From assembly GCA_025716815.1 (NCBI GenBank), contig JAIXMN010000002.1, forward strand, positions 1,550,001-1,614,000: DNA of 64,000 bases. The letters are read 5' to 3'. Each line of letters starts with the position of its first letter. Position 1 is the first letter of the stretch. Shown piece after piece: positions 1-64,000 of this stretch. The notes beneath the pieces were generated by a model. It was not told where the DNA came from, made no database searches, and was given only the letters and a program-made list of their open reading frames with translations. The stretch comes from Dichotomocladium elegans. Its lineage: Eukaryota > Mucoromycota > Mucoromycetes > Mucorales > Lichtheimiaceae. A program made the translations under genes and the position numbers.

Positions 1-3000
1 CGCCTAGCTCTGGAGAGCGAGAAAGACGTAGAGCTGAGGCAGATGGAAAACCAGCCAAAGTGTAATAGTTGTCGTATCCACACTCACATATTCATGGCGC
101 CTCAGCTGCCATGGGACACTATTTCCTGTTGTGTGGCAGTGATGAATGGGCTGAATGGACTGAGCTTCAAGATCCAGGGACCGATTTCCACATCCTTCAG
201 TGCACCTATGAAAGATACGTACTGTTGCGTCCTCCGGTCCAAATGTGATCTATTCAACTCAGCCATCATGATCGACTTTTCCTATAAATGCGACCTGCCC
301 TGCTACCTGTCAATAAACAATCAATCCTTTATTGAGTCTCACAGAATCTCATTCGGTCACTTCTCATTATATCAAATCCTTGATTTTACAATAGTGACGC
401 TGTCATGAGTGAGACAGCAGTGAAGCGAACGTATTCAGATCAAACTAATTGTAATTCGTCAAATGATGTTTGACAGGTGCCTGAGTGCGATATCTGCTTT
501 AAATATCTTGGGGGTTCACGTTTTGTACAACACAAAAATGATGAGCGAAAGGTCCTCAGTTACATGTTAGTCAAACCACTCAAGAGGCGACATTGTCCAT
601 AGGACAGTGATGCAATAATAACCATGACGTTGAAAATGGTTTTGTCGGTCATGGTTTTGCTCATGCTCAGCGCAGTGACCAGTTTCGATACTTCCAAATG
701 CAGAGGGTCTGGTAAATTGATGCTGTAGTCCATGGCGTTAGAGCATAGTGCCGTGCGTCAAATCGTCCAGAAGCTTTTCACCAAAAGATCGGCGTTCCTA
801 CCATGCTTTGCGCGTCATGATTCAAAACAATAATGTGAACAAGAACGACCATCTCGTTGCAGTAATCCCCCAGTGACAGCGTTGTATAATTGTTTATAAG
901 GTCTTGCGCAACACTTGCAAACAGTTAGGTGATGTTGTTGCGTTGAAAAGGCTAGGACTCCTTCTCTTTGTGATGGATAAGGGACGAGCTGTACTGTGGT
1001 CGATATGGTTTCGGTGCTTTCCTGATGTTGCCGCTGACGAATCGTCCTTGTGATCAACGTTGTTATAGCTCCCAACAATTATGTTTTCTCCTGATGCAGA
1101 CATTGGGGCGTCATCCTTGGGTTCAACATTGTTGCCTCTACCAGCGGCTGCACGTTATTGTCGTGCCATCATGCGCTGCTCTCACAGTACCAATCAATTC
1201 ATCGGAACATTGAGCAAGTTTGTTCAGGTGAATGCCTTCTTTGCGTTGCATCCATTAATAAACATAAAGCACGCTTCTTGTCTAAATCTTTGATCGCTCA
1301 ATACTTTGTCATTCAGATGATTTCTACAAATTGGCTCGTAATGTTGTTCTCTGGCTCACTGATTAAGTGGCGCGAAACGTTCAATCTATGATTCAAAGCT
1401 TATAGAGGCTTTTTTGCTCTTTATTGTACCACGAGCTACTAAGAAAGTCATGTGATCTCCGCTCTGGAGTGATAACTACAACAGAGGCTCTTCGGTCAAT
1501 ACACCACTGTGCATCGGATCCAGCATTGGTGGGCAGCCGCTTGCTTAATCTTTTTCTTTCGCCTTCCTTGCGTTCTTTTGGAGGCATTGCATGCGGAAGA
1601 ATAAAAAAACACAAATAAATCATTGCGTCGCAAGCGTTTCTCTCCATATCTTACATCGCTGTACCATGGAGCCAAACGCTTCATTCGCACAGCATTGGCT
1701 TTTGCTGCAGAGTACTGCCCCGCTTCTGCTAATACAATAATTAGTCAGGAATACCTCTGACCCCGTATATATATATATATATCTGAAGCGTTTTTGGCAA
1801 TGGCGGCTACTGTCGATAAGACAACAGGAGATGCTACTGCACTATCACCGTGTGGTTGTGCGGCAGTAATGACAGGCATGTCAACCTCAACATCCTCAGC
1901 AGCAGACCAACACTCGAACATGAATGCATGCCACGCAATCCAGCTCTTTTGCAAAGGTAGAAAAACGCACGCCTGACCACCACCGACATTTCTCGAGCTG
2001 TTGCGAGTATTCCCAATGGGGCTGCTAAAAAAATTGCCTTTCGAAATGCTATTTTCGTATGCCAGATTTTCTGTTAGACCGATATACATGCGCGCGATCA
2101 TGATCCACCGACTTGAACTCAATGAACGCAAGTCAGAACTTGCACTCGAAACATCATCGGTTAGAGGGAGGGAATTTCAGATGATGGACACCAAGCCAGG
2201 CAACGTAGGCGCGAGGAGGGTCTTGGGCAACCAGGTGGTCATATTTAATCAAAATACTCGATAAAGAGTATACAGATATTGATTACCCTTGCCCTCTTGG
2301 GTCGTCCCACTTTGCTGCACTGCCTCCACCTGCGCGCGAGAAAGCCGCAAAGCTTGGATACTGATTGCTGGGCGACAATCCGCAGCGAGACTATAACCCA
2401 GTTGTGTTTCTCTCAATTGTCGTTGACTTGTTACGGTACAAAATCCGCGTGGATCCGCCCACCCCCCACATTGTACTGTTTTGGTCTGTACCGGACTAAC
2501 CTATCCACGGAGACCTATTCCATGGCCTGCAAAGTTGCTCATCTTCCGCAGTGAACCAATTTTGGTTTATGCTAGAAACTGCATGTGATGGTTCAGGGAT
2601 TGATTCGGAAGCTGGACATGAGAGTGGAGCGAAAGAAAAAAGAACAATTGATGCCAAGTTTGAAAGGACATTTTTAGAATGTCCGTTGGGGATGATTTTC
2701 CGGCTTCTAAAATGGAAATCATCCTGTTTTCGAAGCTCCGTTGGGGATGCTCTAACAGGTGTGGCTGGAATGAAGAAGATGGACATGGCTTCTTTCTTGT
2801 GGGAGACGACTTGCATACATTTCTTTGTATGATCTTGTTCCATGGTTATAACGTCAGTATGGCCAAAAGCAGATGACTCGTGGCACTTTAAAATGATATC
2901 AGTCAACAAGACAGTAGCTAGACTATTCATCAGCTGCGGCATTCCTCCACCCTTTTCCCCCCTTTGATACGTATAATTTTCGCAATGTACCCATCATCCG

Positions 3001-3785
3001 TCCCAAGTGCATGTGCTCTCACCAGCTTTCTGTATACCTGTGGCAAGAGATGCAGTGAATAATGAGTCATGTCTTCCTTTCACCTCCCCCACCCTGCAAG
3101 TTTTAATGCCTGTAGGTGTCATGGCCCGCAATGGAGAAAAAATTGGTAATCTGGTGCTAATATACCCCTATGTGGCAATTACTTGTGTCGCTGTCGTTGG
3201 CTATAATGAACTGCGGGAAAAAGCCATTTCCATTTCTGCACCCCAAACGGTCGTCGTATTGATATTTCTTCAAGAGTAGTCGCGCTTCCTACAGGATAAA
3301 AGTCAAGACTTAAGCATCGACAGCTTGCCCTCCCCTGCCGTATCCACAGTATCGTTATGAATATTGTCGATCATTCTACTAGTCTCTCGGCTATGCCTAG
3401 GTCTGTTCAGTTAAGTCGGCCTTACATCTCCTGATCTGCTCGCAAGGAAATAGTAAACCAACTGGCGTACAGAAGCACACAACTTACTTTCCATCACCGT
3501 ATGCACTGTAAAGCGCACTGCAGTCGTGTGGCAGAAGGTACATAGGGTCGTCAGCTTTTATTTTCCGAAATATTGGGTTTACGTTCTCTACGGCTGCAGG
3601 CAAAAACGGCTCAATCCTTTAATAAAGTGATAGACAAACACATTCATATATATATATATATATATGATTTATAGGGTGCGTATGTTCTCTGGAGAATGAG
3701 GCAGTAGAAAGGGAAAATATGTATTTATCCTACAGAAGAAATGGGTAACACAGTAGGAGATGAGGCGGAAATCAGGTGGGATCGC
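1..3785. other. Gene-poor stretch, no confident gene
   Basis: No reading frame here matches a family I recognise. On the minus strand about 815-1140 there is coding-like sequence in two overlapping frames (one reads EPKDDAPMSASGENIIVG) and about 1745-2131 a 128-codon frame. Neither has a recognisable domain or clear splice structure, so they may be decayed gene pieces. AT microsatellites lie near 1768-1783 and 3647-3665. A small cluster of inverted repeats sits at 2666-2724. The rest looks like ordinary AT-rich intergenic DNA. Confidence 0.5.
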
Positions 3786-5530
3786 TCATGCATTGGTAGT
3801 AGCTGTAGCAGTGGCGGCAACGGTAGCGGCAGTTGATGATTGTAACTTGGATATGTCGACTCTGTCAGGCGGGCTTGAAACGCTGCAGGCCCACTTGACA
3901 AGGTCTACTCTGTCAGTTTTTGCACTAACGAGATATTCGTGTTTCTACATAGATGGATATAAATGCATATTGCCAGCGTTAACATTCAGAGGTCGGTCAT
4001 TACAAGGCATAGCTGAGACGACATACCATCAGGTCGCTAGGTGTTGCTCGAAGTTGGACATCCTTGACCAGACTAAGTAAAGTTAAAGTAATTATGGAGA
4101 CTGTTAGAAATACGCACAATGAGCAGAGCCCCGTTCTCACCATTTATCGACAAAGTCCGACAGGACGAGTGGAACTTTGTTGGGAGGGAAGGAAGGAACA
4201 GGTTCATTGACAATGTGTTGCAGAAGTTCAAAGATAGAGAGAGGATCGCCGTCGGGTGGGAAGGGGAACCGTGCAAGGGCAAGTTCCATCAGGGTGATAC
4301 CGAGGGACCACACGTCAGATTTAACAGAATATGGAGAGCCCATGATACGTTCCGGCTGACAAGTTGAGAGGATAGATATAATAGGTTAGCTGGTACGGAA
4401 TCATTAAGTACCAATGTCTGGGAAGGCCTAGCTTACACTCATATACGAGCTAGTGCCGACAAAGGTGTCTGCTACCGAGTCAATAAGGCGTCCAGAGACT
4501 CCGAAATCACAAAGCTTGATCTGTCCCTGAGAGTTGACCAGCACGTTGGAAGGCTTCAAATCTGCATTGGGTCAATGTGCTGTACACCCCAATTTAGTTG
4601 GACTTACCCCGATGGATGATCCGATGCTCGTCATACAAATAGATCAAGCCATCAACAATCTATTGCAGAGAGAAATAGCATGAATTGGTGTGAATCTGAT
4701 CACCAACGTGAAAGCAGGGTCCATCATTCATTTCGTCAAGTTTTCCATTCCCCGTTTAACATACCGCAAAGGCAATCTTCCCCAAGACGTCCAAAGGAAT
4801 AGGGCCGTGTTTCTTATAGATCCTATCCAATGAACTAATGTTCGGTTGGTTGTTAGTAAGTGGAAGTCATAGATAATTCCAATCCATGACTCATACCCAA
4901 CGTCCATATACTCCATGCAAATCGATATATCACCCCCGTTCATGAATGCACCGTAAAAGCTAACAATGTGCCGAGAATTGCAATCGTGCATGAATTGAAG
5001 TTCGCGCATGATTTGTTTCCGGACATTGATGTTGGCTTCAACATGAATGATCTGTCATTGTTTTGAAGGATAAGGGATTGCATGAGTGAGCAAAAAAACT
5101 GTTCTTTCCAAGCCCATAAACCATCGATATCTTTCAATAGAAGGCAACCACCCTTCACGTATGGATGCACACATGCATACACTAGAGATAATGCGAAGGC
5201 ACGCATACGCACAACATTCTTCACTCACGCTCACAAATTTACCTTTTTCGCCATCACAGTATTTGTTCGAACGTGCAGCACTTTGCACACCGTACCACCA
5301 TTGCCACGTCCAAGTTCATCAATGTTCCTAAAGTCGTCTGGACGCAGATCCAGTCGAAGTTCGAGCCCAATCTCTAAATCGCTCAACTGCTCACAGAGCT
5401 TGCTATACTCTTCTTCAAGGCGTCGCACAGATGACCGCCTCTTGTCGACTTTCCCTTCGGCTTTGTTCACAACGACGGGCGAATGGTCGAGAGTCAAGTT
5501 TTTGAAATTACGCTTCTTTCTCAGTGGCAT
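3786..5530 (-). CDS. MAP kinase kinase (Ste7/MEK1 type)
   Basis: Dual-specificity kinase expected to phosphorylate the TxY loop of a MAP kinase in a cytoplasmic cascade. The protein spans several exons. The first (5530-5243) carries a basic, coiled N-terminus and then the glycine loop GRGNGGTV and the ATP-binding lysine in VMAKK. Exon 2 starts at 5051 with [19 protein letters not shown], closely like the MEK1 helix C region. Later exons give [19 protein letters not shown], the activation loop SVADTFVGT with the S-x-x-x-T phosphosites usual for fungal MAP2Ks, then PERI and [16 protein letters not shown]. The last two exons, not obvious as open frames, restore DKCLVKD and a C-terminal KHEYL..VDLVKW segment followed by an Ala/Thr tail ending at the TGA at 3786-3788. 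Motifs and S-x-x-x-T spacing favour the Ste7/Fuz7 group over Pbs2. An in-frame ATG exists upstream (5662), but the chosen start begins the conserved basic N-terminus. Confidence 0.9.
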
Positions 5531-8125
5531 TTTGGATGGCGTTTGGAGCAGGGACTTAGGAGTGTTGTATGCGCGAGAGAAGGAAAAGAGAGGTGTAAAA
5601 GTTGGAGTGAGAGTGAGAGAAGCGTAGGTTGGGGATGGTGGGAGCCAGCTGGTGCCCGGCAAGGTATGTTAAAGAGAGAGAGAGGGTGTAAGTGTGGCCA
5701 CTGAGGGCTCCAAATTTTAGGTATGTCTTGATGCCCCGACCGAGTGACAAAAGACAGCATGCTCGGTTAATTGAACTTCCTGCCCTCCATTTTTTTTAAC
5801 ATCATGCTTTAAGCTGTCAGACGTTTAGGTCCTTTATTACCCACCTGACCTCGGTTCATGCCATGTCAGTACGTACAAAATCAGAACAAGAGGAGGACCT
5901 ATGTGCTCTTTTTCTTTTTTGTTATCAGTATCCAAGATCTCGGACTAGCTCATCACACCGGCAGACCGTTCTTCAACCGGGGGATGGCTTGGAAAATCTT
6001 GCTCAAAGCGGTGTAGAGGAAAGCACCACGAGAGTATTTAGCAAGTGTGGCAACCTGTCTGTTGCTGGCTGAACTTGATTGCTTCAATCTCAATATAATA
6101 ATTTATTGAGCATGGCCATTCCCCCTATCAGGTCAAAGCAACATTAATAGATCATGTAATATGATAAACGCGCAATTCTCTAGATACCGCACATCGGCAC
6201 AGAAAAAAGGAAGACCCATTTGATATTGGCTAATTGCAGTTGCGCGTATCAGTCTATGAAAGAAATATGAAATAAGTCGGCGGGCCATCATACCTATCGA
6301 GTCCATAGAAATAGGCTATTAGGGGCAAGATGATCTTTGTACTTGTCTGCATTTCTTGTAAGCGCATGGGAACAAATTAGAACAATACGTTTATGGCAAG
6401 TACCGCATCCGCCCAAATAAAAGCGCATGGGGAAATTTTAACGGTTTACTTCGCCACCTCCATTGTTTTTCTTTCAAAATGCTCGCATCAACACCCATAG
6501 ACCCGATTCTTTGTGTTCCTCACCACCCCCAGGCAAACTGAACTGGTGTTCGCAGGCTTGTTTTGAGATGTATGACTTTTATCATTGCGACAATGCAAGC
6601 ATCTGCCAGGGAGGTAATAATAGTCTTCGTCGTAAGCTTTCAATGCCTGAATCACAGCCTGGAAGATGTGTGCTGGGCATCGGACTTTGTTAATATCGGC
6701 CGTCAACTTTTGTCGCCTTGTCTACCGATTCAACTTCCTGCTAAAGCTAACATTTCTTTCAGAGAATGGGCTTTGCGCTGTAGCTATCGGACTTAGAGAC
6801 CAAACCATCATTACTTTTATACCGAGGCAGTTGATGGCGTAGAAAGTCTTGTCTTGCTTATTTAATATTTTCCTCAGTGGACAAACTTTTGCTATCTTCC
6901 CCATCCCCCAAGGAGCGATATGTCTGGGATCGTTTATCTAGTCCAATGATGAAGTATGCAATTCCGCAGGTATTCCCACTGTCATATCGTCATCTCAGCT
7001 CTTAAATCTGGTGGTTGAAGCTTGGGTCCTAGATAAAGATTTTGACTGATATGCGTAAATTACCCCGTCGGTAGTGGCATCTAGTCATTTTGGCGCGTGA
7101 GCTGAAGAATTGCTGCTCACCATTATTCAATCTCCGGCGTCACATGACAAACAAACTGCCCGGATTCAGGCCCCTTGCACGTGTGCAGGTTTCCTTGGCG
7201 GATCGATGGTTGCTGCCTTCCTGTTGGGTACTTTCCAGATAGAATGGGACAAATAAGAGCTGTGGAGTTGATACATGTTCCATTGCATGAGAGAGCAACA
7301 GAAGACATAAGTAGTAGGACGCCATGACATTACCTTTTTTAAACGTGCAGATGTACTCGGTATTAGAGAACCTCCACCTGGAAACGATTGTGTTGTGCTG
7401 CTCACCCCATTTTTCCCGCCAGTCTGGTCGTTCTGTGTCACAGTAACTTGAGGCTCCCATAGGGCAGAAGCGAAAGCTTAAGATTTGATCTAGCGACATG
7501 GTGTCGCTGCAGGGCTTCCGACTGAGATCGAACCCATAGTTGTGCAGGCAATTGCAAGGATACAGTACCGTACGAGAAGCCAGCATGCTGTGCCTCAGGG
7601 ATCCAGAGGTTAATGTCGCTTTCATGCACGCTTGCCGAGGCTGGCGTGTTGCTTGCAAGTTCACAAACAGGACATAGATCTCTTTTACAGGTAGTGACGC
7701 CCGGAAGAGATTGTTGCCTAAAGCTGATGCATGCACGTTTCATGCGATAACACCATATCATCACACTCTTTTTTTTCCCCGACGGGCCCTACCAGGCCCA
7801 AATGCCACAGGGCAGACTGGTTATCAATATTCACTGTAATAATCCAGACTTGTTGACCGCGACCGTCCTCGGCGATGACAAATATTATATACCTTATCCC
7901 ATCTCTGACCTGCTGCGTGCCTAGTTGTAAAGAGGGAAGCTGTTTCTTTAGCTCTCATCGGTGTTGCGAGATCGGACGGTTTTATTCATTGGTATTTGGA
8001 ATTAATCAAGCGCGTGAGTTCAAAGAATCTGTTTTACTGAATATATTTGGGTGTCATCGCCACAGTAAGAGCACAGATACATAATGTAGAAAATAAAAGA
8101 GGCTGGTACTGTTTTCATTTTTTCC
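5531..8125. other. Intergenic stretch with unassigned ORFs
   Basis: A 2.6-kb gap between two minus-strand genes. It is CT-rich next to the kinase start (5560-5700), as expected for a promoter. Minus-strand frames at about 6488-6706 and 6722-6904 contain cysteine pairs (for example PGRCLHCRND) but no family could be named. A longer pair of overlapping minus frames lies at 7140-7764 and is listed separately. Nothing else is supported. Confidence 0.4.
7140..7764 (-). other. Unrecognised coding-like region
   Basis: Two overlapping minus-strand frames, 7764-7438 (108 codons) and 7736-7140 (198 codons), are longer than their surroundings would predict. Fragments such as CKRDLCPVCELAS and ERPDWREKWGEQHN look protein-like. 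They lie in different frames, suggesting either a spliced gene or a frameshifted relic. I do not recognise the family. A transposon-derived gene or a decayed lineage-specific gene are both possible. Confidence 0.2.
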
Positions 8126-9678
8126 CTATTTCCACGACTCATCAAACCCAACTCCCTCGTGACACCAGTAGCTTCCATTCTTTTTGCCAAACTTGACCCG
8201 ATAATTCGTCAGATCCGCCGCGTGTCGCCAAGCTTTTGCAAATGGTCCATCATGTCCATATACAACTTGGCCCTGTGCAATCGCGTGAACGGCTTTGATG
8301 AGATGAACCTCAGGTGCGGCGATGGCACGATCGCAAGTGCCGAGCCAGAGATTATTGGAGTCATTGTCGATTTCGGGTGACTCAAACTCAAGCAACAGAT
8401 CGATTTGGAGACTAGGTCGACCGCGATTGACATAGTAGAACAGAGTCGCCGCTGCATGGGCCTTGAGGAGAGAAGCGGCTTCTGAAAGTGACAAGTGCGG
8501 CAAAATCACAGCAAGCGCACGGACCGAGGTTAAAGCATGGACCAGGAAAAAGTCGAGCTCGATGCCTTCTTTGCGGATGGCCGATGCACCGTAGATCAGC
8601 ATTGCTGCAGTGTAGAGTTCCTTGAGCTTCTCCTTTACACCTTGCTCTGTTTCTGTATGCACATAAAGAAATCGCACGTAAGGTATTTTCTTTCTTTTCT
8701 ATCATGGACAATAAACATGTCTACATATCCATCTATATTTACCTGGCACCTCCCATTTGGCATGATAAGCCTTAATGATGGCCATTGCCTTTTCGCTCTT
8801 AAATACGCTGTCGTACTTTCTTTGGTCCTGATATTTGACAATCCCATCAAGGTCAGAATCCTTTCGGATTGCCTCGGTGACGGCAAGGATGGCATTGGTC
8901 TTGATGGCATCCTCCAGCGATAAATCCGTAGCATCAGCGGCCGATTTCTCCGAGGTGTCACTACGGCGAAGGCCAAGACGAGAGGCGACGTCTGAGGCGA
9001 GTTGCGAGACCGCCTCGCGGGCAGTCGAGAAAACCTGCTGGCGTTCGACTGCTGGTCCCTCGGGGACAAATTTGGCCATGTCCGAGCTGGTGCAAGCGGC
9101 CATCGCGAGACCTTCGACAGCAAGACCGGCAAGCTCGAATTCAACAGCGTAGCCAAGGTGGATGATTGGATGGAATGCACCGCCAATGGTGCGAGCAAGC
9201 ATGTCGCCGCTGAAGACCCAACGACGGATGGTCGGGATGATGCCGTGCTGGCTAACCTCCTTCCGGAACATGTCCTGGAAGCTGGTCACTGCTTCCCGGT
9301 TGCCGAGCTCCGACTTGTAGTTCTCACGGGTCAATGGCTTGATTGAAGCTGGAAGCGGCCGTTGATACGACGCATGGTCGTCGTAGATGGCTTGCAGGCG
9401 CTCCGGGCTCGCGCCCATGGCATAAGCAGAGAGGAGGTGATGGATAAGATGGCTTTTAAAATTGTAAGTGAAGTATCCGCGCGTTTTCTCCCACCCCCAC
9501 CCCCCGGGAATCGAACTTACTTGTGAAACCCGCGGTCATTGAAGAAGAGATGGTGTTCCTTGTGGTTCTTTTCAAGCAGGCGCCCCGAGAGGCGAAGTGT
9601 TTCTGGCGTAATTCCAGGGAGCACAAAGGTGTAGTTCTCCTTGTCAGAAGGGGTGACTGGTGTGAAGGAATCAGACAT
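8126..9678 (-). CDS. Questin oxidase-like protein (DUF4243)
   Basis: Member of the questin-oxidase-like family (PF14027/DUF4243), which includes fungal Baeyer-Villiger-type enzymes in anthraquinone metabolism as well as many proteins of unknown substrate. Three exons are predicted. Exon 1 starts at the ATG complementary to 9676-9678 (MSDSFTPVTP). A first intron ends just before NHLIHHLLSAYAMGASPERLQ, the family's signature His-rich motif. The central exon carries IHLGYAVEFELAGLAVEGLAMAA, also typical. A second intron follows WEVP and the last exon gives the HLIKAVHAIAQGQ helix and the tail NGSYWCHEGVGFDESWK before TAG. Total length of roughly 470 residues is close to the family norm. No polyketide synthase or other cluster gene is nearby, so a role in a local secondary-metabolite cluster is not supported. 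The actual substrate cannot be inferred. Confidence 0.85.
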
Positions 9679-11533
9679 GTTTGTTTTATTAAAAGGGAGA
9701 AGAGACTTGCGTGAAATGGGTGCTTTCTGCCTTTTATAGTTGCGTCATGCATGACGCTATAAACCTATTTGAGAGGTGTCACCCAATCAGCTCCTAGACT
9801 ATGCTTTTCGGGTGCTCTTCTGTCATTTCTTTGAAAAGACTATGGCTACTCCTAAACTGAAAATAGATGAAACATCTGCTGCCCATTGCTGCAGGAAGGG
9901 AGTGACATTTACCCTAGACCAGAATGATGCTGGTAACCTATTGTTTCCCGGCTGCACGGCTATGGCCTAGACGACTTGCCTCAATAGGACGAATGGGAAT
10001 TGCTTTGTGTTGATTTGTAAGCCCAATGAGCTATCCAATCATATTAACATGTGATGTACGCTTACGCGTTTGCATGCCAGATGACACTTCCTAAACAAGG
10101 AAAGTGAAGTTCCCATTTTTATGAACTGTCATGCCCGTGTAGTAAACGATTTATGCATTGTTCATCCCAGTGGAAATTCATAGCATTACGAACATTGCCA
10201 CATAAGGAAACGAAAAGCACAGATGACGTTACCAAGGTAGATTTGGTCCGTTGTAATGGATGCTGGATGGTTGAAGGCTAAGTTTACCAGGGAACTTGAC
10301 ATTCTTGAGTGGATAGCTGATCAATCGTTGACAAATCGCTCAATGCAACCAAACAAACTGCCAAAATACCCACCGGACGTCCAAGTCTCCTTACAAACAA
10401 AGCTATGCACCGACTTACCGTGTGGATCGCGCTAATCTCTCAAATGGAGAAACAACGAATAAGCACGATTAGGCAAAGGCTGAAAACAAGGGGTTTTCTT
10501 CCAACAAATCCGCTATGCAGTCTGTCTTAACTGATACATGAGCACGGAAAGGTTCTCATCTTTCAAGAGCATGGAGCCAGCTGCCACGTGGGTAGTTATG
10601 GGTGTTGGTGGAACAAGAAAACTGAGATCAAAGACTTTGACTTTGGGGGTTTCTCAATGGTTAGAAGCGTGGTAGTCTTCACGCACTCGTCCAGCACCAT
10701 ATCCTCGCTTTCTCTTTTATCAAATGGAGGCTGATGAAGTTGTCGTTAGAACTTGGCAGAAATCGTACTCGTGTTCTGGGAACTGTAACCACGGCTGGGA
10801 GAAGCTTTCTTTGGGCACGGCTTGGGTAATATAAGACGCAGGTTCATCAAAAAGACCCAGTTAGTGGTAAACGCCATGTCTTCTTCTTCTATTTACAAAC
10901 ACAATCGAGGCGCTCTTGCATCCTTCTGGTATATGGCACGAAGCAAACTTTATTTGAACAACAAAGCAATAATAAAATAGATTAAAGCGCTATTAATACA
11001 TATAATGCTATGAAGATCTGTATAAGGTTATTTGATCTTATTGTCTAAATTGGCTGATGGATTCTCATTATTGCACTCCAGAATGGCCTTTCTATGCGAT
11101 TGGTTGGGACTGCGTGGATGACCACTCTTAACGTTGTTTTTCTGATTATTTTCATACTGTTTAGCTCGAATTAATGCCATACGAGCCAGAGTCCTAAGAC
11201 ACCTTATCGCGTTGGCGATGCTCAGGCATTTCTCAAACACAATAGTGTGTAACAGTACGCTTTGACCGAAGCTTCCTGCTGCTTCTCTTCCATAATGTAA
11301 ACCATCCTACCAAGAAAAAAATATTCACCGTGAATATTTCACTGTATATCTGCAAAAGACGGAGGGGAAGCACCAAGGAAACCTGCTGCATTTCACCCAA
11401 ACACGATGATGGGATGAATGCGGTGGCTTGTGTAATCGCCAAAAAAAAAAAGCCGATCGGGCCGGACGCTCCTATACTTTGCCTGCGGGACCCCGAAAAT
11501 TTTTAGCTTCTCTCTTTTTCCAAACACTTCAAC
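9679..11533. other. Intergenic stretch
   Basis: No intact gene. The first 200 bases should contain the promoter of the questin-oxidase-like gene. A short Tc1/IS630 transposase relic lies at 11028-11240 (own entry). The 250 bases before 11534 are the expected promoter of the eS30 gene and include a poly-A tract at 11442-11452. No tRNA or other RNA gene was recognised. Confidence 0.5.
11028..11240 (-). mobile_element. Relic of Tc1/IS630-like transposase HTH region
   Basis: A 70-codon minus frame reads FEKCLSIANAIRCL, then SGHPRSPNQSHRKAILE and NENPSANLD. The order (helix-turn-helix with EK-LS-A, a basic GRPR-like linker, then a DE/NE-NPSA segment) parallels the relics at 26577-27072 and 61380-61915 and the better preserved transposase at 37.3-38.5 kb, where the equivalent pieces are KCLNASAAGRQLG and IDEDPSAVV. 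The catalytic DDE half is absent. I infer a truncated, dead copy; short length keeps confidence moderate. Confidence 0.5.
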
Positions 11534-11867
11534 ATGGTAATCACAATAGTCCCTTTGGGTATTTAGTCGGACAGTTATTGATGCCCACCATTCCTGCAGG
11601 GTAAAGTCCACGGTTCGCTCGCCAGAGCTGGTAAGGTCAAGTCGCAGACCCCCAAGGTCGCCAAGCAGGAGAAGAAGAAGGCCCTGACTGGACGTGCCAA
11701 GAAGAGACAGGTTTACAAGTAAGCTTTTTGCTTTTACTTGCTTCTTTCTGTTGCGATTAGTCATTGATGGAACTGTATTTCTCTCATTTAGCCGTCGCTT
11801 CGTCAACATCACCACTGCCTTCGGCGGCAAGCGCAGAATGAACCCTGCTCCTACTCAGGGTCCTTAG
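11534..11867 (+). CDS. RPS30: 40S ribosomal protein eS30
   Basis: Small basic protein of the cytosolic 40S ribosomal subunit. Three exons: ATG alone (11534-11536), 11600-11718 and 11792-11867, joined by introns of 63 and 73 nt. The joined product begins [15 protein letters not shown] and contains the family core [20 protein letters not shown], then [18 protein letters not shown] and a PAPTQGP end before TAG. This is about 63 residues, the usual length, without the ubiquitin-like N-terminal fusion found in animals. Introns were placed by the universally conserved GKVHGS and VYNRRFVN joins, so both are secure. Its 3' end faces the 3' end of the kinase gene at 12056, leaving under 200 bp for two terminators. 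Confidence 0.95.
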
Positions 11868-12055
11868 ATGCCGCGATCTGCGTCATCGCCAACTTCTTTT
11901 TATATTGGACGCCATACATCCAAAGACAAAAGAAACACAAGCACATATATATACACCTAGTCGCACACACGCACAAAAAAACATCCAAATTTTCAACAAT
12001 AAAAAAAAAACGGAAGACTTTTTTTTTATTACAAACGGCGTTTTTCTTCGATTTT

Positions 12056-14439
12056 TCAAAATAGTACACCGTTGATCCATCCCATGGCGAGCTTGAAGAT
12101 CTTTTGAGAACCGCTTATTTTGGAAAACCGCAACGCAATAAGATTAGATCCGTGATGGTGGCCTGGAAAGAGGATCTCAATGGTAAATACGGCAGTACCT
12201 TCTTCATGCTGTTGGTGGGAGTCATCGGACTGGGGACCTAGTAGGTCCATTGGTTGTGGGTTGTTGTTACTCATCAAGCTGCTCGGTTGATTTAAGGAGC
12301 TGGTCCGAATGGAGGTCGAGCAAATGGGTTGAGTATGCGAAAACCGTTTAAATCGACTTGTCCAACTAGAGACGATACTGCTGCTATGATGGTTTGCATG
12401 GCGCTGCTGTCGCTGTTGTTGTTGTTGCTGCTGCTGCTGTTGAGGGGATGTAGAATGATCTTGGGTTGCTGGTGCTGGTGCTGTGCTAGTAACGCTAGTA
12501 GCGACAGCACTCATGTTATCCTCCGCAGAATTGCGAAGGTTCAAGACACAGAGGAGTGAGGTTGTCGATTGACACTGGTAGCTAACACCTAATAGCCCAC
12601 ATGCTCCACGAAGAACAGCCAGGACAGATGGATGCGGAAGACTATTTCCTCTGCTCTCGATGGTGTAGTAACTAAGATGCCCTTTGACTAGCCGCTTACA
12701 CATGGTGCGCAGATTGGGTGAACTGCGGAGCCGGTAAAATAAAGAGGACGATGCATCGGGCTGACTAGCAGGTTTGAAGTTCAAGGTACTGACCATATCC
12801 TTGAATCTTTCATAAAAGTCGACGCGCATCGTCTCGTTATCTTTGAAATTCGTTTTGCACATGTCTGATTGAGGCGCATTTGGACCGGTAAAATAGATAG
12901 AAGGCTTGATGGGGTGGTAGATGATGGTATTTTGAATTTTGGTGACTGGACTATGTCTGAAGGACATCAGGGTATTCTCAGTGAAAGGCGACGGGAGTCG
13001 ACCATGGTTAGTTAGCCATGGATCATCACGAAGAGCTTGCTGAACACTAGTGCGATGTCTTTTGTCAAGTGCAAGGCATTTCCGGATGGTCGACTGGAGA
13101 TCCTGGCTAAGATGGAAAGGCATAGGATAGTTACCGTTTACGACATCTTGCTTTAGTTCGCCTACGGCTGAATAACAAATTTAGGAGAGAGGAAGTGAAG
13201 GAGGAGTGAGTGAGCGAGTGAGTGACATGCGGAGGTGGGATGGTGAGAGAAACCGTGGATGAGCGAGTTGTGGGTTCAAGGGATGGGGAAGGGGATGCGC
13301 GGGAGTAGGAAATAGTAAACCAAAACCATCAACGTACTTCTTGCATGTCCGAATGGTTCATATCCCGTAGTCATTCGAAACAAAAGAATGCCGAGGCACC
13401 AGCAGTCCACCTCGGGGCCAACATACCGCTGTCCAGTAATAATTTCTGGGCTATAATACAACATTGAACCTAAAAGACATCCATACGAAGGCACCGGTTA
13501 GAACAAATACATTTATTGGAAAAAGGGGAACGGGTTGACACTTGCCACAGATGGTTTTCAGGCGCTGTAGGCCGAATCGATTGCCAAGTCCAAAATCAAT
13601 CAGCCTTGCACGACCATCAGGTGCTAAAAGTACATTGGGTGCCTTTTTTTGGGGGGGGAAGGGGGGAGAGAGAGGATGAGCATTACGGACAGACGAAAAT
13701 ATTGTAGCAGTAGCTCCAGAATGATGTGATTACATACCTTAAGATCTCGATGGACCACAGATCGACTATGACAATAATCGACAGCAGCAACAATTTGTCT
13801 GAAAATACTCCTTGCTTCTTCTTCGTCAAGGTGACGATTCTGGAGCAAGTACTCGTCCAGGTTCACTCCCTCAACGTACTCCAAAACAAGAAATAACGAA
13901 TCTGCTGTCTCATACGTCTCAAATAATCGTACAATGTTGGGATGTTCGAGCGAAGTCATCAGATCAATCTCACGTGCCAGTCGTGAAATGATACGGTAGT
14001 CATGAATCCGCTTGTCAATGATCTATACAACCAAAAGAATAGAGACAGTCTAAGTATATGCCACTACCCTTTCTCCCTTCTCCTTTGTTTCTCCTTGATG
14101 ATGAAGAATCGATATGTCTCGCTCATATTTTTCTTCTTAAGAAGAATAACCAAAGGATTTTACCTTGACAGCATAATTTTCCCCGGTCATTGTATGTTGT
14201 GCCAACATCACCTTGCTGAATTTGCCTCGACCGAGCTGGTCCAAAAAAATATAGTCTCCTATACCCTGTAGTATGATGTCTGAATTTGGTGGCGCTTCGA
14301 GGCGTTCTCCCTTCTGTCCAGAAGAGCGTCGGCGAGTGGTGTTGGAGTTATGATGGTAGCGGTGGTGGTGGTGGCTGCTCTCGCGCTTGCCATTGCGCCA
14401 TTTCGTTCGGAGGCGATCGGTGACATGTAAAAGTGGCAT
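12056..14439 (-). CDS. KIN1/MARK-like serine/threonine kinase
   Basis: CAMK-type protein kinase, probably of the KIN1/KIN2/MARK/AMPK-related group that acts in cell polarity and membrane traffic. Exon 1 (start complementary to 14437-14439) has a His/Arg-rich leader, then LGRGKFSKVMLAQH and the ATP lysine in YAVKV. Next exons give EIDLMTSLEHPNIVRLFETY, VVHRDLK, the join to APNVLLAPDGRARLIDFGLGN, TICGSMLYYSPEI and GPEVDCWCLGILLFR. The long last exon has PWLTNHGRLPSP, an unstructured region with a ten-residue polyglutamine run, and a C-terminus (TAVFTIEILFPGHH.. LIALRFSKISGSQKIFKLAMG) resembling a KA1 membrane-binding domain. The DLKAPNVLL segment differs from the usual DLKIEN, and CGSMLYY from CGSLYF, so it may be a divergent paralog rather than the main KIN1 orthologue. 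Confidence 0.85.
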
Positions 14440-16673
14440 CTCTCAAAGAAAAGAGGGTGAAGGGGAAAGAAGGGATACGAGAGCGAGAAGAAAAAAGGAA
14501 GAAAGAGATATATAAAAAAAAACCCGGCTTGGATCTGCCGTAGACGGATAAGTTAGACAACGTCATGTTGAGTGTTTGGTTTAAAGCTAAAAAGGATTCT
14601 CCTAGAAAGCCAAGTCTGGCATGTTCTCACCCATTCGCTCGCTTTGTGAAAGGAAATGAGAGAGAACAAGAGAGATACGCAACGCTCCTAGCCGGTGTAA
14701 GGAGGATAAACCAAGAATTTTTATAGTTATTGGGATCGCACATTTAGAACATTTAAGCTTGCTTTTGTGAGGGTGCTAAGAGTATCCAGCGATACACCTG
14801 CATTGGCTCGTAATTCTCGTATAGGATGCCCCACAAAGCTTTGATCAATCGTTCTATTATCTGTGATTGCTTTTGAGAAAGCCTACCATTTGGTACAAGA
14901 TCGTTATTTATTGCCAACTTTACTTTTATGGTAAACTATAGTGACAGAAAAATTGGATTATTTCCGGAAACATGGCAAAGCTGAGGACACAGATGTCTCG
15001 CACCTGCCCCCTTCCGAGATCGCCCCTGAGTGTAGAATTGTATTATATGTGTGTATATGCTTTCCTTATAGAAAGTATGCCAAGCAAACAAGTGATACAT
15101 AGATCATCATTTCTGCGGTATTATATTTCAGACTGCACCCCATATTGCTCCAATTGGCTTCCCCATGTTAAAGCAGCGCGTTCGTGATAGGTGCTTCATC
15201 TTGTCCTGTGTTATCTGATGCTGAACTGCTAGATGTTGGAACAGAATGCACATGACAGCGAATTGGAACATTCTGACTTAGCAATACCGAATGTGCATGA
15301 ATTTATCCGTGGAAATTAGGCAGTCTGCGCACATAACCAAGTCATAAAAACGGGTTAGGAGGCCATTCTCCCGAAAGATTGACAGCCACTTATTAGCGAC
15401 TCATTTAATATTTAGCTATCAAAAATAAAACAAGCTCCCAATTCGAAACATTTCCCAACCTCTTTGACGGTCGCGTTCACGAGTAGCAGAGAGGTAGAAA
15501 CGGCAGGCCTTATAAATAAGCTGAAACAAGAACATTCGTTCTCAAATGAGATGAAAATCCAAAATCAACTCTTATATCGATAGGATGTTACAGCACTGCG
15601 ACTGAAGGTTAGAGTTGGCAGCGCGTAACTTTCAATTTTGGAAAGTGAACCCTGGAACTATACATCAGATAATTCTCACGCCGAAGAGGCCATGACAGAT
15701 AACATTAGGGCTCTTCAATTATCGGCGCGGATGCGGAATGGGTATCCTCTTGAATGTGGATAAATCCCCATACATACATCATGGGATCATACACTGGTTC
15801 CCATCACCAATGAAGTATACTTCTTAGCCGCACACCGACCAGGAAAAATCGTCAAAATACTGTGGGCGCCCGCCATGACGGTATTCTTGTTGCTGACCAA
15901 ATGCTATATATAATGAAATAGTGATTTCGCGTTACTGTCCATTTAGTTCTACTAAAGCATATCGCAACAGCGAGAATACAGTAATCAAACTTTCCAGGAT
16001 CTGCGAGATACATATTTTTTTGGGTAACTTCTGGACTCGCGCTGATTATTACTCTATGTTATAGCCACCTTGGTCCCGAACCATGACAAAATAAAAAAAT
16101 AAAAAGTAGGGCAGCGAGAAAAAAGATGGATGGACTAGAGGTAACGTTGTATAATACTGGGTGGTCGAGATATCCGCTTCTTCATGAGCTACAACCTGAT
16201 TCTCTCTCTCCCGTGTTCTCATCCGATATGATCGATATGATACCACATTGCGTTACGACAAATTAACATCCACTCTCCTTAGCCGATTGATTTATTCGTA
16301 CCCGTACATGATGAGTCATAGGGAGAGAGGTATCCTGGTGTGGAAAGTCGGTTGTTGCTTTCAGCTGACTAATGACTATCAAATCATGGATGCGAAGTCT
16401 TGTCTTGCAAGCAAAATAAGCGTTAGTTTAAAAAATCGAAATCAACTTTGTCAGTCCTTTTGTTGGGTAAGCACAGAATTAATGGCCAATGATCTGGTCT
16501 ATAGATTCAAAATAACTGCACTCGTCAGCGCTGTTTTCGTCAAGCTTTCTTGCACCCCTCCTTTTTGGTGATTGACAACAGTGGATGAGAACTCCGCTGT
16601 TGGATCAGCTGGCCGTCCTTTTTCGCATGTTTTCTTTGCCTCTTTCTCGCCATTGTTTCTGCTCTATTCACAG
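14440..16673. other. Intergenic stretch, divergent promoters
   Basis: A 2.2-kb gap between two divergently transcribed genes. Purine/pyrimidine-rich tracts at 14450-14520 and 16130-16220 are the likely promoter zones. A plus-strand frame at 16248-16571 has no recognised domain. One or more N-terminal exons of the downstream ZIP4-like gene may be hidden here; I could not place them. No RNA gene was recognised. Confidence 0.45.
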
Positions 16674-19600
16674 ATAATGCCATCCATCGCCTCAAACGGC
16701 TTATTGAGTAAGTAGAAATATGTGTTTTCAGTCAACAATGAAGATAATTGACCAGTATATGGCGCCTTAAAGTACTAGTCAAAGAGATAACAGCTATCCT
16801 CGAGACCAATCCTGAACCAACCCAGGTTCTACAGCTGCTCCGACGCACCTTGTCGAAGGCGGAACATCTCCCAAAATTGCATGAACTTGAACCAGGTGAT
16901 ATCGGTTTATTGGAGGAGAACGGTAAGATGAACGGCGAGATTGTACGCCAGCAATCCTGTGAGTCTGACTCGCTGCAATCACACTCTATTTTTCCAATGA
17001 AAAAACGAGCACAGGTATTTATCTGTGGAACTTTACGATCAACTTGAGTATCGTGTCAACTTCTACCGACATGAAAGAAGCTATCGCCACACGTATGCAG
17101 ATCGTGAACATTCTGTTTCTGATTAATGTTTAAACTGACTAACAATCTTGCAACTCTCTTTCCTCATATGCAGTTAGAGACATTGCGTATCGGATGATAA
17201 AACCCGCAGCTGAAACTTCTCAATATGATAGAAAAGGTACAGAAATAATAAAGTCAATTTACGTACGATGCTAGGAATTCACCCGTTTTCGTAATTGAAA
17301 AGCAATTCTTCAGCAACTTCAGATGGCGACCGCTGTCGGAAAGGCATGGATAGGTATTTTTCATGTTTACAGGCCTATTGCACATATTATAGCAATGATT
17401 GCTGTTAATTCCGAAAGAATAGATATTGAAGAAGTGGACCGTGCTAGAGAAGCCTTGAAAGACGCGGAAGAGGTATATATATATATATATCCATGGAATA
17501 TAGACACAGAGATACTAAGAGAAACTTCATGCATGCGAGTTTGATTTGAAAATCCTACCCGAAAACCGTGAGCTTCGCACAGGGATGGATGTCACCGGCG
17601 ATTCATTTTATAGTCTCGCTCACGTGACTGCCCGGTTACTACTCTACCTTGTCCGTGCTGAGCTTGTACGTCCTGCATGAATACTGCTATTTCAATGCAG
17701 TGACAGGGATCCATAAAAAAAGTATAGATATTTCATTAATATGATCGTGGCTATGTAGGAATTGAGGTATACGACGAGCTGGCGATTACCTGCCAGATAT
17801 TTTAAGCTTGCTTCAGGTAGGAGGTGAAAACTCATCAGACCCGTGTCAGTAGTGGCGCTGGATCTCAGTTTTTAACCACTGTCGTACATTATGTAGATAT
17901 TGTTACGGATGCCCAAGATACCATTATCAATGACCCAAAGGTCAGTAAAAGTAGCAAGACCTAATGTTAAACACTGTTGATGCCGTACGAGACGATGGGG
18001 CTCACTCCAATGTCGCACAGATTCTCTATTACCTATGCACTGGAATTTCAATCGGGAAAAAACTCATGGAAATGGCCAGCCCGTCTATCACCTTGGAGTG
18101 GATAGCAAACGTCTTTTACCCTCTGGACTATCAGAAATTACACAGCAATTACTTGATTGTGAGTGCAGCCATTTTAAGATGAGTTGGGCTTACATCGTAT
18201 GTTGATTCTATAAACCTTTTTCTTATTTGTATATAGCTAGAAATACTTGCAATGATTGGTATGTGTTGCGTTTATTGTTGAATACATGCAAGAGATAAGT
18301 TTATTCTCAAGGCTGTTAAAATGACGCAGGTGCGGCATCACAGAATCTTCTGGAATTCAAGATAAAGCAGGACATTGGCTCCAAATTGATGGCAATTGTT
18401 GAACAAGCAAGCACAACTTCAGATGTAAGATATCAGTCATCAACTACAACCTTTTCACCGGAGATACATTCAGTTTTCCAACCAGGCAGTAAAATCATCG
18501 AAAGATTACTACATTGCAAAACTTTGCGTATTACTGAAGTCTCAATCTATTGATGGACATATAAATGATAATAACGTATCTGCCGAAACTGGTATACTTG
18601 CTGACCTGTACCGTACTAGAATTGAAGTCAACTAAGTAATCCGTTGAATAGCCTATTTTGAAGCGATGGAGAACTATCCTTTGGAAGAAACCAATTCAGG
18701 CGAAGTTTTATCGTATGCCCTAATACTTCGCACGCATATCCCTTGATAAACTATACTAACCAACGATATACTAAGATTTATAAAAATGACAGTCCAGTAT
18801 ATCAGGTAAGGCGACATAGTATACATGAAATAAGAAGAGACTAGACAGCGATGTCCGGTTTAAAGTCCTGCAAAGGTTGCTGAGGGCATTGATCTTTTGA
18901 TTATGCGGCGGCAAGGCTATTCAGAGGATGGAAACGATCTTTTGACCGTGTCTACCCTCTACCTCATCAAGCTTCATGTCCTTTCAGAAGTTTCAATACG
19001 TACCATGAGCACTAAATCTATCGAAAAAGCCGTTTCCTCCACTATGGACGGTAGGTCATCGTAATGATTATTCTCTGAAAATCATTACGATATGTAAATT
19101 GAATAACGTTTCTTGTTTGGCTACGATGTAAGCTATATTTGTATCCAGTGCGAATATGACTAGCATTGACATCGAAGCTTGTTTGATGGTAAGAAAAGAG
19201 TACGCATTCCGGGAAGAAGAGTTAAAATATCGCTTTCGCGCCCTATACTGCAGATCTTGTGGAAATCCGGTGATTGTTTCTTTGAAGTATGGACAGCTTA
19301 CGTCGCAACTGGCGCCTATTATTGCATCCTCACATAGGTGCACATAAACAGGAAAAGAAGTATGAATCGGCGTTAGTATGGTTCCGATATACGTGGGCGT
19401 TAGCAGTTACGCAATATAAAGGAAGCAAAAACGGTTTGATACTTGCTCGGTATGGTATTTCTCTATGATACGCCATGGAATTGCCACAATATTAATTGTA
19501 ATTCATCCCAATAACATAGGCGGATGGCCCGATGCTATATACAACTTGGAGAAAATCGAGAGGCTATGCGATATATTGTCGAGGGAATCGAAGATTGTGC

Positions 19601-21761
19601 GAAGTACTCTGCATCGATCGATTATTACTTGTGTGCCAATGCAATGATCGGATTGTCTCTGACAGAGTTTGAGGAGGGGTCATGTACGTATATCACTATC
19701 TCGGTTGTAATGACATGATGAGCCAACATATAACTGATCTCAGAAAATTAGTTGTCATACAATTGAAGAATATGGTAGAACACGACGATTTCACATTTAG
19801 TATGTTTTCATCACTAGCGCATACTGCGTTCTCTGTAAGTCGATGTATATACTCTGCGACGTACCATTGAATGATGGTATCTTCCCAACTCAATTCAATG
19901 CCACTTTTAATCTTGTAGGAAGCGAAGAACAAGAAAGCACTACGTCTGATCGCCATCCATGCATCGAAAATAGCAAGCGCGAAAAGTCATCTTGATGAAG
20001 AAACGGTCGAACACAGCTTGCTGATTTTAAAGTATGTTATTTGACGATAAATGATATCTGAAGAGCATTGCCTATATGCAAACTGCGATTAGATACCTTA
20101 TTTGTCTTGATAATAACCCGACACATCTGGTTGTTTTCCACAGCCAGTCCCAGGATGATGAGAGGTATAAGTACCAATGGCTATATCGCGAAGATAAAAT
20201 AATTAACTTGTATAAGCAAGTGTTACGGACGCGCTGGACGGCATTGGAAGTGCAATCGATTGTGGTATTTATGACGCGAACATAATCTCATCAGAAACTG
20301 CCCATTGACTACTTTTTGCGGTGTGGGTGGAGGATTTGATTAGCTTGCGAGCTTATAGTCATATCTATGAAGAACCACATCTGGTCAAGTGATATTCAAC
20401 AAGCCGCGGAATGGTTCTCCAGTTCATGTAAACCAATCTGCTTTTTTCATTCAAGCGAAGATTTTTATTGGTGACGAATCTTTGATATATTAGCTTGGAA
20501 TCTCGGACTACAATGCTGTGAAAAAAAAATGGAGAAATACGGAAGCGTGTTTCTCATGAAAGCATGCAAGGTCAGTTTCTAAAACCTATCACGTGGTATT
20601 CCATCAACTTTTATTCTCTACCATCTTGCATAGTTAATCCGGATAATTGGGGACGGCAAGGACAGCAAAGTGAATGCCGATGACAGCAAGTATCACTTGA
20701 GCATTTTTATCGACGTTGCCTGCAAATGTTTTTCAGGACTTTCGGAGGTAGTCTGGGTTCCCATCGGATCGTTGCAGGAGAAGAATGCGCTAGACTGAAA
20801 GCATGATAGCCCCAGGACTACGCAGATGTTTTGTCCGCAGCCGAAAAAATTGAGTTGCCCGAGGACGGCGTTTGGTTGGACCCCGACAAGACCGGGATGA
20901 AAGGGATGACGATGCTAATTGTGTACTTGAAAATGGAAGCTTTTGTGTATCTTGCCCGATTTGACGACGCAGCAAAACAATTGAAAGAATACTGCAGTTC
21001 TGCAACGCCAGATCAGGAGGCAATATCATTATGCGAACGCATGGCAGGTACATCGACGGTATACGAGTTTTCTTTAGAGTACTCAAACGTTTTAACGTGA
21101 TAGGCATTGTGCTGCAACATCCAGAATGCCCGCCGGAAAGTAAGTGGAACAAGCGCTTTTTTCCCCGGGTAAAAGCCCGCATACTTAATGAAAATCGGCA
21201 ATACAGATGCATTCACAGTGCTGCAGGTCAGTATCAGAGGTCTTGAGCAGCAGCCCACCTCGCGAGATTAACTCTGGATATGTCTCTGAAGTCCCTCACT
21301 GGGCTCTTTCAACGAGCCAAGGATCCGCTAAAGCAAACTGTAGCGGAGCGGTTTGGAAGATGGATCCGGATGACTGTTTCCACTGCGTTGATTGTGAGCA
21401 AAGGCGCGGGGTTCGAATGTCTCAAAAGTGTGATGGAATATTTGAAACACGAAAAGACAAATGTAACCTGAGGGCCCAAAACCCCCACCCCCACACTGGT
21501 TACGGGTATCCTCAAGCTAACGTGAATACTTTTAGGCCTATCCGGAGAGCGAGTTGTATTACATAGTGGTGGTCGCGTGGAACGAAGGAATCACAAGCCT
21601 CCTGTAATGGTCAAATGAGCCTTATTCCTCTCCTTTACTCATTATTATTTAGCACCAATGATAGTTGTCCGGAAGGTCGAGCGTGGTGCGTACTCGCATT
21701 TGATTTGCTCGCCCTGTTGAGGGATAGTGCCAGACGCACGGCGCTCCAAACAAAGGCATGA
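16674..21761 (+). CDS. SPO22/ZIP4-like TPR protein (meiotic)
   Basis: A many-exon gene whose joined exons read as one helical TPR-like protein resembling the SPO22/ZIP4/TEX11 family (PF08631), scaffolds for meiotic crossover formation. Pieces seen in order: DNAIHRLKRLIDIWRLKVLVKE; YLWNFTINLSIVSTSTDMKEA; LRDIAYRMIKPAAETSQYD; an aspartate/phenylalanine-rich block with FYSLAHVTARLLLYLV; IDLLIMRRQGYSEDGNDLLT; YIQLGENREAMRYIVEGIEDCAKY; AWNLGLQCCEKK; FVYLARFDDAAKQLKEYC; and near the end AYPESELYYIVVVAWNEGITSLL joined across an intron to AWCVLAFDLLALLRD, stop at 21759-21761. The YPE-E-x(n)-AWN-x-GI followed by W-C-x-LA-x-LL is the family's characteristic C-terminal pattern. The start is not resolved; 16674 is the first exon edge I can support, and some internal exons are uncertain. 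At least fifteen introns are likely. Placement beside an Ime2-like kinase fits a meiotic role. Confidence 0.62.
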
Positions 21762-22048
21762 ATGGTGTGGTGGGAGTTGGCTATGAATAGGGGGGATCTG
21801 GGGAACTGGCTTCGCTTCTTATGTCTAGGAATCCCCTAATCCGTACACATAGATGACGAATGCTTTTAGGGCTTTGGTAAAGGACAAGACATCATAGGAT
21901 GTGTTTTATCGCTTGCATAAAGTGCGGAATGAATTAAAATTTGAACATGGGTTTACGATACAGAGTTCCCCATATATATAGGATGGGAGAGAGAGCAAAA
22001 GATGCCAGGCATTGAACATAAAACACCAATCTTCTACTTTTATCCACC

Positions 22049-22289
22049 ATGATTATGAGCCGTTTGCCCCGTCTTAACCGAAAGACCATGCCCAAGGAGG
22101 TCGTTCCTCTGTTAGCAGCTGTAGGCACTGCATTGACAGGTAGAGTAGGATAACCTCGGGGGGGGGTGTGGAAGAGGGCCTTTACGACTCAACTTAAATT
22201 GATTAGGCGGAATCTATACTTCTATTCATAAGCTCTCAACCGATCCGGAACTTCGTCGGGAAGGGCACCAGCAGAGTCATCCTCATTAA
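22049..22289 (+). CDS. NDUFA4/B12D-like small mitochondrial protein
   Basis: A two-exon small gene. Exon 1 (22049-22139) and exon 2 (22207-22289) flank a 67-nt intron (22140-22206). The 57-residue product has a short basic leader, then EVVPLLAAVGTALTGGIYTS, a single membrane helix, and LSTDPELRRE. This matches the NADH-ubiquinone reductase complex I MLRQ subunit/B12D family (PF06522), whose hallmark is E-V-x-PL-x-x-AVG-x-AL followed by a K-L-x-x-DPE-x-R motif. Members are small inner-membrane proteins tied to respiratory complexes I or IV. The intron falls inside the transmembrane segment and restores both halves of the motif, which is strong support. It lies between the ZIP4-like gene and the RCK kinase, on the same strand. 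Confidence 0.8.
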
Positions 22290-22464
22290 ACATTTGTAAA
22301 TAGCAAAAGCTTCATAAGCAATGAAAGTGTTCTTTTTTATGACAAATAAGAGCAAGTGTTGTGTATCCAGAATTGCGGAAAAACGTGGGAGGGCGTGGAA
22401 AGGGCTTATTTCTTGGGTAAATTTCCATCGGTTTGAGATTTTCTGGCTTTCTTCCCAACATAGC

Positions 22465-24216
22465 ATGCCTAGAGAAGGGTCTTCACGCACCGAATATGAC
22501 TTCCTAGAGAAAATAGGCGATGGAGCGTTCGGCCAGGTCTACAGAGCTCAACACAAGATCACTCATCAAATAGTAAGTCAACATTCTTCCCAAAGGCCCA
22601 CGCCCTTGCAACCGAAAAGAAAGGAATTCAATCGACCCTCGCATGCTCTACGCTATTAGGTTGCCATCAAAACCGTGAAGCATCGCCCCGCCGATCATGT
22701 CGACGATGCCACCGACTATAGTTTACGAGAGTACAGAGCGTTACGCATGCTTGATTGTCATCCGAATATTGTTCAGCTTTATCAAAGCTTCATTGCGTCT
22801 GCGGACGAACTCCATTTGGTCATGGAATATGTGAATGGTGGCAATCTTCTTCAATATATGCAACACCGGCGAGATCTTAACATCCCTCTGGAGCACAGCG
22901 AAATACGACGCATCTTGTAAGCCTCTTTATCGCTATCTCGGTGACAAGCCACGCACCGCTAGAGCGGTGGAGGCTTGTTGGAGGATGACCGATGACTGAT
23001 GTGTGTATAATAGTCGGCAAGTCATGCAGGCTCTTGAACATATCCACCGACAAAACATCTTTCATCGGGACTTGAAGCCAGAGAACATCCTGATTGCAAA
23101 CATGTCGGGCGAGACTTCGACGTCGGTGATCAAACTTGCAGACTTCGGATTAGCTCGGCGCATGGATGGCAAGGGTCCCTTGACCGAATATATCAGTACT
23201 CGATGGTATAAACAAAAAGCAATGGTTGAAGAAAGCAATTTGGCTAATTCGATCTCTCTCTTGTTCTTTATGAAGGTATCGAGCACCCGAAGTGCTATTG
23301 CGCTCTCGACATTATTCTTCGCCTGTTGACATCTGGGCTGCGGGCACAATCCTTGCCGAGCTGACTACGCTGTCTCCGCTCTTTCCCGGCAACACCCAGA
23401 TTGATCAAATTTACCGAATCTGCTCCGTGCTGGGAAGTCCCGGGAAGCCTGCCTTGTTCTCGCGTAACAGGCCGAGTTCAAAGCCAGAACAGAGAGCTAG
23501 TCCGGGATTTTCAAGCAAAGCCAAGCCAGCAGCACCATGCACCGATCCAGATAACAAATGGCGAGAAGGACTCAAACTCGCTCAGCGCATGGGATTCCAG
23601 TTTCCAAACGCAAGTAGTAGTGTTCTGTTTCCCCATTTGCAAAAGAAGACTCACATGCCGAAAATACATTTAGCTTGTTCCCAAGACACTCCAAGCGGTG
23701 GTGCCCACAGCATCCCCGTCCATGTTGGACCTCTTGCGCAAACTTCTCTACTACGACCCGCAGAGGCGGCTGACTGCGACCGAAGCACTGCAGCATCCCT
23801 TCTTTCAGGAAGACAAACGGCCTCGGATTCATGACGAGCTCCAACGAGAAACAGCCAAACGTGCTCGCAAGGAATACATCGAGGCCGTCGATCTGCTAAC
23901 GACCCCAACAACGCCGTTGCAAGTGTGCCCCGATTGGGATGTACTCTATCCGCCGAGGCGACAGCACCAGCACCAGCATCAGCATCGGCTCCAGCAGCAA
24001 GAGATACCCTTTAGCCTTGATAACGTAACGCATTACGGAAAGCATTTGGCGACCTGGACAGCAACAAACACAGCCTATCACCATATGTATAGCGATTCGG
24101 ATGATGGATGGTATGTCTTTTGTTACTATTCACAAGAAGCCCCATTGTTGATCCATATCATGTTTAGTGACTACAACCGACCCAACGGTGGATGGCCATG
24201 GTTGAAGGTCTTGTAA
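22465..24216 (+). CDS. RCK-family protein kinase (Ime2/MAK/ICK-like)
   Basis: CMGC serine/threonine kinase of the RCK group, which in fungi includes Ime2, Pit1 and Crk1, regulators of meiosis and development. Starts at MPREGSS (22465); an in-frame ATG at 22321 would add 48 residues without conserved sequence. Exons give [15 protein letters not shown], join to [50 protein letters not shown], then the TEY dual-phosphorylation loop in [19 protein letters not shown], completed across an intron. [25 protein letters not shown] and [13 protein letters not shown] are typical of RCK kinases. The catalytic domain ends at [18 protein letters not shown]. The tail contains a His/Gln repeat near 23960-24000 and a final intron of 57 nt (a multiple of three) that could be retained without breaking the frame. 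Stop at 24214-24216. Confidence 0.9.
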
Positions 24217-24364
24217 ATAATCTTTCGCTTTCTCCCCCTCCCCTCCCCTCTCCAGCCAACACATCTGTAAAAAAAACCCAACAACAAAGAAATAAATAAT
24301 CCCTATCGACGCACTATTCTCCGGCGCTTTTGACCGCCATCTCTCTCTTTCTCTCTCTCTTTGA

Positions 24365-24898
24365 ATGCTACTTGACCAACATCTGATACGGCAACTGCAC
24401 GAGAGCCAGCGACTGTGGATGCACCGCCAGGCGCAGGTGCGCGTCTATGAGCAAATGCTACATCGGGCCGAATGGGAGTCGGACGGACTGAAACAAGAAT
24501 GCATCGAGACAGAGCGCAAGCTCGAGGCCATGGTTGACGAGCGCGTGTGGGTGTCTGCGGAGGAGCACGGCATCATCACGCGCGGCCGCGAGCTGATCCT
24601 TGAGCAGCTGATGCAGAAGCAAGAGCTCGCGAGGCAACTGAAGCTCAAGATTGACAAGGAAGCGCTCGAGATCCAGAGACAGGTGTCAGACATGCAGCAG
24701 CTTCGCAGCACGCTCACCTTGCTTCAACGCCACTACTCTCACTGCCCTGTTCACATGGAGCCCTTCACAATGACCATCCATAATGGCGCATCGTCTGTCA
24801 TGCGCTGGCAAGAATACCTCAAGCGGATCATGCATCTTCGGTCGTGTCAGAAACAGACCTTAAAATTTCCGTTTCGGCACAAAAAAAGAATAAACTAA
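24365..24898 (+). CDS. Hypothetical coiled-coil protein
   Basis: Single-exon frame of 177 codons starting MLLDQHLIRQL. Most of the protein is charged and heptad-like, rich in Glu, Gln, Leu and Arg, and predicts a continuous coiled coil. The end is basic (FRHKKRIN). No catalytic motif was seen and I do not recognise a family. It starts only 150 bp after the kinase stop and ends 12 bp from the Bax inhibitor stop on the other strand, so transcripts must overlap. Codon usage is GC-rich like neighbouring real genes, which supports it being expressed. Confidence 0.6.
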   Translation: MLLDQHLIRQLHESQRLWMHRQAQVRVYEQMLHRAEWESDGLKQECIETERKLEAMVDERVWVSAEEHGIITRGRELILEQLMQKQELARQLKLKIDKEALEIQRQVSDMQQLRSTLTLLQRHYSHCPVHMEPFTMTIHNGASSVMRWQEYLKRIMHLRSCQKQTLKFPFRHKKRIN

Positions 24899-24909
24899 CC
24901 CGACTTGTT

Positions 24910-25833
24910 CTAAAAGTAACTCTGCTCCCCCCTTCGTCGCCGTCCCCGATTGCCATTGTCGTCGTCATCATCACGGCCCCGTCGGCCGCGACGGTCTTCC
25001 TGTCTTCGAAGGTAAATCAGCGCTAACCGGACAAAGAGCTGTAGCAGGTCCATGAACAGCTCAATGGCATTGCCCGGAATATCAAGGATACCCGCGCTCG
25101 CCCGTTCCACAATCATTTGCGTATCATAGATGACTAGGCATAGACACACACATAAGAGATTGTCCATCCTCTTTCTCTCGTTTTAACATACCGAATCCGC
25201 TGAATGCAAGCAATCCCATGTATAATTCCGCCGAAAACACGCCCGGCGACTGAAAAAAGAACACGTTGGCCAATGATGTCCATGCCAGCAAGCCCAGAAG
25301 ACTGCCGACGATACCACCGACATAGATCATGCTGCGGCGGTTCGCCAGGAGAGCACTCGTCGAGAGTCCCAGAAAGATGAACATCGCACCGGTCAGGATG
25401 CTCAGGAGAAGGGTGCCTGAGGGATCCAGGTAAAGAAATCTGTAGACTAGCGCCGAGAGCGACATGCCGCTGAAGAGCGAGTACGTCTAAGCAGTGCATT
25501 CGATAAAAAAGGTGGAAGTATGTTTTTTTTTTGTTAATAACCACCCTTTCTTAAACGGGTCAGGTTACTTACTGCCAAGAGTGGCCAGCGCCAGCGATTG
25601 CCTCTGCGCAGCGTAACGACGCCTACAGCACTTGCAACAGCACCGATGGTCTCGATGCTTCCATTGTTGCCCATGAGCAGCCGTGGAGTTTCTGCAACCG
25701 AACCGTAGGCTGCAATACCGAGCATGGCGGCCAATGCAAGGAAGACATGGACAAGATGACGCTGGACCGGCCGACTGATGCTATTGTCGTTGGTGCTGTA
25801 TTGACTTGGTTTGCTGGAGGAAGGATGTGACAT
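24910..25833 (-). CDS. BXI1: Bax inhibitor-1 family membrane protein
   Basis: Polytopic membrane protein of the BI-1/TMBIM6 family, which modulates calcium leak and cell-death or stress signalling at the ER, or at vacuole/mitochondria in yeast. Start ATG complementary to 25831-25833 (MSHPSSSKPSQYS); the frame is open upstream to 26037, but that extension has no family similarity. Exon 1 ends at RWRWPLLA and joins TYSLFSGMSLSALVYRFLYLDP, then TGAMFIFLGLSTSALLANRR, MIYVGGIVGSLLGLLAWTS and LLAFSGF. The last intron leads to VIYDTQMIVERA, the family's hallmark D-T-x-x-I motif, and LFMDLLQLFVRLALIYL. About seven membrane segments are visible, with a strongly charged Arg/Asp tail. Length of about 270 residues is normal. 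Confidence 0.92.
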
Positions 25834-27767
25834 TATGCACTTGAGAGAAATAGGTTGCCACCTCGGGAAAAAAAAAGTCGGTATCACATACAGCAAGCAA
25901 GGTTCTACAAAGTGCTGCGGAGCGGCGGAGGTACGAAAGCGCATCATTCCATTGCTAACTTTAGGACAATGGATGGGGAGCACTGGTTCTACGCTCCTTT
26001 GAAGGCGGTTCTGAAAGCCTAGTCCACAGCCAGGCATTTTCGACGATGGTCTTTCAAAAAGTACTCTGACTTTTGTCGAAAAATAAATGTCGTATCAATA
26101 GGCACAAAGGATTCGCATCGATATGGGAAAGCAATAAAACAAAGAATATCGATCCTTCTCCACGCTCTTTAACCTGCACCCTCGTCCGTGGGGGGTTTAG
26201 CCCGTTATGCCCCGGCGATAGCCAGGACGGAGCAGCAGCGGCAGCCAAATCATTGCCACACCAGGGAGTCCGGTATCTGTCGGACTCCCTTGCCATGACG
26301 TTCCATGAGAATGAATAAAGAAGATAGAGTCCCATTATTTATAAGAAATCAAGGCGGACAAACTCTTTGATGGATGGAACAAGAGTACTATTTCCGGCTT
26401 GTACATTTTGCACCGGCTGTAGTCTTGTAAGTCTACTCCTTCCGACAAGCAGCTATTCTCTCAAGAGGGGCAGGATTCTATGTTTGAGAAATAGCAGTTG
26501 TAAGAGCGCAGACCTTCTGATGCACCCCGTATGGAACCATGCCATGCTGCGGTTCATATGAATATGGAATCCTGAATCATCGAGAAAACGCAGTTTGTCT
26601 AAAGTTGATGTCGGTCCTGTCCCATCTGCGCATCCAAGTCAAGGCGCGCTGTTGCAGCACTTTTTCCTGTCTACAGGCTGAAATCGAGCCATTTTCAAAA
26701 CGTGGCATTCGTAAATCGATGGAGCGTCTTTTAGATACTTTGAGACGCTCATATCTTTGAGGCAGTAGCTCCATCAGCTGCTCTAGGACAGTCGACGGAT
26801 TTGTCATCAACGCATCCAGAAATAACGCTCTTCTGCTCTTCATCGAGAATACGCAAACGAACGGACCCCTCACTTTAGGTCTCTTAAAGATGCTGGCACG
26901 TAACTACATCGCTGACCTGAACGTAACATGGATTCCTAGCAGCCGATGCGCTCAAGACCTTCTCAAACATCCGTTTGAAAAATCTGACCCTTGGCTTGGT
27001 CAGTGGACGCTGCGTACCTGCGCTTGATCCCTGCTTATTTCGTCCAGATGTCTGCATTCTTTCGCTTGGCAATGTGCGTAGTAATAAGCTCAGATGGATT
27101 GCAGAGAGTACATTTCCTCAACAACGACATGGCCTTGCCCATCGTAAAAAAAAATAGATCGCTCATTTCAGAAAGTAAAGTATATAAAAAGAGAAAGCGA
27201 CATTTTCGGTGTATTGCATGCGCCATTTGATTTGTCATTACGCGTAAAGATTTCTGGGCTACATGCGATTTTATGTTTGCGACTTTTGGGAAATGAGCGT
27301 TTATCTTTCTAAAGAGGGGAAAGGATCGACATCACCGGAAAACGATGACGTGGTTTGATCTGTATATCCTTTGATCGCCGGACCTATTTGTGGGGGGAGG
27401 TTGGTTGGAGAAGGGACTGTATTCTGTACGCGTCAGTGGGTAAGTGGCCCCCCCTAGTCGCTCTCCCTCTTTGAGACCATGGTGCGTTGTATTTTCCATC
27501 TCCTTCATTTCACCATGTATTCATACGCCCTGTTGCAGGAGACCAGGGAGAGCACATAACCAGTTTGATGCACGGAAGCTTGTCCGGTAGTTAGCGTTCT
27601 CATTCACTCCCTATATTTTTCCCTGGTTGCTTTTTTCATGCGTATACATCACCACAAACATACCGATGTCGGGGTCCCAAAAAATCACCTACGCGTTGCT
27701 TTAAACGGGCTTTTTGCCGGTGGGACGCTTCGGTTGAGGTGGGGCAAGAAAAATACACTTTACCTTG
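25834..27767. other. Intergenic stretch with transposase relic
   Basis: Separates Bax inhibitor-1 from BUD13. Contains a minus-strand Tc1/IS630 relic at 26577-27072 (own entry). A short perfect inverted repeat (GGGAGTCCG and CGGACTCCC around 26268-26290) lies in a GC-richer patch at 26190-26300 that is unlike its surroundings and may be another mobile-element remnant. The last 300 bases, including 27440-27490, form the likely BUD13 promoter. Confidence 0.4.
26577..27072 (-). mobile_element. Relic of Tc1/IS630-like transposase
   Basis: Two adjacent minus-strand frames give, in transposase order, RVRFFKRMFEKVLSASAA (helix-turn-helix start), MTNPSTVLEQLMELL (equivalent of DEDPSAVVTEV in the 38-kb element) and CRQEKVLQQRALTWMRRWD (equivalent of NSQEKILQRYDWVQK). 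Pieces lie in different frames and the DDE part is missing or unrecognisable, so this is a dead copy of the same broad family. Confidence 0.6.
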
Positions 27768-29062
27768 ATGGATCTCGAAGAGCATCAAGCGATCTTGAAG
27801 AAAAAGTTCCTGGCAAAAGGCCCAGGCGATACAGCAACAAGGGATTACATTGCTCGAAAATACCTTGGTGGAGGTGATGACGACAAGAAGAAGAAAAAGA
27901 AGAAAAAGCTCAAGACGACCATTCATAAGGGCAATCTGGGCATTGTCGACGAAGAAGATATTGGCTGGAAGCAAGTCGGCGTAGAAGATCGCGATCTTCA
28001 AAGAGAACGGCGGGAGCAGCAGGAATTGGAGTTGGACGAAGCGATATCAAACAGCAAAGACGTTTTCCAAGGGCCCATTGGCCATTGGCAGACCGTTCAA
28101 GAAGGCGACGGCAACTACAATGATGACGATGAAGAGGAGAAAGAGGATGAAAAGCCGGTCATTGTGGGAGAAATTGAGGATGATCGGCCCACACCATCAG
28201 GCCCTAAAATGTCGAGCGGACAGCGAGCAGGCTTATTGACCAGCGAAGAGATCCGGCGCGAAGCAATGCGCGCGCGAGAAGACGAAGAACGAATGCTAGC
28301 AAAGCTTAAAGAAGAAGACTCTGGGCGGTTTGCAGAGACGGTTCATCGTGACGAGACAGGTCGCAAGATCGATCCAAAGATTAAAAAGGCTGAGGAGGCA
28401 AGAAAAAGAAAAGAAGCGATCGAAAGGGAAGAACAGCGAATGGAATGGGGTAAAGGGTTAGTCCAACGATCTGAAGAGAAAGAGAGGCTACGGCAGCTGG
28501 AAGACGAAAAGAATAAGCCACTGGCAAGGTAAGCAAGCAATCAAGGTGGAGAGGTCATCTTATGGGTGCAATGAAGGGAGACAAGAAGGATAAGGAGGAA
28601 GATGAGTTTAATGAGGAGCGAGGAGAGAGACCAGCGCATGAACCCCGGAGATACCATAGTAGGGTTGGAAAATAACATTAACACCATGCCAATAAATTCA
28701 TTTCTTTCAGGTACCGAGACGACGATGAGTATAACCAGGACTTGAGAGAAAAGGAGCGGTGGAATGACCCCGCTGCGGGATTTCTAACAGTAAGTTCATT
28801 CTGCCTGTTCCTCAAACGTAGGAGACCGGTCGCTGGTCTCACATTTTATTTTTCCCTCTAGAGCAAGAGCGGATCAAGCAGAAGGCTTGCTCGACCAAAA
28901 TATAAGGGTCCATGGAAGCCAAATCGTTACATGATTGCGCCTGGTTATCGATGGGATGGCGTAGACCGCTCTAATGGTTTTGAGGACCAGTATCTCCTTC
29001 AACAGAACTCAAAGAAAGCACGAGCAATTGAGGCGCATGCTTGGTCCACCGAGGATATGTAA
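27768..29062 (+). CDS. BUD13: Pre-mRNA splicing factor BUD13
   Basis: Subunit of the RES (retention and splicing) complex of the spliceosome. Three exons: 27768-28528, 28711-28789 and 28862-29062. N-terminus [18 protein letters not shown] with YIARKYLGG is typical. It is followed by a Lys-rich block ([10 protein letters not shown]), an acidic block, and the family marker [19 protein letters not shown]. The C-terminal conserved region [14 protein letters not shown] .. [34 protein letters not shown] and [26 protein letters not shown] is nearly complete. About 346 residues. Both introns interrupt conserved strings ([10 protein letters not shown] and FLT/SKSG), so the structure is well supported. 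The start ATG follows a short unstructured leader and is the only plausible one. Confidence 0.95.
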
Positions 29063-29379
29063 TAAAACAAGTCTGTGTATCATCGCTATTGTTGCCCCTC
29101 CCCCTCAATTTGGATGATTCTACTTGTGTACATTCTTCCTAATCTGATCTCCTAAACGTTATATGAATCGCACTTTTGTCAATAGCCTGCATGTGTAACG
29201 ATCTCCAACACATACAGCCAATGCAGACAACAGATAGACTGGGTCGTGGGGGGATGTGGATCTTTACAGATATATAAAGGCATTTCGTGCTGGGACAGCT
29301 TCTTAGTTCCCATTGACTCTAGATTCTTTTCTTCCTCTCTTCAGCTTCCATTGATCCATAATAGCCTTTTATTGCCATC
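29063..29379. other. Intergenic region: BUD13 terminator and homeobox promoter
   Basis: A 317-bp gap between two plus-strand genes. TATATAAA at 29270-29277 lies about 100 bases before the homeobox ATG and is a plausible TATA element, followed by a CT-rich leader. Confidence 0.4.
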
Positions 29380-29985
29380 ATGAAATCAGCAACATCTACC
29401 TGCACACTTCCTCCGCTTTCCGATCTGTTGGCGACTCCTATTCCTACAACTACTCGAAAGTCCTCTGCACTTGACGTTCATAATCTGCTATCGCCTATCT
29501 CGTCTCCCACGTCATGCCAACACCATCATGCCACATTTCGTCCGCCGTACAATAACATGCAAACTCCATTAAAAGCCAAGCGCAAACGGGCCTCTCCCAG
29601 CCAGCTTTCTGTACTCAACCATGTCTTTGACCAAACATATTTCCCATCTACTGAGCTTCGAATCGAGCTCGGCAAGCAGCTGAGCATGAGCCCGCGAGCT
29701 GTTCAGATTTGGTTCCAGAATAAACGCCAGTCGCTCCGTTCGCGCGAGCGACAACAACAACAACAGCAGCAGCAACAGGACAAGAAGCAAGAGTTGAGCC
29801 ATTCCTACCTGGCAAGAACCCACCTTCCGCCGATATCTCCTCCTCTCTCGCCTCCAGAGCAATATTCCTGGCAACTGAGACCGGATACCATTGCTCTGCC
29901 ACCGCTTCAAATGCCCCCTTGCGTTCCATCCCACCAGCCATCTTATCCAAGTCCGACTTCCATTGATGCCATCATTCTCAATTGA
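29380..29985 (+). CDS. Homeodomain transcription factor
   Basis: Single-exon gene for a 201-residue protein. A Ser/Thr/Pro-rich leader is followed by a homeodomain at about residues 66-125: KRKRASPSQLSVLNHVFDQT, FPSTELRIELGKQLSMSPRA and the recognition helix VQIWFQNKRQSLR. The WFQNKR core is diagnostic. A polyglutamine stretch of nine follows directly, then a proline-rich tail (PPISPPLSPP). It resembles fungal homeobox proteins such as Yox1/Pah1-type, but the subgroup cannot be settled by eye. Acts presumably in the nucleus as a DNA-binding regulator. A TATATAAA box about 100 bp upstream and a CT-rich leader suggest a conventional promoter. Confidence 0.92.
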   Translation: MKSATSTCTLPPLSDLLATPIPTTTRKSSALDVHNLLSPISSPTSCQHHHATFRPPYNNMQTPLKAKRKRASPSQLSVLNHVFDQTYFPSTELRIELGKQLSMSPRAVQIWFQNKRQSLRSRERQQQQQQQQQDKKQELSHSYLARTHLPPISPPLSPPEQYSWQLRPDTIALPPLQMPPCVPSHQPSYPSPTSIDAIILN

Positions 29986-31310
29986 ACGGGCGGCTTGCGA
30001 CCCCATGTCTTCTTGGAAAAGATTTACTCGGATCTATGTAAAAAAAAGGGGGGGTCCTTTTCTTTTATGATTTCTAGTTTTTCTCGATATCCGCCCACCC
30101 GGTTCTTATTTTGCGCCGCCATTGTTTTTTTTTTTTTCCCCTATATGCACATGTCCTCTTCTTCTATTCACCTGCCTGTCTTTCTCTCACCACCATCATC
30201 TCCTCCTCCATACACCTTCTCCACACATACCCCTCCAAAGAAAAAAAAAACGTACTCAGCATGACATCTCTCTCAAAGAAAATTAGCTGCGCATTAAGTA
30301 ACCTCCTTTTCCCACAGCTTATTTATGCTTTCTTTCAATCTCTTGCTTCTCCGCGCCACCCCTTTTCATTTATACAGCAATGCACCCATCATTCACACTA
30401 TGTGCGTGACAAAGGGAAGCTATAATTCTACTATTAATTTACTTAAAATGTTACATAATCATATAAACGATATTTTTCATATACTTGGTTTGTGTTCTTT
30501 TTAATATCTCGTAACGGCATCCCCATAAACCTTACCTTTTGTTTTGCTATCGGTCGTTGTCACACGCTAGACAAACTCCATTCCTCCTCCTCCTCCCCCT
30601 GTCTTATGCAACATAATCAAACATAGCAGTCGTACACAAACGTAAGAACAAGACGCATGCACGGGATATCAACGGGGTCATTCTGCTTTCTCGCAAGGAC
30701 TGGGGGGGGAGGAAGACAAGAAGGTAGCAATGCAGTTTATTTTTTTGGGGGGAGAGGTGAATGGAGGAAAAAGGGAAGAAAAAATGGGATGGAACGGCGT
30801 AAATGCTTCGAAAAGATGGTAGTTAGGGGGAGGGATAGAGAGAGGAAGAGAGAGCGTTTGTAGTATTACTCAAGAAAAGTAACAATAATCTTTCCATTCT
30901 GACCATATTCATTAAAGCCAAAAGCAAAAAAGAAGTTCAAACACACACACACACATACATTTTGGATCCTCATCGTCTTAGAAAACACTGTTATACATAG
31001 GGTGAAGCTTTGCACTGATGCTGTCCAAGGCAGCAGGGAGGTTCATTTATTTGCTTGGAACGACTCTATCCCGATTGTCCCTGCGGCAGGCACCTGCTCT
31101 ACATAGTGAATGCACTAGAAAGGACTAGTCCAATCATACGTTCTCCCTAAGTTACCAGCAATATTTCATATTAAAGTCGGCGAGAACTCAAATCAACCAA
31201 GGAGGGCGCCCCCCTCCAACTTTACTTTTTCGATCTCCTCAATCATCCACCTCCCTTTTCCTTTTCAGTTTGGTGGCACACACACACGGCAGAATCTTTT
31301 GCTAATCGCT
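29986..31310. other. Intergenic stretch between convergent genes
   Basis: Convergent 3' ends of the homeobox and VPS52 genes. The DNA is full of homopolymer and simple-sequence tracts (poly-T at 30126-30138, poly-A at 30240-30250, G runs near 30704 and 30750, an AC repeat at 30941-30955). Frames here are low-complexity artefacts. No gene is supported. Confidence 0.5.
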
Positions 31311-34300
31311 CTAAAAGGTGCTTCGGAACTTCTTTATTTCTACCATCACCGTCTGGACTCCTACGGGCTGGACACCGCCTATCCCGTGCTGCTCTACAAT
31401 GTCCAGAAACTTGGTATAATAAACGATCAACTGGCCTAGCACAGCATGGAGGACAGTGGTGCCGTTTTTAAAATTCGAAAAGTATTGTATAACCGATGCA
31501 TTAATCGACGCCAGGGATTGCCGCCATGTTTGAGCAAAATGGTGCGATATTCTTTGAAGCTCGGCTACAACACATGTGTCACTCGTCAGAAAGGGACGCG
31601 ATCTTCGCTTTTTTTCTTTTCCATACCTGCATCAACCTGCGCCCTACTAGACCCTTCCATCTGTTTTACACACGTAACCATCGCTCCAAAATACGGCTTA
31701 AGCTGCTCATCCACAAATGCCCCGGTGTGCAGGGACAGGAGCTGTCGAACATGCTCCAATTCGCTTTCGAGCGCACGATTATGCGCTTCCTGTTATAGAA
31801 AGAGATATCATAAGTCACCTGTTTCCTGGTATCCTGGATGCATGATCTTACTTGAAACACCGAAGCAATCATATCGTAGTTATTGATCAAAAACGCTATT
31901 CGGCGTGGAGGTTCCATGAATTCATTGGACATTCGCGCAAGAAGGCCTTCGAGTTCATTTCGCATCTTTTGAACGCTTTATCAAAGTTGAGAGAATATAT
32001 CTTATCCTTTTCGATACCAAATACACACCTGTTTATAAGAATAGCGTCGTCGTATCCTTCATTGAGAGCAAGCAGAGATGCTGCAAATTCAGCATATCGA
32101 CGGGTCACCTATAAAATATATAATGAGTAAAAGAAAATCTTTTTCATAGTCTGTTGGCTTACAAAATGGGGATGGATATCTTTGACAGCACTGATCACTG
32201 ATTTACTGGCTGCCATACGCTTCAGACTTTCAATATGAAGCGTCATGACATGCTGGAAACGGGGCCAAAGCGCCATATTCGTAGAATTGGTATATCCTTC
32301 GAGTGCTGGCACTCGTCGTCGTTGTAATTCAAGCGCCATCTGCGTATTGATCCGAATACAAAGAAGGATTCCAACAGCATCGTAAGAATTTTCAATGTAG
32401 CTCTTCGTGAAATGCTTAAAGCAGCAACCATCAGCAAACATTAAATTGATAGTACGGAGCGTTGAATCCTTACCAGGCCGACTTTTTCGGTTGATTCAAA
32501 AATCTGCTGAAAGACATATTTGGCCGTGTCTGCAGATTTTTTCGGATCCCTTGTAGAAAAAAACTCATAGATAAACAGGTATTCCGAACTGGCATTGTCA
32601 ATCAAGGTGAGGTTAAAGCTTCTAAAGAGTTGTTCGAATTGATATTTCTATCATAGAATCTTAGAATAAGTGGTTGAACTGCCATATGCCATGCTGTAAC
32701 CCACCTGATCCTTGTCTTCTGCCACGTGGACGAGGATAACTCCTTGATCCTGCATCCGCAACACATCTATACGATCGCCAAGCGAAAACACATTCGTCTT
32801 ATCTTTCAACGCTGTTTTGCTTGCGCCAAAGAGACCACCTATAATTAAAGCTCTCGGTTTGAGCAACCGAACAAGCATATCTTTCTCATATCACACAGAT
32901 CACATTACCTTTGCGCCCATGCTCTTCGCTGCCAATCAAGTCCGTTTTGTCCGCAGTAACAGTCTAGCGGGAAATAATGAGAATTTATGCGAGATTATTG
33001 TATTGCGACTCCGAAAAAGACACAAACCTGAAGCTTGACAAGGCCCTTGCTATATCGCTCAAAATGATTGTGAAAATACCAGCGTAATGCATTAATATAC
33101 GTTTGTTGTATTTCTGCTGCTGCATCGTGATGCCGATCAATCACAAACTGATGAAGCTCCTTGTATTTCAAAAACACAGATTGCTGCATGATCTGTACAT
33201 TGGTATTCGGTACAAGCAACGCATTAATCCGTTCGATGAAGAAGTCGCGAATGGTAGATGCCGCCTTGAGACGCAATTTCTCGAGCTCCGGCCCCACATT
33301 TCGTAAGGCTTTGATGGGTTTATTTTGATTAGCCTTCACGAATCGCATCTGCTGGTTGATACCGAGCAGGTACTGAAGCCACACCTCATCAACTTGGCTT
33401 TCCGTGATCTTCCTATATGGATCAGTGAGCTTAACTTCATTTGACTTTCATCTTCTGGGGCTTAGTTACTTTATGCTATCTGGAGGGATCACCATCCCAT
33501 GAAGGGCTTTCGCCAGCTTTGTTTCCACAGCCTAATATGGGCCGTGTCAGTTCTTTTGTAGAATTGTAATGCCACTTTTTCCTCCCACCCCTGCAAGTTT
33601 TTTTTGGCTACCTTCCTATTCTTGAGCTTCACACTCATTCGTGATGACCGTTCTTGTAAGCTTTTGATCTCGCCACTGATATTCCCCAGGTCACTCTGAA
33701 AAACGCTTAAAAGCTCCTCCATCCGCTCAAGGGTCTCATCGCAAGACTTTACACAGGTGGATGTTACAACTGTGGGCAACTTATTTAATGTCTCACACTT
33801 TTCCTTACCTGAATTTCGTTGTGAAGGTCGATGAATGATTGCACGTGTTCAGCATCTAGTTCATTCAATAGAAACGCCAGTGAAATCAGCGAAAGAAGAG
33901 TTCTCAGTTGTGCGCACACACACACACACTCTCTCTCTCTCTTCTCTTACAGTCATTCTCCAAATCTCGTTGAATTGACTGACGTTCTTTATCTATCTGC
34001 CGAGCATATTCACGCAGATCCATTCCATTTTCCAAAGCTTGTCGCACAAATTCGTCTTCTTGAAAAGCCGAAATATGATCTATACACATCACCCGCAATA
34101 CATCGGACGAGATATGATGTTCATCAGCCTATAGCATTTCATGCTATTACACTACTCAATAAAATTACCATCTACTTCATCAAACGTGATATGGGAGAGA
34201 TCAAGATCGTCCTCTAGCCCGGAATCATCTGCCGACAGCATAGGCGATAGTTCATCCTTAAGAGTCTGACACCAAATAATCGAGTTAAATATACGTTTTC

Positions 34301-34588
34301 CGTTTTCCTGTTGTCGTCCCAGAACCGGAGCCTTACTCTATCTCCTTTATCTTGCTGAAGTAGAATGTCGAGTTCCTTTAATGTGCTTTGTGCATTTGTT
34401 TTATGGAAATCTGCTAATGGTCGGTCATCATCGTCGTCGTCTCCGTCATCTTTGCCCTTTACGCCGTTAGGCCCATCGCGAGGTGGTGAGGACGAATCGG
34501 TGTCGGACAGCGGCACAGATGGGAGTGCCTTACCAGCGGCAGAATCGGTTTGTTCTTTCTGAGCAATGGCGCTGCCAGCAGCTTCCAT
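31311..34588 (-). CDS. VPS52: Vps52, GARP complex subunit
   Basis: Subunit of the GARP tethering complex, which captures endosome-derived vesicles at the trans-Golgi. Roughly ten exons. The N-terminus (start complementary to 34586-34588) is acidic and disordered. It is followed by a block including LREYARQIDKE and the strongly conserved SCDETLERMEELLSVFQSDL, then GEIKSLQERSSRMSVKLKNR, which together form the Vps52 coiled coil. Later exons give LRLKAASTIRDFFIERI, KYKELHQFVIDRHHDAA, FSLGDRIDVL, VGILLCIRINTQMALELQRRR followed by VPALEGYTNS, LWPRFQHVMTLHIESL, and a last exon encoding INASVIQYFSNFKNGTTVLH and VMVEIKKFRSTF before TAG at 31311-31313. The order and motifs match Vps52/Sac2 throughout. 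A transposon-derived inverted repeat ends about 175 bp upstream of the start and may have displaced part of the promoter. An in-frame upstream start at 34672 is less likely. Confidence 0.88.
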
Positions 34589-34763
34589 GGCATGCAATCG
34601 ACACTGGAGTTTATTATAGGACGAGATGCTTCTGATCTTTTCACACCGCGCTTGGCGCACCCCCAACCCCACATTACCCTGCTCCCCGACCAGTCACATG
34701 CTGCTTAAAAAAGCTCGAGCTGGGCACTCCCCAGCTGAGTTCAAAGTCTATAGATTTCTTTGC

Positions 34764-35461
34764 TCTATTAAACAGGCCCAATTCCAGCCTGTGGAAAGAA
34801 ATAGCCAAGAAAAGATCCTGCAAAGGTATGACGGGGTACAAAAAGTGCCACGACAAACTGCGTCTTTCTTGATGAATCAGCCTTTCATATCAACTTGAAA
34901 CGGGGTATGGCTTGGTCAAAGAAAGGAGCTCCTGTAATAGTTACAGTGCCTTCAACTAAGCCAAACGCAACATTGATTTTAGGTGCCATATCTGCCACAG
35001 GCTTAATTAATGTTAGTTTGAGAGTTCCAAAACAGATCAAAAAGACAAAACTAGGACAAGAGACTGGCGCCTACAGCAAAGGAACAGTGACAGGCCATTA
35101 TCTGAGCTTTTTGAAAGCTACGCTTGATGAAATGGACAAGTATCCAGAAAGGAAGGAGCATTATCTTGTCATGGATAATGCTCCTATTCATAGCTCAACT
35201 GACATAGGCAAGTACATCAATTCTCGAGGATATCGCTATGTTTATCTTCCTCCATATTCTCCTAAACTGAATCCCATCGAGCGGTTCTGGCCCGTTGTCA
35301 AGAGCAAAGTGAAGAGAAACAGACTCTTGGAAAAAGAAACACTGATGACTAGAATTGCTGAAGCATGCGAAAGTTTATATTTGAGCGACTTTAGAGGCTT
35401 CGCTTCTCATTCTGCCAAATGCGTCAGTAAAGGTCTCAACAAGGAGCGGAGAAAGATATAA
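34764..35461 (+). pseudogene. 5'-truncated Tc1/IS630-like transposase (left copy)
   Basis: DDE transposase of the Tc1/mariner/IS630 superfamily. The open part, 34895-35461, encodes 188 residues. It includes MAWSKKG, YLVMDNAPIHSS with the second catalytic Asp, and YLPPYSPKLNPIERFW with the catalytic Glu. The D-to-E spacing is 34 residues (DD34E, Tc1-like). The first catalytic Asp lies in LLDESAFHINLKRG, just upstream in another frame, so a frameshift at about 34850-34880 separates it from QEKILQRYD. The N-terminal helix-turn-helix is missing because the arm begins at 34764. The same frameshift exists in the right copy, so it predates the duplication. Confidence 0.88.
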
Positions 35462-35533
35462 AAAAGGCGGTGAAAGATCCTGAGCCCCTTTTTCTTGTTG
35501 TCGCTGCATGACCAATTCAATAATCAATACCCA

Positions 35534-36367
35534 ATGACAATTGAAGAAAATTCTGCAATGACAACTGAAGAGGAGACAGCAAGCAAGGAAATATCCAACG
35601 ATGGTCTAGATTCTTTTGAATGCTCGCTTTGCCAAATCGCCTTCAATGATCGCAATGCTCTTTACCGACATCGACGACGGGAACATGTCTTGGAAACAAA
35701 CGTGACTCTTGGTGAATGTAAGTTAAAGAATGTTTCTTGGAAGGAGCAGGATCTTAACATGTTTTATATAGTTGTTAGATGTAATACGCGTCCCTCTCTT
35801 GGCCGGTTGTTTCAGATGTCTCTTAGCAAGCTGTAACAAGCAATTCAAAAAGGTGGACACCTTTAAAAAGCATATGGCTTCATGTCACACTGCAGATGTT
35901 CAAGTTGCAGTGTACGACAATGAATACGATCAAGTACGAAAAAAAAGGAAAATGATGTCTCCTTCGTTCGATCTCAAAACCGGCAGCCGTCTTGCCCTTG
36001 CCAGCAACGAGCAAGCGCTTATCATCAAACTATGGCCATCAATTGTTCACCTATAGCGATGCATTTGAATCATCACAGTCTAACTTCAAGCATTTCCACC
36101 CATGCCCTCATGCGAAAAGAATTTATACTGGACGTTGTTGGCAAAGTTCCATTTCAAGACAATTGCTTCTCTGAATCACTGGAATGTGTCTTACAGTTGC
36201 ATGATGAGGGTTGGCCAAGGTGTGCAATCGTCTATGGAACCCAGTATTGACAGGAATCACATATATGTTGAGAAATCTATTGCTTCATCAAGACTTCCGA
36301 GGCTTATCGACACATTTGCTTTTACCGAAGCAACAACAGAGCTCATTGAATGTCTCAACTTGGATTT
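35534..36367 (+). pseudogene. Two-C2H2-finger gene inside the element (left copy)
   Basis: Starts MTIEENSAMTTEEE at 35534. Exon 1 ends at 35717; a 61-nt intron (35718-35778) leads to exon 2. Finger 1 is FECSLCQIAFNDRNALYRH with spacing C-x2-C-x12-H-x4-H. Finger 2 is C-x4-C-x12-H-x4-H in FRCLLASCNKQFKKVDTFKK plus HMASCH, and is only complete after splicing. The frame then stops at 36054-36056 because this copy lacks one base near 36014 compared with the right copy, where the frame continues. A further frame downstream (EKSIASSRLPRLIDTFAF) suggests more exons, cut off at the arm end. Function unknown: a DNA-binding accessory protein of the element or a captured host gene. Confidence 0.7.
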
Positions 36368-36421
36368 TCGAATTTCGCCCTCACTTTTGCATGCAGTAGC
36401 TCTGCTCCATACTGGTTGCAT
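36368..36421. other. 54-bp spacer of the palindrome
   Basis: Single-copy sequence between the two arms. Its short length means the locus is a near-perfect 3.26-kb palindrome. It has no coding signal. Confidence 0.9.
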
Positions 36422-37258
36422 AAATCCAAGTTGAGACATTCAATGAGCTCTGTTGTTGCTTCGGTAAAAGCAAATGTGTCGATAAGCCTCGGAAGTCTTG
36501 ATGAAGCAATAGATTTCTCAACATATATGTGATTCCTGTCAATACTGGGTTCCATAGACGATTGCACACCTTGGCCAACCCTCATCATGCAACTGTAAGA
36601 CACATTCCAGTGATTCAGAGAAGCAATTGTCTTGAAATGGAACTTTGCCAACAACGTCCAGTATAAATTCTTTTCGCATGAGGGCATGGGTGGAAATGCT
36701 TGAAGTTAGACTGTGATGATTCAAATGCATCGCTATAGGTGAACAATTGATGGCCATAGTTTGATGATAAGCTGTTTGCTCGTTGCTGGCAAGGGCAAGA
36801 CGGCTGCCGGTTTTGAGATCGAACGAAGGAGACATCATTTTCCTTTTTTTTTTCGTACTTGATCGTATTCATTGTCGTACATTGCAACTTGAACATCTGC
36901 AGTGTGACATGAAGCCATATGCTTTTTAAAGGTGTCCACCTTTTTGAATTGCTTGTTACAGCTTGCTAAGAGACATCTGAAACAACCGGCCAAGAGAGGG
37001 ACGCGTATTACATCTAACAACTATATAAAACATGTTAAGATCCTGCTCCTTCCAAGAAACATTCTTTAACTTACATTCACCAAGAGTCACGTTTGTTTCC
37101 AAGACATGTTCCCGTCGTCGATGTCGGTAAAGAGCATTGCGATCATTGAAGGCGATTTGGCAAAGCGAGCATTCAAAAGAATCTAGACCATCGTTGGATA
37201 TTTTCTTGCTTGCTGTCTCCTCTTCAGTTGTCATTGCAGAATTTTCTTCAATTGTCAT
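36422..37258 (-). pseudogene. Two-C2H2-finger gene inside the element (right copy)
   Basis: Mirror copy of 35534-36367. The start is complementary to 37256-37258. Both fingers are preserved. A run of 10 A (8 in the left copy) directly after DQVRKK shifts the frame, so the first frame stops there. Further downstream the frame that is broken in the left copy stays open here (MMSPSFDLKTGSRLALASNE through GWPRCAIVYGTQY, 36838-36539). The two copies are therefore broken at different places in the same gene. Confidence 0.7.
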
Positions 37259-38027
37259 AGGGTATTGATTATTGAATTGGTCATGCAGCGACAACAAGAA
37301 AAAGGGGCTCAGGATCTTTCACCGCCTTTTTTATATCTTTCTCCGCTCCTTGTTGAGACCTTTACTGACGCATTTGGCAGAATGAGAAGCGAAGCTTCTA
37401 AAGTCGCTCAAATATAAACTTTCGCATGCTTCAGCAATTCTAGTCATCAGTGTTTCTTTTTCCAAGAGTCTGTTTCTCTTCATTTTGCTCTTGACAACGG
37501 ACCAGAACCGCTCGATGGGATTCAGTTTAGGAGAATATGGAGGAAGATAAACATAGCGATATCCTCGAGAATTGATGTACTTGCCTATGTCAGTTGAGCT
37601 ATGAATAGGAGCATTATCCATGACAAGATAATGCTCCTTCCTTTCTGGATACTTGTCCATTTCATCAAGCGTAGCTTTCAAAAAGCTCAGATAATGACCT
37701 GTCACTGTTCCTTTGCTGTAGGCACCAGTCTCTTGTCCTAGTTTTGTCTTTTTGATCCGTTTTGGAACTCTCAAACTAACATTAATTAAGCCTGTGGCAG
37801 ATATGGCACTTAAAATCAATGTTGCGTTTGGCTTAGTTGAAGGCACTGTAACTATTGCAGGAGTTCCTTTCTTTGACCAAGCCATACCCCGTTTCAAGTT
37901 GATATGAAAGGCTGATTCATCAAGAAGGACGCAGTTTGTCGTGGCACTTTTTGTACCCAGTCATACCTTTGCAGGATCTTTTCTTGGCTATTTCTTTCCA
38001 CAGGCTGGAATTGGGCCTGTTTAATAG
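36422..38027 (-). repeat. Right arm of 1.6-kb inverted repeat
   Basis: Reverse complement of 34764-36367 with an estimated identity of about 98 percent judged by eye. Unlike the left arm, the element continues past this arm (to at least 38503), so the right copy is the longer one and the left copy is 5'-truncated. Confidence 0.95.
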
Positions 38028-38503
38028 ATAGATGGCATTCAGTTGTCATGAAGTTATAAATAGTGCTATCAGAAACATTAAGACCCACAAAGTTTTGCAT
38101 TACACTTTCTGCCACTTCAGTTACAACAGCAGACGGATCTTCATCAATCTAGTTTAAAAGAAACTGCTTATGCTCTTCTCCAGATACTTTCGGGTCCTCG
38201 TAATAACGCTTGACCCATCTCTGCGCTGCTCGGACATGAATGCCTAACTGTCTCCCTGCAGCAGAAGCATTCAAGCATTTGCTAAAAAAATAAATGGAAA
38301 AATTTAGTCTTATCTTCATCAGAGTAAACAGTATAACATCTCTTATTGCATAACTCCATATAAGCATCCACACTGCTCCTCTCATCTGCAACGGCACGCA
38401 TTACAGGATTATGAGGCCTCTCAGGAGGTTTATTCGCTAGGAATTGAGTACGAGAACTGATTGTTTCGATAGCGAACAACTCCTCGTCAACAGCAAGATC
38501 CAT
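37331..38503 (-). pseudogene. Tc1/IS630-like transposase (right, longer copy)
   Basis: Longest copy of the element's transposase. From 38503 it reads an acidic leader with MDLAVDEELFAIE, then KTKFFHLFFSKCLNASAAGRQLG (helix-turn-helix; a 7-T run at about 38282-38288 shifts the frame inside it), AAQRWVKRYYEDPKVSGEEH, an in-frame TAG, and IDEDPSAVVTEVAESVMQNF. The DDE half (37897-37331, 188 codons) is open with MAWSKKGTPAIVTVPS, VMDNAPIHSS and NPIERFW, DD34E spacing. The upstream frameshift between WVQK and LLDES is shared with the left copy. Differences from the left copy in the DDE ORF (for example P/S, V/M, G/S, Q/R) are mostly transitions. At least three lesions make this copy inactive unless introns or recoding explain them. 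Confidence 0.88.
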
Positions 38504-38527
38504 GGGCTCAACTCCGTTCTCATCAAC

Positions 38528-40177
38528 AACATGTCCTCGTCCATCTTCATAAAAAAATTATAAAGTAAATAGGAAAAAGAAACGCAAAAGGAAGCAATAA
38601 AAAATCCTGCCTTTATTATAAAAATAAAATGCCACGAGATTCAGCACATGCGAACACGGCTTTATTGCTGGATCAAACGACATCATTGTTGAACACGCAC
38701 GACACCAAACTCAAAAAATAGCGACTTTACTTTTTAAAATGACTGTATTTAGGACCAAAAATGAATAGTAGCACACGATAGCTAGTCTACAAAAATACAT
38801 AGAAGAGGAAGTACGAACGTTCCAGATAATGTAACAACCGCAATTGTAAGTGCCATGTTATGCAGTTCTGAAACGTAACTCCATAACAGTTTGATGTGCG
38901 ATGGTAGCCCATGGGCTTCTTTAACAGGCGGACAGGATCCGTATCTTGTACTTTAAGGAGTTTTGTCTGGATTACCACGGTATCATACATCTTTTCTATC
39001 TCTCGCTCCATCTCTGGCCATGGTCACGACTGGATATAAAGAATACGTATTCCCAAAGACTCTTGAGGAAATCTGTCGGATCATATCAATGACATAATTT
39101 TCTTTTTCCCTTCGTGCAGATCTCAATGGTCCGACTGCAATATACACTTGGAACGTTATTGAAGAATATCGCAGGCAAACACGCGCCGCCTCCATTTCAA
39201 ACGCCTTTGTAGAAGTGTGTGCATATATATTTAATAGCCAGAAGCTTGACATGTAGATTCTGAACGACCAGCATGTATTAACGCTACTTGGGGGGGGGGC
39301 AGCATTCTAAGAGTTTATATTTTCAACGGTAATATTCATTGCATACCTATTGCAAGCACGGTGCATCTCCTATCCATTGTTCATTTCTTATATCCTGTGA
39401 TTATACGTGATGTTAACGCTTTACAAAACGCTAAAAGCATGTTTAGTAAAGGTGCGTAGTCCATATCCCTTTATTTATTGAATGTACATGCCATTGTAGT
39501 TAACATGTCCTTCCGTAAACCCTTTCGCCCTTCTTTCCGCAAAGGTATTGGAAAATAAGACGATATGATCCGCAGATTTGACATAGCCCATGGCAGCGCA
39601 TCCATGCAAGCAGCCAACTACATGACTTAAAGGGTGGTTTGGTAGTGCTGGTTTGCAAGTTGCACTATGATACTGCCAAGACATAGAGCGTGCGTACAGT
39701 TCAGGAGCACATGCATTTGCGCGTTAGCCTTGACAACGCATATCCTATTAATACATGTTCTCTATACTACCTCACAACACACGTCATTCCGTCTTCTATG
39801 CATATCTCACGGCATTGATATTTGTCTCATTTCCATACGTGCCTCTATCTCTACTCTAAATAAGGTTCGTGGCGACGGATTCTCACATCGATGGTGAAGT
39901 GGTCCACCCTAATTTTGTAAGCAGTAGAGAGTATCGTAATTTTTTCTGGGCCCACTTTTTTCCCCCCAAAACGTTTGCCCAATCAAAAAGACGTGGACCT
40001 ATTCTGATTTCACCCCTTCTTTCGCGGTGCTTCCTTTCACTTGCTTCCCTGTGCTGGCCTTGAATCGAGGACCATTTTGGGTTTATACAAGTCGAGTTGT
40101 TCTGTATTGGCTGAGCCTTTTCCTTTTAATACCCTTGTACCTTTCCTTTTTGTGCGTCCTAATTCACAGCTTTCAAG
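38528..40177. other. Intergenic stretch
   Basis: Between the transposon copy and the first coiled-coil paralog. Minus-strand frames at 38787-39011, 38983-39252 and 39475-39684 are short and unrecognised. The true 5' end and terminal repeat of the right-hand element should lie within about 38504-38650, but I could not identify a terminal inverted repeat. The last 150 bases are the CT-rich promoter of the next gene. Confidence 0.4.
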
Positions 40178-41449
40178 ATGGCCTCTGAATCCCACTTGAC
40201 TGATCCCATGTATGAAGAGGATCCTTTTGCTGCTGGCCAGTCCCTTGAAGAAGAGTTACTCGGAAAGGGGTATTATATGGAAGCGCCTCTCGGATCCTCT
40301 CTTGCAGCCGAGCTCCACTCGGCCACGAGCGGCCCACCGCTCTCGCCTCCTGTAAGCAATAATGGGAACAGCAAGCTCGTTGCGATGGCAATGAACCGCA
40401 GCATGTCCAGTCCGATGCTCGACGAGCCTTCGTCGCCGTACGGAAAATCAAATCCGCCGGTGATTGATTTACATAAATTTACCAACGGCAGCGAGGGTGA
40501 CGATGCGGCGACCGCCGTGCGACTGCCCAGAGGGATGGATCCTTTTTCGAATCAGACGAGCCCGACTATATCGTCTTCTGGTCATCAGCAGTGGTCGGCG
40601 GCTATGAGCGTTTCTACAAGCATGTATGGCCGAAGCCGACGTTCGTCATTTTCATCCACATGGTCGTCCCTGGATGCGGAAGACGACGACCCCTTTGAAG
40701 CACTCAAGCGACAGCTAGAAGAACTCAACTCGGCCGTGTGGGAAACCAAAACGCTTCACAAACGCCTGTTTAATACCTTGTTAGCCGATGATACGCGAAA
40801 CAAATCGAACACCGGCATCACCAGCAGTAGCAACCATAGCAATAATAGTACCCTAAACCAAGGCGCAAGTCATTTTGCCCCTCCACTCGAGCTGGTCATC
40901 ACCTCCGTCGCCAACCTTGTCGAAGCAAAGTCCCGTGACCGCGAGCGCCAAACAAGTTATCTACGGAACGTCGATAACCATATTCGACAGGAAATAATGT
41001 GGATGAACCCGGAAGCAATCCGCGATCTCGAAAGTCTTTTCGCATCCATGAAATCAACTTTACACGACCAGGCTTACTCGTACGAAAACCCACTTCCAGC
41101 CATCCGCAAGCTGAACATGGAAACCTCCTCCATGACCGAGTCGCTTGAGGAACTCAAGGAAATCATGTACGTCTCTAAGCGACACGTTCAGGAACTCAAC
41201 TCACGCCTCCGATCGATTGCCAAGACCGTGCACGAGGTCCGCAAGGACATTCGACGGATAAATAAGTTCTTGGAAGAAAAGGACGACGACGACGCGGTGA
41301 TTCTAGAGAAGGGCGAGGTTGAGCAACGGGTCAAGGATATCATGTGGGGACTGGATGATCTGGACGAAAAGAGCTCGCGAGAGATCCGACAGATGCAGCT
41401 CTGTTGGGAAGGCCGTCTTGATGAAGTCGTCGCGGCTACTTCATCTTAA
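40178..41449 (+). CDS. Conserved coiled-coil protein, paralog A
   Basis: Single-exon gene, 423 residues, starting MASESHLTDPMYEEDPFAAG. Regions in order: an acidic N-terminal motif (DPFAAGQSLEEELLGKGYYM), GSSLAAEL, a low-complexity middle, the conserved RRSSFSSTWSSLDAEDDDPF, a helical block QLEELNSAVWETKTLHKRLF, an ITSVANLVEAKSRDRERQTS block, and a long C-terminal coiled coil ending EIRQMQLCWEGRLDEVV. The paralog at 48232-49332 shares every block. No catalytic motif was seen and I do not recognise the family. The architecture suggests a cytoskeletal, septum or trafficking scaffold, but that is inference only. The Ser/Arg motif RRSSFSS is a plausible phosphorylation site for a basophilic kinase. 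Confidence 0.85.
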   Translation: MASESHLTDPMYEEDPFAAGQSLEEELLGKGYYMEAPLGSSLAAELHSATSGPPLSPPVSNNGNSKLVAMAMNRSMSSPMLDEPSSPYGKSNPPVIDLHKFTNGSEGDDAATAVRLPRGMDPFSNQTSPTISSSGHQQWSAAMSVSTSMYGRSRRSSFSSTWSSLDAEDDDPFEALKRQLEELNSAVWETKTLHKRLFNTLLADDTRNKSNTGITSSSNHSNNSTLNQGASHFAPPLELVITSVANLVEAKSRDRERQTSYLRNVDNHIRQEIMWMNPEAIRDLESLFASMKSTLHDQAYSYENPLPAIRKLNMETSSMTESLEELKEIMYVSKRHVQELNSRLRSIAKTVHEVRKDIRRINKFLEEKDDDDAVILEKGEVEQRVKDIMWGLDDLDEKSSREIRQMQLCWEGRLDEVVAATSS

Positions 41450-43150
41450 GCAGAGAACTTCTCGATGTTTATACTGTATACCTCACTTTCTGTCTGCTAG
41501 CTTTTAAGTTGTACAATCTCTCTTATTCCCCACGCCCCTGCTTTATCGTCCTCCAATCCCGACTTCTTGCGACCAATTCCAGCAATGTGTACTCTGTTTT
41601 CCCTCTGTCTACCCTCCTGCGACATAAATGCCACAAAGTATATATCCTTTAAATCAAACGTTGGGCAATACCTCTGTTGTCTGCAAATTAAATATATAGA
41701 AATACAAATATATATATCGCTTACTAGTAAATTTGTATCAAGTCTACTCAGCCAAACCCTTCTTGACACATCAGTCACCGGAATATTTGATCCCGGAGCC
41801 CCATACAGTATCTCTCGCGCGCTTCTCTCTCTCTCTTTCTATCGAAGATAGAAGAACAGGGTCTCTGTGTGCGACATTGCACAATGTCGTACACCAAAAG
41901 CTGAGTATCAACCAATTTTTAACTAAAATAATGACCAGAAGAGGATGTAATGGTAATAACAAGCAATCCCTCTCGAGAGAGAGAGAGGCAGAAGTTCCGG
42001 GTCCGTTCTTGCAAAAAATGCAAGTTTTTTCCCGGGCATGTGGAGGAGGGTGACGGAAAACGACAAGTATCAATTTTTAGTCAGATACGATGTTCGTTAT
42101 ACCCACGATTCTTCGTCGACAACAGAGACGCCCTGCGCATTTTTCTCAACTGGTATATTTAAACCAGTTACTTTTCTTGTTCATTTTGAGGGAAAGAATA
42201 CCAAGCAGTTCGGCTGAAATCTTTTGCAGGAGGTTGTTCAAAAGGAAGAGAGCTTGAGGGTAGGCCGATGCTGGATTAGGAAATGGATGGTTTATTGGAT
42301 TTTCAGCCGCGACATCGCAAATGATTTTGCATTGTGCCTTGTCATCACCTTGTTTGCTTTTGCCCGCTGCTGCTGGTTACATCGTCGTCATTTTCACACT
42401 GAGAAAAGCATCGAAATTACTGAGCGCTTCAGAACGCATCATTGTCAGCAGCGAGGGCAGTGTTGCATTGTGCTTCAATGACTTTTTATCACGTGCTTTG
42501 TTAATAGGAACATCATCAGCCACCCCACAAACAAAGGCTTCCTCCACTGATGACGATAGACGCAGTTCCAACGCAGGAAAATCTTCATTGCGTAATACTG
42601 TATTTGGGATGGTACTTCACTCACCAGTAGCATATGTTTGATATTGATCCAAGTCATATGCTGCGCAACTTGTTGCTTGATGGAGGCAGAGAATGTTGGT
42701 GGACTTTTCTCGCTGGAGACCTGTTGGCAAAGTAAGAGGATTTAAAACAATATATGCGCTTTGTTATATTCCAAGAAAATCGCAGTATGTGGGCTCATGG
42801 TTTCTTTGTTAATAATAAACCCATAGGAATGCTTAGCAGAATGTTGATCACCAAAAATGGCAGGAGGACTGTCATCACTTGTCAAACAGCTACTGCTTTG
42901 AAGAGATCGCTCAAGCTGCTCGCCAGCAGCATCGGCAGAAGCGAGTACTGCTGTGTTGCTCTTATTCCTCGATCTTCCCAGCATACCTCTTGGAACTTAT
43001 TTACGTAATCTCAGCAAACTCTTCTCTGCGTTGCACAGAATTATTGTTAAAAGTTGACAGAGAAACGCATAAATAGGTGAATGAGTTTATCAATTATCCT
43101 TTCTTTTTCTTCGAACTCGATGTATCCCCAGCCGCATACGTACTTGCCAA
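41450..43150. other. Gene-poor stretch before the Fanzor relic
   Basis: 3' region of paralog A followed by unassigned DNA. Plus-strand sequence at about 41985-42060 encodes a short cysteine-containing piece (RVRSCKKCKFFPGHVEE). Minus-strand frames at 42377-42571 and 42742-42984 are coding-like but unrecognised. Some of this could be the 5' part of the mobile unit that carried the Fanzor gene. CT and GA repeats lie at 41821-41840 and 41974-41988. Confidence 0.35.
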
Positions 43151-45119
43151 ACTCATTTTAGATCGATAATTGCCGAAGACAAGGTCAACGTCCTCAAGAC
43201 TTCTTTGAGAACTATTGGTTGGAACAGGAGTACCAGGAAGCGCTGGAGGAACTGGTGCAGACTACCCACTTTTTTACTACTCATACATACCAGTTGTCGC
43301 GCTGGATCCTCCTCCATGGGCTGGAACACGGCCGTGACTTCAATCCCAGCGTGGTCCTCGGCCAAGCATTCTTTTATGAAGTATTCCTCAGTTTGGCTGG
43401 GAGAAAGATCATGCACAAGAAGGTTAAAGCATCGACCAAGGTTATTAGAACGCTCATACAGACACACCTTGAAGACCACAAGAAGTCTGCCGACATTGAA
43501 CCTGGGCAACACCGCAACGTATCCCAGGTGACAGCCTATGTAAGCACTGACATTATGACAGTCTACAAAGTTAATGTCCAGTTGCGGTTTGGCGAGTGTT
43601 CCCAGCGCGCTATGAACACTCGGTTGAACGTACGCCTGCGGAAGGTAAGATCTACGCAAGGAAATGGTTAACAAGGATGAACACGAGCTCCAGCCCATCC
43701 TCGCTGAGTTGTCACCGATCCTCCAATGTATGGCGACGCTTTTGCATTCGCAGAAGATGATATATGCTTGACGTCAAGAAATCTCTGGAGAGCTATCTTA
43801 ATGCTTCTAAGCGTTCCGCACATCAACACTCGAATCCTCTGCCAGCACATATCAAGGCAGGCATCCATTAAAGCACAATTGATCGAGAAGACATGGGGTA
43901 ATGTACTTGGCCTCATGTCCAAGGTGTTCAATGATAGGCATGGCAAAAGATTCTTAGGAGCGGTAGAGGCAGATGGAGTATCTATATCGATCATACTCAA
44001 GACCCCTGGCGCAAAGAGGAGCCTCAATTGCAAGCGAAATCGGACTGATGATGATGATACGAGGAGCAAAGACACTCAGAGGAAGCAGATTTTTCCTACA
44101 TTCATGACGTCCCACAAGACGAGTTACAAGACACCGAGGGAATATGCCTTCTCATTGATCCGGGCCGTTGTGATATTCTTTATGGGATGCACGAGTTGAG
44201 CACACCCGAGCTCTCCAAAATACACCGGTATACGCGCAACCAGCAGGCCCAAGTAACAAGGATGGTGAGCTTTTACCGGATACACGACATCTTCAAGGAC
44301 CGTTTTCATGACAAAAACTCTATCCGCTAGGCCGATGATAGGCTGCACAGATAACCCATAGCACCGTCAATGCCGTCAGGTACAAGCTTTACGTCGAGGT
44401 CTGAGGAAGGGAATGGTCGCTTCTCAGCAGCTTTTACAGCAGTACCATCACTATCTATATGGTATCGATGCACCCCGCGCACAGAAAGTATGGGCCGGCA
44501 AAAGCGGCTGGGGGAAGTGTCGAGCCAGAAATATGCATCCTTATACTGATCATGAGGCGTATAATTATCCACTCCATCGGAAATTGCGCCTCTCTGCCTA
44601 CATCAACCAAAGATAGGCTGATGCTAGATGAGTGCGGATGATACGACTCAAGTTCGGAAGGGACACCATACCTTTCAGAGGAAGTTGGACTGCATCCATG
44701 GCCCGTTAACATGAGGCCATCCGCGGCAAGGGTGGGCGGGAAAGGTTCAAGAGGTATGTGTTCAGGGCTCATTTGATTGACGAGTACCGCACCTCCATCA
44801 CCTGTCCCGAGTGCTCCAGCCGCCTGGAGTCCTTCAAGTGTGACTTAAATCTGCCACCATGACAGCGAGCAAGGCGTCCTAAGCTTAAATGCCATGTGCT
44901 TCTAAGGTATACAAACCTGAGTCCATGGAAGAGGTTACGGGATTGTCTCGATTGTGGCTTTGGAACAGAGGCACTGCGGCCGTGCTCAACTTCAGCCACA
45001 TCCTCCTGAGCCTCCGGGTTAATGGCGATATTCCAGAATGGTTCCGACACGCCAAATCGCAGGACGACAGTGAAAGTGACCTGGCACTCGCCAAGTCTGC
45101 AAAGGGCAAGATACAGTAA
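43150..45119 (+). pseudogene. Decayed Fanzor (eukaryotic TnpB-like RNA-guided nuclease)
   Basis: Remnant of a Fanzor protein, the eukaryotic relative of transposon TnpB and Cas12. Pieces appear in order in different frames. The N-terminal region (43219-43671) has FTTHTYQLSRWILLHGLEHG and AFFYEVFLSLAGRK. The RuvC-I block at 44151-44265 is LIDPGRCDILYGMHELST followed by KIHRYTRNQQAQ, matching the Fanzor pattern DPGRRD-L-Y-MHE with the catalytic Asp kept. Next come HRKLRLSAYINQR (44575-44615), WTASMAR-stop-HEAIRGKG (44683-44730), LIDEYRTSITCPECSSRLES (44773-44838), the zinc-ribbon start, and a C-terminal end (44956-45119) with LWNRGTAAVLNFSHILLSLR and GDIPEWFRHA. The family has WNRD in the RuvC-III site; here it is WNRG, losing the catalytic Asp. 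Multiple stops and frameshifts make it non-functional. A short perfect palindrome follows at 45136-45153. Confidence 0.85.
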
Positions 45120-46026
45120 CTGCTGCTACTAACAATTCACGAGTGAATTGCTAGCGCAAAGGCTAATTCCGGAATAAACAAGATACTTTGGCTACTCTCC
45201 ACTCGATGAATGGAGGGGAGGCACCCTGTAGGTGAGCCGGATGGGAAGAGAGCAATGCGGCCTGCTGTGTGACAGCAAAAAGACTCGATCTGCAAACATC
45301 ATCATTTCGTTGTATGTCCATCGGCTTATTGCACGCATAAATTGCCTCTATTGACCCACAAATACTGTTTACTGATGGCCAGATTCCCATGATCGCGCGA
45401 GGCAAACTTGAGTGAAAATAAAAGTTGAAAGATAGCTGACTTATTGACAATTAAATAACTTTTGCGCATAGCGTGTATCGTCTTTATCTGTCTCGAAGAA
45501 GAGAGCTTTTAAAGCAGATAACCGGTCACGAACAATTCCCATCTTCCTGAGAAAGCTGTTCTCGCAAACCTGAAGCACTGTCCGTTTATATTTGTGTTGA
45601 ATAAAAGCATTGATATATATGCCGTCCACCATTTCGACCTTGGCTGTGTATCCCCAAATTTATTCTCTCTATGGTCATAGAGCCTCCTTGTATCAGTATA
45701 ATGACACACTCTACGATGTACAAAGATCTGCGATACATGCCACGCCGCTAATTGTCGACTTTATCTGTGACTGAGCTCCGTAAGGTTCAATGCTCGACGT
45801 GTCACTGCAGTATGTAGCCATAGTAGATAGACACTCATCAGCTACCATAATATCATGTCGCCAATTGAAAGTCATCGGGGGAGGGAAGGGGCATAACTGC
45901 ACGGTAGACAATGAAGTTAGGATCTTGGATCTCTTGCTTTATTCACGGTATTTAGCGAATCAGCGCACCGCCGAAGCATGGTGCCTACCAAAAAGTTTTC
46001 CCCCATAAATATAAGAAAACCTCAGC
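45120..46026. other. Intergenic stretch after the Fanzor relic
   Basis: Begins with the palindrome CAATTCACGAGTGAATTG (45136-45153). Minus-strand frames at 45163-45450, 45441-45632, 45509-45709 and 45711-45911 lie end to end and look coding-like (for example DIMVADECLSTMATYCSD), but no family could be named. They may be a second decayed mobile-element gene. The last 100 bases are the rhomboid promoter. Confidence 0.35.
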
Positions 46027-47053
46027 ATGTCTTTTGCCATCATCATTGATATGCTCCACCTATTCACAGCTCAACGCGTCTTTCTGGTTCACAAGGTCAG
46101 CCACAGAAACAACCACATCTTTCAGAGATTAGCTATGCCTCGTTTAAAATCAGGCGTCTCGCCAAAAATACGAACGATTTCTACATGTCAGAGACACCGT
46201 CCTGTTAGTAACCGACCCGTCGTATCGCTCAGTCAACAGACGTTCCGCCGTTATACGACCGGACCGTCATCTTCGCGATCGCCCTTGCATGAGAGCTGCG
46301 CGGAAAAGCTTCGTCAGTGGATGTCCATTGCCTACAAAGGTTATCCCGCCCTCACCGGAATTGTTCTGGTCAACACTGCCGTCTTCTTCATATGGCAGAA
46401 CCGTGAAAACGCTGATGTCATGGCGAGGCATTTTGTGCATAAGGATCAGGACCTAAGCCAAGGTTACTGGTACACGGTTCTTACTTCTGGATTCTCGCAG
46501 GAGGGTCTATTGCATTTCGGATCCAATATGCTTTTCCTCTGCACTCTCGGTCGCCACGCAGTTCCTCTCCTGGGAAATGGAGGTTTCTTAGCAGCCTATG
46601 CTTGCCTCACCGTTGCGTCTTCGTTAGCTACTCGAGCATACCACACCTACATATATCCCCGTCATCACAACCATAAAAGCGGTTATCAATCGCATGGGGC
46701 TTCTGGCGCTGTGCTCGGCCTTCTTGGCTTCATTGGCGTAGCTGGTAAGAACAGCTATTTTCACTCTATTCCAATATGACAAACAATCTCTAACAAAAGC
46801 CGCATTTTTCCCATCCCAACCAGTGCCACACGTCCGTCTGTTTACCGATTTTGGGTTATCCTACCATAACTACTTTGTTATCGCTGCGTGTGTTGCGGGT
46901 GAAACGATCGGTGCTCTCTCAGGATTGCACTGTAACTGTTTCGGTGATAGTGATCCGGGACTGGAGAGTAATATAGACTATTCTGCTCACCTTGGAGGAT
47001 TGATTACTGGTATTATGGGAGGTATAGCCATGCGGATGGTTAGAAAAATGTAG
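46027..47053 (+). CDS. Rhomboid intramembrane serine protease
   Basis: Polytopic protease that cleaves transmembrane helices. Two exons: 46027-46744 and 46824-47053, intron 46745-46823. The N-terminus is basic and Ser/Thr/Arg-rich, consistent with a mitochondrial presequence, as in Pcp1/PARL-type rhomboids. Conserved elements: a first membrane helix (ALTGIVLVNTAVFFIW), the HF-x(2)-N motif in LLHFGSNMLFLCTLGRHAV, the catalytic serine in HGASGAVLGLLGFIG, and the catalytic histidine in DYSAHLGGLITGIMGG. Both members of the Ser-His dyad are present. The intron falls right after the serine helix. Its 3' end is 144 bp before the start of another mitochondrial gene, uL11m, on the same strand. An in-frame later ATG (MPRLKSG) is an alternative start. 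Confidence 0.92.
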
Positions 47054-47197
47054 CAAATTGTTCCTTGTCATCAATACATTTGTCAGGGTTAAAGTCAAAA
47101 TTTTTGCCTCCCGACTTCGTCCCCCGCTTGACACAATTCATACATTTGTTTTTTTTGGCCCTTTCCGTTTTCCTTTTTTTTTTGTCGCTCAGCCGTG

Positions 47198-47641
47198 ATG
47201 TCAAAGAAGCAGCAAGCAGCTGAAGTCCTTGTACGAATTCTCGTCTCTGCGGGCAAGGCCTCTCCGTCACCACCCGTTGGCCCTGCGTTGGGTGCCCGTG
47301 GTGTGAAATCCATGGATTTCTGCAAACAGTTCAATGACAAAACCAAACACATCGTTCCCGATACACCCATCCCTACCATTATCACCATCAAGCCCGATCG
47401 CACCTTCACGTTCGTCACAAAGACTCCACCTACCACATTCCTCTTGAAACGCGCTGCTGGTATCACGAAGGGCGCATCCAAGCCTGGCACTGAAGTCGCT
47501 GGCAAAATTAGTCTGAAGCACGTTTACGAGATCGCCAAAATTAAGCAGTCCGACGCGAACCTCAAGCATCTTCCTCTGGAAAGCATTTGCGGAAGCATCA
47601 TTGGTGTTGCACGAAGTGTTGGTATTCAGGTCATTCACTAG
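47198..47641 (+). CDS. MRPL19: Mitochondrial ribosomal protein uL11m
   Basis: Large-subunit mitoribosomal protein of the L11 family, which binds the GTPase-associated centre of rRNA. Single exon, 147 residues, starting [20 protein letters not shown]. The family signature [20 protein letters not shown] is complete, then [20 protein letters not shown] and [13 protein letters not shown]. The final [17 protein letters not shown] matches the conserved C-terminus. The absence of the archaeal/eukaryotic cytosolic L12-type features, and similarity to bacterial L11, indicate the organellar form. The CT-rich leader is typical of housekeeping genes here. Confidence 0.93.
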
Positions 47642-48231
47642 AGTTTTCGCTTTCTCTCTCTCTCTTTCACTCTATCTCCCCCTTAATTCCCTCTTCCCTG
47701 CTCTCTTCTTTGCCCCTCATCCTCCATTTATACATATATAAACCGATCCAGACAAGAAGAAAAAGAACTATTTTTGTACAGTACTTTTAGCTCTTTTAAT
47801 TGCCTAATTAGATTCGGATACGTTGAGCAGCAAAAATGGTTGAATGACATACCGTGATGGCTTCGCGCAACGGAAGATGGAGTAAAGGGAGGATCATGCA
47901 TCGTAAAAATAGGCATGTTTTCATCTGATTAAATAGAATGGGCATATGCATACATGTCTGCTTCATAAAACCAACTTTGCTTGATTCTACCTTCCACCCC
48001 CCCTCACTCACAGACCTCTTGCAAACGTCGGAGTGGCCAACGCAGCTGCGTCACAAGGTAACCTCCCGTTTAAGTTTCCTGGCTCCCTCCCTTCCTTCTC
48101 CCCCCCCCAAAAAAAGCCCGCATCGCCCAGAACCCCTTTTTTCATTGCTCTCTTTTTCTCTCTCTTATTTTTTCTCACTTCCTCGTCAGACTTCCCCCCT
48201 TCACTTCTCTCGATTATACCCCTCATCTAAA
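47642..48231. other. Intergenic region: uL11m 3' end and paralog B promoter
   Basis: 590 bp with pyrimidine-rich tracts (47650-47720 and 48075-48215). The frame of paralog B is open upstream to 47938, but the extra sequence is low-complexity and absent from paralog A, so it is treated as leader. Confidence 0.5.
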
Positions 48232-49332
48232 ATGGCATCTGAAACTCACTTGGGGAATTCATTCTTTGATGACGACCCATTCGCCGCCGGGCAGTCGCTT
48301 GAGGAGGAATTGCTTGGAAAGGGGTATTTTATGGAACCCCTTGGATCCTCGCTGGCAGCTGAATTGAGCGGATCCTCATTGGCGGCAGAATTGAGTTCTG
48401 CGACGAATGGCCCACCAGCACAGCCTCCTATAGGCGGAAACAACAAACTTGCGTCGCTGGCTATGAATCGCAGCGTGTCAAGCTCGCTCCTCGATTCACG
48501 GCGCTATGGAAAACATACACCGCCGGACATCCATCTTGTGGGTGGGAACAGCACAGACGCAGTAGAAAGCCCCGTCCTGTCACCGCCATGGTACGGTCGC
48601 AGCCGGCGCTCGTCATTTTCATCCACATGGTCGTCGCTGGACGCCGAGGACGACGACCCTTTTGAGATGCTCAAGCGTCAGCTAGAGGAGCTAAATTCGG
48701 CGGTGTGGGAAACCAAGACGCTCCATAAGCGTCTCTTCAACACGCTCTCCTCGGATGGCAATATGCGCACCACGCAGCCACCGCTAGAATTGACCATCAC
48801 ATCCGTCGCAAACCTCGTCGAACTAAAGTCTCGCGACCGCGAGCGCCAGACGAGCTATCTGAGAAATGTGGATGGCCATATTCGCAAAGAGATCATGTGG
48901 ATGGACCCCGACACGATTCGAGAACTCGACAGTCTCTTTGCGTCCATCAAATCAACGTTGCACGATCAGACCTATTCCTACGAAAATCCACTCCCAGCCA
49001 TCCGCAAGCTGAACATGGAAACCTCCTCCATGACCGAGTCGCTCGAGGAACTCAAGGAAATCATGTACGTCTCTAAGCGACAGGTTCAGGAACTCAACTC
49101 GCGTCTCCGATCGATCGCCAAGACCGTACACGAGGTCCGCAAGGACATTCGACGGATAAATAAGTTCTTGGAAGAAAAGGACGATGACGATGCGGTGATT
49201 CTAGAGAAGGGCGAAGTTGAACAACGGGTCAAGGATATCATGTGGGGACTAGATGATCTGGACGAAAAGAGCTCGCGAGAGATCCGACAGATGCAGCTCT
49301 TTTGGGAGGGCGACATGACCACGTTTTCTTAA
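48232..49332 (+). CDS. Conserved coiled-coil protein, paralog B
   Basis: Single-exon gene of 366 residues, starting MASETHLGNSFFDDDPFAAG, the paralog of 40178-41449. It has the same blocks: GQSLEEELLGKGYFM, RRSSFSSTWSSLDAEDDDPF, QLEELNSAVWETKTLHKRLF, and a C-terminal coiled coil. It is shorter, lacking most of the low-complexity middle. It carries a short internal tandem duplication (LGSSLAAELSGSSLAAEL). The last 300 coding bases are nearly identical in DNA to those of paralog A, while the upstream part differs more, including silent sites. The extreme ends differ (FWEGDMTTFS here versus CWEGRLDEVVAATSS). Same unknown function as paralog A. Confidence 0.85.
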   Translation: MASETHLGNSFFDDDPFAAGQSLEEELLGKGYFMEPLGSSLAAELSGSSLAAELSSATNGPPAQPPIGGNNKLASLAMNRSVSSSLLDSRRYGKHTPPDIHLVGGNSTDAVESPVLSPPWYGRSRRSSFSSTWSSLDAEDDDPFEMLKRQLEELNSAVWETKTLHKRLFNTLSSDGNMRTTQPPLELTITSVANLVELKSRDRERQTSYLRNVDGHIRKEIMWMDPDTIRELDSLFASIKSTLHDQTYSYENPLPAIRKLNMETSSMTESLEELKEIMYVSKRQVQELNSRLRSIAKTVHEVRKDIRRINKFLEEKDDDDAVILEKGEVEQRVKDIMWGLDDLDEKSSREIRQMQLFWEGDMTTFS

Positions 49333-51136
49333 TGAACACATGTGTGTATACCTTGCAGGCTGTAACATCTCTTCAACACCTCCATTTTTTGATTCCCCTC
49401 CCCCCTTTCCCCAAGTCATCTCCCCGCAAATTTCGAGCTCGTCATCGTTCATTCCTTTGCTACCTCTTCCTTACGCTTGTATTTCTTATGACATCTCCTA
49501 TTCCTTCTTTCCTCTCCCATTCATCTCTCTTTTCTGTTTAGAGGATTAATTATGTAATCAGCCGTTTTATAGACGGACAGACAAAGTATAATAGCTACCA
49601 GCGCCTTTCTCTCGTCCGAACGAATAAATCGATTGCTCACCATGCTGAAACAGATTTATTTTTGTGAAACATTCCGCCAGGCAGGCCGTCTACCAGGATA
49701 TGCGACATTCCAGGATGAGAGAAGGTCTTGTTTTTGGAGCATGGCAGTTATCATCCTGGATTTCTGGCGGAAACATGGGTGATAACAATAGTAAACGGAT
49801 GATTGACCATATCATCGATATACGGGTGATGGTTAGATATCTTTTGTATGTCGTGACCAGCTCTTCGAACAGCCACTGGCTCTCATGAATAAGGAAACGG
49901 TTTGGTTCTTCTGCTACAGTATTGAGTACATTCTCGTTTCTGCACTTGTCGTCGGCCAGAAGCAAAACTCAACTCTTGAATCTCACCAATAAGCCTAAAC
50001 CGCTTGCCCATGTTCACAGCCTTTTGGTATTCCGGAATTCAAGCCAAACCATCTTCACCCTTTGTCGGTCACCGCGTCTCCGCTTTGATCAGACGTACAC
50101 CTATCATCATGGACAAAGTTGAATATATACGCTCAACACCGGACTGTTCTTCAGAGGGGAAGACGACGAAGGGACCAAACACGGATATATCAATGTGGCA
50201 GCGATCTGTCTATGCGCAACTTGAATGGTATCAACTAAAATGAGCAATGTATTCTCAATTCAGAGCATCTCGCCCCACCATCGTCGTGTGCTGTAACCCA
50301 ATAAAAGGTCCCCGGCAGGCGAAGAATTGTTTGTACATAGTTATCCTCGCGAGTGCCGTATGTTAGCAACCTCTACCGACAATGGTTCGACTCCTACGAG
50401 AACTTGACTTACGACGGTCGTACGGCGTCCATCGCTGTAAGAACAATGGAAACATCTATTGGCATTGAGCATACCGATTTTTCCACGCCTATATTCGACA
50501 GCAAAATTGCTGAGAATGCTCAAACCTTTTAAGCACATCGTTAAAGATTTTTCACAAAAAGCGCGCGATGAGTATTCCGAATATATGCGTGGGTTGTTAG
50601 ATTTGAAGAAGAGATACTGAGGCTGAAAGCGGCGAGGGGGGGGGAGAATGAACAGCCTTATCTCATCGCTCGCAACTTTCAGTTTGAGAAAGACTTTAGG
50701 CTGCAGCAAGAACTTCAGGGAGACCCAGGCCGCGGGAAAACCCGTTTGCCTTATGGGATCTGTCTCAAGGCTCTACGTATCTTTAACAAGGCTGCTCTCC
50801 GCTATAGACTTCCTTGATCTCGCAGTAATTATCTATTATGGCCAGTTGTCTCTGACTACGTACATCTCACATGCCTTTTCCGCTCACCACCTTCCTTCCT
50901 TCCTTTTTTCTCATTTTCGGTCCCCTACATCGAGTCAAAGATGAGCCCAAGGTTGATCACTTGTTGCTAGAGCAATATGAGGAACCTTGGCGGTGTTTGA
51001 CAGTAGGTCTTAACTATCGGGAGTTTGCATACAGTCGGTGAAGAGTGTCACACACCAACTCTTCCTTGAAGTTTCCTAGAGTCCGAGCCTAAGCTCAGAT
51101 AATGGAGTAAGCTGGAATCTATGGTTTTTTTTCTCA
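49333..51136. other. Gene-poor stretch with coding-like fragments
   Basis: After the paralog B terminator, fragments look protein-like but are scattered over frames. On the plus strand 50350-50630 encodes YVSNLYRQWFDSYENLTYDG followed, one frame over, by KHIVKDFSQKARDEYSEYM, and 50640-50800 contains ENEQPYLIARNFQFEKDFR. The frame breaks suggest a decayed gene of unrecognised family. On the minus strand 49690-49965 is similar in character. No intact gene is supported. Confidence 0.35.
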
Positions 51137-51339
51137 TTAAATAATATATGTACAGAGTAGAGAATACAAAACGGGTATATACAAGAACAATGTATGTAGA
51201 ATTATTGATTTATCCTCGTGGAAGGGGTGCTTGTGTGGCCCACCAAAATCCGGTGGGTTCATCTCTCCCTTGTTCTGTAATAGTGCCCAACTTCTCATGG
51301 TCAGGAAAAGGGACAAGTCGTGGCCAGTCAGCAATTTGG

Positions 51340-53560
51340 TCACCATGACTCGAAGCGAACTTGACACTTGTGCCACAGACAGACCCTCGGATGCTTAACA
51401 AAAGAGCACAAGTAGTCCATGGCCTGATGCCAAAATGTCATGGGTTCAGCAAGTTGAGCGTCGACATAAAGCCATGGAGTCCCAGTACATAGAGCGCCTA
51501 AAGAGTTGATGTGAGTCTCTCCCAAAGTTTTGTTCTGGATCATTGCGCGGACCGTCAAGGACGTGTTGGTTTCAAAGGGGGGGGCATTTGTAATTGGTAG
51601 TGCCACGTTGACTGGGGCATTGTAGTGGTCCAAAACCAAATCAAATCCGTCCGAAAACACTATGTTTCGCGCACGGGATTAGTGATTTGGCCAGATTAGA
51701 TAGCAACCCCAAAACTGTGCGCCAGTCTCCTGCGTAATATCGGCCTTCACTGCACCCGTTCCTGAATAGAGTTTATTGATCTTGTCGCCGTTTTCCGCCC
51801 ACGCTAAAATATATCATAAACTGTAAGACAATCCACCTGTCCACTTAATGTGGCTGACATGTGCTTTACCGTTCCGATGCATGTTCATAAAGTTTTCGAA
51901 TCCCCTTGACGGGATCGTCCGGGCGTACAATCCTCAACTGCCCGAGCTGCTGCTTCAAGATCCGATTGTACTTGTCCTTTCCAAACAATCCATGCAGTGG
52001 GTCCGTACTACCCCGTCTGTTCCTTATACATAACGCTGTTGGAGAACAGATCACCCTTTTCCACGACTGATGCAGCAGCAGTTGGTTTCGGAACGCCAGC
52101 TCGGCGGTACAAACACTCTTGCTTGATGAGATCCTACTGAACCCTAGTTGGCAATATCTTCAATCCGCCCCCCCCCAGCACAACCTCTTGCATCCCTCGC
52201 TAAAATCAAAATGGATATGATAGAGCCTGGGGGTCATTGCGACTGTGGATAACATGGCTGTACGCCAATGCCAAAGGTAGCCCGTAGTCCCTTTTGCTAA
52301 TGAAATCTACAAGTATTTGGGTTCCATACACTTCGATCTGTTCCCCCAAATGGGTCCGTGCAGCATGCGCCTATAAAAAACACATATAAATGCATGGAGC
52401 CTTGCCGGTCCTATGTAACGTATGTTATTTTTATGATCTGTAAGCCAGAGCTTCGGCGTATAACTGAGATCTGGGATCTCTCGCCCCAGTAGACCGGGAT
52501 CGAACCTTGGATTTGGACGAATGAGAGGATATGCGCGCCATCGCGCTTGGCTTTATACAACGCGGCTTGTTTTGTTTCATTATAATTGGCCACATGACCT
52601 TTGACAATCGGTGCCGCGCGAGAAAAATCTCGCGCTCGCGTGGGTATCGGCAGTGGCGGGTGATGAGACATAAGTAGAATTGTTTCTGGTCAATTCGGGC
52701 GCGTCCAATTGAATGACTTTTTTGTGCAGACTCTTCCGTTAGATCCTTTTGTGTTAATTTCCACTCACATTCTTGTATTACCGCTAAGATATAGTTGGAG
52801 TACAAAGTCAAAAGAACACGCGCTGCTGTCAGCAAATTCATATTACGAAATGCAACATCACATGGGGGCTGGGACCTGTTGCTTTTACTCCTAGCAGATA
52901 CTGGCCGTACATACGTGCTTTAATCAATTTCGCCAACGCATGTCGATTCAAAAAAAAATCGGCTGTTGGTCTATATATTATGATGATGAAACGCGCTCTT
53001 CCGCTAGCCACACATCAAGAACATGAAGAGAGGGCGTTTATATACATACGCTTTCCCACACGGCCTTCCTAACTCTATAGCTCTGTTGCTCCTGCTGCTA
53101 TCTCTGAAAACTCAGTGAGATCATAGGAGTAAGAAGAGTCAAAACACCCCAACTTGAGATAGTCCTCCAGTAGTTGAATGTATCTCTGTTCGTCATGAAA
53201 GTGTATAAATGTTAATTCATAGGAAGTCAGAGCTTCGTCATATCAACATGGGTCCCTGAAAGGCCCGATAATGGGGGTTTGTGCCAACGGCAAAACATGA
53301 AGTGCAGTTATGCAGCGCATGTCATGGTCACAAATAGATCCCCGTCCTCTCTCGCACCGTAATTAACACCGTACAGCCGCCAAATAAAGTTGAATAAACC
53401 CGAGCAACCCGTGGATGGGAAATATGATCTCCTCGTCTGTGCCAGATGGGATGTCAGTTACGGTGTCTTGATGGAAACAGAGGTAGCGCCAGGCATCAGG
53501 AAAAAGAGATTCGGATTGACCTGCGTTATTCATAAACGACACAACACCACCCAATGCACA
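51340..53560 (-). pseudogene. Broken SAC-domain phosphoinositide phosphatase
   Basis: Remnant of a SAC1/synaptojanin-type phosphatase, read in order on the minus strand: IFPIHGLLGFIQLYL (53440-53380), FDSSYSYDLTEFSEIA (about 53150-53090), KGHVANYNETKQAALYK then ILSFVQIQGSIPVYWGE (52600-52480), AHAARTHLGEQIEVYGTQIL (about 52372-52310), HIHFDFSEGCKR (52220-52180), the catalytic segment VVRTHCMDCLERTS (about 52017-51970), WAENGDKINKLYSGTGAVKAD (51812-51750) and FSDGFDLVLDHYNAP (51655-51610). The order is that of the SAC domain. Frames change several times, and a stop follows the catalytic loop. The loop itself deviates from the usual R-x-N-C-x-D-C-L-D-R-T (N to H, D to E). I judge it a pseudogene; some frame changes could be introns. 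Confidence 0.72.
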
Positions 53561-53689
53561 GACATATAATAAACACCAAAAAGTTATCCATAGTACTTGC
53601 CTTCCAAGAAAACTGCACCCGTACAGCGATTTGCATTTAAAAATCCACTTTTCTTGGACCGTATAGACCCATTCTTTGGCTTCGGTATT

Positions 53690-54520
53690 CTACAGTCTCG
53701 GTGATTGATGATATAATTCCAGCATTTTTTTATTCTCCTTCAACAAAGTAAATCTTCTCCATGCTTGGCTTGTTATGTAAGAAAACTTTTTCAGAATAAA
53801 CCCAGACTTGGAACGTACATGACATCTACTACAGCTTGACATCTTTGGGGCATAGTGTCTACCAAGTTTGGCAATAACATCCAAACGTATTTTCTGCCAT
53901 TCTCCATGGAGGGCGGTCTCCAGATCAGCACTACTACTGATGTATGTTTTCTGGCTTTGATCTGGTTATCCAGGATACCCCAAAGGGGCACAATTGGATT
54001 TAGATATGGACTTTGAGCTATCCAGAAATCAAAGCCTGTTATACCTGCATTCTTCTTCCACCAAGACCCGTATCCACCAGTATGATAGCTGGCTCCTTCC
54101 TCTTGAACGATGAATTCCTCCCCGTGCTCTTCTGTCACTTGCCTAAGCCACGGAAGGAAGTCATCGCTCAGACATTGGACATGTTTGTCCTGATTGCTAT
54201 TAAGGGTCCAGCTCTCCAAAATGGAAGCAACCCCAAACCATTATTGCACCTTTACTGAATTTATATGTTGGAAGAATACGCTTGCTGTCAAACCTCCTCC
54301 CTGCCTTTCTGATGACTCTTACGCCACATCATTATGATTGAGAAAGGAAACGAGTCTCGTCAGACCAAATCACTCTTCTCCAGGCTACGATGGCCCACTC
54401 GACTCTTTAGTAAGATGGACAAGGTCACTTTGTTGATAGAATCACTACTATCTTCATGCCATGGATGTGAATTCTTTTTAATTACTGACATGGATTTCAT
54501 GCGTTCAGTGTCATTTTATA
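53690..54520 (-). mobile_element. Dead Tc1-type transposase, second subfamily
   Basis: Minus-strand frame 54219-53791 (142 codons) contains IVQEEGASYHTGGYGSWWKK, FDFWIAQSPYLNPIVPLW and DNQIKARKHT, then PNLVDTMPQRCQAVVD. This is the C-terminal half of a Tc1-like DDE transposase. The first catalytic Asp is in VIWSDETRF (about 54350), one frame away. The second Asp is Glu here (usually QEDGA) and the catalytic Glu is Val (NPIV instead of NPIE), so the enzyme is inactive. It differs from the DD34E element at 34.8-38.5 kb and represents another subfamily. Confidence 0.8.
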
Positions 54521-55101
54521 TTTAGCGCGAAATTCCCTTGGAAATACAGTGTCAACGCTTACTAATGTTGGATCAAGAATCTATCTCCTGATGGATATCT
54601 ACAGTATAATTAAGACGCTATGCATGACTAGAAACACGTTAGACGGCTGCTGTCTTGATACTGGTTCATTCTGAAGATGGTATTTGCGCTGGATCCTCAA
54701 GCAATAAGGAATGACAACTGAAATATTGAACACTTTTCTGTCATTTCTGCTTATGATATATTACTCTACCAGCAGACGCTTTGTATCGATTGGTCCATTA
54801 TCATATGATTTATAAGAAATAGAAGCGCATAAATCGCCCACTGTTGAAAACTTTTGATAGGCGCAGCATATCAACGCTGGTGGCAAGATATCCCTTTAAT
54901 CAAGAATGATAAAACTAAGTTAGACCATCATGGAAATGAATATCCTGTAAAGGGTTCAGTAGTCACCGTCTCAGGAAAGCATTACATGCTCATGGTTTAT
55001 GGCCGTTTACCTACCTTAGGGAATGGCGGAGATGAATTTTAGCAGCCATCCGTCGTCGTTGGGTGTTCGCAGCGTCGAGCATCGCTTCTTAGAGAGTTCC
55101 A
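54521..55101. other. Intergenic stretch
   Basis: AT-rich DNA between the transposase relic and cactin. No gene, RNA or repeat was recognised; the promoter of cactin should be in the final part. Confidence 0.4.
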
Positions 55102-57455
55102 ATGCCACGATCACCTGAAAGGAGACGTAGTCATCGTAGTAGAAGTCGAACACCCGATCGCCGAAGAGCTGAACATCGCAGCGATAAACACAAAAAGTAA
55201 TTTAACATTCTTGAGCTAATGATATAGATCGCTGACATTTCTTCCGCTCCTTCTAAGGCGCAGAGACCGCTCCAAATCACCAGACGATCGGCGCCGCCGG
55301 AGAAAAGAAAAGAAATCGAAGAAAGAGCGATATAAGGACTACAGTGACTTTGAGGATGACGAAGCTACGGAAGCTCCACCGTCCTCTAGACCGTCTCTTG
55401 AGCATCTCGGCTACTCGAACGTGAATAATCCTTTTAATGACATTAACCTTGAATCCAAATTTGTTTGGTCCAAAAAGAAGGATCGTGATCGAAAAATGTT
55501 TGGCAAGAACCCCGAAGAAATCAGACGTAGAGAACGCGAGCGACGAATCGAAACTGAAGAGGAGCTTGCGAAACTCAACAAGCGACGTGCTGAACGCGAG
55601 ATCGAGATGCGATTGCGAGAAGAGGAGCAAGAACGCATGCAACGCGATGCTGAACTAGCGCAGATGGGAGACTGGGAGGCAAAGGAAGAAGAGTTTCATC
55701 TTGAGCAGGCCAAGCGACGCGCAGAAATCAGACTCAAAGAAGGCCGTGCGAAGCCCATCGATATTTTAGCAATGAACCTACGCTTGGCGAACGAGCCTGA
55801 CAAAGTTGAAGAGGATGTGGAACTCGAAATCGACTTGGAAGAGCCGTATACCATCTTTGACGTAAGCGTCTTTATTATAAGCTGGGTTGCTACTATAATC
55901 CCAAATGGAAGGCGACGAGTTTGACCGATTGCTCCTCTTTAGAATCTGTCATTGGAAGAGACGGAGGAACTGCATGAAGACATCCAAATGCACCTCTCGC
56001 TCGAGAAGAATGAAAAGACTCTCGAGTTTTGGAGAGCCCTTATTGTAGTCGCTGATGACCGACTGAGCAAACTGCGTGCGAGTGAGAATTTCCGTGCAGC
56101 AACAGGGGTCACGGAACAAGTGAAGGCCGATGTGGACCGTGTGTTATCTGGTAAGACCTACAACCAGCTCGAGGCTCTGCAACAGCAGATCATCCGCAAG
56201 CTGGGGTCGAATGAGCCTGTCGATGTCGAATACTGGGAAAATTTATTGCGTGAACTCGTCGTATACAAGGCAAAGGCAAAATTGACAGACATGCACCAGG
56301 AGCTCCTGACTAGCCGGTTGATACAGCTTCGAACGCGGCAAAGGGAGGAGGCGCTCAAGGTGCAAGAAGAGCTTCAAAAGGTCCTCTTCCAACAAGATGC
56401 CCTTGAAGTGCATGGTCGTGGTGTGGAAGCTGGCGAAGGCATAGAAGTGGAGCCTGTTGACCAGGATCTGACAGAGGAGCAGGATCGAGCATTTGAGGAA
56501 CAAGCGGCGCAAGATACACCTCTCGATATTGAGGTGTATGAGCGAGCAATGAGCCCAGAGCCTTTTAAGCAATTATATAGAGAAGATCGAGAGCTCCCTC
56601 TCATTGATCCTATCGATGACTTGCGCGAGCTGGTATGACATAACAAAAGATAGATACTGACCTATATATGAAGAGATTGGCTAAAACTCACATCAATACA
56701 GATGTCACAACGACGACGCGTGCTAGCAAAGAAGATCATCCCTATCCGACGGCAACCGAGGCCAGAACCGGTTTCAACCGAGCCAGCAGATGATTCGATC
56801 GCATCAGCGGCTCTCTTTGAACAGGAAGCTGCAAAGGGTATCGACGAAGACGAGGCGATTTTCAACATTGAAGCAGAGCTGGCTAAGCAGACATACATGT
56901 GGCAAGACAAATACCGACCACGTAAACCACGGTACTTCAATCGTGTCCACACTGGCTTCGAATGGAATAAATACAATCAGACACATTATGATCATGATAA
57001 CCCACCGCCAAAAGGTAATGTTTCAAAGTGTACATGTCACATCCAAAATATTGATTATATTCCCTCTCGATATAGTTGTCCAGGGATACAAGTAAGCGAT
57101 ATGATAGCAAGGAATATCAGTTCTGGCAAACGACTCACTATTTGCAATAGATTTAATATATTCTATCCTGATCTCATTGACAAGTCCAAGGCTCCGACAT
57201 ACTCTATCGAAAGGGACCCTGAGTCTACGGAGACGGTTCTGATCCGGTTCCGTGCTGGTCCTCCTTACGAGGTAATACAAATACACATAGCGAGATAAGG
57301 TGGTATGAAGTCTAACTATTGGTCATTAGGACATCGCCTTCCGTATTGTTAACCGCGAGTGGGAGTACTCGCATAAAAAAGGATTCAAATGTAGTTTTGA
57401 TAGAGGCGTTCTTAGTTTATGGTTCCATTTCAAGCGCCAATTCTATCGCAAGTAG
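55102..57455 (+). CDS. CACTIN: Cactin (spliceosome-associated)
   Basis: Conserved nuclear protein associated with late spliceosomes. Seven exons: 55102-55196, 55258-55861, 55943-56632, 56702-57014, a 16-nt microexon 57076-57091, 57151-57271 and 57330-57455. The N-terminus is an Arg/Ser-rich block (MPRSPERRRSHRSRSRTPDR), then NPFNDINLESKFVWSKKK, long charged helices with RAKPIDILAMNLRL, and FWRALIVVADDRL of the middle domain. The C-terminal cactin domain is complete: WQDKYRPRKPRYFNRVHTGF, NKYNQTHYDHDNPPPK, VVQGYKFNIFYPDLIDKSKA, FRAGPPYEDIAFRIVNREWE and GFKCSFDRGVLSLWFHFK. The microexon contributes VVQGYK; without it the domain breaks, so it is strongly supported. Its stop is 114 bp from the stop of the convergent metacaspase. 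Confidence 0.95.
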
Positions 57456-57569
57456 TGTATAAAATGTCTTCTGTCTTTTATTACTATTGTTATCGTTATT
57501 CAGTTGTATGTAGAAATTCGTGTCTACATTCTTGTGTATGTATGCACGCGATGGGTCAGGTTTTATTAA

Positions 57570-59994
57570 TTAAGCTGCAAAGATGGTATCAAGATCGATC
57601 TCATGTGATGCGCTGAACTCAGGAAGTTGTTCATATCGAATGTGCAGTTTTTCGCGGATAGAGCACAAGAGTTGGCGGTATGTAGGGTTAGGGTTCTCCT
57701 CCACGGATTCTTAGATAATGAATTAGAATGAACAGCCTTTTCCATTAGCAATCTTTTCAAATACTCACTAATGAGAGCATAGGTCAGTGCGCCTGCACAC
57801 TTGTTTTCCTCATACGCCACATATGAATATTGGTCATCCCGGCAGCTACGTGCAAGAATGAATATAGTCATCATAATTCATTCGATCCAATTCTTACCCG
57901 CTGAACATCACTACATCTGCCTTCGAACCCTTGGTATATTTGTTTTTATGCTCCTTATGCCTTGTGGTAAGCAAACGGCTCCCAAGCGTGGAGAGTGTGT
58001 CATACATTTCGGTTGTGTCGCCGTTCATGTACGACAGACCTGCCGAGAGAAGACCCTTTGTTGCAGTACTGAACAGGCTCTCATATTTCGGTTTGCCGTC
58101 CAATGAATACATGTAGGGCAGATCCATGACTGATCCAGAATGACACGAATCAAATACGGCCGTCAAACGGGCCCCATGGGGAACGTTTCTAACAACTATT
58201 CTGTTGAGTTCCTAAGTATATGAATTTATATATTCGGTCAGCACCCTATGCCTATGTATAATAAATTGCCGCTGATATCCTTACATCGTCTGTGATAACT
58301 CCTGCATCGTGCATATCCGACGGGCATATGGCTTCGTCTTTGCCATCCACTTCGTCTCCGTCGCTATCATCCACCTAACAATGCAGTGCATTAGCACTAG
58401 CTAATCATCACCCCTCCTATACTTACCGCAGAACCATGTCCGCTGAAATACAAGAAGAGCCTGGTATATGCGTGCAACTGATTAAACTCTGACTTTTATA
58501 TAAGAAAGGCCTCATCCTTACGCGTCATTTGCCTTTGCTTCGTCGAGAAGCCATTCGATGCCAGAGTATATATTTTCTTTGGTAGGTATATTTGCAGTTT
58601 CTGTTTGATCATCGGTCAAGAGACGGATGTTTTCATCGAGATAGCCATAAATCTTCTTCAGCATCCCCTGGACGTTTTGGGCGTCGGCTATGCAACCTGT
58701 GACGCACAAGTTATACAACGAGATCGCTTGCTACGTTCCCAGTAATAGAATCGCTTGCGTCTCTTATACCCTACCTCCAAGTTCGCTCGAAGTGCCAATG
58801 TAGTTGATACCGATAATCAGCGCTCGTTTTCTGGGTCCATCTAGTAGGTTTCGCTAGATGGTAAACCAGTGAACATAACCTCCCTTCATTCTCTTACTTG
58901 CCTCCTACTGGCCTGGCTTTCTTTTCAGGAACAGGTGTTTCTTCCGTTGCCGTGTCCTCTGCAGCTGTCTCAGTTCCCGTTGCCGTGTCCTCTGTAGCGG
59001 TTGCCGTTTCCGTAGCTGTCGTACTACTTGTCCCCGCGGTGGTCTCATCGGTGTTTACAGTCGCGTGCACATCCGTTGTGGCCTGTGTCACAACTTGCTG
59101 ACTGCCCGATGGTGTCACTCCAGATGTTGCTTCGGCCTGGACAATAGTCACCTGAACAACAGCAGTACCCGCAGCAGACTGTGATTCTCCCTGGGCAGCA
59201 GCAGTTGCAGTAGTAGTAGTAGTAGTAGTAGTAGTAGCAGTAGTAGTAGCAGCAGGAGCAGCAGGAGTAGCAGGAGTAGCAGCAACATTTTGAGCATTGG
59301 TAGTGTTTTGAGTAGTAGCGGATGTTGTTTCTATGGTAGTGGTAGAGGTTTCTGCTTGGACAGCAACAACCGCAGGCTGTGCAGGTACAGAAGAATCCGT
59401 GGAAACTGCGGGTGTCGCTGTTTGGGCAGCAGGTATGGTTGCGACAGCCTGCACGGTAGAACCTTCGACGAAAGTAGCCGCAGAAACTGCGGTAGCAGAA
59501 GCAGCGGTACGTGCTTCAGTTTGAGTGTCAGCTGTGGTGCCCTGCTCAGTAGGAACTGCAATTCGCTGCTGTTCCTGGCCTAATTATCGAAGAACAACAT
59601 ATATACTTAATTTGTTTTCATCATCACAAGAACCCGAAACGATTAATGGTTATAGTTACCTGCGGCAATAGCTGCTGCTGCTTGAGGATTTGCGGTGAGC
59701 GCTGCGACCTGGAGTGCTATTTGTTTCTGGAGTTCTTCCACTAAAAGAAATGTCAGTCGTATATAAGGAATACTGAATTCACGCAACGCTACTTGAGATA
59801 GCTTGATTGGGATCACCAGTATTTGGGACCTTTTATTCCATAAACATTTTCGTGTTAGCTCTTCCGTTCTCTCGCTCTCTTTCTCTCCTGCTCTGTTTTC
59901 ATATATATCTTCATACCTGAATATTTAAAACAAGTTGAACCGGGGCAGCCTCTTGCTGTTGCACGGTGGACGGGGTTTCTGTCTGGGCAGACAT
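57570..59994 (-). CDS. MCA1: Metacaspase
   Basis: Cysteine protease of the caspase-like clan C14, acting in protein quality control and stress-related death in fungi. About nine exons. Start ATG complementary to 59992-59994 (MSAQTETPSTVQQQEAAP). A prodomain of roughly 270 residues is rich in Thr, Ala, Gln and Val and includes a run of Thr encoded by an AGT-type repeat. The protease part begins RNLLDGPRKRALIIGINYIG; then GCIADAQNVQGMLKKIYGYL, the catalytic His in LFLYFSGHGS, the catalytic Cys in TAVFDSCHSGSVMDLPYMYS, and CRDDQYSYVAYEENKCAGAL. The last exon ends LLCSIREKLHIRYEQL and IDLDTIFAA before TAA at 57570-57572. Both catalytic residues are intact. The intron between prodomain and protease needs a weak GTAGGA donor to keep frame, so that join is the least sure. 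The prodomain is unusual in being Thr/Ala-rich rather than the more typical Pro/Gln/Tyr-rich. Confidence 0.88.
59208..59255. repeat. AGT microsatellite in metacaspase prodomain
   Basis: Imperfect AGT repeat on the plus strand, coding for threonine on the minus strand. It should be length-variable between strains and would change prodomain length without shifting the frame. Confidence 0.85.
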
Positions 59995-61380
59995 TCTACA
60001 AACTGATAATGTTGTTCTTCGAAGAAATAAAAGTTTATCTGTATGTCTACGTACTCTTCCTTTATATAGACCATAAAACACAACCCGCATTCACGCCATC
60101 ATCCTCTGTTTTTACTATAACTCTTGTACCATTGCTTATTTAGGAAAAATAAGTTGCGATGTGGCTTGCCGGTTTTTTGCTGCGTAACGCGCAAAGCCTG
60201 GCTAAGCCTCGTAACTCCGCAGCCCAAGACAGGACATTGCCTAACTTATGAAATGATTTCTTTAAGGTTTTAGACGATATCGCAGTGACACTGGTTTTTT
60301 GGAATATTGTACATTATAGATACATCCGATGTTCATAGACTTCGGTATATATTTTTTTCTCTTGTGGTGTATGCAAACCATTAACAAAAACATATGTCTT
60401 GGAAAGCACGGCCCATGAGGCAGCCAATTGCACTCAATCCTTCAGATCATTCTCAATCCAGCAGGGGTAGCTCAAATACATTTTATGCACGCGATCCCAT
60501 GTTTGCTATGATGCCCACTTACCTGAGAGGGTAATGTTTACAACATAGTCCCGGAAATGTGGCCGCAGCACCTCATTCTGTCCCAGGTTCATTTTTACGG
60601 CGCGCACTTCTACGAAGGTAATGAATGATCATATAAGATATGCAATCCGTTTCCTTTTGTAACAGTGGTCCCAGAAAAAATCCTATATATGTGTGAGAAA
60701 GATATACAAAAATGAAGCATAAGCAATTGGCCTGTCATGAGTCTTTTATATAAAATCTTATGGGCCGGAAGGATACAAGAAGACAAAGTGATAGCGTGTG
60801 AAGAAAATACTTATTGGCCAACAAGCCATCATAACCCCGTACTGCACAACTGTTTTGTCTTACATTCGAGGAATTACATATTCATGACCTATTGAGTTCG
60901 ACACGCTGGTATCAAGGATTGAGGAGCAGAGAACCAGCAGCACAAGCAATAGACCTCGCAGTGACTAAGAAAAGATCTCTCATTTATAACACTTGTATAC
61001 ATGTGCTATGGGAGGAGCAATGAAAGCCAATAGGTACTGTATAGTTATGAAAAATCGAGTCAACCAGAGATATCCATCTTGCTCGAAATAATAACGGGAG
61101 AGCCGGTAACTGATGTTGCTGTAGTGTACACAGTAGAAGATGATACCGGCTTACAAACGAAATTAATGCACAACATCGGCTGTCGTTGTTATTGTTCATT
61201 ATATATTTTCGGTCGACCTCTTGCTCTATTATTCTATTTAGCATTGAAACTGGCATCGCTGCTTCTTGAAATATAAAATCGTGTTCTTTTCCTAAGATAG
61301 CAAACTGCGTGATGAGGTTTACTTTGTTCTAAATCTTACGACAATAAGATTATGGTTAAGCACTTGCCTCACCCAAAAAT
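59995..61380. other. Intergenic stretch
   Basis: Metacaspase promoter near 60000-60100, then AT-rich DNA. Short frames at 60984-61256 (-) and 61079-61276 (+) are overlapping and unrecognised. No gene is supported. Confidence 0.45.
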
Positions 61381-61915
61381 TGACGTTGCCTTTGCTATTC
61401 CTATGGAACCGCAACTATTGCATTTCATGTAAATACGAAACACAGATTCATCAACGAGAATCGCAATTTCTTCTAAACCCAATGCCAGATATGCCCCCAT
61501 CGACGCTCTCATTCAAGGTGCTATTGAATCTTCACACCATTTTTTCCGGCTCCGTATAAAATGAAATCGAGTTCTTCTAATGGCATTATATTAATAGATT
61601 GTATGGAAAGTCGGTTTGGATAATTGATGTACCCAAACCCTTGAACAACCGGTCCGTAGGTTGCTCTAAAACAATGGATGGACTATCATGATCGCATTTC
61701 AAATTAACAATATGTGAACGACTCATGGTTCCTCGTCTCTTCAAAATGCTGTAGAATTCAATTTCATAGTGCCACGTCCAATCTCTGTGCTTCATATATT
61801 GTTTTCCTAGCTGTGTTATTGTAGCTGATGCATTCAAAACCTTTTCAAGCATTAGCTTGACAAATCTGACCTTGTCTTGGTCAATGTAACTTGCAGATTG
61901 TACGCTGTACGAACT
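61380..61915 (-). mobile_element. Relic of Tc1/IS630-like transposase
   Basis: Minus-strand pieces in transposase order: IDQDKVRFVKLMLEKVLNASAT (helix-turn-helix), RDWTWHYE, a basic SILKRRGTMSRSHIVNLKC linker, DSPSIVLEQPTDRLFKGLG, and about 61500-61390 LEEIAILVDESVFRIYMKCN, which holds the first catalytic Asp. The rest of the DDE domain is missing. It lies directly next to the MITE at 61968-62251. Confidence 0.65.
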
Positions 61916-61967
61916 AAATATTATAAAATCCGAAAATTCTGTATGTTAAACACCAAAATTTCCTATA

Positions 61968-62251
61968 GGAGGTCATCCAATACTCGCTTATATTGCTCGC
62001 AGTGATCTAGATAAAGGCTCTACACCAGGGTATGTGCAATCGGGTATATCGTTGCAATTCTTTCTAGAATTTTATCCAGCAAGTATCAACCTGTTTTTAA
62101 AAATCATGGTTACCATTTTTCTGGACAATGGTCAACATTCTGGACACGCATAACCTGTAGTTAGGTTGTGACTCTATAATTGTACATACCATGGTGTAGA
62201 GCCTTTATCTAGACTAATGCGAGCAATGTAAGCGAGCATTGGATGACCTCC
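61968..62251. mobile_element. MITE with 60-bp terminal inverted repeats
   Basis: A 284-bp non-coding element. The left terminus 61968-62027 begins GGAGGTCATCCAAT and ends GGCTCTACACCA; the right terminus 62192-62251 is its reverse complement with about six mismatches. The 164-bp middle has no coding frame. TA-containing flanks (TATA before, ATAG after) are compatible with the TA target site of Tc1/mariner elements, but the exact duplication is uncertain. Confidence 0.88.
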
Positions 62252-63586
62252 ATAGTGGTAACTTCGCATAGAACCTGCTCCTTCAATCAGGATGTCTGTA
62301 TCCTTTCGCTTGAGATTGTGTGTGGAAAGTTACTTTTACAAGACAGATTACACAGGGATCCTGTATACGAACAAGTAAATAGAGGAGAGCACACTTCCTC
62401 TCTTCAAGGACATAGTCATTCGATTCAGAGCAGCAATGTTCATAAAAAACATGTCACTTTATGCAGTGGATGGTGTAAACAGACACTAATAAGTTGTGAC
62501 ACTCGAAGGTAGTGGACTTTATTAGAGAAAAGAATGAAGATGAATAATACGAATGTATATCTGTATAAACTTAATCGCTATCCTGTCACAAATCTCAGGA
62601 CACGGCACTTTATATGTTGGCAAAGGAACTGATTGCTTTTTCCAGAATGACAAATGTGTATGGAAAGATAGAAAAAGTTGACACATTTTATAAAGGTGAG
62701 TACCGCGCTTTTGAGCGATATCATATCCTCATGTACGCAGCGTTTGATTTTCGCCTTACGCAAACATTTCTTGGAAAATGTGGCTTTTGAATCGAGAGGC
62801 ATGACACTCTAGTTTAAGAGATGGTGCATATCATGTTGATATCCAATGCGTTAGTGAAATGCACCGCCAAATAATGGGTTAGACGCTTTATATCCTATAT
62901 CAATAATTATGCGTTTTTTCCAGCTACATCTTCAGTTCAGTATGAGACGACAGATATTCGTCTATTGACGTGTTTTCGAATCAATATATTCTGTACTATC
63001 GCCCCTCGCTGAGTTCAATTCCATGGCTCAGCAAAGCCTGCACCTGAGTGATTCCAGTAGCTGCTTTTCTCTTTACCCGATATAGCACAATAAAGTTAAA
63101 TAAGCTATGTATGCGCCATCGAGAACTGACAACCGGCTATCAACCTCGAACCATTGGTGAAGAACGTCTACGTTATCTGGCATTTCAAATGAAACCATTG
63201 GTCACTACAAATACTATGACTGATCTCTGCAGAGGACGAATCGAAACAGTATCTGTAAAATTCCTCGGCTTGTTCTTCACAACATAACGATAACTCATCG
63301 CAATATCACAATAGCTTCAACACCAGAACCTCAAGAAAGTACATAGATAACCTGAAACTGAAAACATTTGCTTTATATGAGACACCAGCTGTAATAGTGA
63401 GACAGCATTTGTCGCTGTGCTATGGTTGAGGATGAAATGGCTGTAAAAAGGTTCTGGAAGGTAATTGTTATGGTCATTACATCCATTATATTTCATATTG
63501 AAAAAGCAGGGCGATATCGCTGCCATGCTTGTAACAATCATTGAGGGAAAAGTAAGGGGAACGAAGACATAGTATTATGTATATAT
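62252..63586. other. Gene-poor stretch
   Basis: A plus-strand frame at about 62613-62789 begins MLAKELIAFSRMTNVYGKI and one at 63090-63285 contains ELTTGYQPRTIGEERLRYL. Both look protein-like but neither is recognised nor supported by splice structure. Otherwise AT-rich intergenic DNA. Confidence 0.35.
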
Positions 63587-64000
63587 TTAAATGCTGTTCT
63601 CCGCCGGCTTCTGCGCAAAAGCACGCGTCCACTGGACAGTGGTTTTGTTGAGTTTACATTCTTCACCGACATCTTTAATAAATTTCTCGTGGACACCAGG
63701 TTCTTCGAATTCGGGATGGACGCTGGCGTAAGCTGATTTTGTAGATTTCATCAGTTCCTCGAAATCATTCCTGCAACGTAGTCAGTAAAACATGGCATAA
63801 GCCTTAGCTTTATAGGCATATGTATGCTCACCAGAATAGTTCCCCTATCTTCCCGCCATGGTTGAGCGGAGCGTCAAACGTACGCTTCTGGATGTTTATA
63901 AAACCGGCGTCGGAGAGCATCTGCATAAGATTGGAACCAAGATCGGGGTCCATGCCACCCGCGGCCAAAACTTTGAAAGCTTTTACTTTGTTAAAGGCTT
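63587..64000 (-). CDS. SAM-dependent methyltransferase, C-terminal part
   Basis: The window contains only the last two exons; the gene continues beyond 64000. The upstream exon reads AFNKVKAFKVLAAGGMDPDL, NLMQMLSDAGFINIQKRTFD and HGGKIGELFW. After an intron (about 63775-63829) the last exon gives NDFEELMKSTKSAYASVHPE and ends FAQKPAENSI, stop at 63587-63589. The pattern G-G-x-DP-x-L .. ML-x-DAGF-x-x-I-x-x-x-x-x-x-PL-x-x-GGKIGELFW is that of fungal class I methyltransferases with a PF13649-type domain. The SAM-binding part lies outside, so substrate and exact subgroup cannot be judged. Confidence 0.75.

Follow-up and report, generated by a model that had tools for sequence, protein, structure and literature searches.

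Transposable elements that encode only a Fanzor1 protein, have mariner-like ends and duplicate TA have already been described (Bao and Jurka 2013, PMC3627910). According to this study, TA at the junctions is typical of Tc1/mariner elements, and D...[TS][TS]xx[C4 zinc finger]...RD constitutes the Fanzor1 motif set. Its mariner examples stem from other organisms, and the carriers given there for Rhizopus, Phycomyces and Mucor are of MuDr type. A non-autonomous carrier encoding Fanzor1 only was also reported for SfAV (Yoon et al. 2023, PMC10711439), where the guide RNA extends ~15 nt beyond the target-site duplication; the same report describes the biological function of Fanzors as little known. 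In case of Spizellomyces punctatus, Fanzor1 occurs in many copies per genome, a guide RNA from the 3' end is documented by RNA-seq and cleavage assay, and a conserved CA precedes the left end, with CATA as TAM (Saito et al. 2023, PMC10432273). The solved protein closest to those studied here is Fanzor1 of Parasitella parasitica (PpFz1, PDB 9cf0), the TAM of which (ATN) was tested biochemically (Xu et al. 2024, PMC11423790); a RuvC insertion is reported there in Parasitella and Rhizopus only.

The window, i.e., the whole analyzed stretch of 64,000 nucleotides from Dichotomocladium elegans, harbours a dead copy of a Fanzor1-carrying mobile element. The genome contains two Fanzor1 families, A (an old and a young subfamily, the window copy belonging to the former) and B. 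The Fanzor1 is identified by sequence, and copies of both families occur genome-wide with constant ends and TA at most junctions. Probably, the window copy represents a dead non-autonomous DNA transposon with Fanzor1 as its only gene, which would have been mobilised by a Tc1-like transposase and retained in a guide-dependent manner. As a member of Fanzor1 the relic is ordinary; of interest are the apparently intact family B, a one-sided target-site motif and the cross-phylum placement. Searches of an open literature library retrieved no paper on Fanzor in Mucoromycota, Fanzor in Coemansia, or transposable elements of D. elegans.

Families A and B, known from their sequences, share the RuvC and zinc-ribbon motifs of PpFz1. 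Between the aligned RuvC blocks family A is ~65 residues shorter than PpFz1. The D. elegans elements resemble the Fanzor1-only elements with mariner-like ends of Bao and Jurka (PMC3627910) and agree with the SfAV carrier in encoding only Fanzor1; the latter, however, is viral, of unknown transposon family and furnished with clear terminal inverted repeats (PMC10711439). High copy number is shared with S. punctatus, and the CA at its left ends is similar in pattern to the WCTA of family A (see below), whereas host and ends are different and the guide-RNA candidate in D. elegans is derived from DNA.

Fanzor1 families of D. elegans and their relatives in other fungi

The genome (39.4 Mb in 122 contigs) was searched for further copies, as the earlier note had suggested. 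Family A was found at at least 40 places including that of the window (DNA search, 40 scored of 73 candidates), of which 18 were assigned by our own count to the young subfamily and 22, including the window copy, to older or more decayed copies. Older copies start with TTGGATTTTTCTCGGC and end with ...AAAATAAAAG before TA, young copies start with CAGGATTTTTCCTAGCC and end with ...AAATAATAG. The protein of a sister copy (669 aa) matched Fanzor1 of P. parasitica (E 2e-105) and of S. punctatus (E 1.3e-50), homology to characterised Fanzor1 proteins extending along most of its length.

None of the 17 distinct young copies read (24 of 25 locus records; an eighteenth young copy is devoid of the 5' part) contains a complete Fanzor gene free of interruptions. 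In the copy with the longest open stretch (693 codons, counted from the start region), the start is altered. Divergence of young copies from L022, an open copy, amounts to 2–5 %, with third codon positions no more changed than the others; each young copy thus decays neutrally. All 13 older copies examined carry at least 6 frame-changing indels relative to L022 and differ from it by 26–31 % at third codon positions and by 12–22 % at first and second ones. Since third positions differ more than first and second, the Fanzor gene was under selection between the subfamilies.

One D. elegans protein annotated as PPR-type (P0058, contig C57, 2059635 bp) shares 73 % identity with the family A Fanzor over part of its length; a relic may have been incorporated into this gene model. 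Two copies on contig C112 with shared flanks (L027/L028) are likely products of a segmental duplication; a frame of Tc5/pogo type (2847–3971; DDE_1 and HTH_Tnp_Tc5 tested in L027) lies beside their right-end break. At eight loci (L118–L125), right ends of old family A are present without a listed Fanzor match. They may represent copies devoid of the gene, comparable to the ghost elements of S. punctatus, or else relics that were not scored; because only 40 of the 73 candidates were scored, the status of ghost elements is not claimed.

Family B shares 37 % identity with family A (protein search of the genome, 66 of 766 candidates scored) and comprises at least 39 copies, including one present as two parts, with 94–100 % identity over the main match (DNA search, 40 of 1128 candidates scored) and an element length of ~3.94 kb. 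Among the 30 N-terminal matches listed, 16 possess the longest open frame (737) without a stop, so many copies are apparently intact. In the two copies read letter by letter (L075 and L076), a frame of 639 codons is followed by one of 97 codons. The two seem to be joined by an intron (GTATGA...CAATAG), which interrupts the zinc ribbon after CHGLLR and before CTNQNC. PpFz1 is matched by the 639-codon frame (E 8e-120), and WNRD is located in the other. The 114 database relatives listed for family B include none from D. elegans, so the family seems to be unannotated. The expectation that better-kept relatives of the relic exist elsewhere in the genome was hence borne out by the many full-length open frames of family B, whereas none of the 17 young copies read in the relic's own family has a whole gene.

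A further diverged Fanzor-like lineage (L002 and L003, with PF07282 matches) has ends similar to those of family B, and in L003 the left-end sequence recurs inverted downstream of the gene. In the window itself, relics akin to the 5' region of family B and to its Tc1-like kin are located on the minus strand at 26577–27331 and 61586–62400.

Relationships to other fungal proteins were inspected in two trees, with group labels of our own (Bifiguratus counted with Mucorales). The first tree comprised 51 proteins, hand-chosen by length and taxon from 159 listed, plus one copy per family. It places family B among Mucorales and Syncephalis, and family A within a set with 9 Coemansia rows (support 100/97). 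In the second tree (shorter stretch, 5 long rows dropped, 7 added including one Piptocephalis, P0127 excluded), family A groups with Kickxellomycotina (96/85), with Piptocephalis outside. This grouping suggests that family A was horizontally transferred; any such transfer would be old rather than recent, because identity to the nearest relatives is only ~50 %.

Alternatively, families A and B could be vertically inherited, the common ancestor of Mucoromycota and Zoopagomycota having possessed two old Fanzor1 lineages that were later lost many times. This is a real possibility, even though not the favoured one. The low identity of family A to its closest relatives is compatible with descent, as is the weakness of the second-tree branches that nest family A inside, rather than beside, Kickxellomycotina (85/49 and 86/74). 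On the other hand, no other mucoralean row is found on the side of family A and Kickxellomycotina in either tree (0 of 22 and 0 of 20, respectively). Together with the first-tree set shared with Coemansia, the rejection of a topology keeping Kickxellomycotina apart from family A (p 0.0014, the group having been chosen after inspection of the similarity lists) also speaks against vertical descent. Relatives are carried by Dispira, Syncephalis and Piptocephalis, all of which are parasites of Mucorales.

Probable carrier transposon, proposed target-site motif and candidate guide RNA

No transposase gene was seen in elements of family A or B. Young copies of family A are bordered by TA at 13 of 13 right and 13 of 16 left junctions (altered in L031, L138 and L140), family B elements at 22 of 22 left and 21 of 21 right junctions. 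By eye, the terminal inverted repeats are short, imperfect and of TAC...ATTTT type. Two elements of ~3.9 kb with an internal DDE_3 match (Table 1) have ends that are, on either side, 77–80 % similar to the left end of family A. In case of family B, a Tc1-like relic adjoining the A copy L019 shares 79 % identity with positions 153–603, and the family's left 416 bp are 97 % identical to a stretch on contig C90 (926108–926524) with a DDE_3 match at 925221. The transposase stretch beside L019 recurs at at least 40 places (40 scored of 902 candidates), several of them beside strong DDE_3 matches; this piece alone yielded a weak DDE_3 match (E 0.022) and no match in PDB (phmmer). Since kin with similar ends carry a Tc1-like transposase, families A and B appear to be non-autonomous and to move as passengers of transposons of Tc1/mariner type. 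Ends similar to IS200/IS605 or Helitron elements were also considered and dropped in view of the TA junctions and the Tc1-like kin. One search with joined flanks retrieved no empty site, and the duplication of TA on insertion is thus presumed.

At 16 young insertions of family A (excluding the duplicated copy on C112 and L042 with its replaced left end; TA altered in three), C precedes the left TA in 15 cases, and the letter before is T in 11 and A in 5. The left TA is thereby preceded by WC in 15 of 16 insertions, compared to a background of ~10 % of the TA sites in the window. To the right of TA, 13 young copies display no preference (C4 T4 G3 A2). At eight distinct ends of transposase-type elements, with CTGGATTTTTCCTGGCC following TA (family A: CAGGATTTTTCCTAGCC), the letters before TA are G5 A2 C1. 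WC is found at 1 of these 8 ends versus 15 of 16 in young family A (Fisher p 0.0002; p 0.0005 by insertions), the comparison set being small (8 ends and 7 insertions of elements without a listed Fanzor match, DDE_3 listed in 4). Restricted to ends of elements with listed DDE_3, WC is absent (0 of 5; p 0.0003 versus young family A). By analogy to S. punctatus, with its conserved CA at the left end and CATA as TAM, WCTA is predicted to be the guide-dependent target motif of family A.

A different explanation, less likely in our view, is that WC-TA reflects a target preference of the transposase or the element's own left end, the Fanzor having no role in persistence. TA junctions as such are typical of Tc1/mariner elements (PMC3627910), WC may belong to the family A element itself, and the readable left ends of older copies have WC in only 4 of 7 cases (C in 5 of 7; TT in the window copy). 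Moreover, TATA precedes all 22 left ends of family B, and also 2 of the 3 transposase-bearing relatives read; it therefore need not be a Fanzor motif and may be the transposase's own preference, so TATA is not supported as a Fanzor-specific TAM of family B. Of four further transposase-element ends retrieved, two missed the terminus and were left out. Against an origin of WC from the transposase stand the letters before TA at the near-identical termini of the transposase-type elements, and the one-sidedness of the motif, since a transposase preference should be symmetric. The first letter of WC is far more variable than the element letters, and as it varies between T and A across the 16 insertions it is not fixed by descent.

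Guide RNAs of the D. elegans families, as envisaged in the earlier note, we infer from the DNA. The 3' end of the gene carries a 7-bp hairpin in family A as well as in family B, with the same UUAUCG loop on stems of different letters (family A, GGCCCUG-UUAUCG-CAGGGUU with two outer G-U pairs; family B, GCGUCAG-UUAUCG-CUGACGC). This loop on a stem of at least 5 bp occurred once more in the DNA examined and not in the window, the copy of which has lost the hairpin. Young and old majority sequences agree at 43 of 45 positions of the hairpin core, which was chosen by eye, compared to 80 of 98 near the terminus. Single-sequence folding was unremarkable for family A (z -1.19) and modest for family B (z -2.16), and Rfam yielded no match. 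The hairpins are thus suggestive of a guide-RNA scaffold, as a candidate only.

The proposed course of events would start with excision of an element by a Tc1-like transposase acting in trans and its reinsertion at TA. Transcription of the element's 3' end would furnish a guide RNA consisting of a scaffold, terminating at the right end of the element, and of the adjoining right flank as the actual guide. Using the left-hand motif (in family A, WCTA) for recognition, the complex of Fanzor and guide would next cleave the empty site once restored, and the element would return to it through repair templated by another copy. Copies landing beside the motif would be kept and multiplied, and later decay of the nuclease gene would leave fossil copies such as that of the window.

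Tentatively, WC-TA may be regarded as a footprint of RNA-guided selection in a eukaryotic genome, left by units that may have crossed fungal phyla, perhaps via mycoparasites. If this applies, the transposase would use many TA sites, and only TAM-adjacent copies would be restored after excision and persist. D. elegans offers a natural comparison in this regard, namely between Fanzor-bearing and Fanzor-free elements with similar transposon ends but different target-site motifs, and the near-identical, apparently intact copies of family B render guide RNAs, motif and restoration of copies directly testable.

The decayed copy in the window

The earlier note had described a fossil Fanzor gene at 43150..45119, recognised by four ordered motifs on the plus strand. 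All four motifs are present in the claimed order, with the frame changing between them (Table 1). The relic falls within this span, but the mobile unit is larger than had been assumed. Fanzor identity was corroborated by the L022 protein, which matched the window at E 3e-110 in five segments (tblastn), well above chance expectation, and by two window frames matching P. parasitica Fanzor1 in PDB (E 2.1e-13 and 1.5e-6). The D...[TS][TS]xx[C4 zinc finger]...RD set was recognised visually in family B as well as in young copies.

Table 1. Features of the window copy (positions in the window) and of two related transposase-type elements (contig positions)
Feature	Position	Strand	Basis
Whole decayed element, older subfamily of family A, ~3.13 kb; left TTGGATTTT, right AAAATAAAAG	~42295..45424	+	Alignment with sister copies
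Left junction TA, expected target-site TA	42293..42294		Most sister copies have TA at both junctions
Right junction dinucleotide TT; TA in sister copies	45425..45426		Alignment with sister copies
Fanzor1 relic, reading region with stops, frame changes and three losses	43169..45119	+	Start placed by alignment; tblastn of L022 protein
RuvC-I motif LLIDPGRCDILYGMHE, Asp kept	44148..44195	+	Window reading, PDB match
Conserved motif HRKLRLSAYINQ	44575..44610	+	Window reading, tblastn
RuvC-II Glu and first zinc-ribbon CxxC, LIDEYRTSITCPECSS	44773..44820	+	Window reading, Pfam, tblastn
RuvC-III region LWNRGTAAVLNFSHIL, catalytic Asp changed to Gly at 44970-44972	44958..45005	+	Window reading, tblastn
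Two small hairpins, candidate guide-RNA scaffold	45190..45240	+	Well-kept part of 3' noncoding region
Right terminus, expected scaffold end; flank beyond would be the guide	45396..45424	+	Analogy with PMC10432273, PMC10711439
~3.9 kb element	C112:221516/225441		DDE_3 at 224858-225007
~3.9 kb element	C55:155718/159530		DDE_3 at 158956-159132

The profile search of the translated region gave a mixed outcome: one of six window frames matched the PF07282 zinc ribbon (E 0.0011), albeit under the curated cut-off, another had a chance-like match, and four had no match in Pfam. That the relic represents an unrelated zinc-ribbon or host gene is highly improbable, for although its pieces remain under the Pfam cut-off for PF07282, the two window pieces tried have strong PDB matches to Fanzor1 only, the sister copy matches Fanzor1 at E 2e-105, and the copies are repeated with constant ends, so that this reading was ruled out.

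The decay diagnosed in the earlier note is evident. Alignment with the L022 protein reveals 9 in-frame stops and 4 frame changes (tblastn), and the RuvC-III codon specifies Gly instead of the Asp (WNRD) present in the young copies read; the last Asp of the Fanzor1 motif set is thus replaced, as fits a dead copy. Relative to L022, the window copy differs at 16, 18 and 27 % of codon positions 1, 2 and 3, respectively. Alignment with young copies further displays three internal gaps (near 43690, 43810–43819 and 44049–44085). Their interpretation as introns absent from the window copy was rejected, since L022 is open straight across them in one long frame; coding DNA was therefore lost from the window copy.

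Insertion of the unit between two duplicated host genes, as previously proposed, is correct insofar as related genes (40163–41446 and 47929–49329; 67 % amino-acid identity) flank the relic. However, a rhomboid gene (46015–47053) is also located between them. Neither flanking gene has a Pfam match over the cut-off.

Elsewhere in the window, a near-perfect palindrome (98 %) of 3.27 kb is located at 34764–38028. Each of its arms contains a DDE_3 match, and in the one arm tested the DDE_3 frame is followed by a C2H2 zinc-finger frame.
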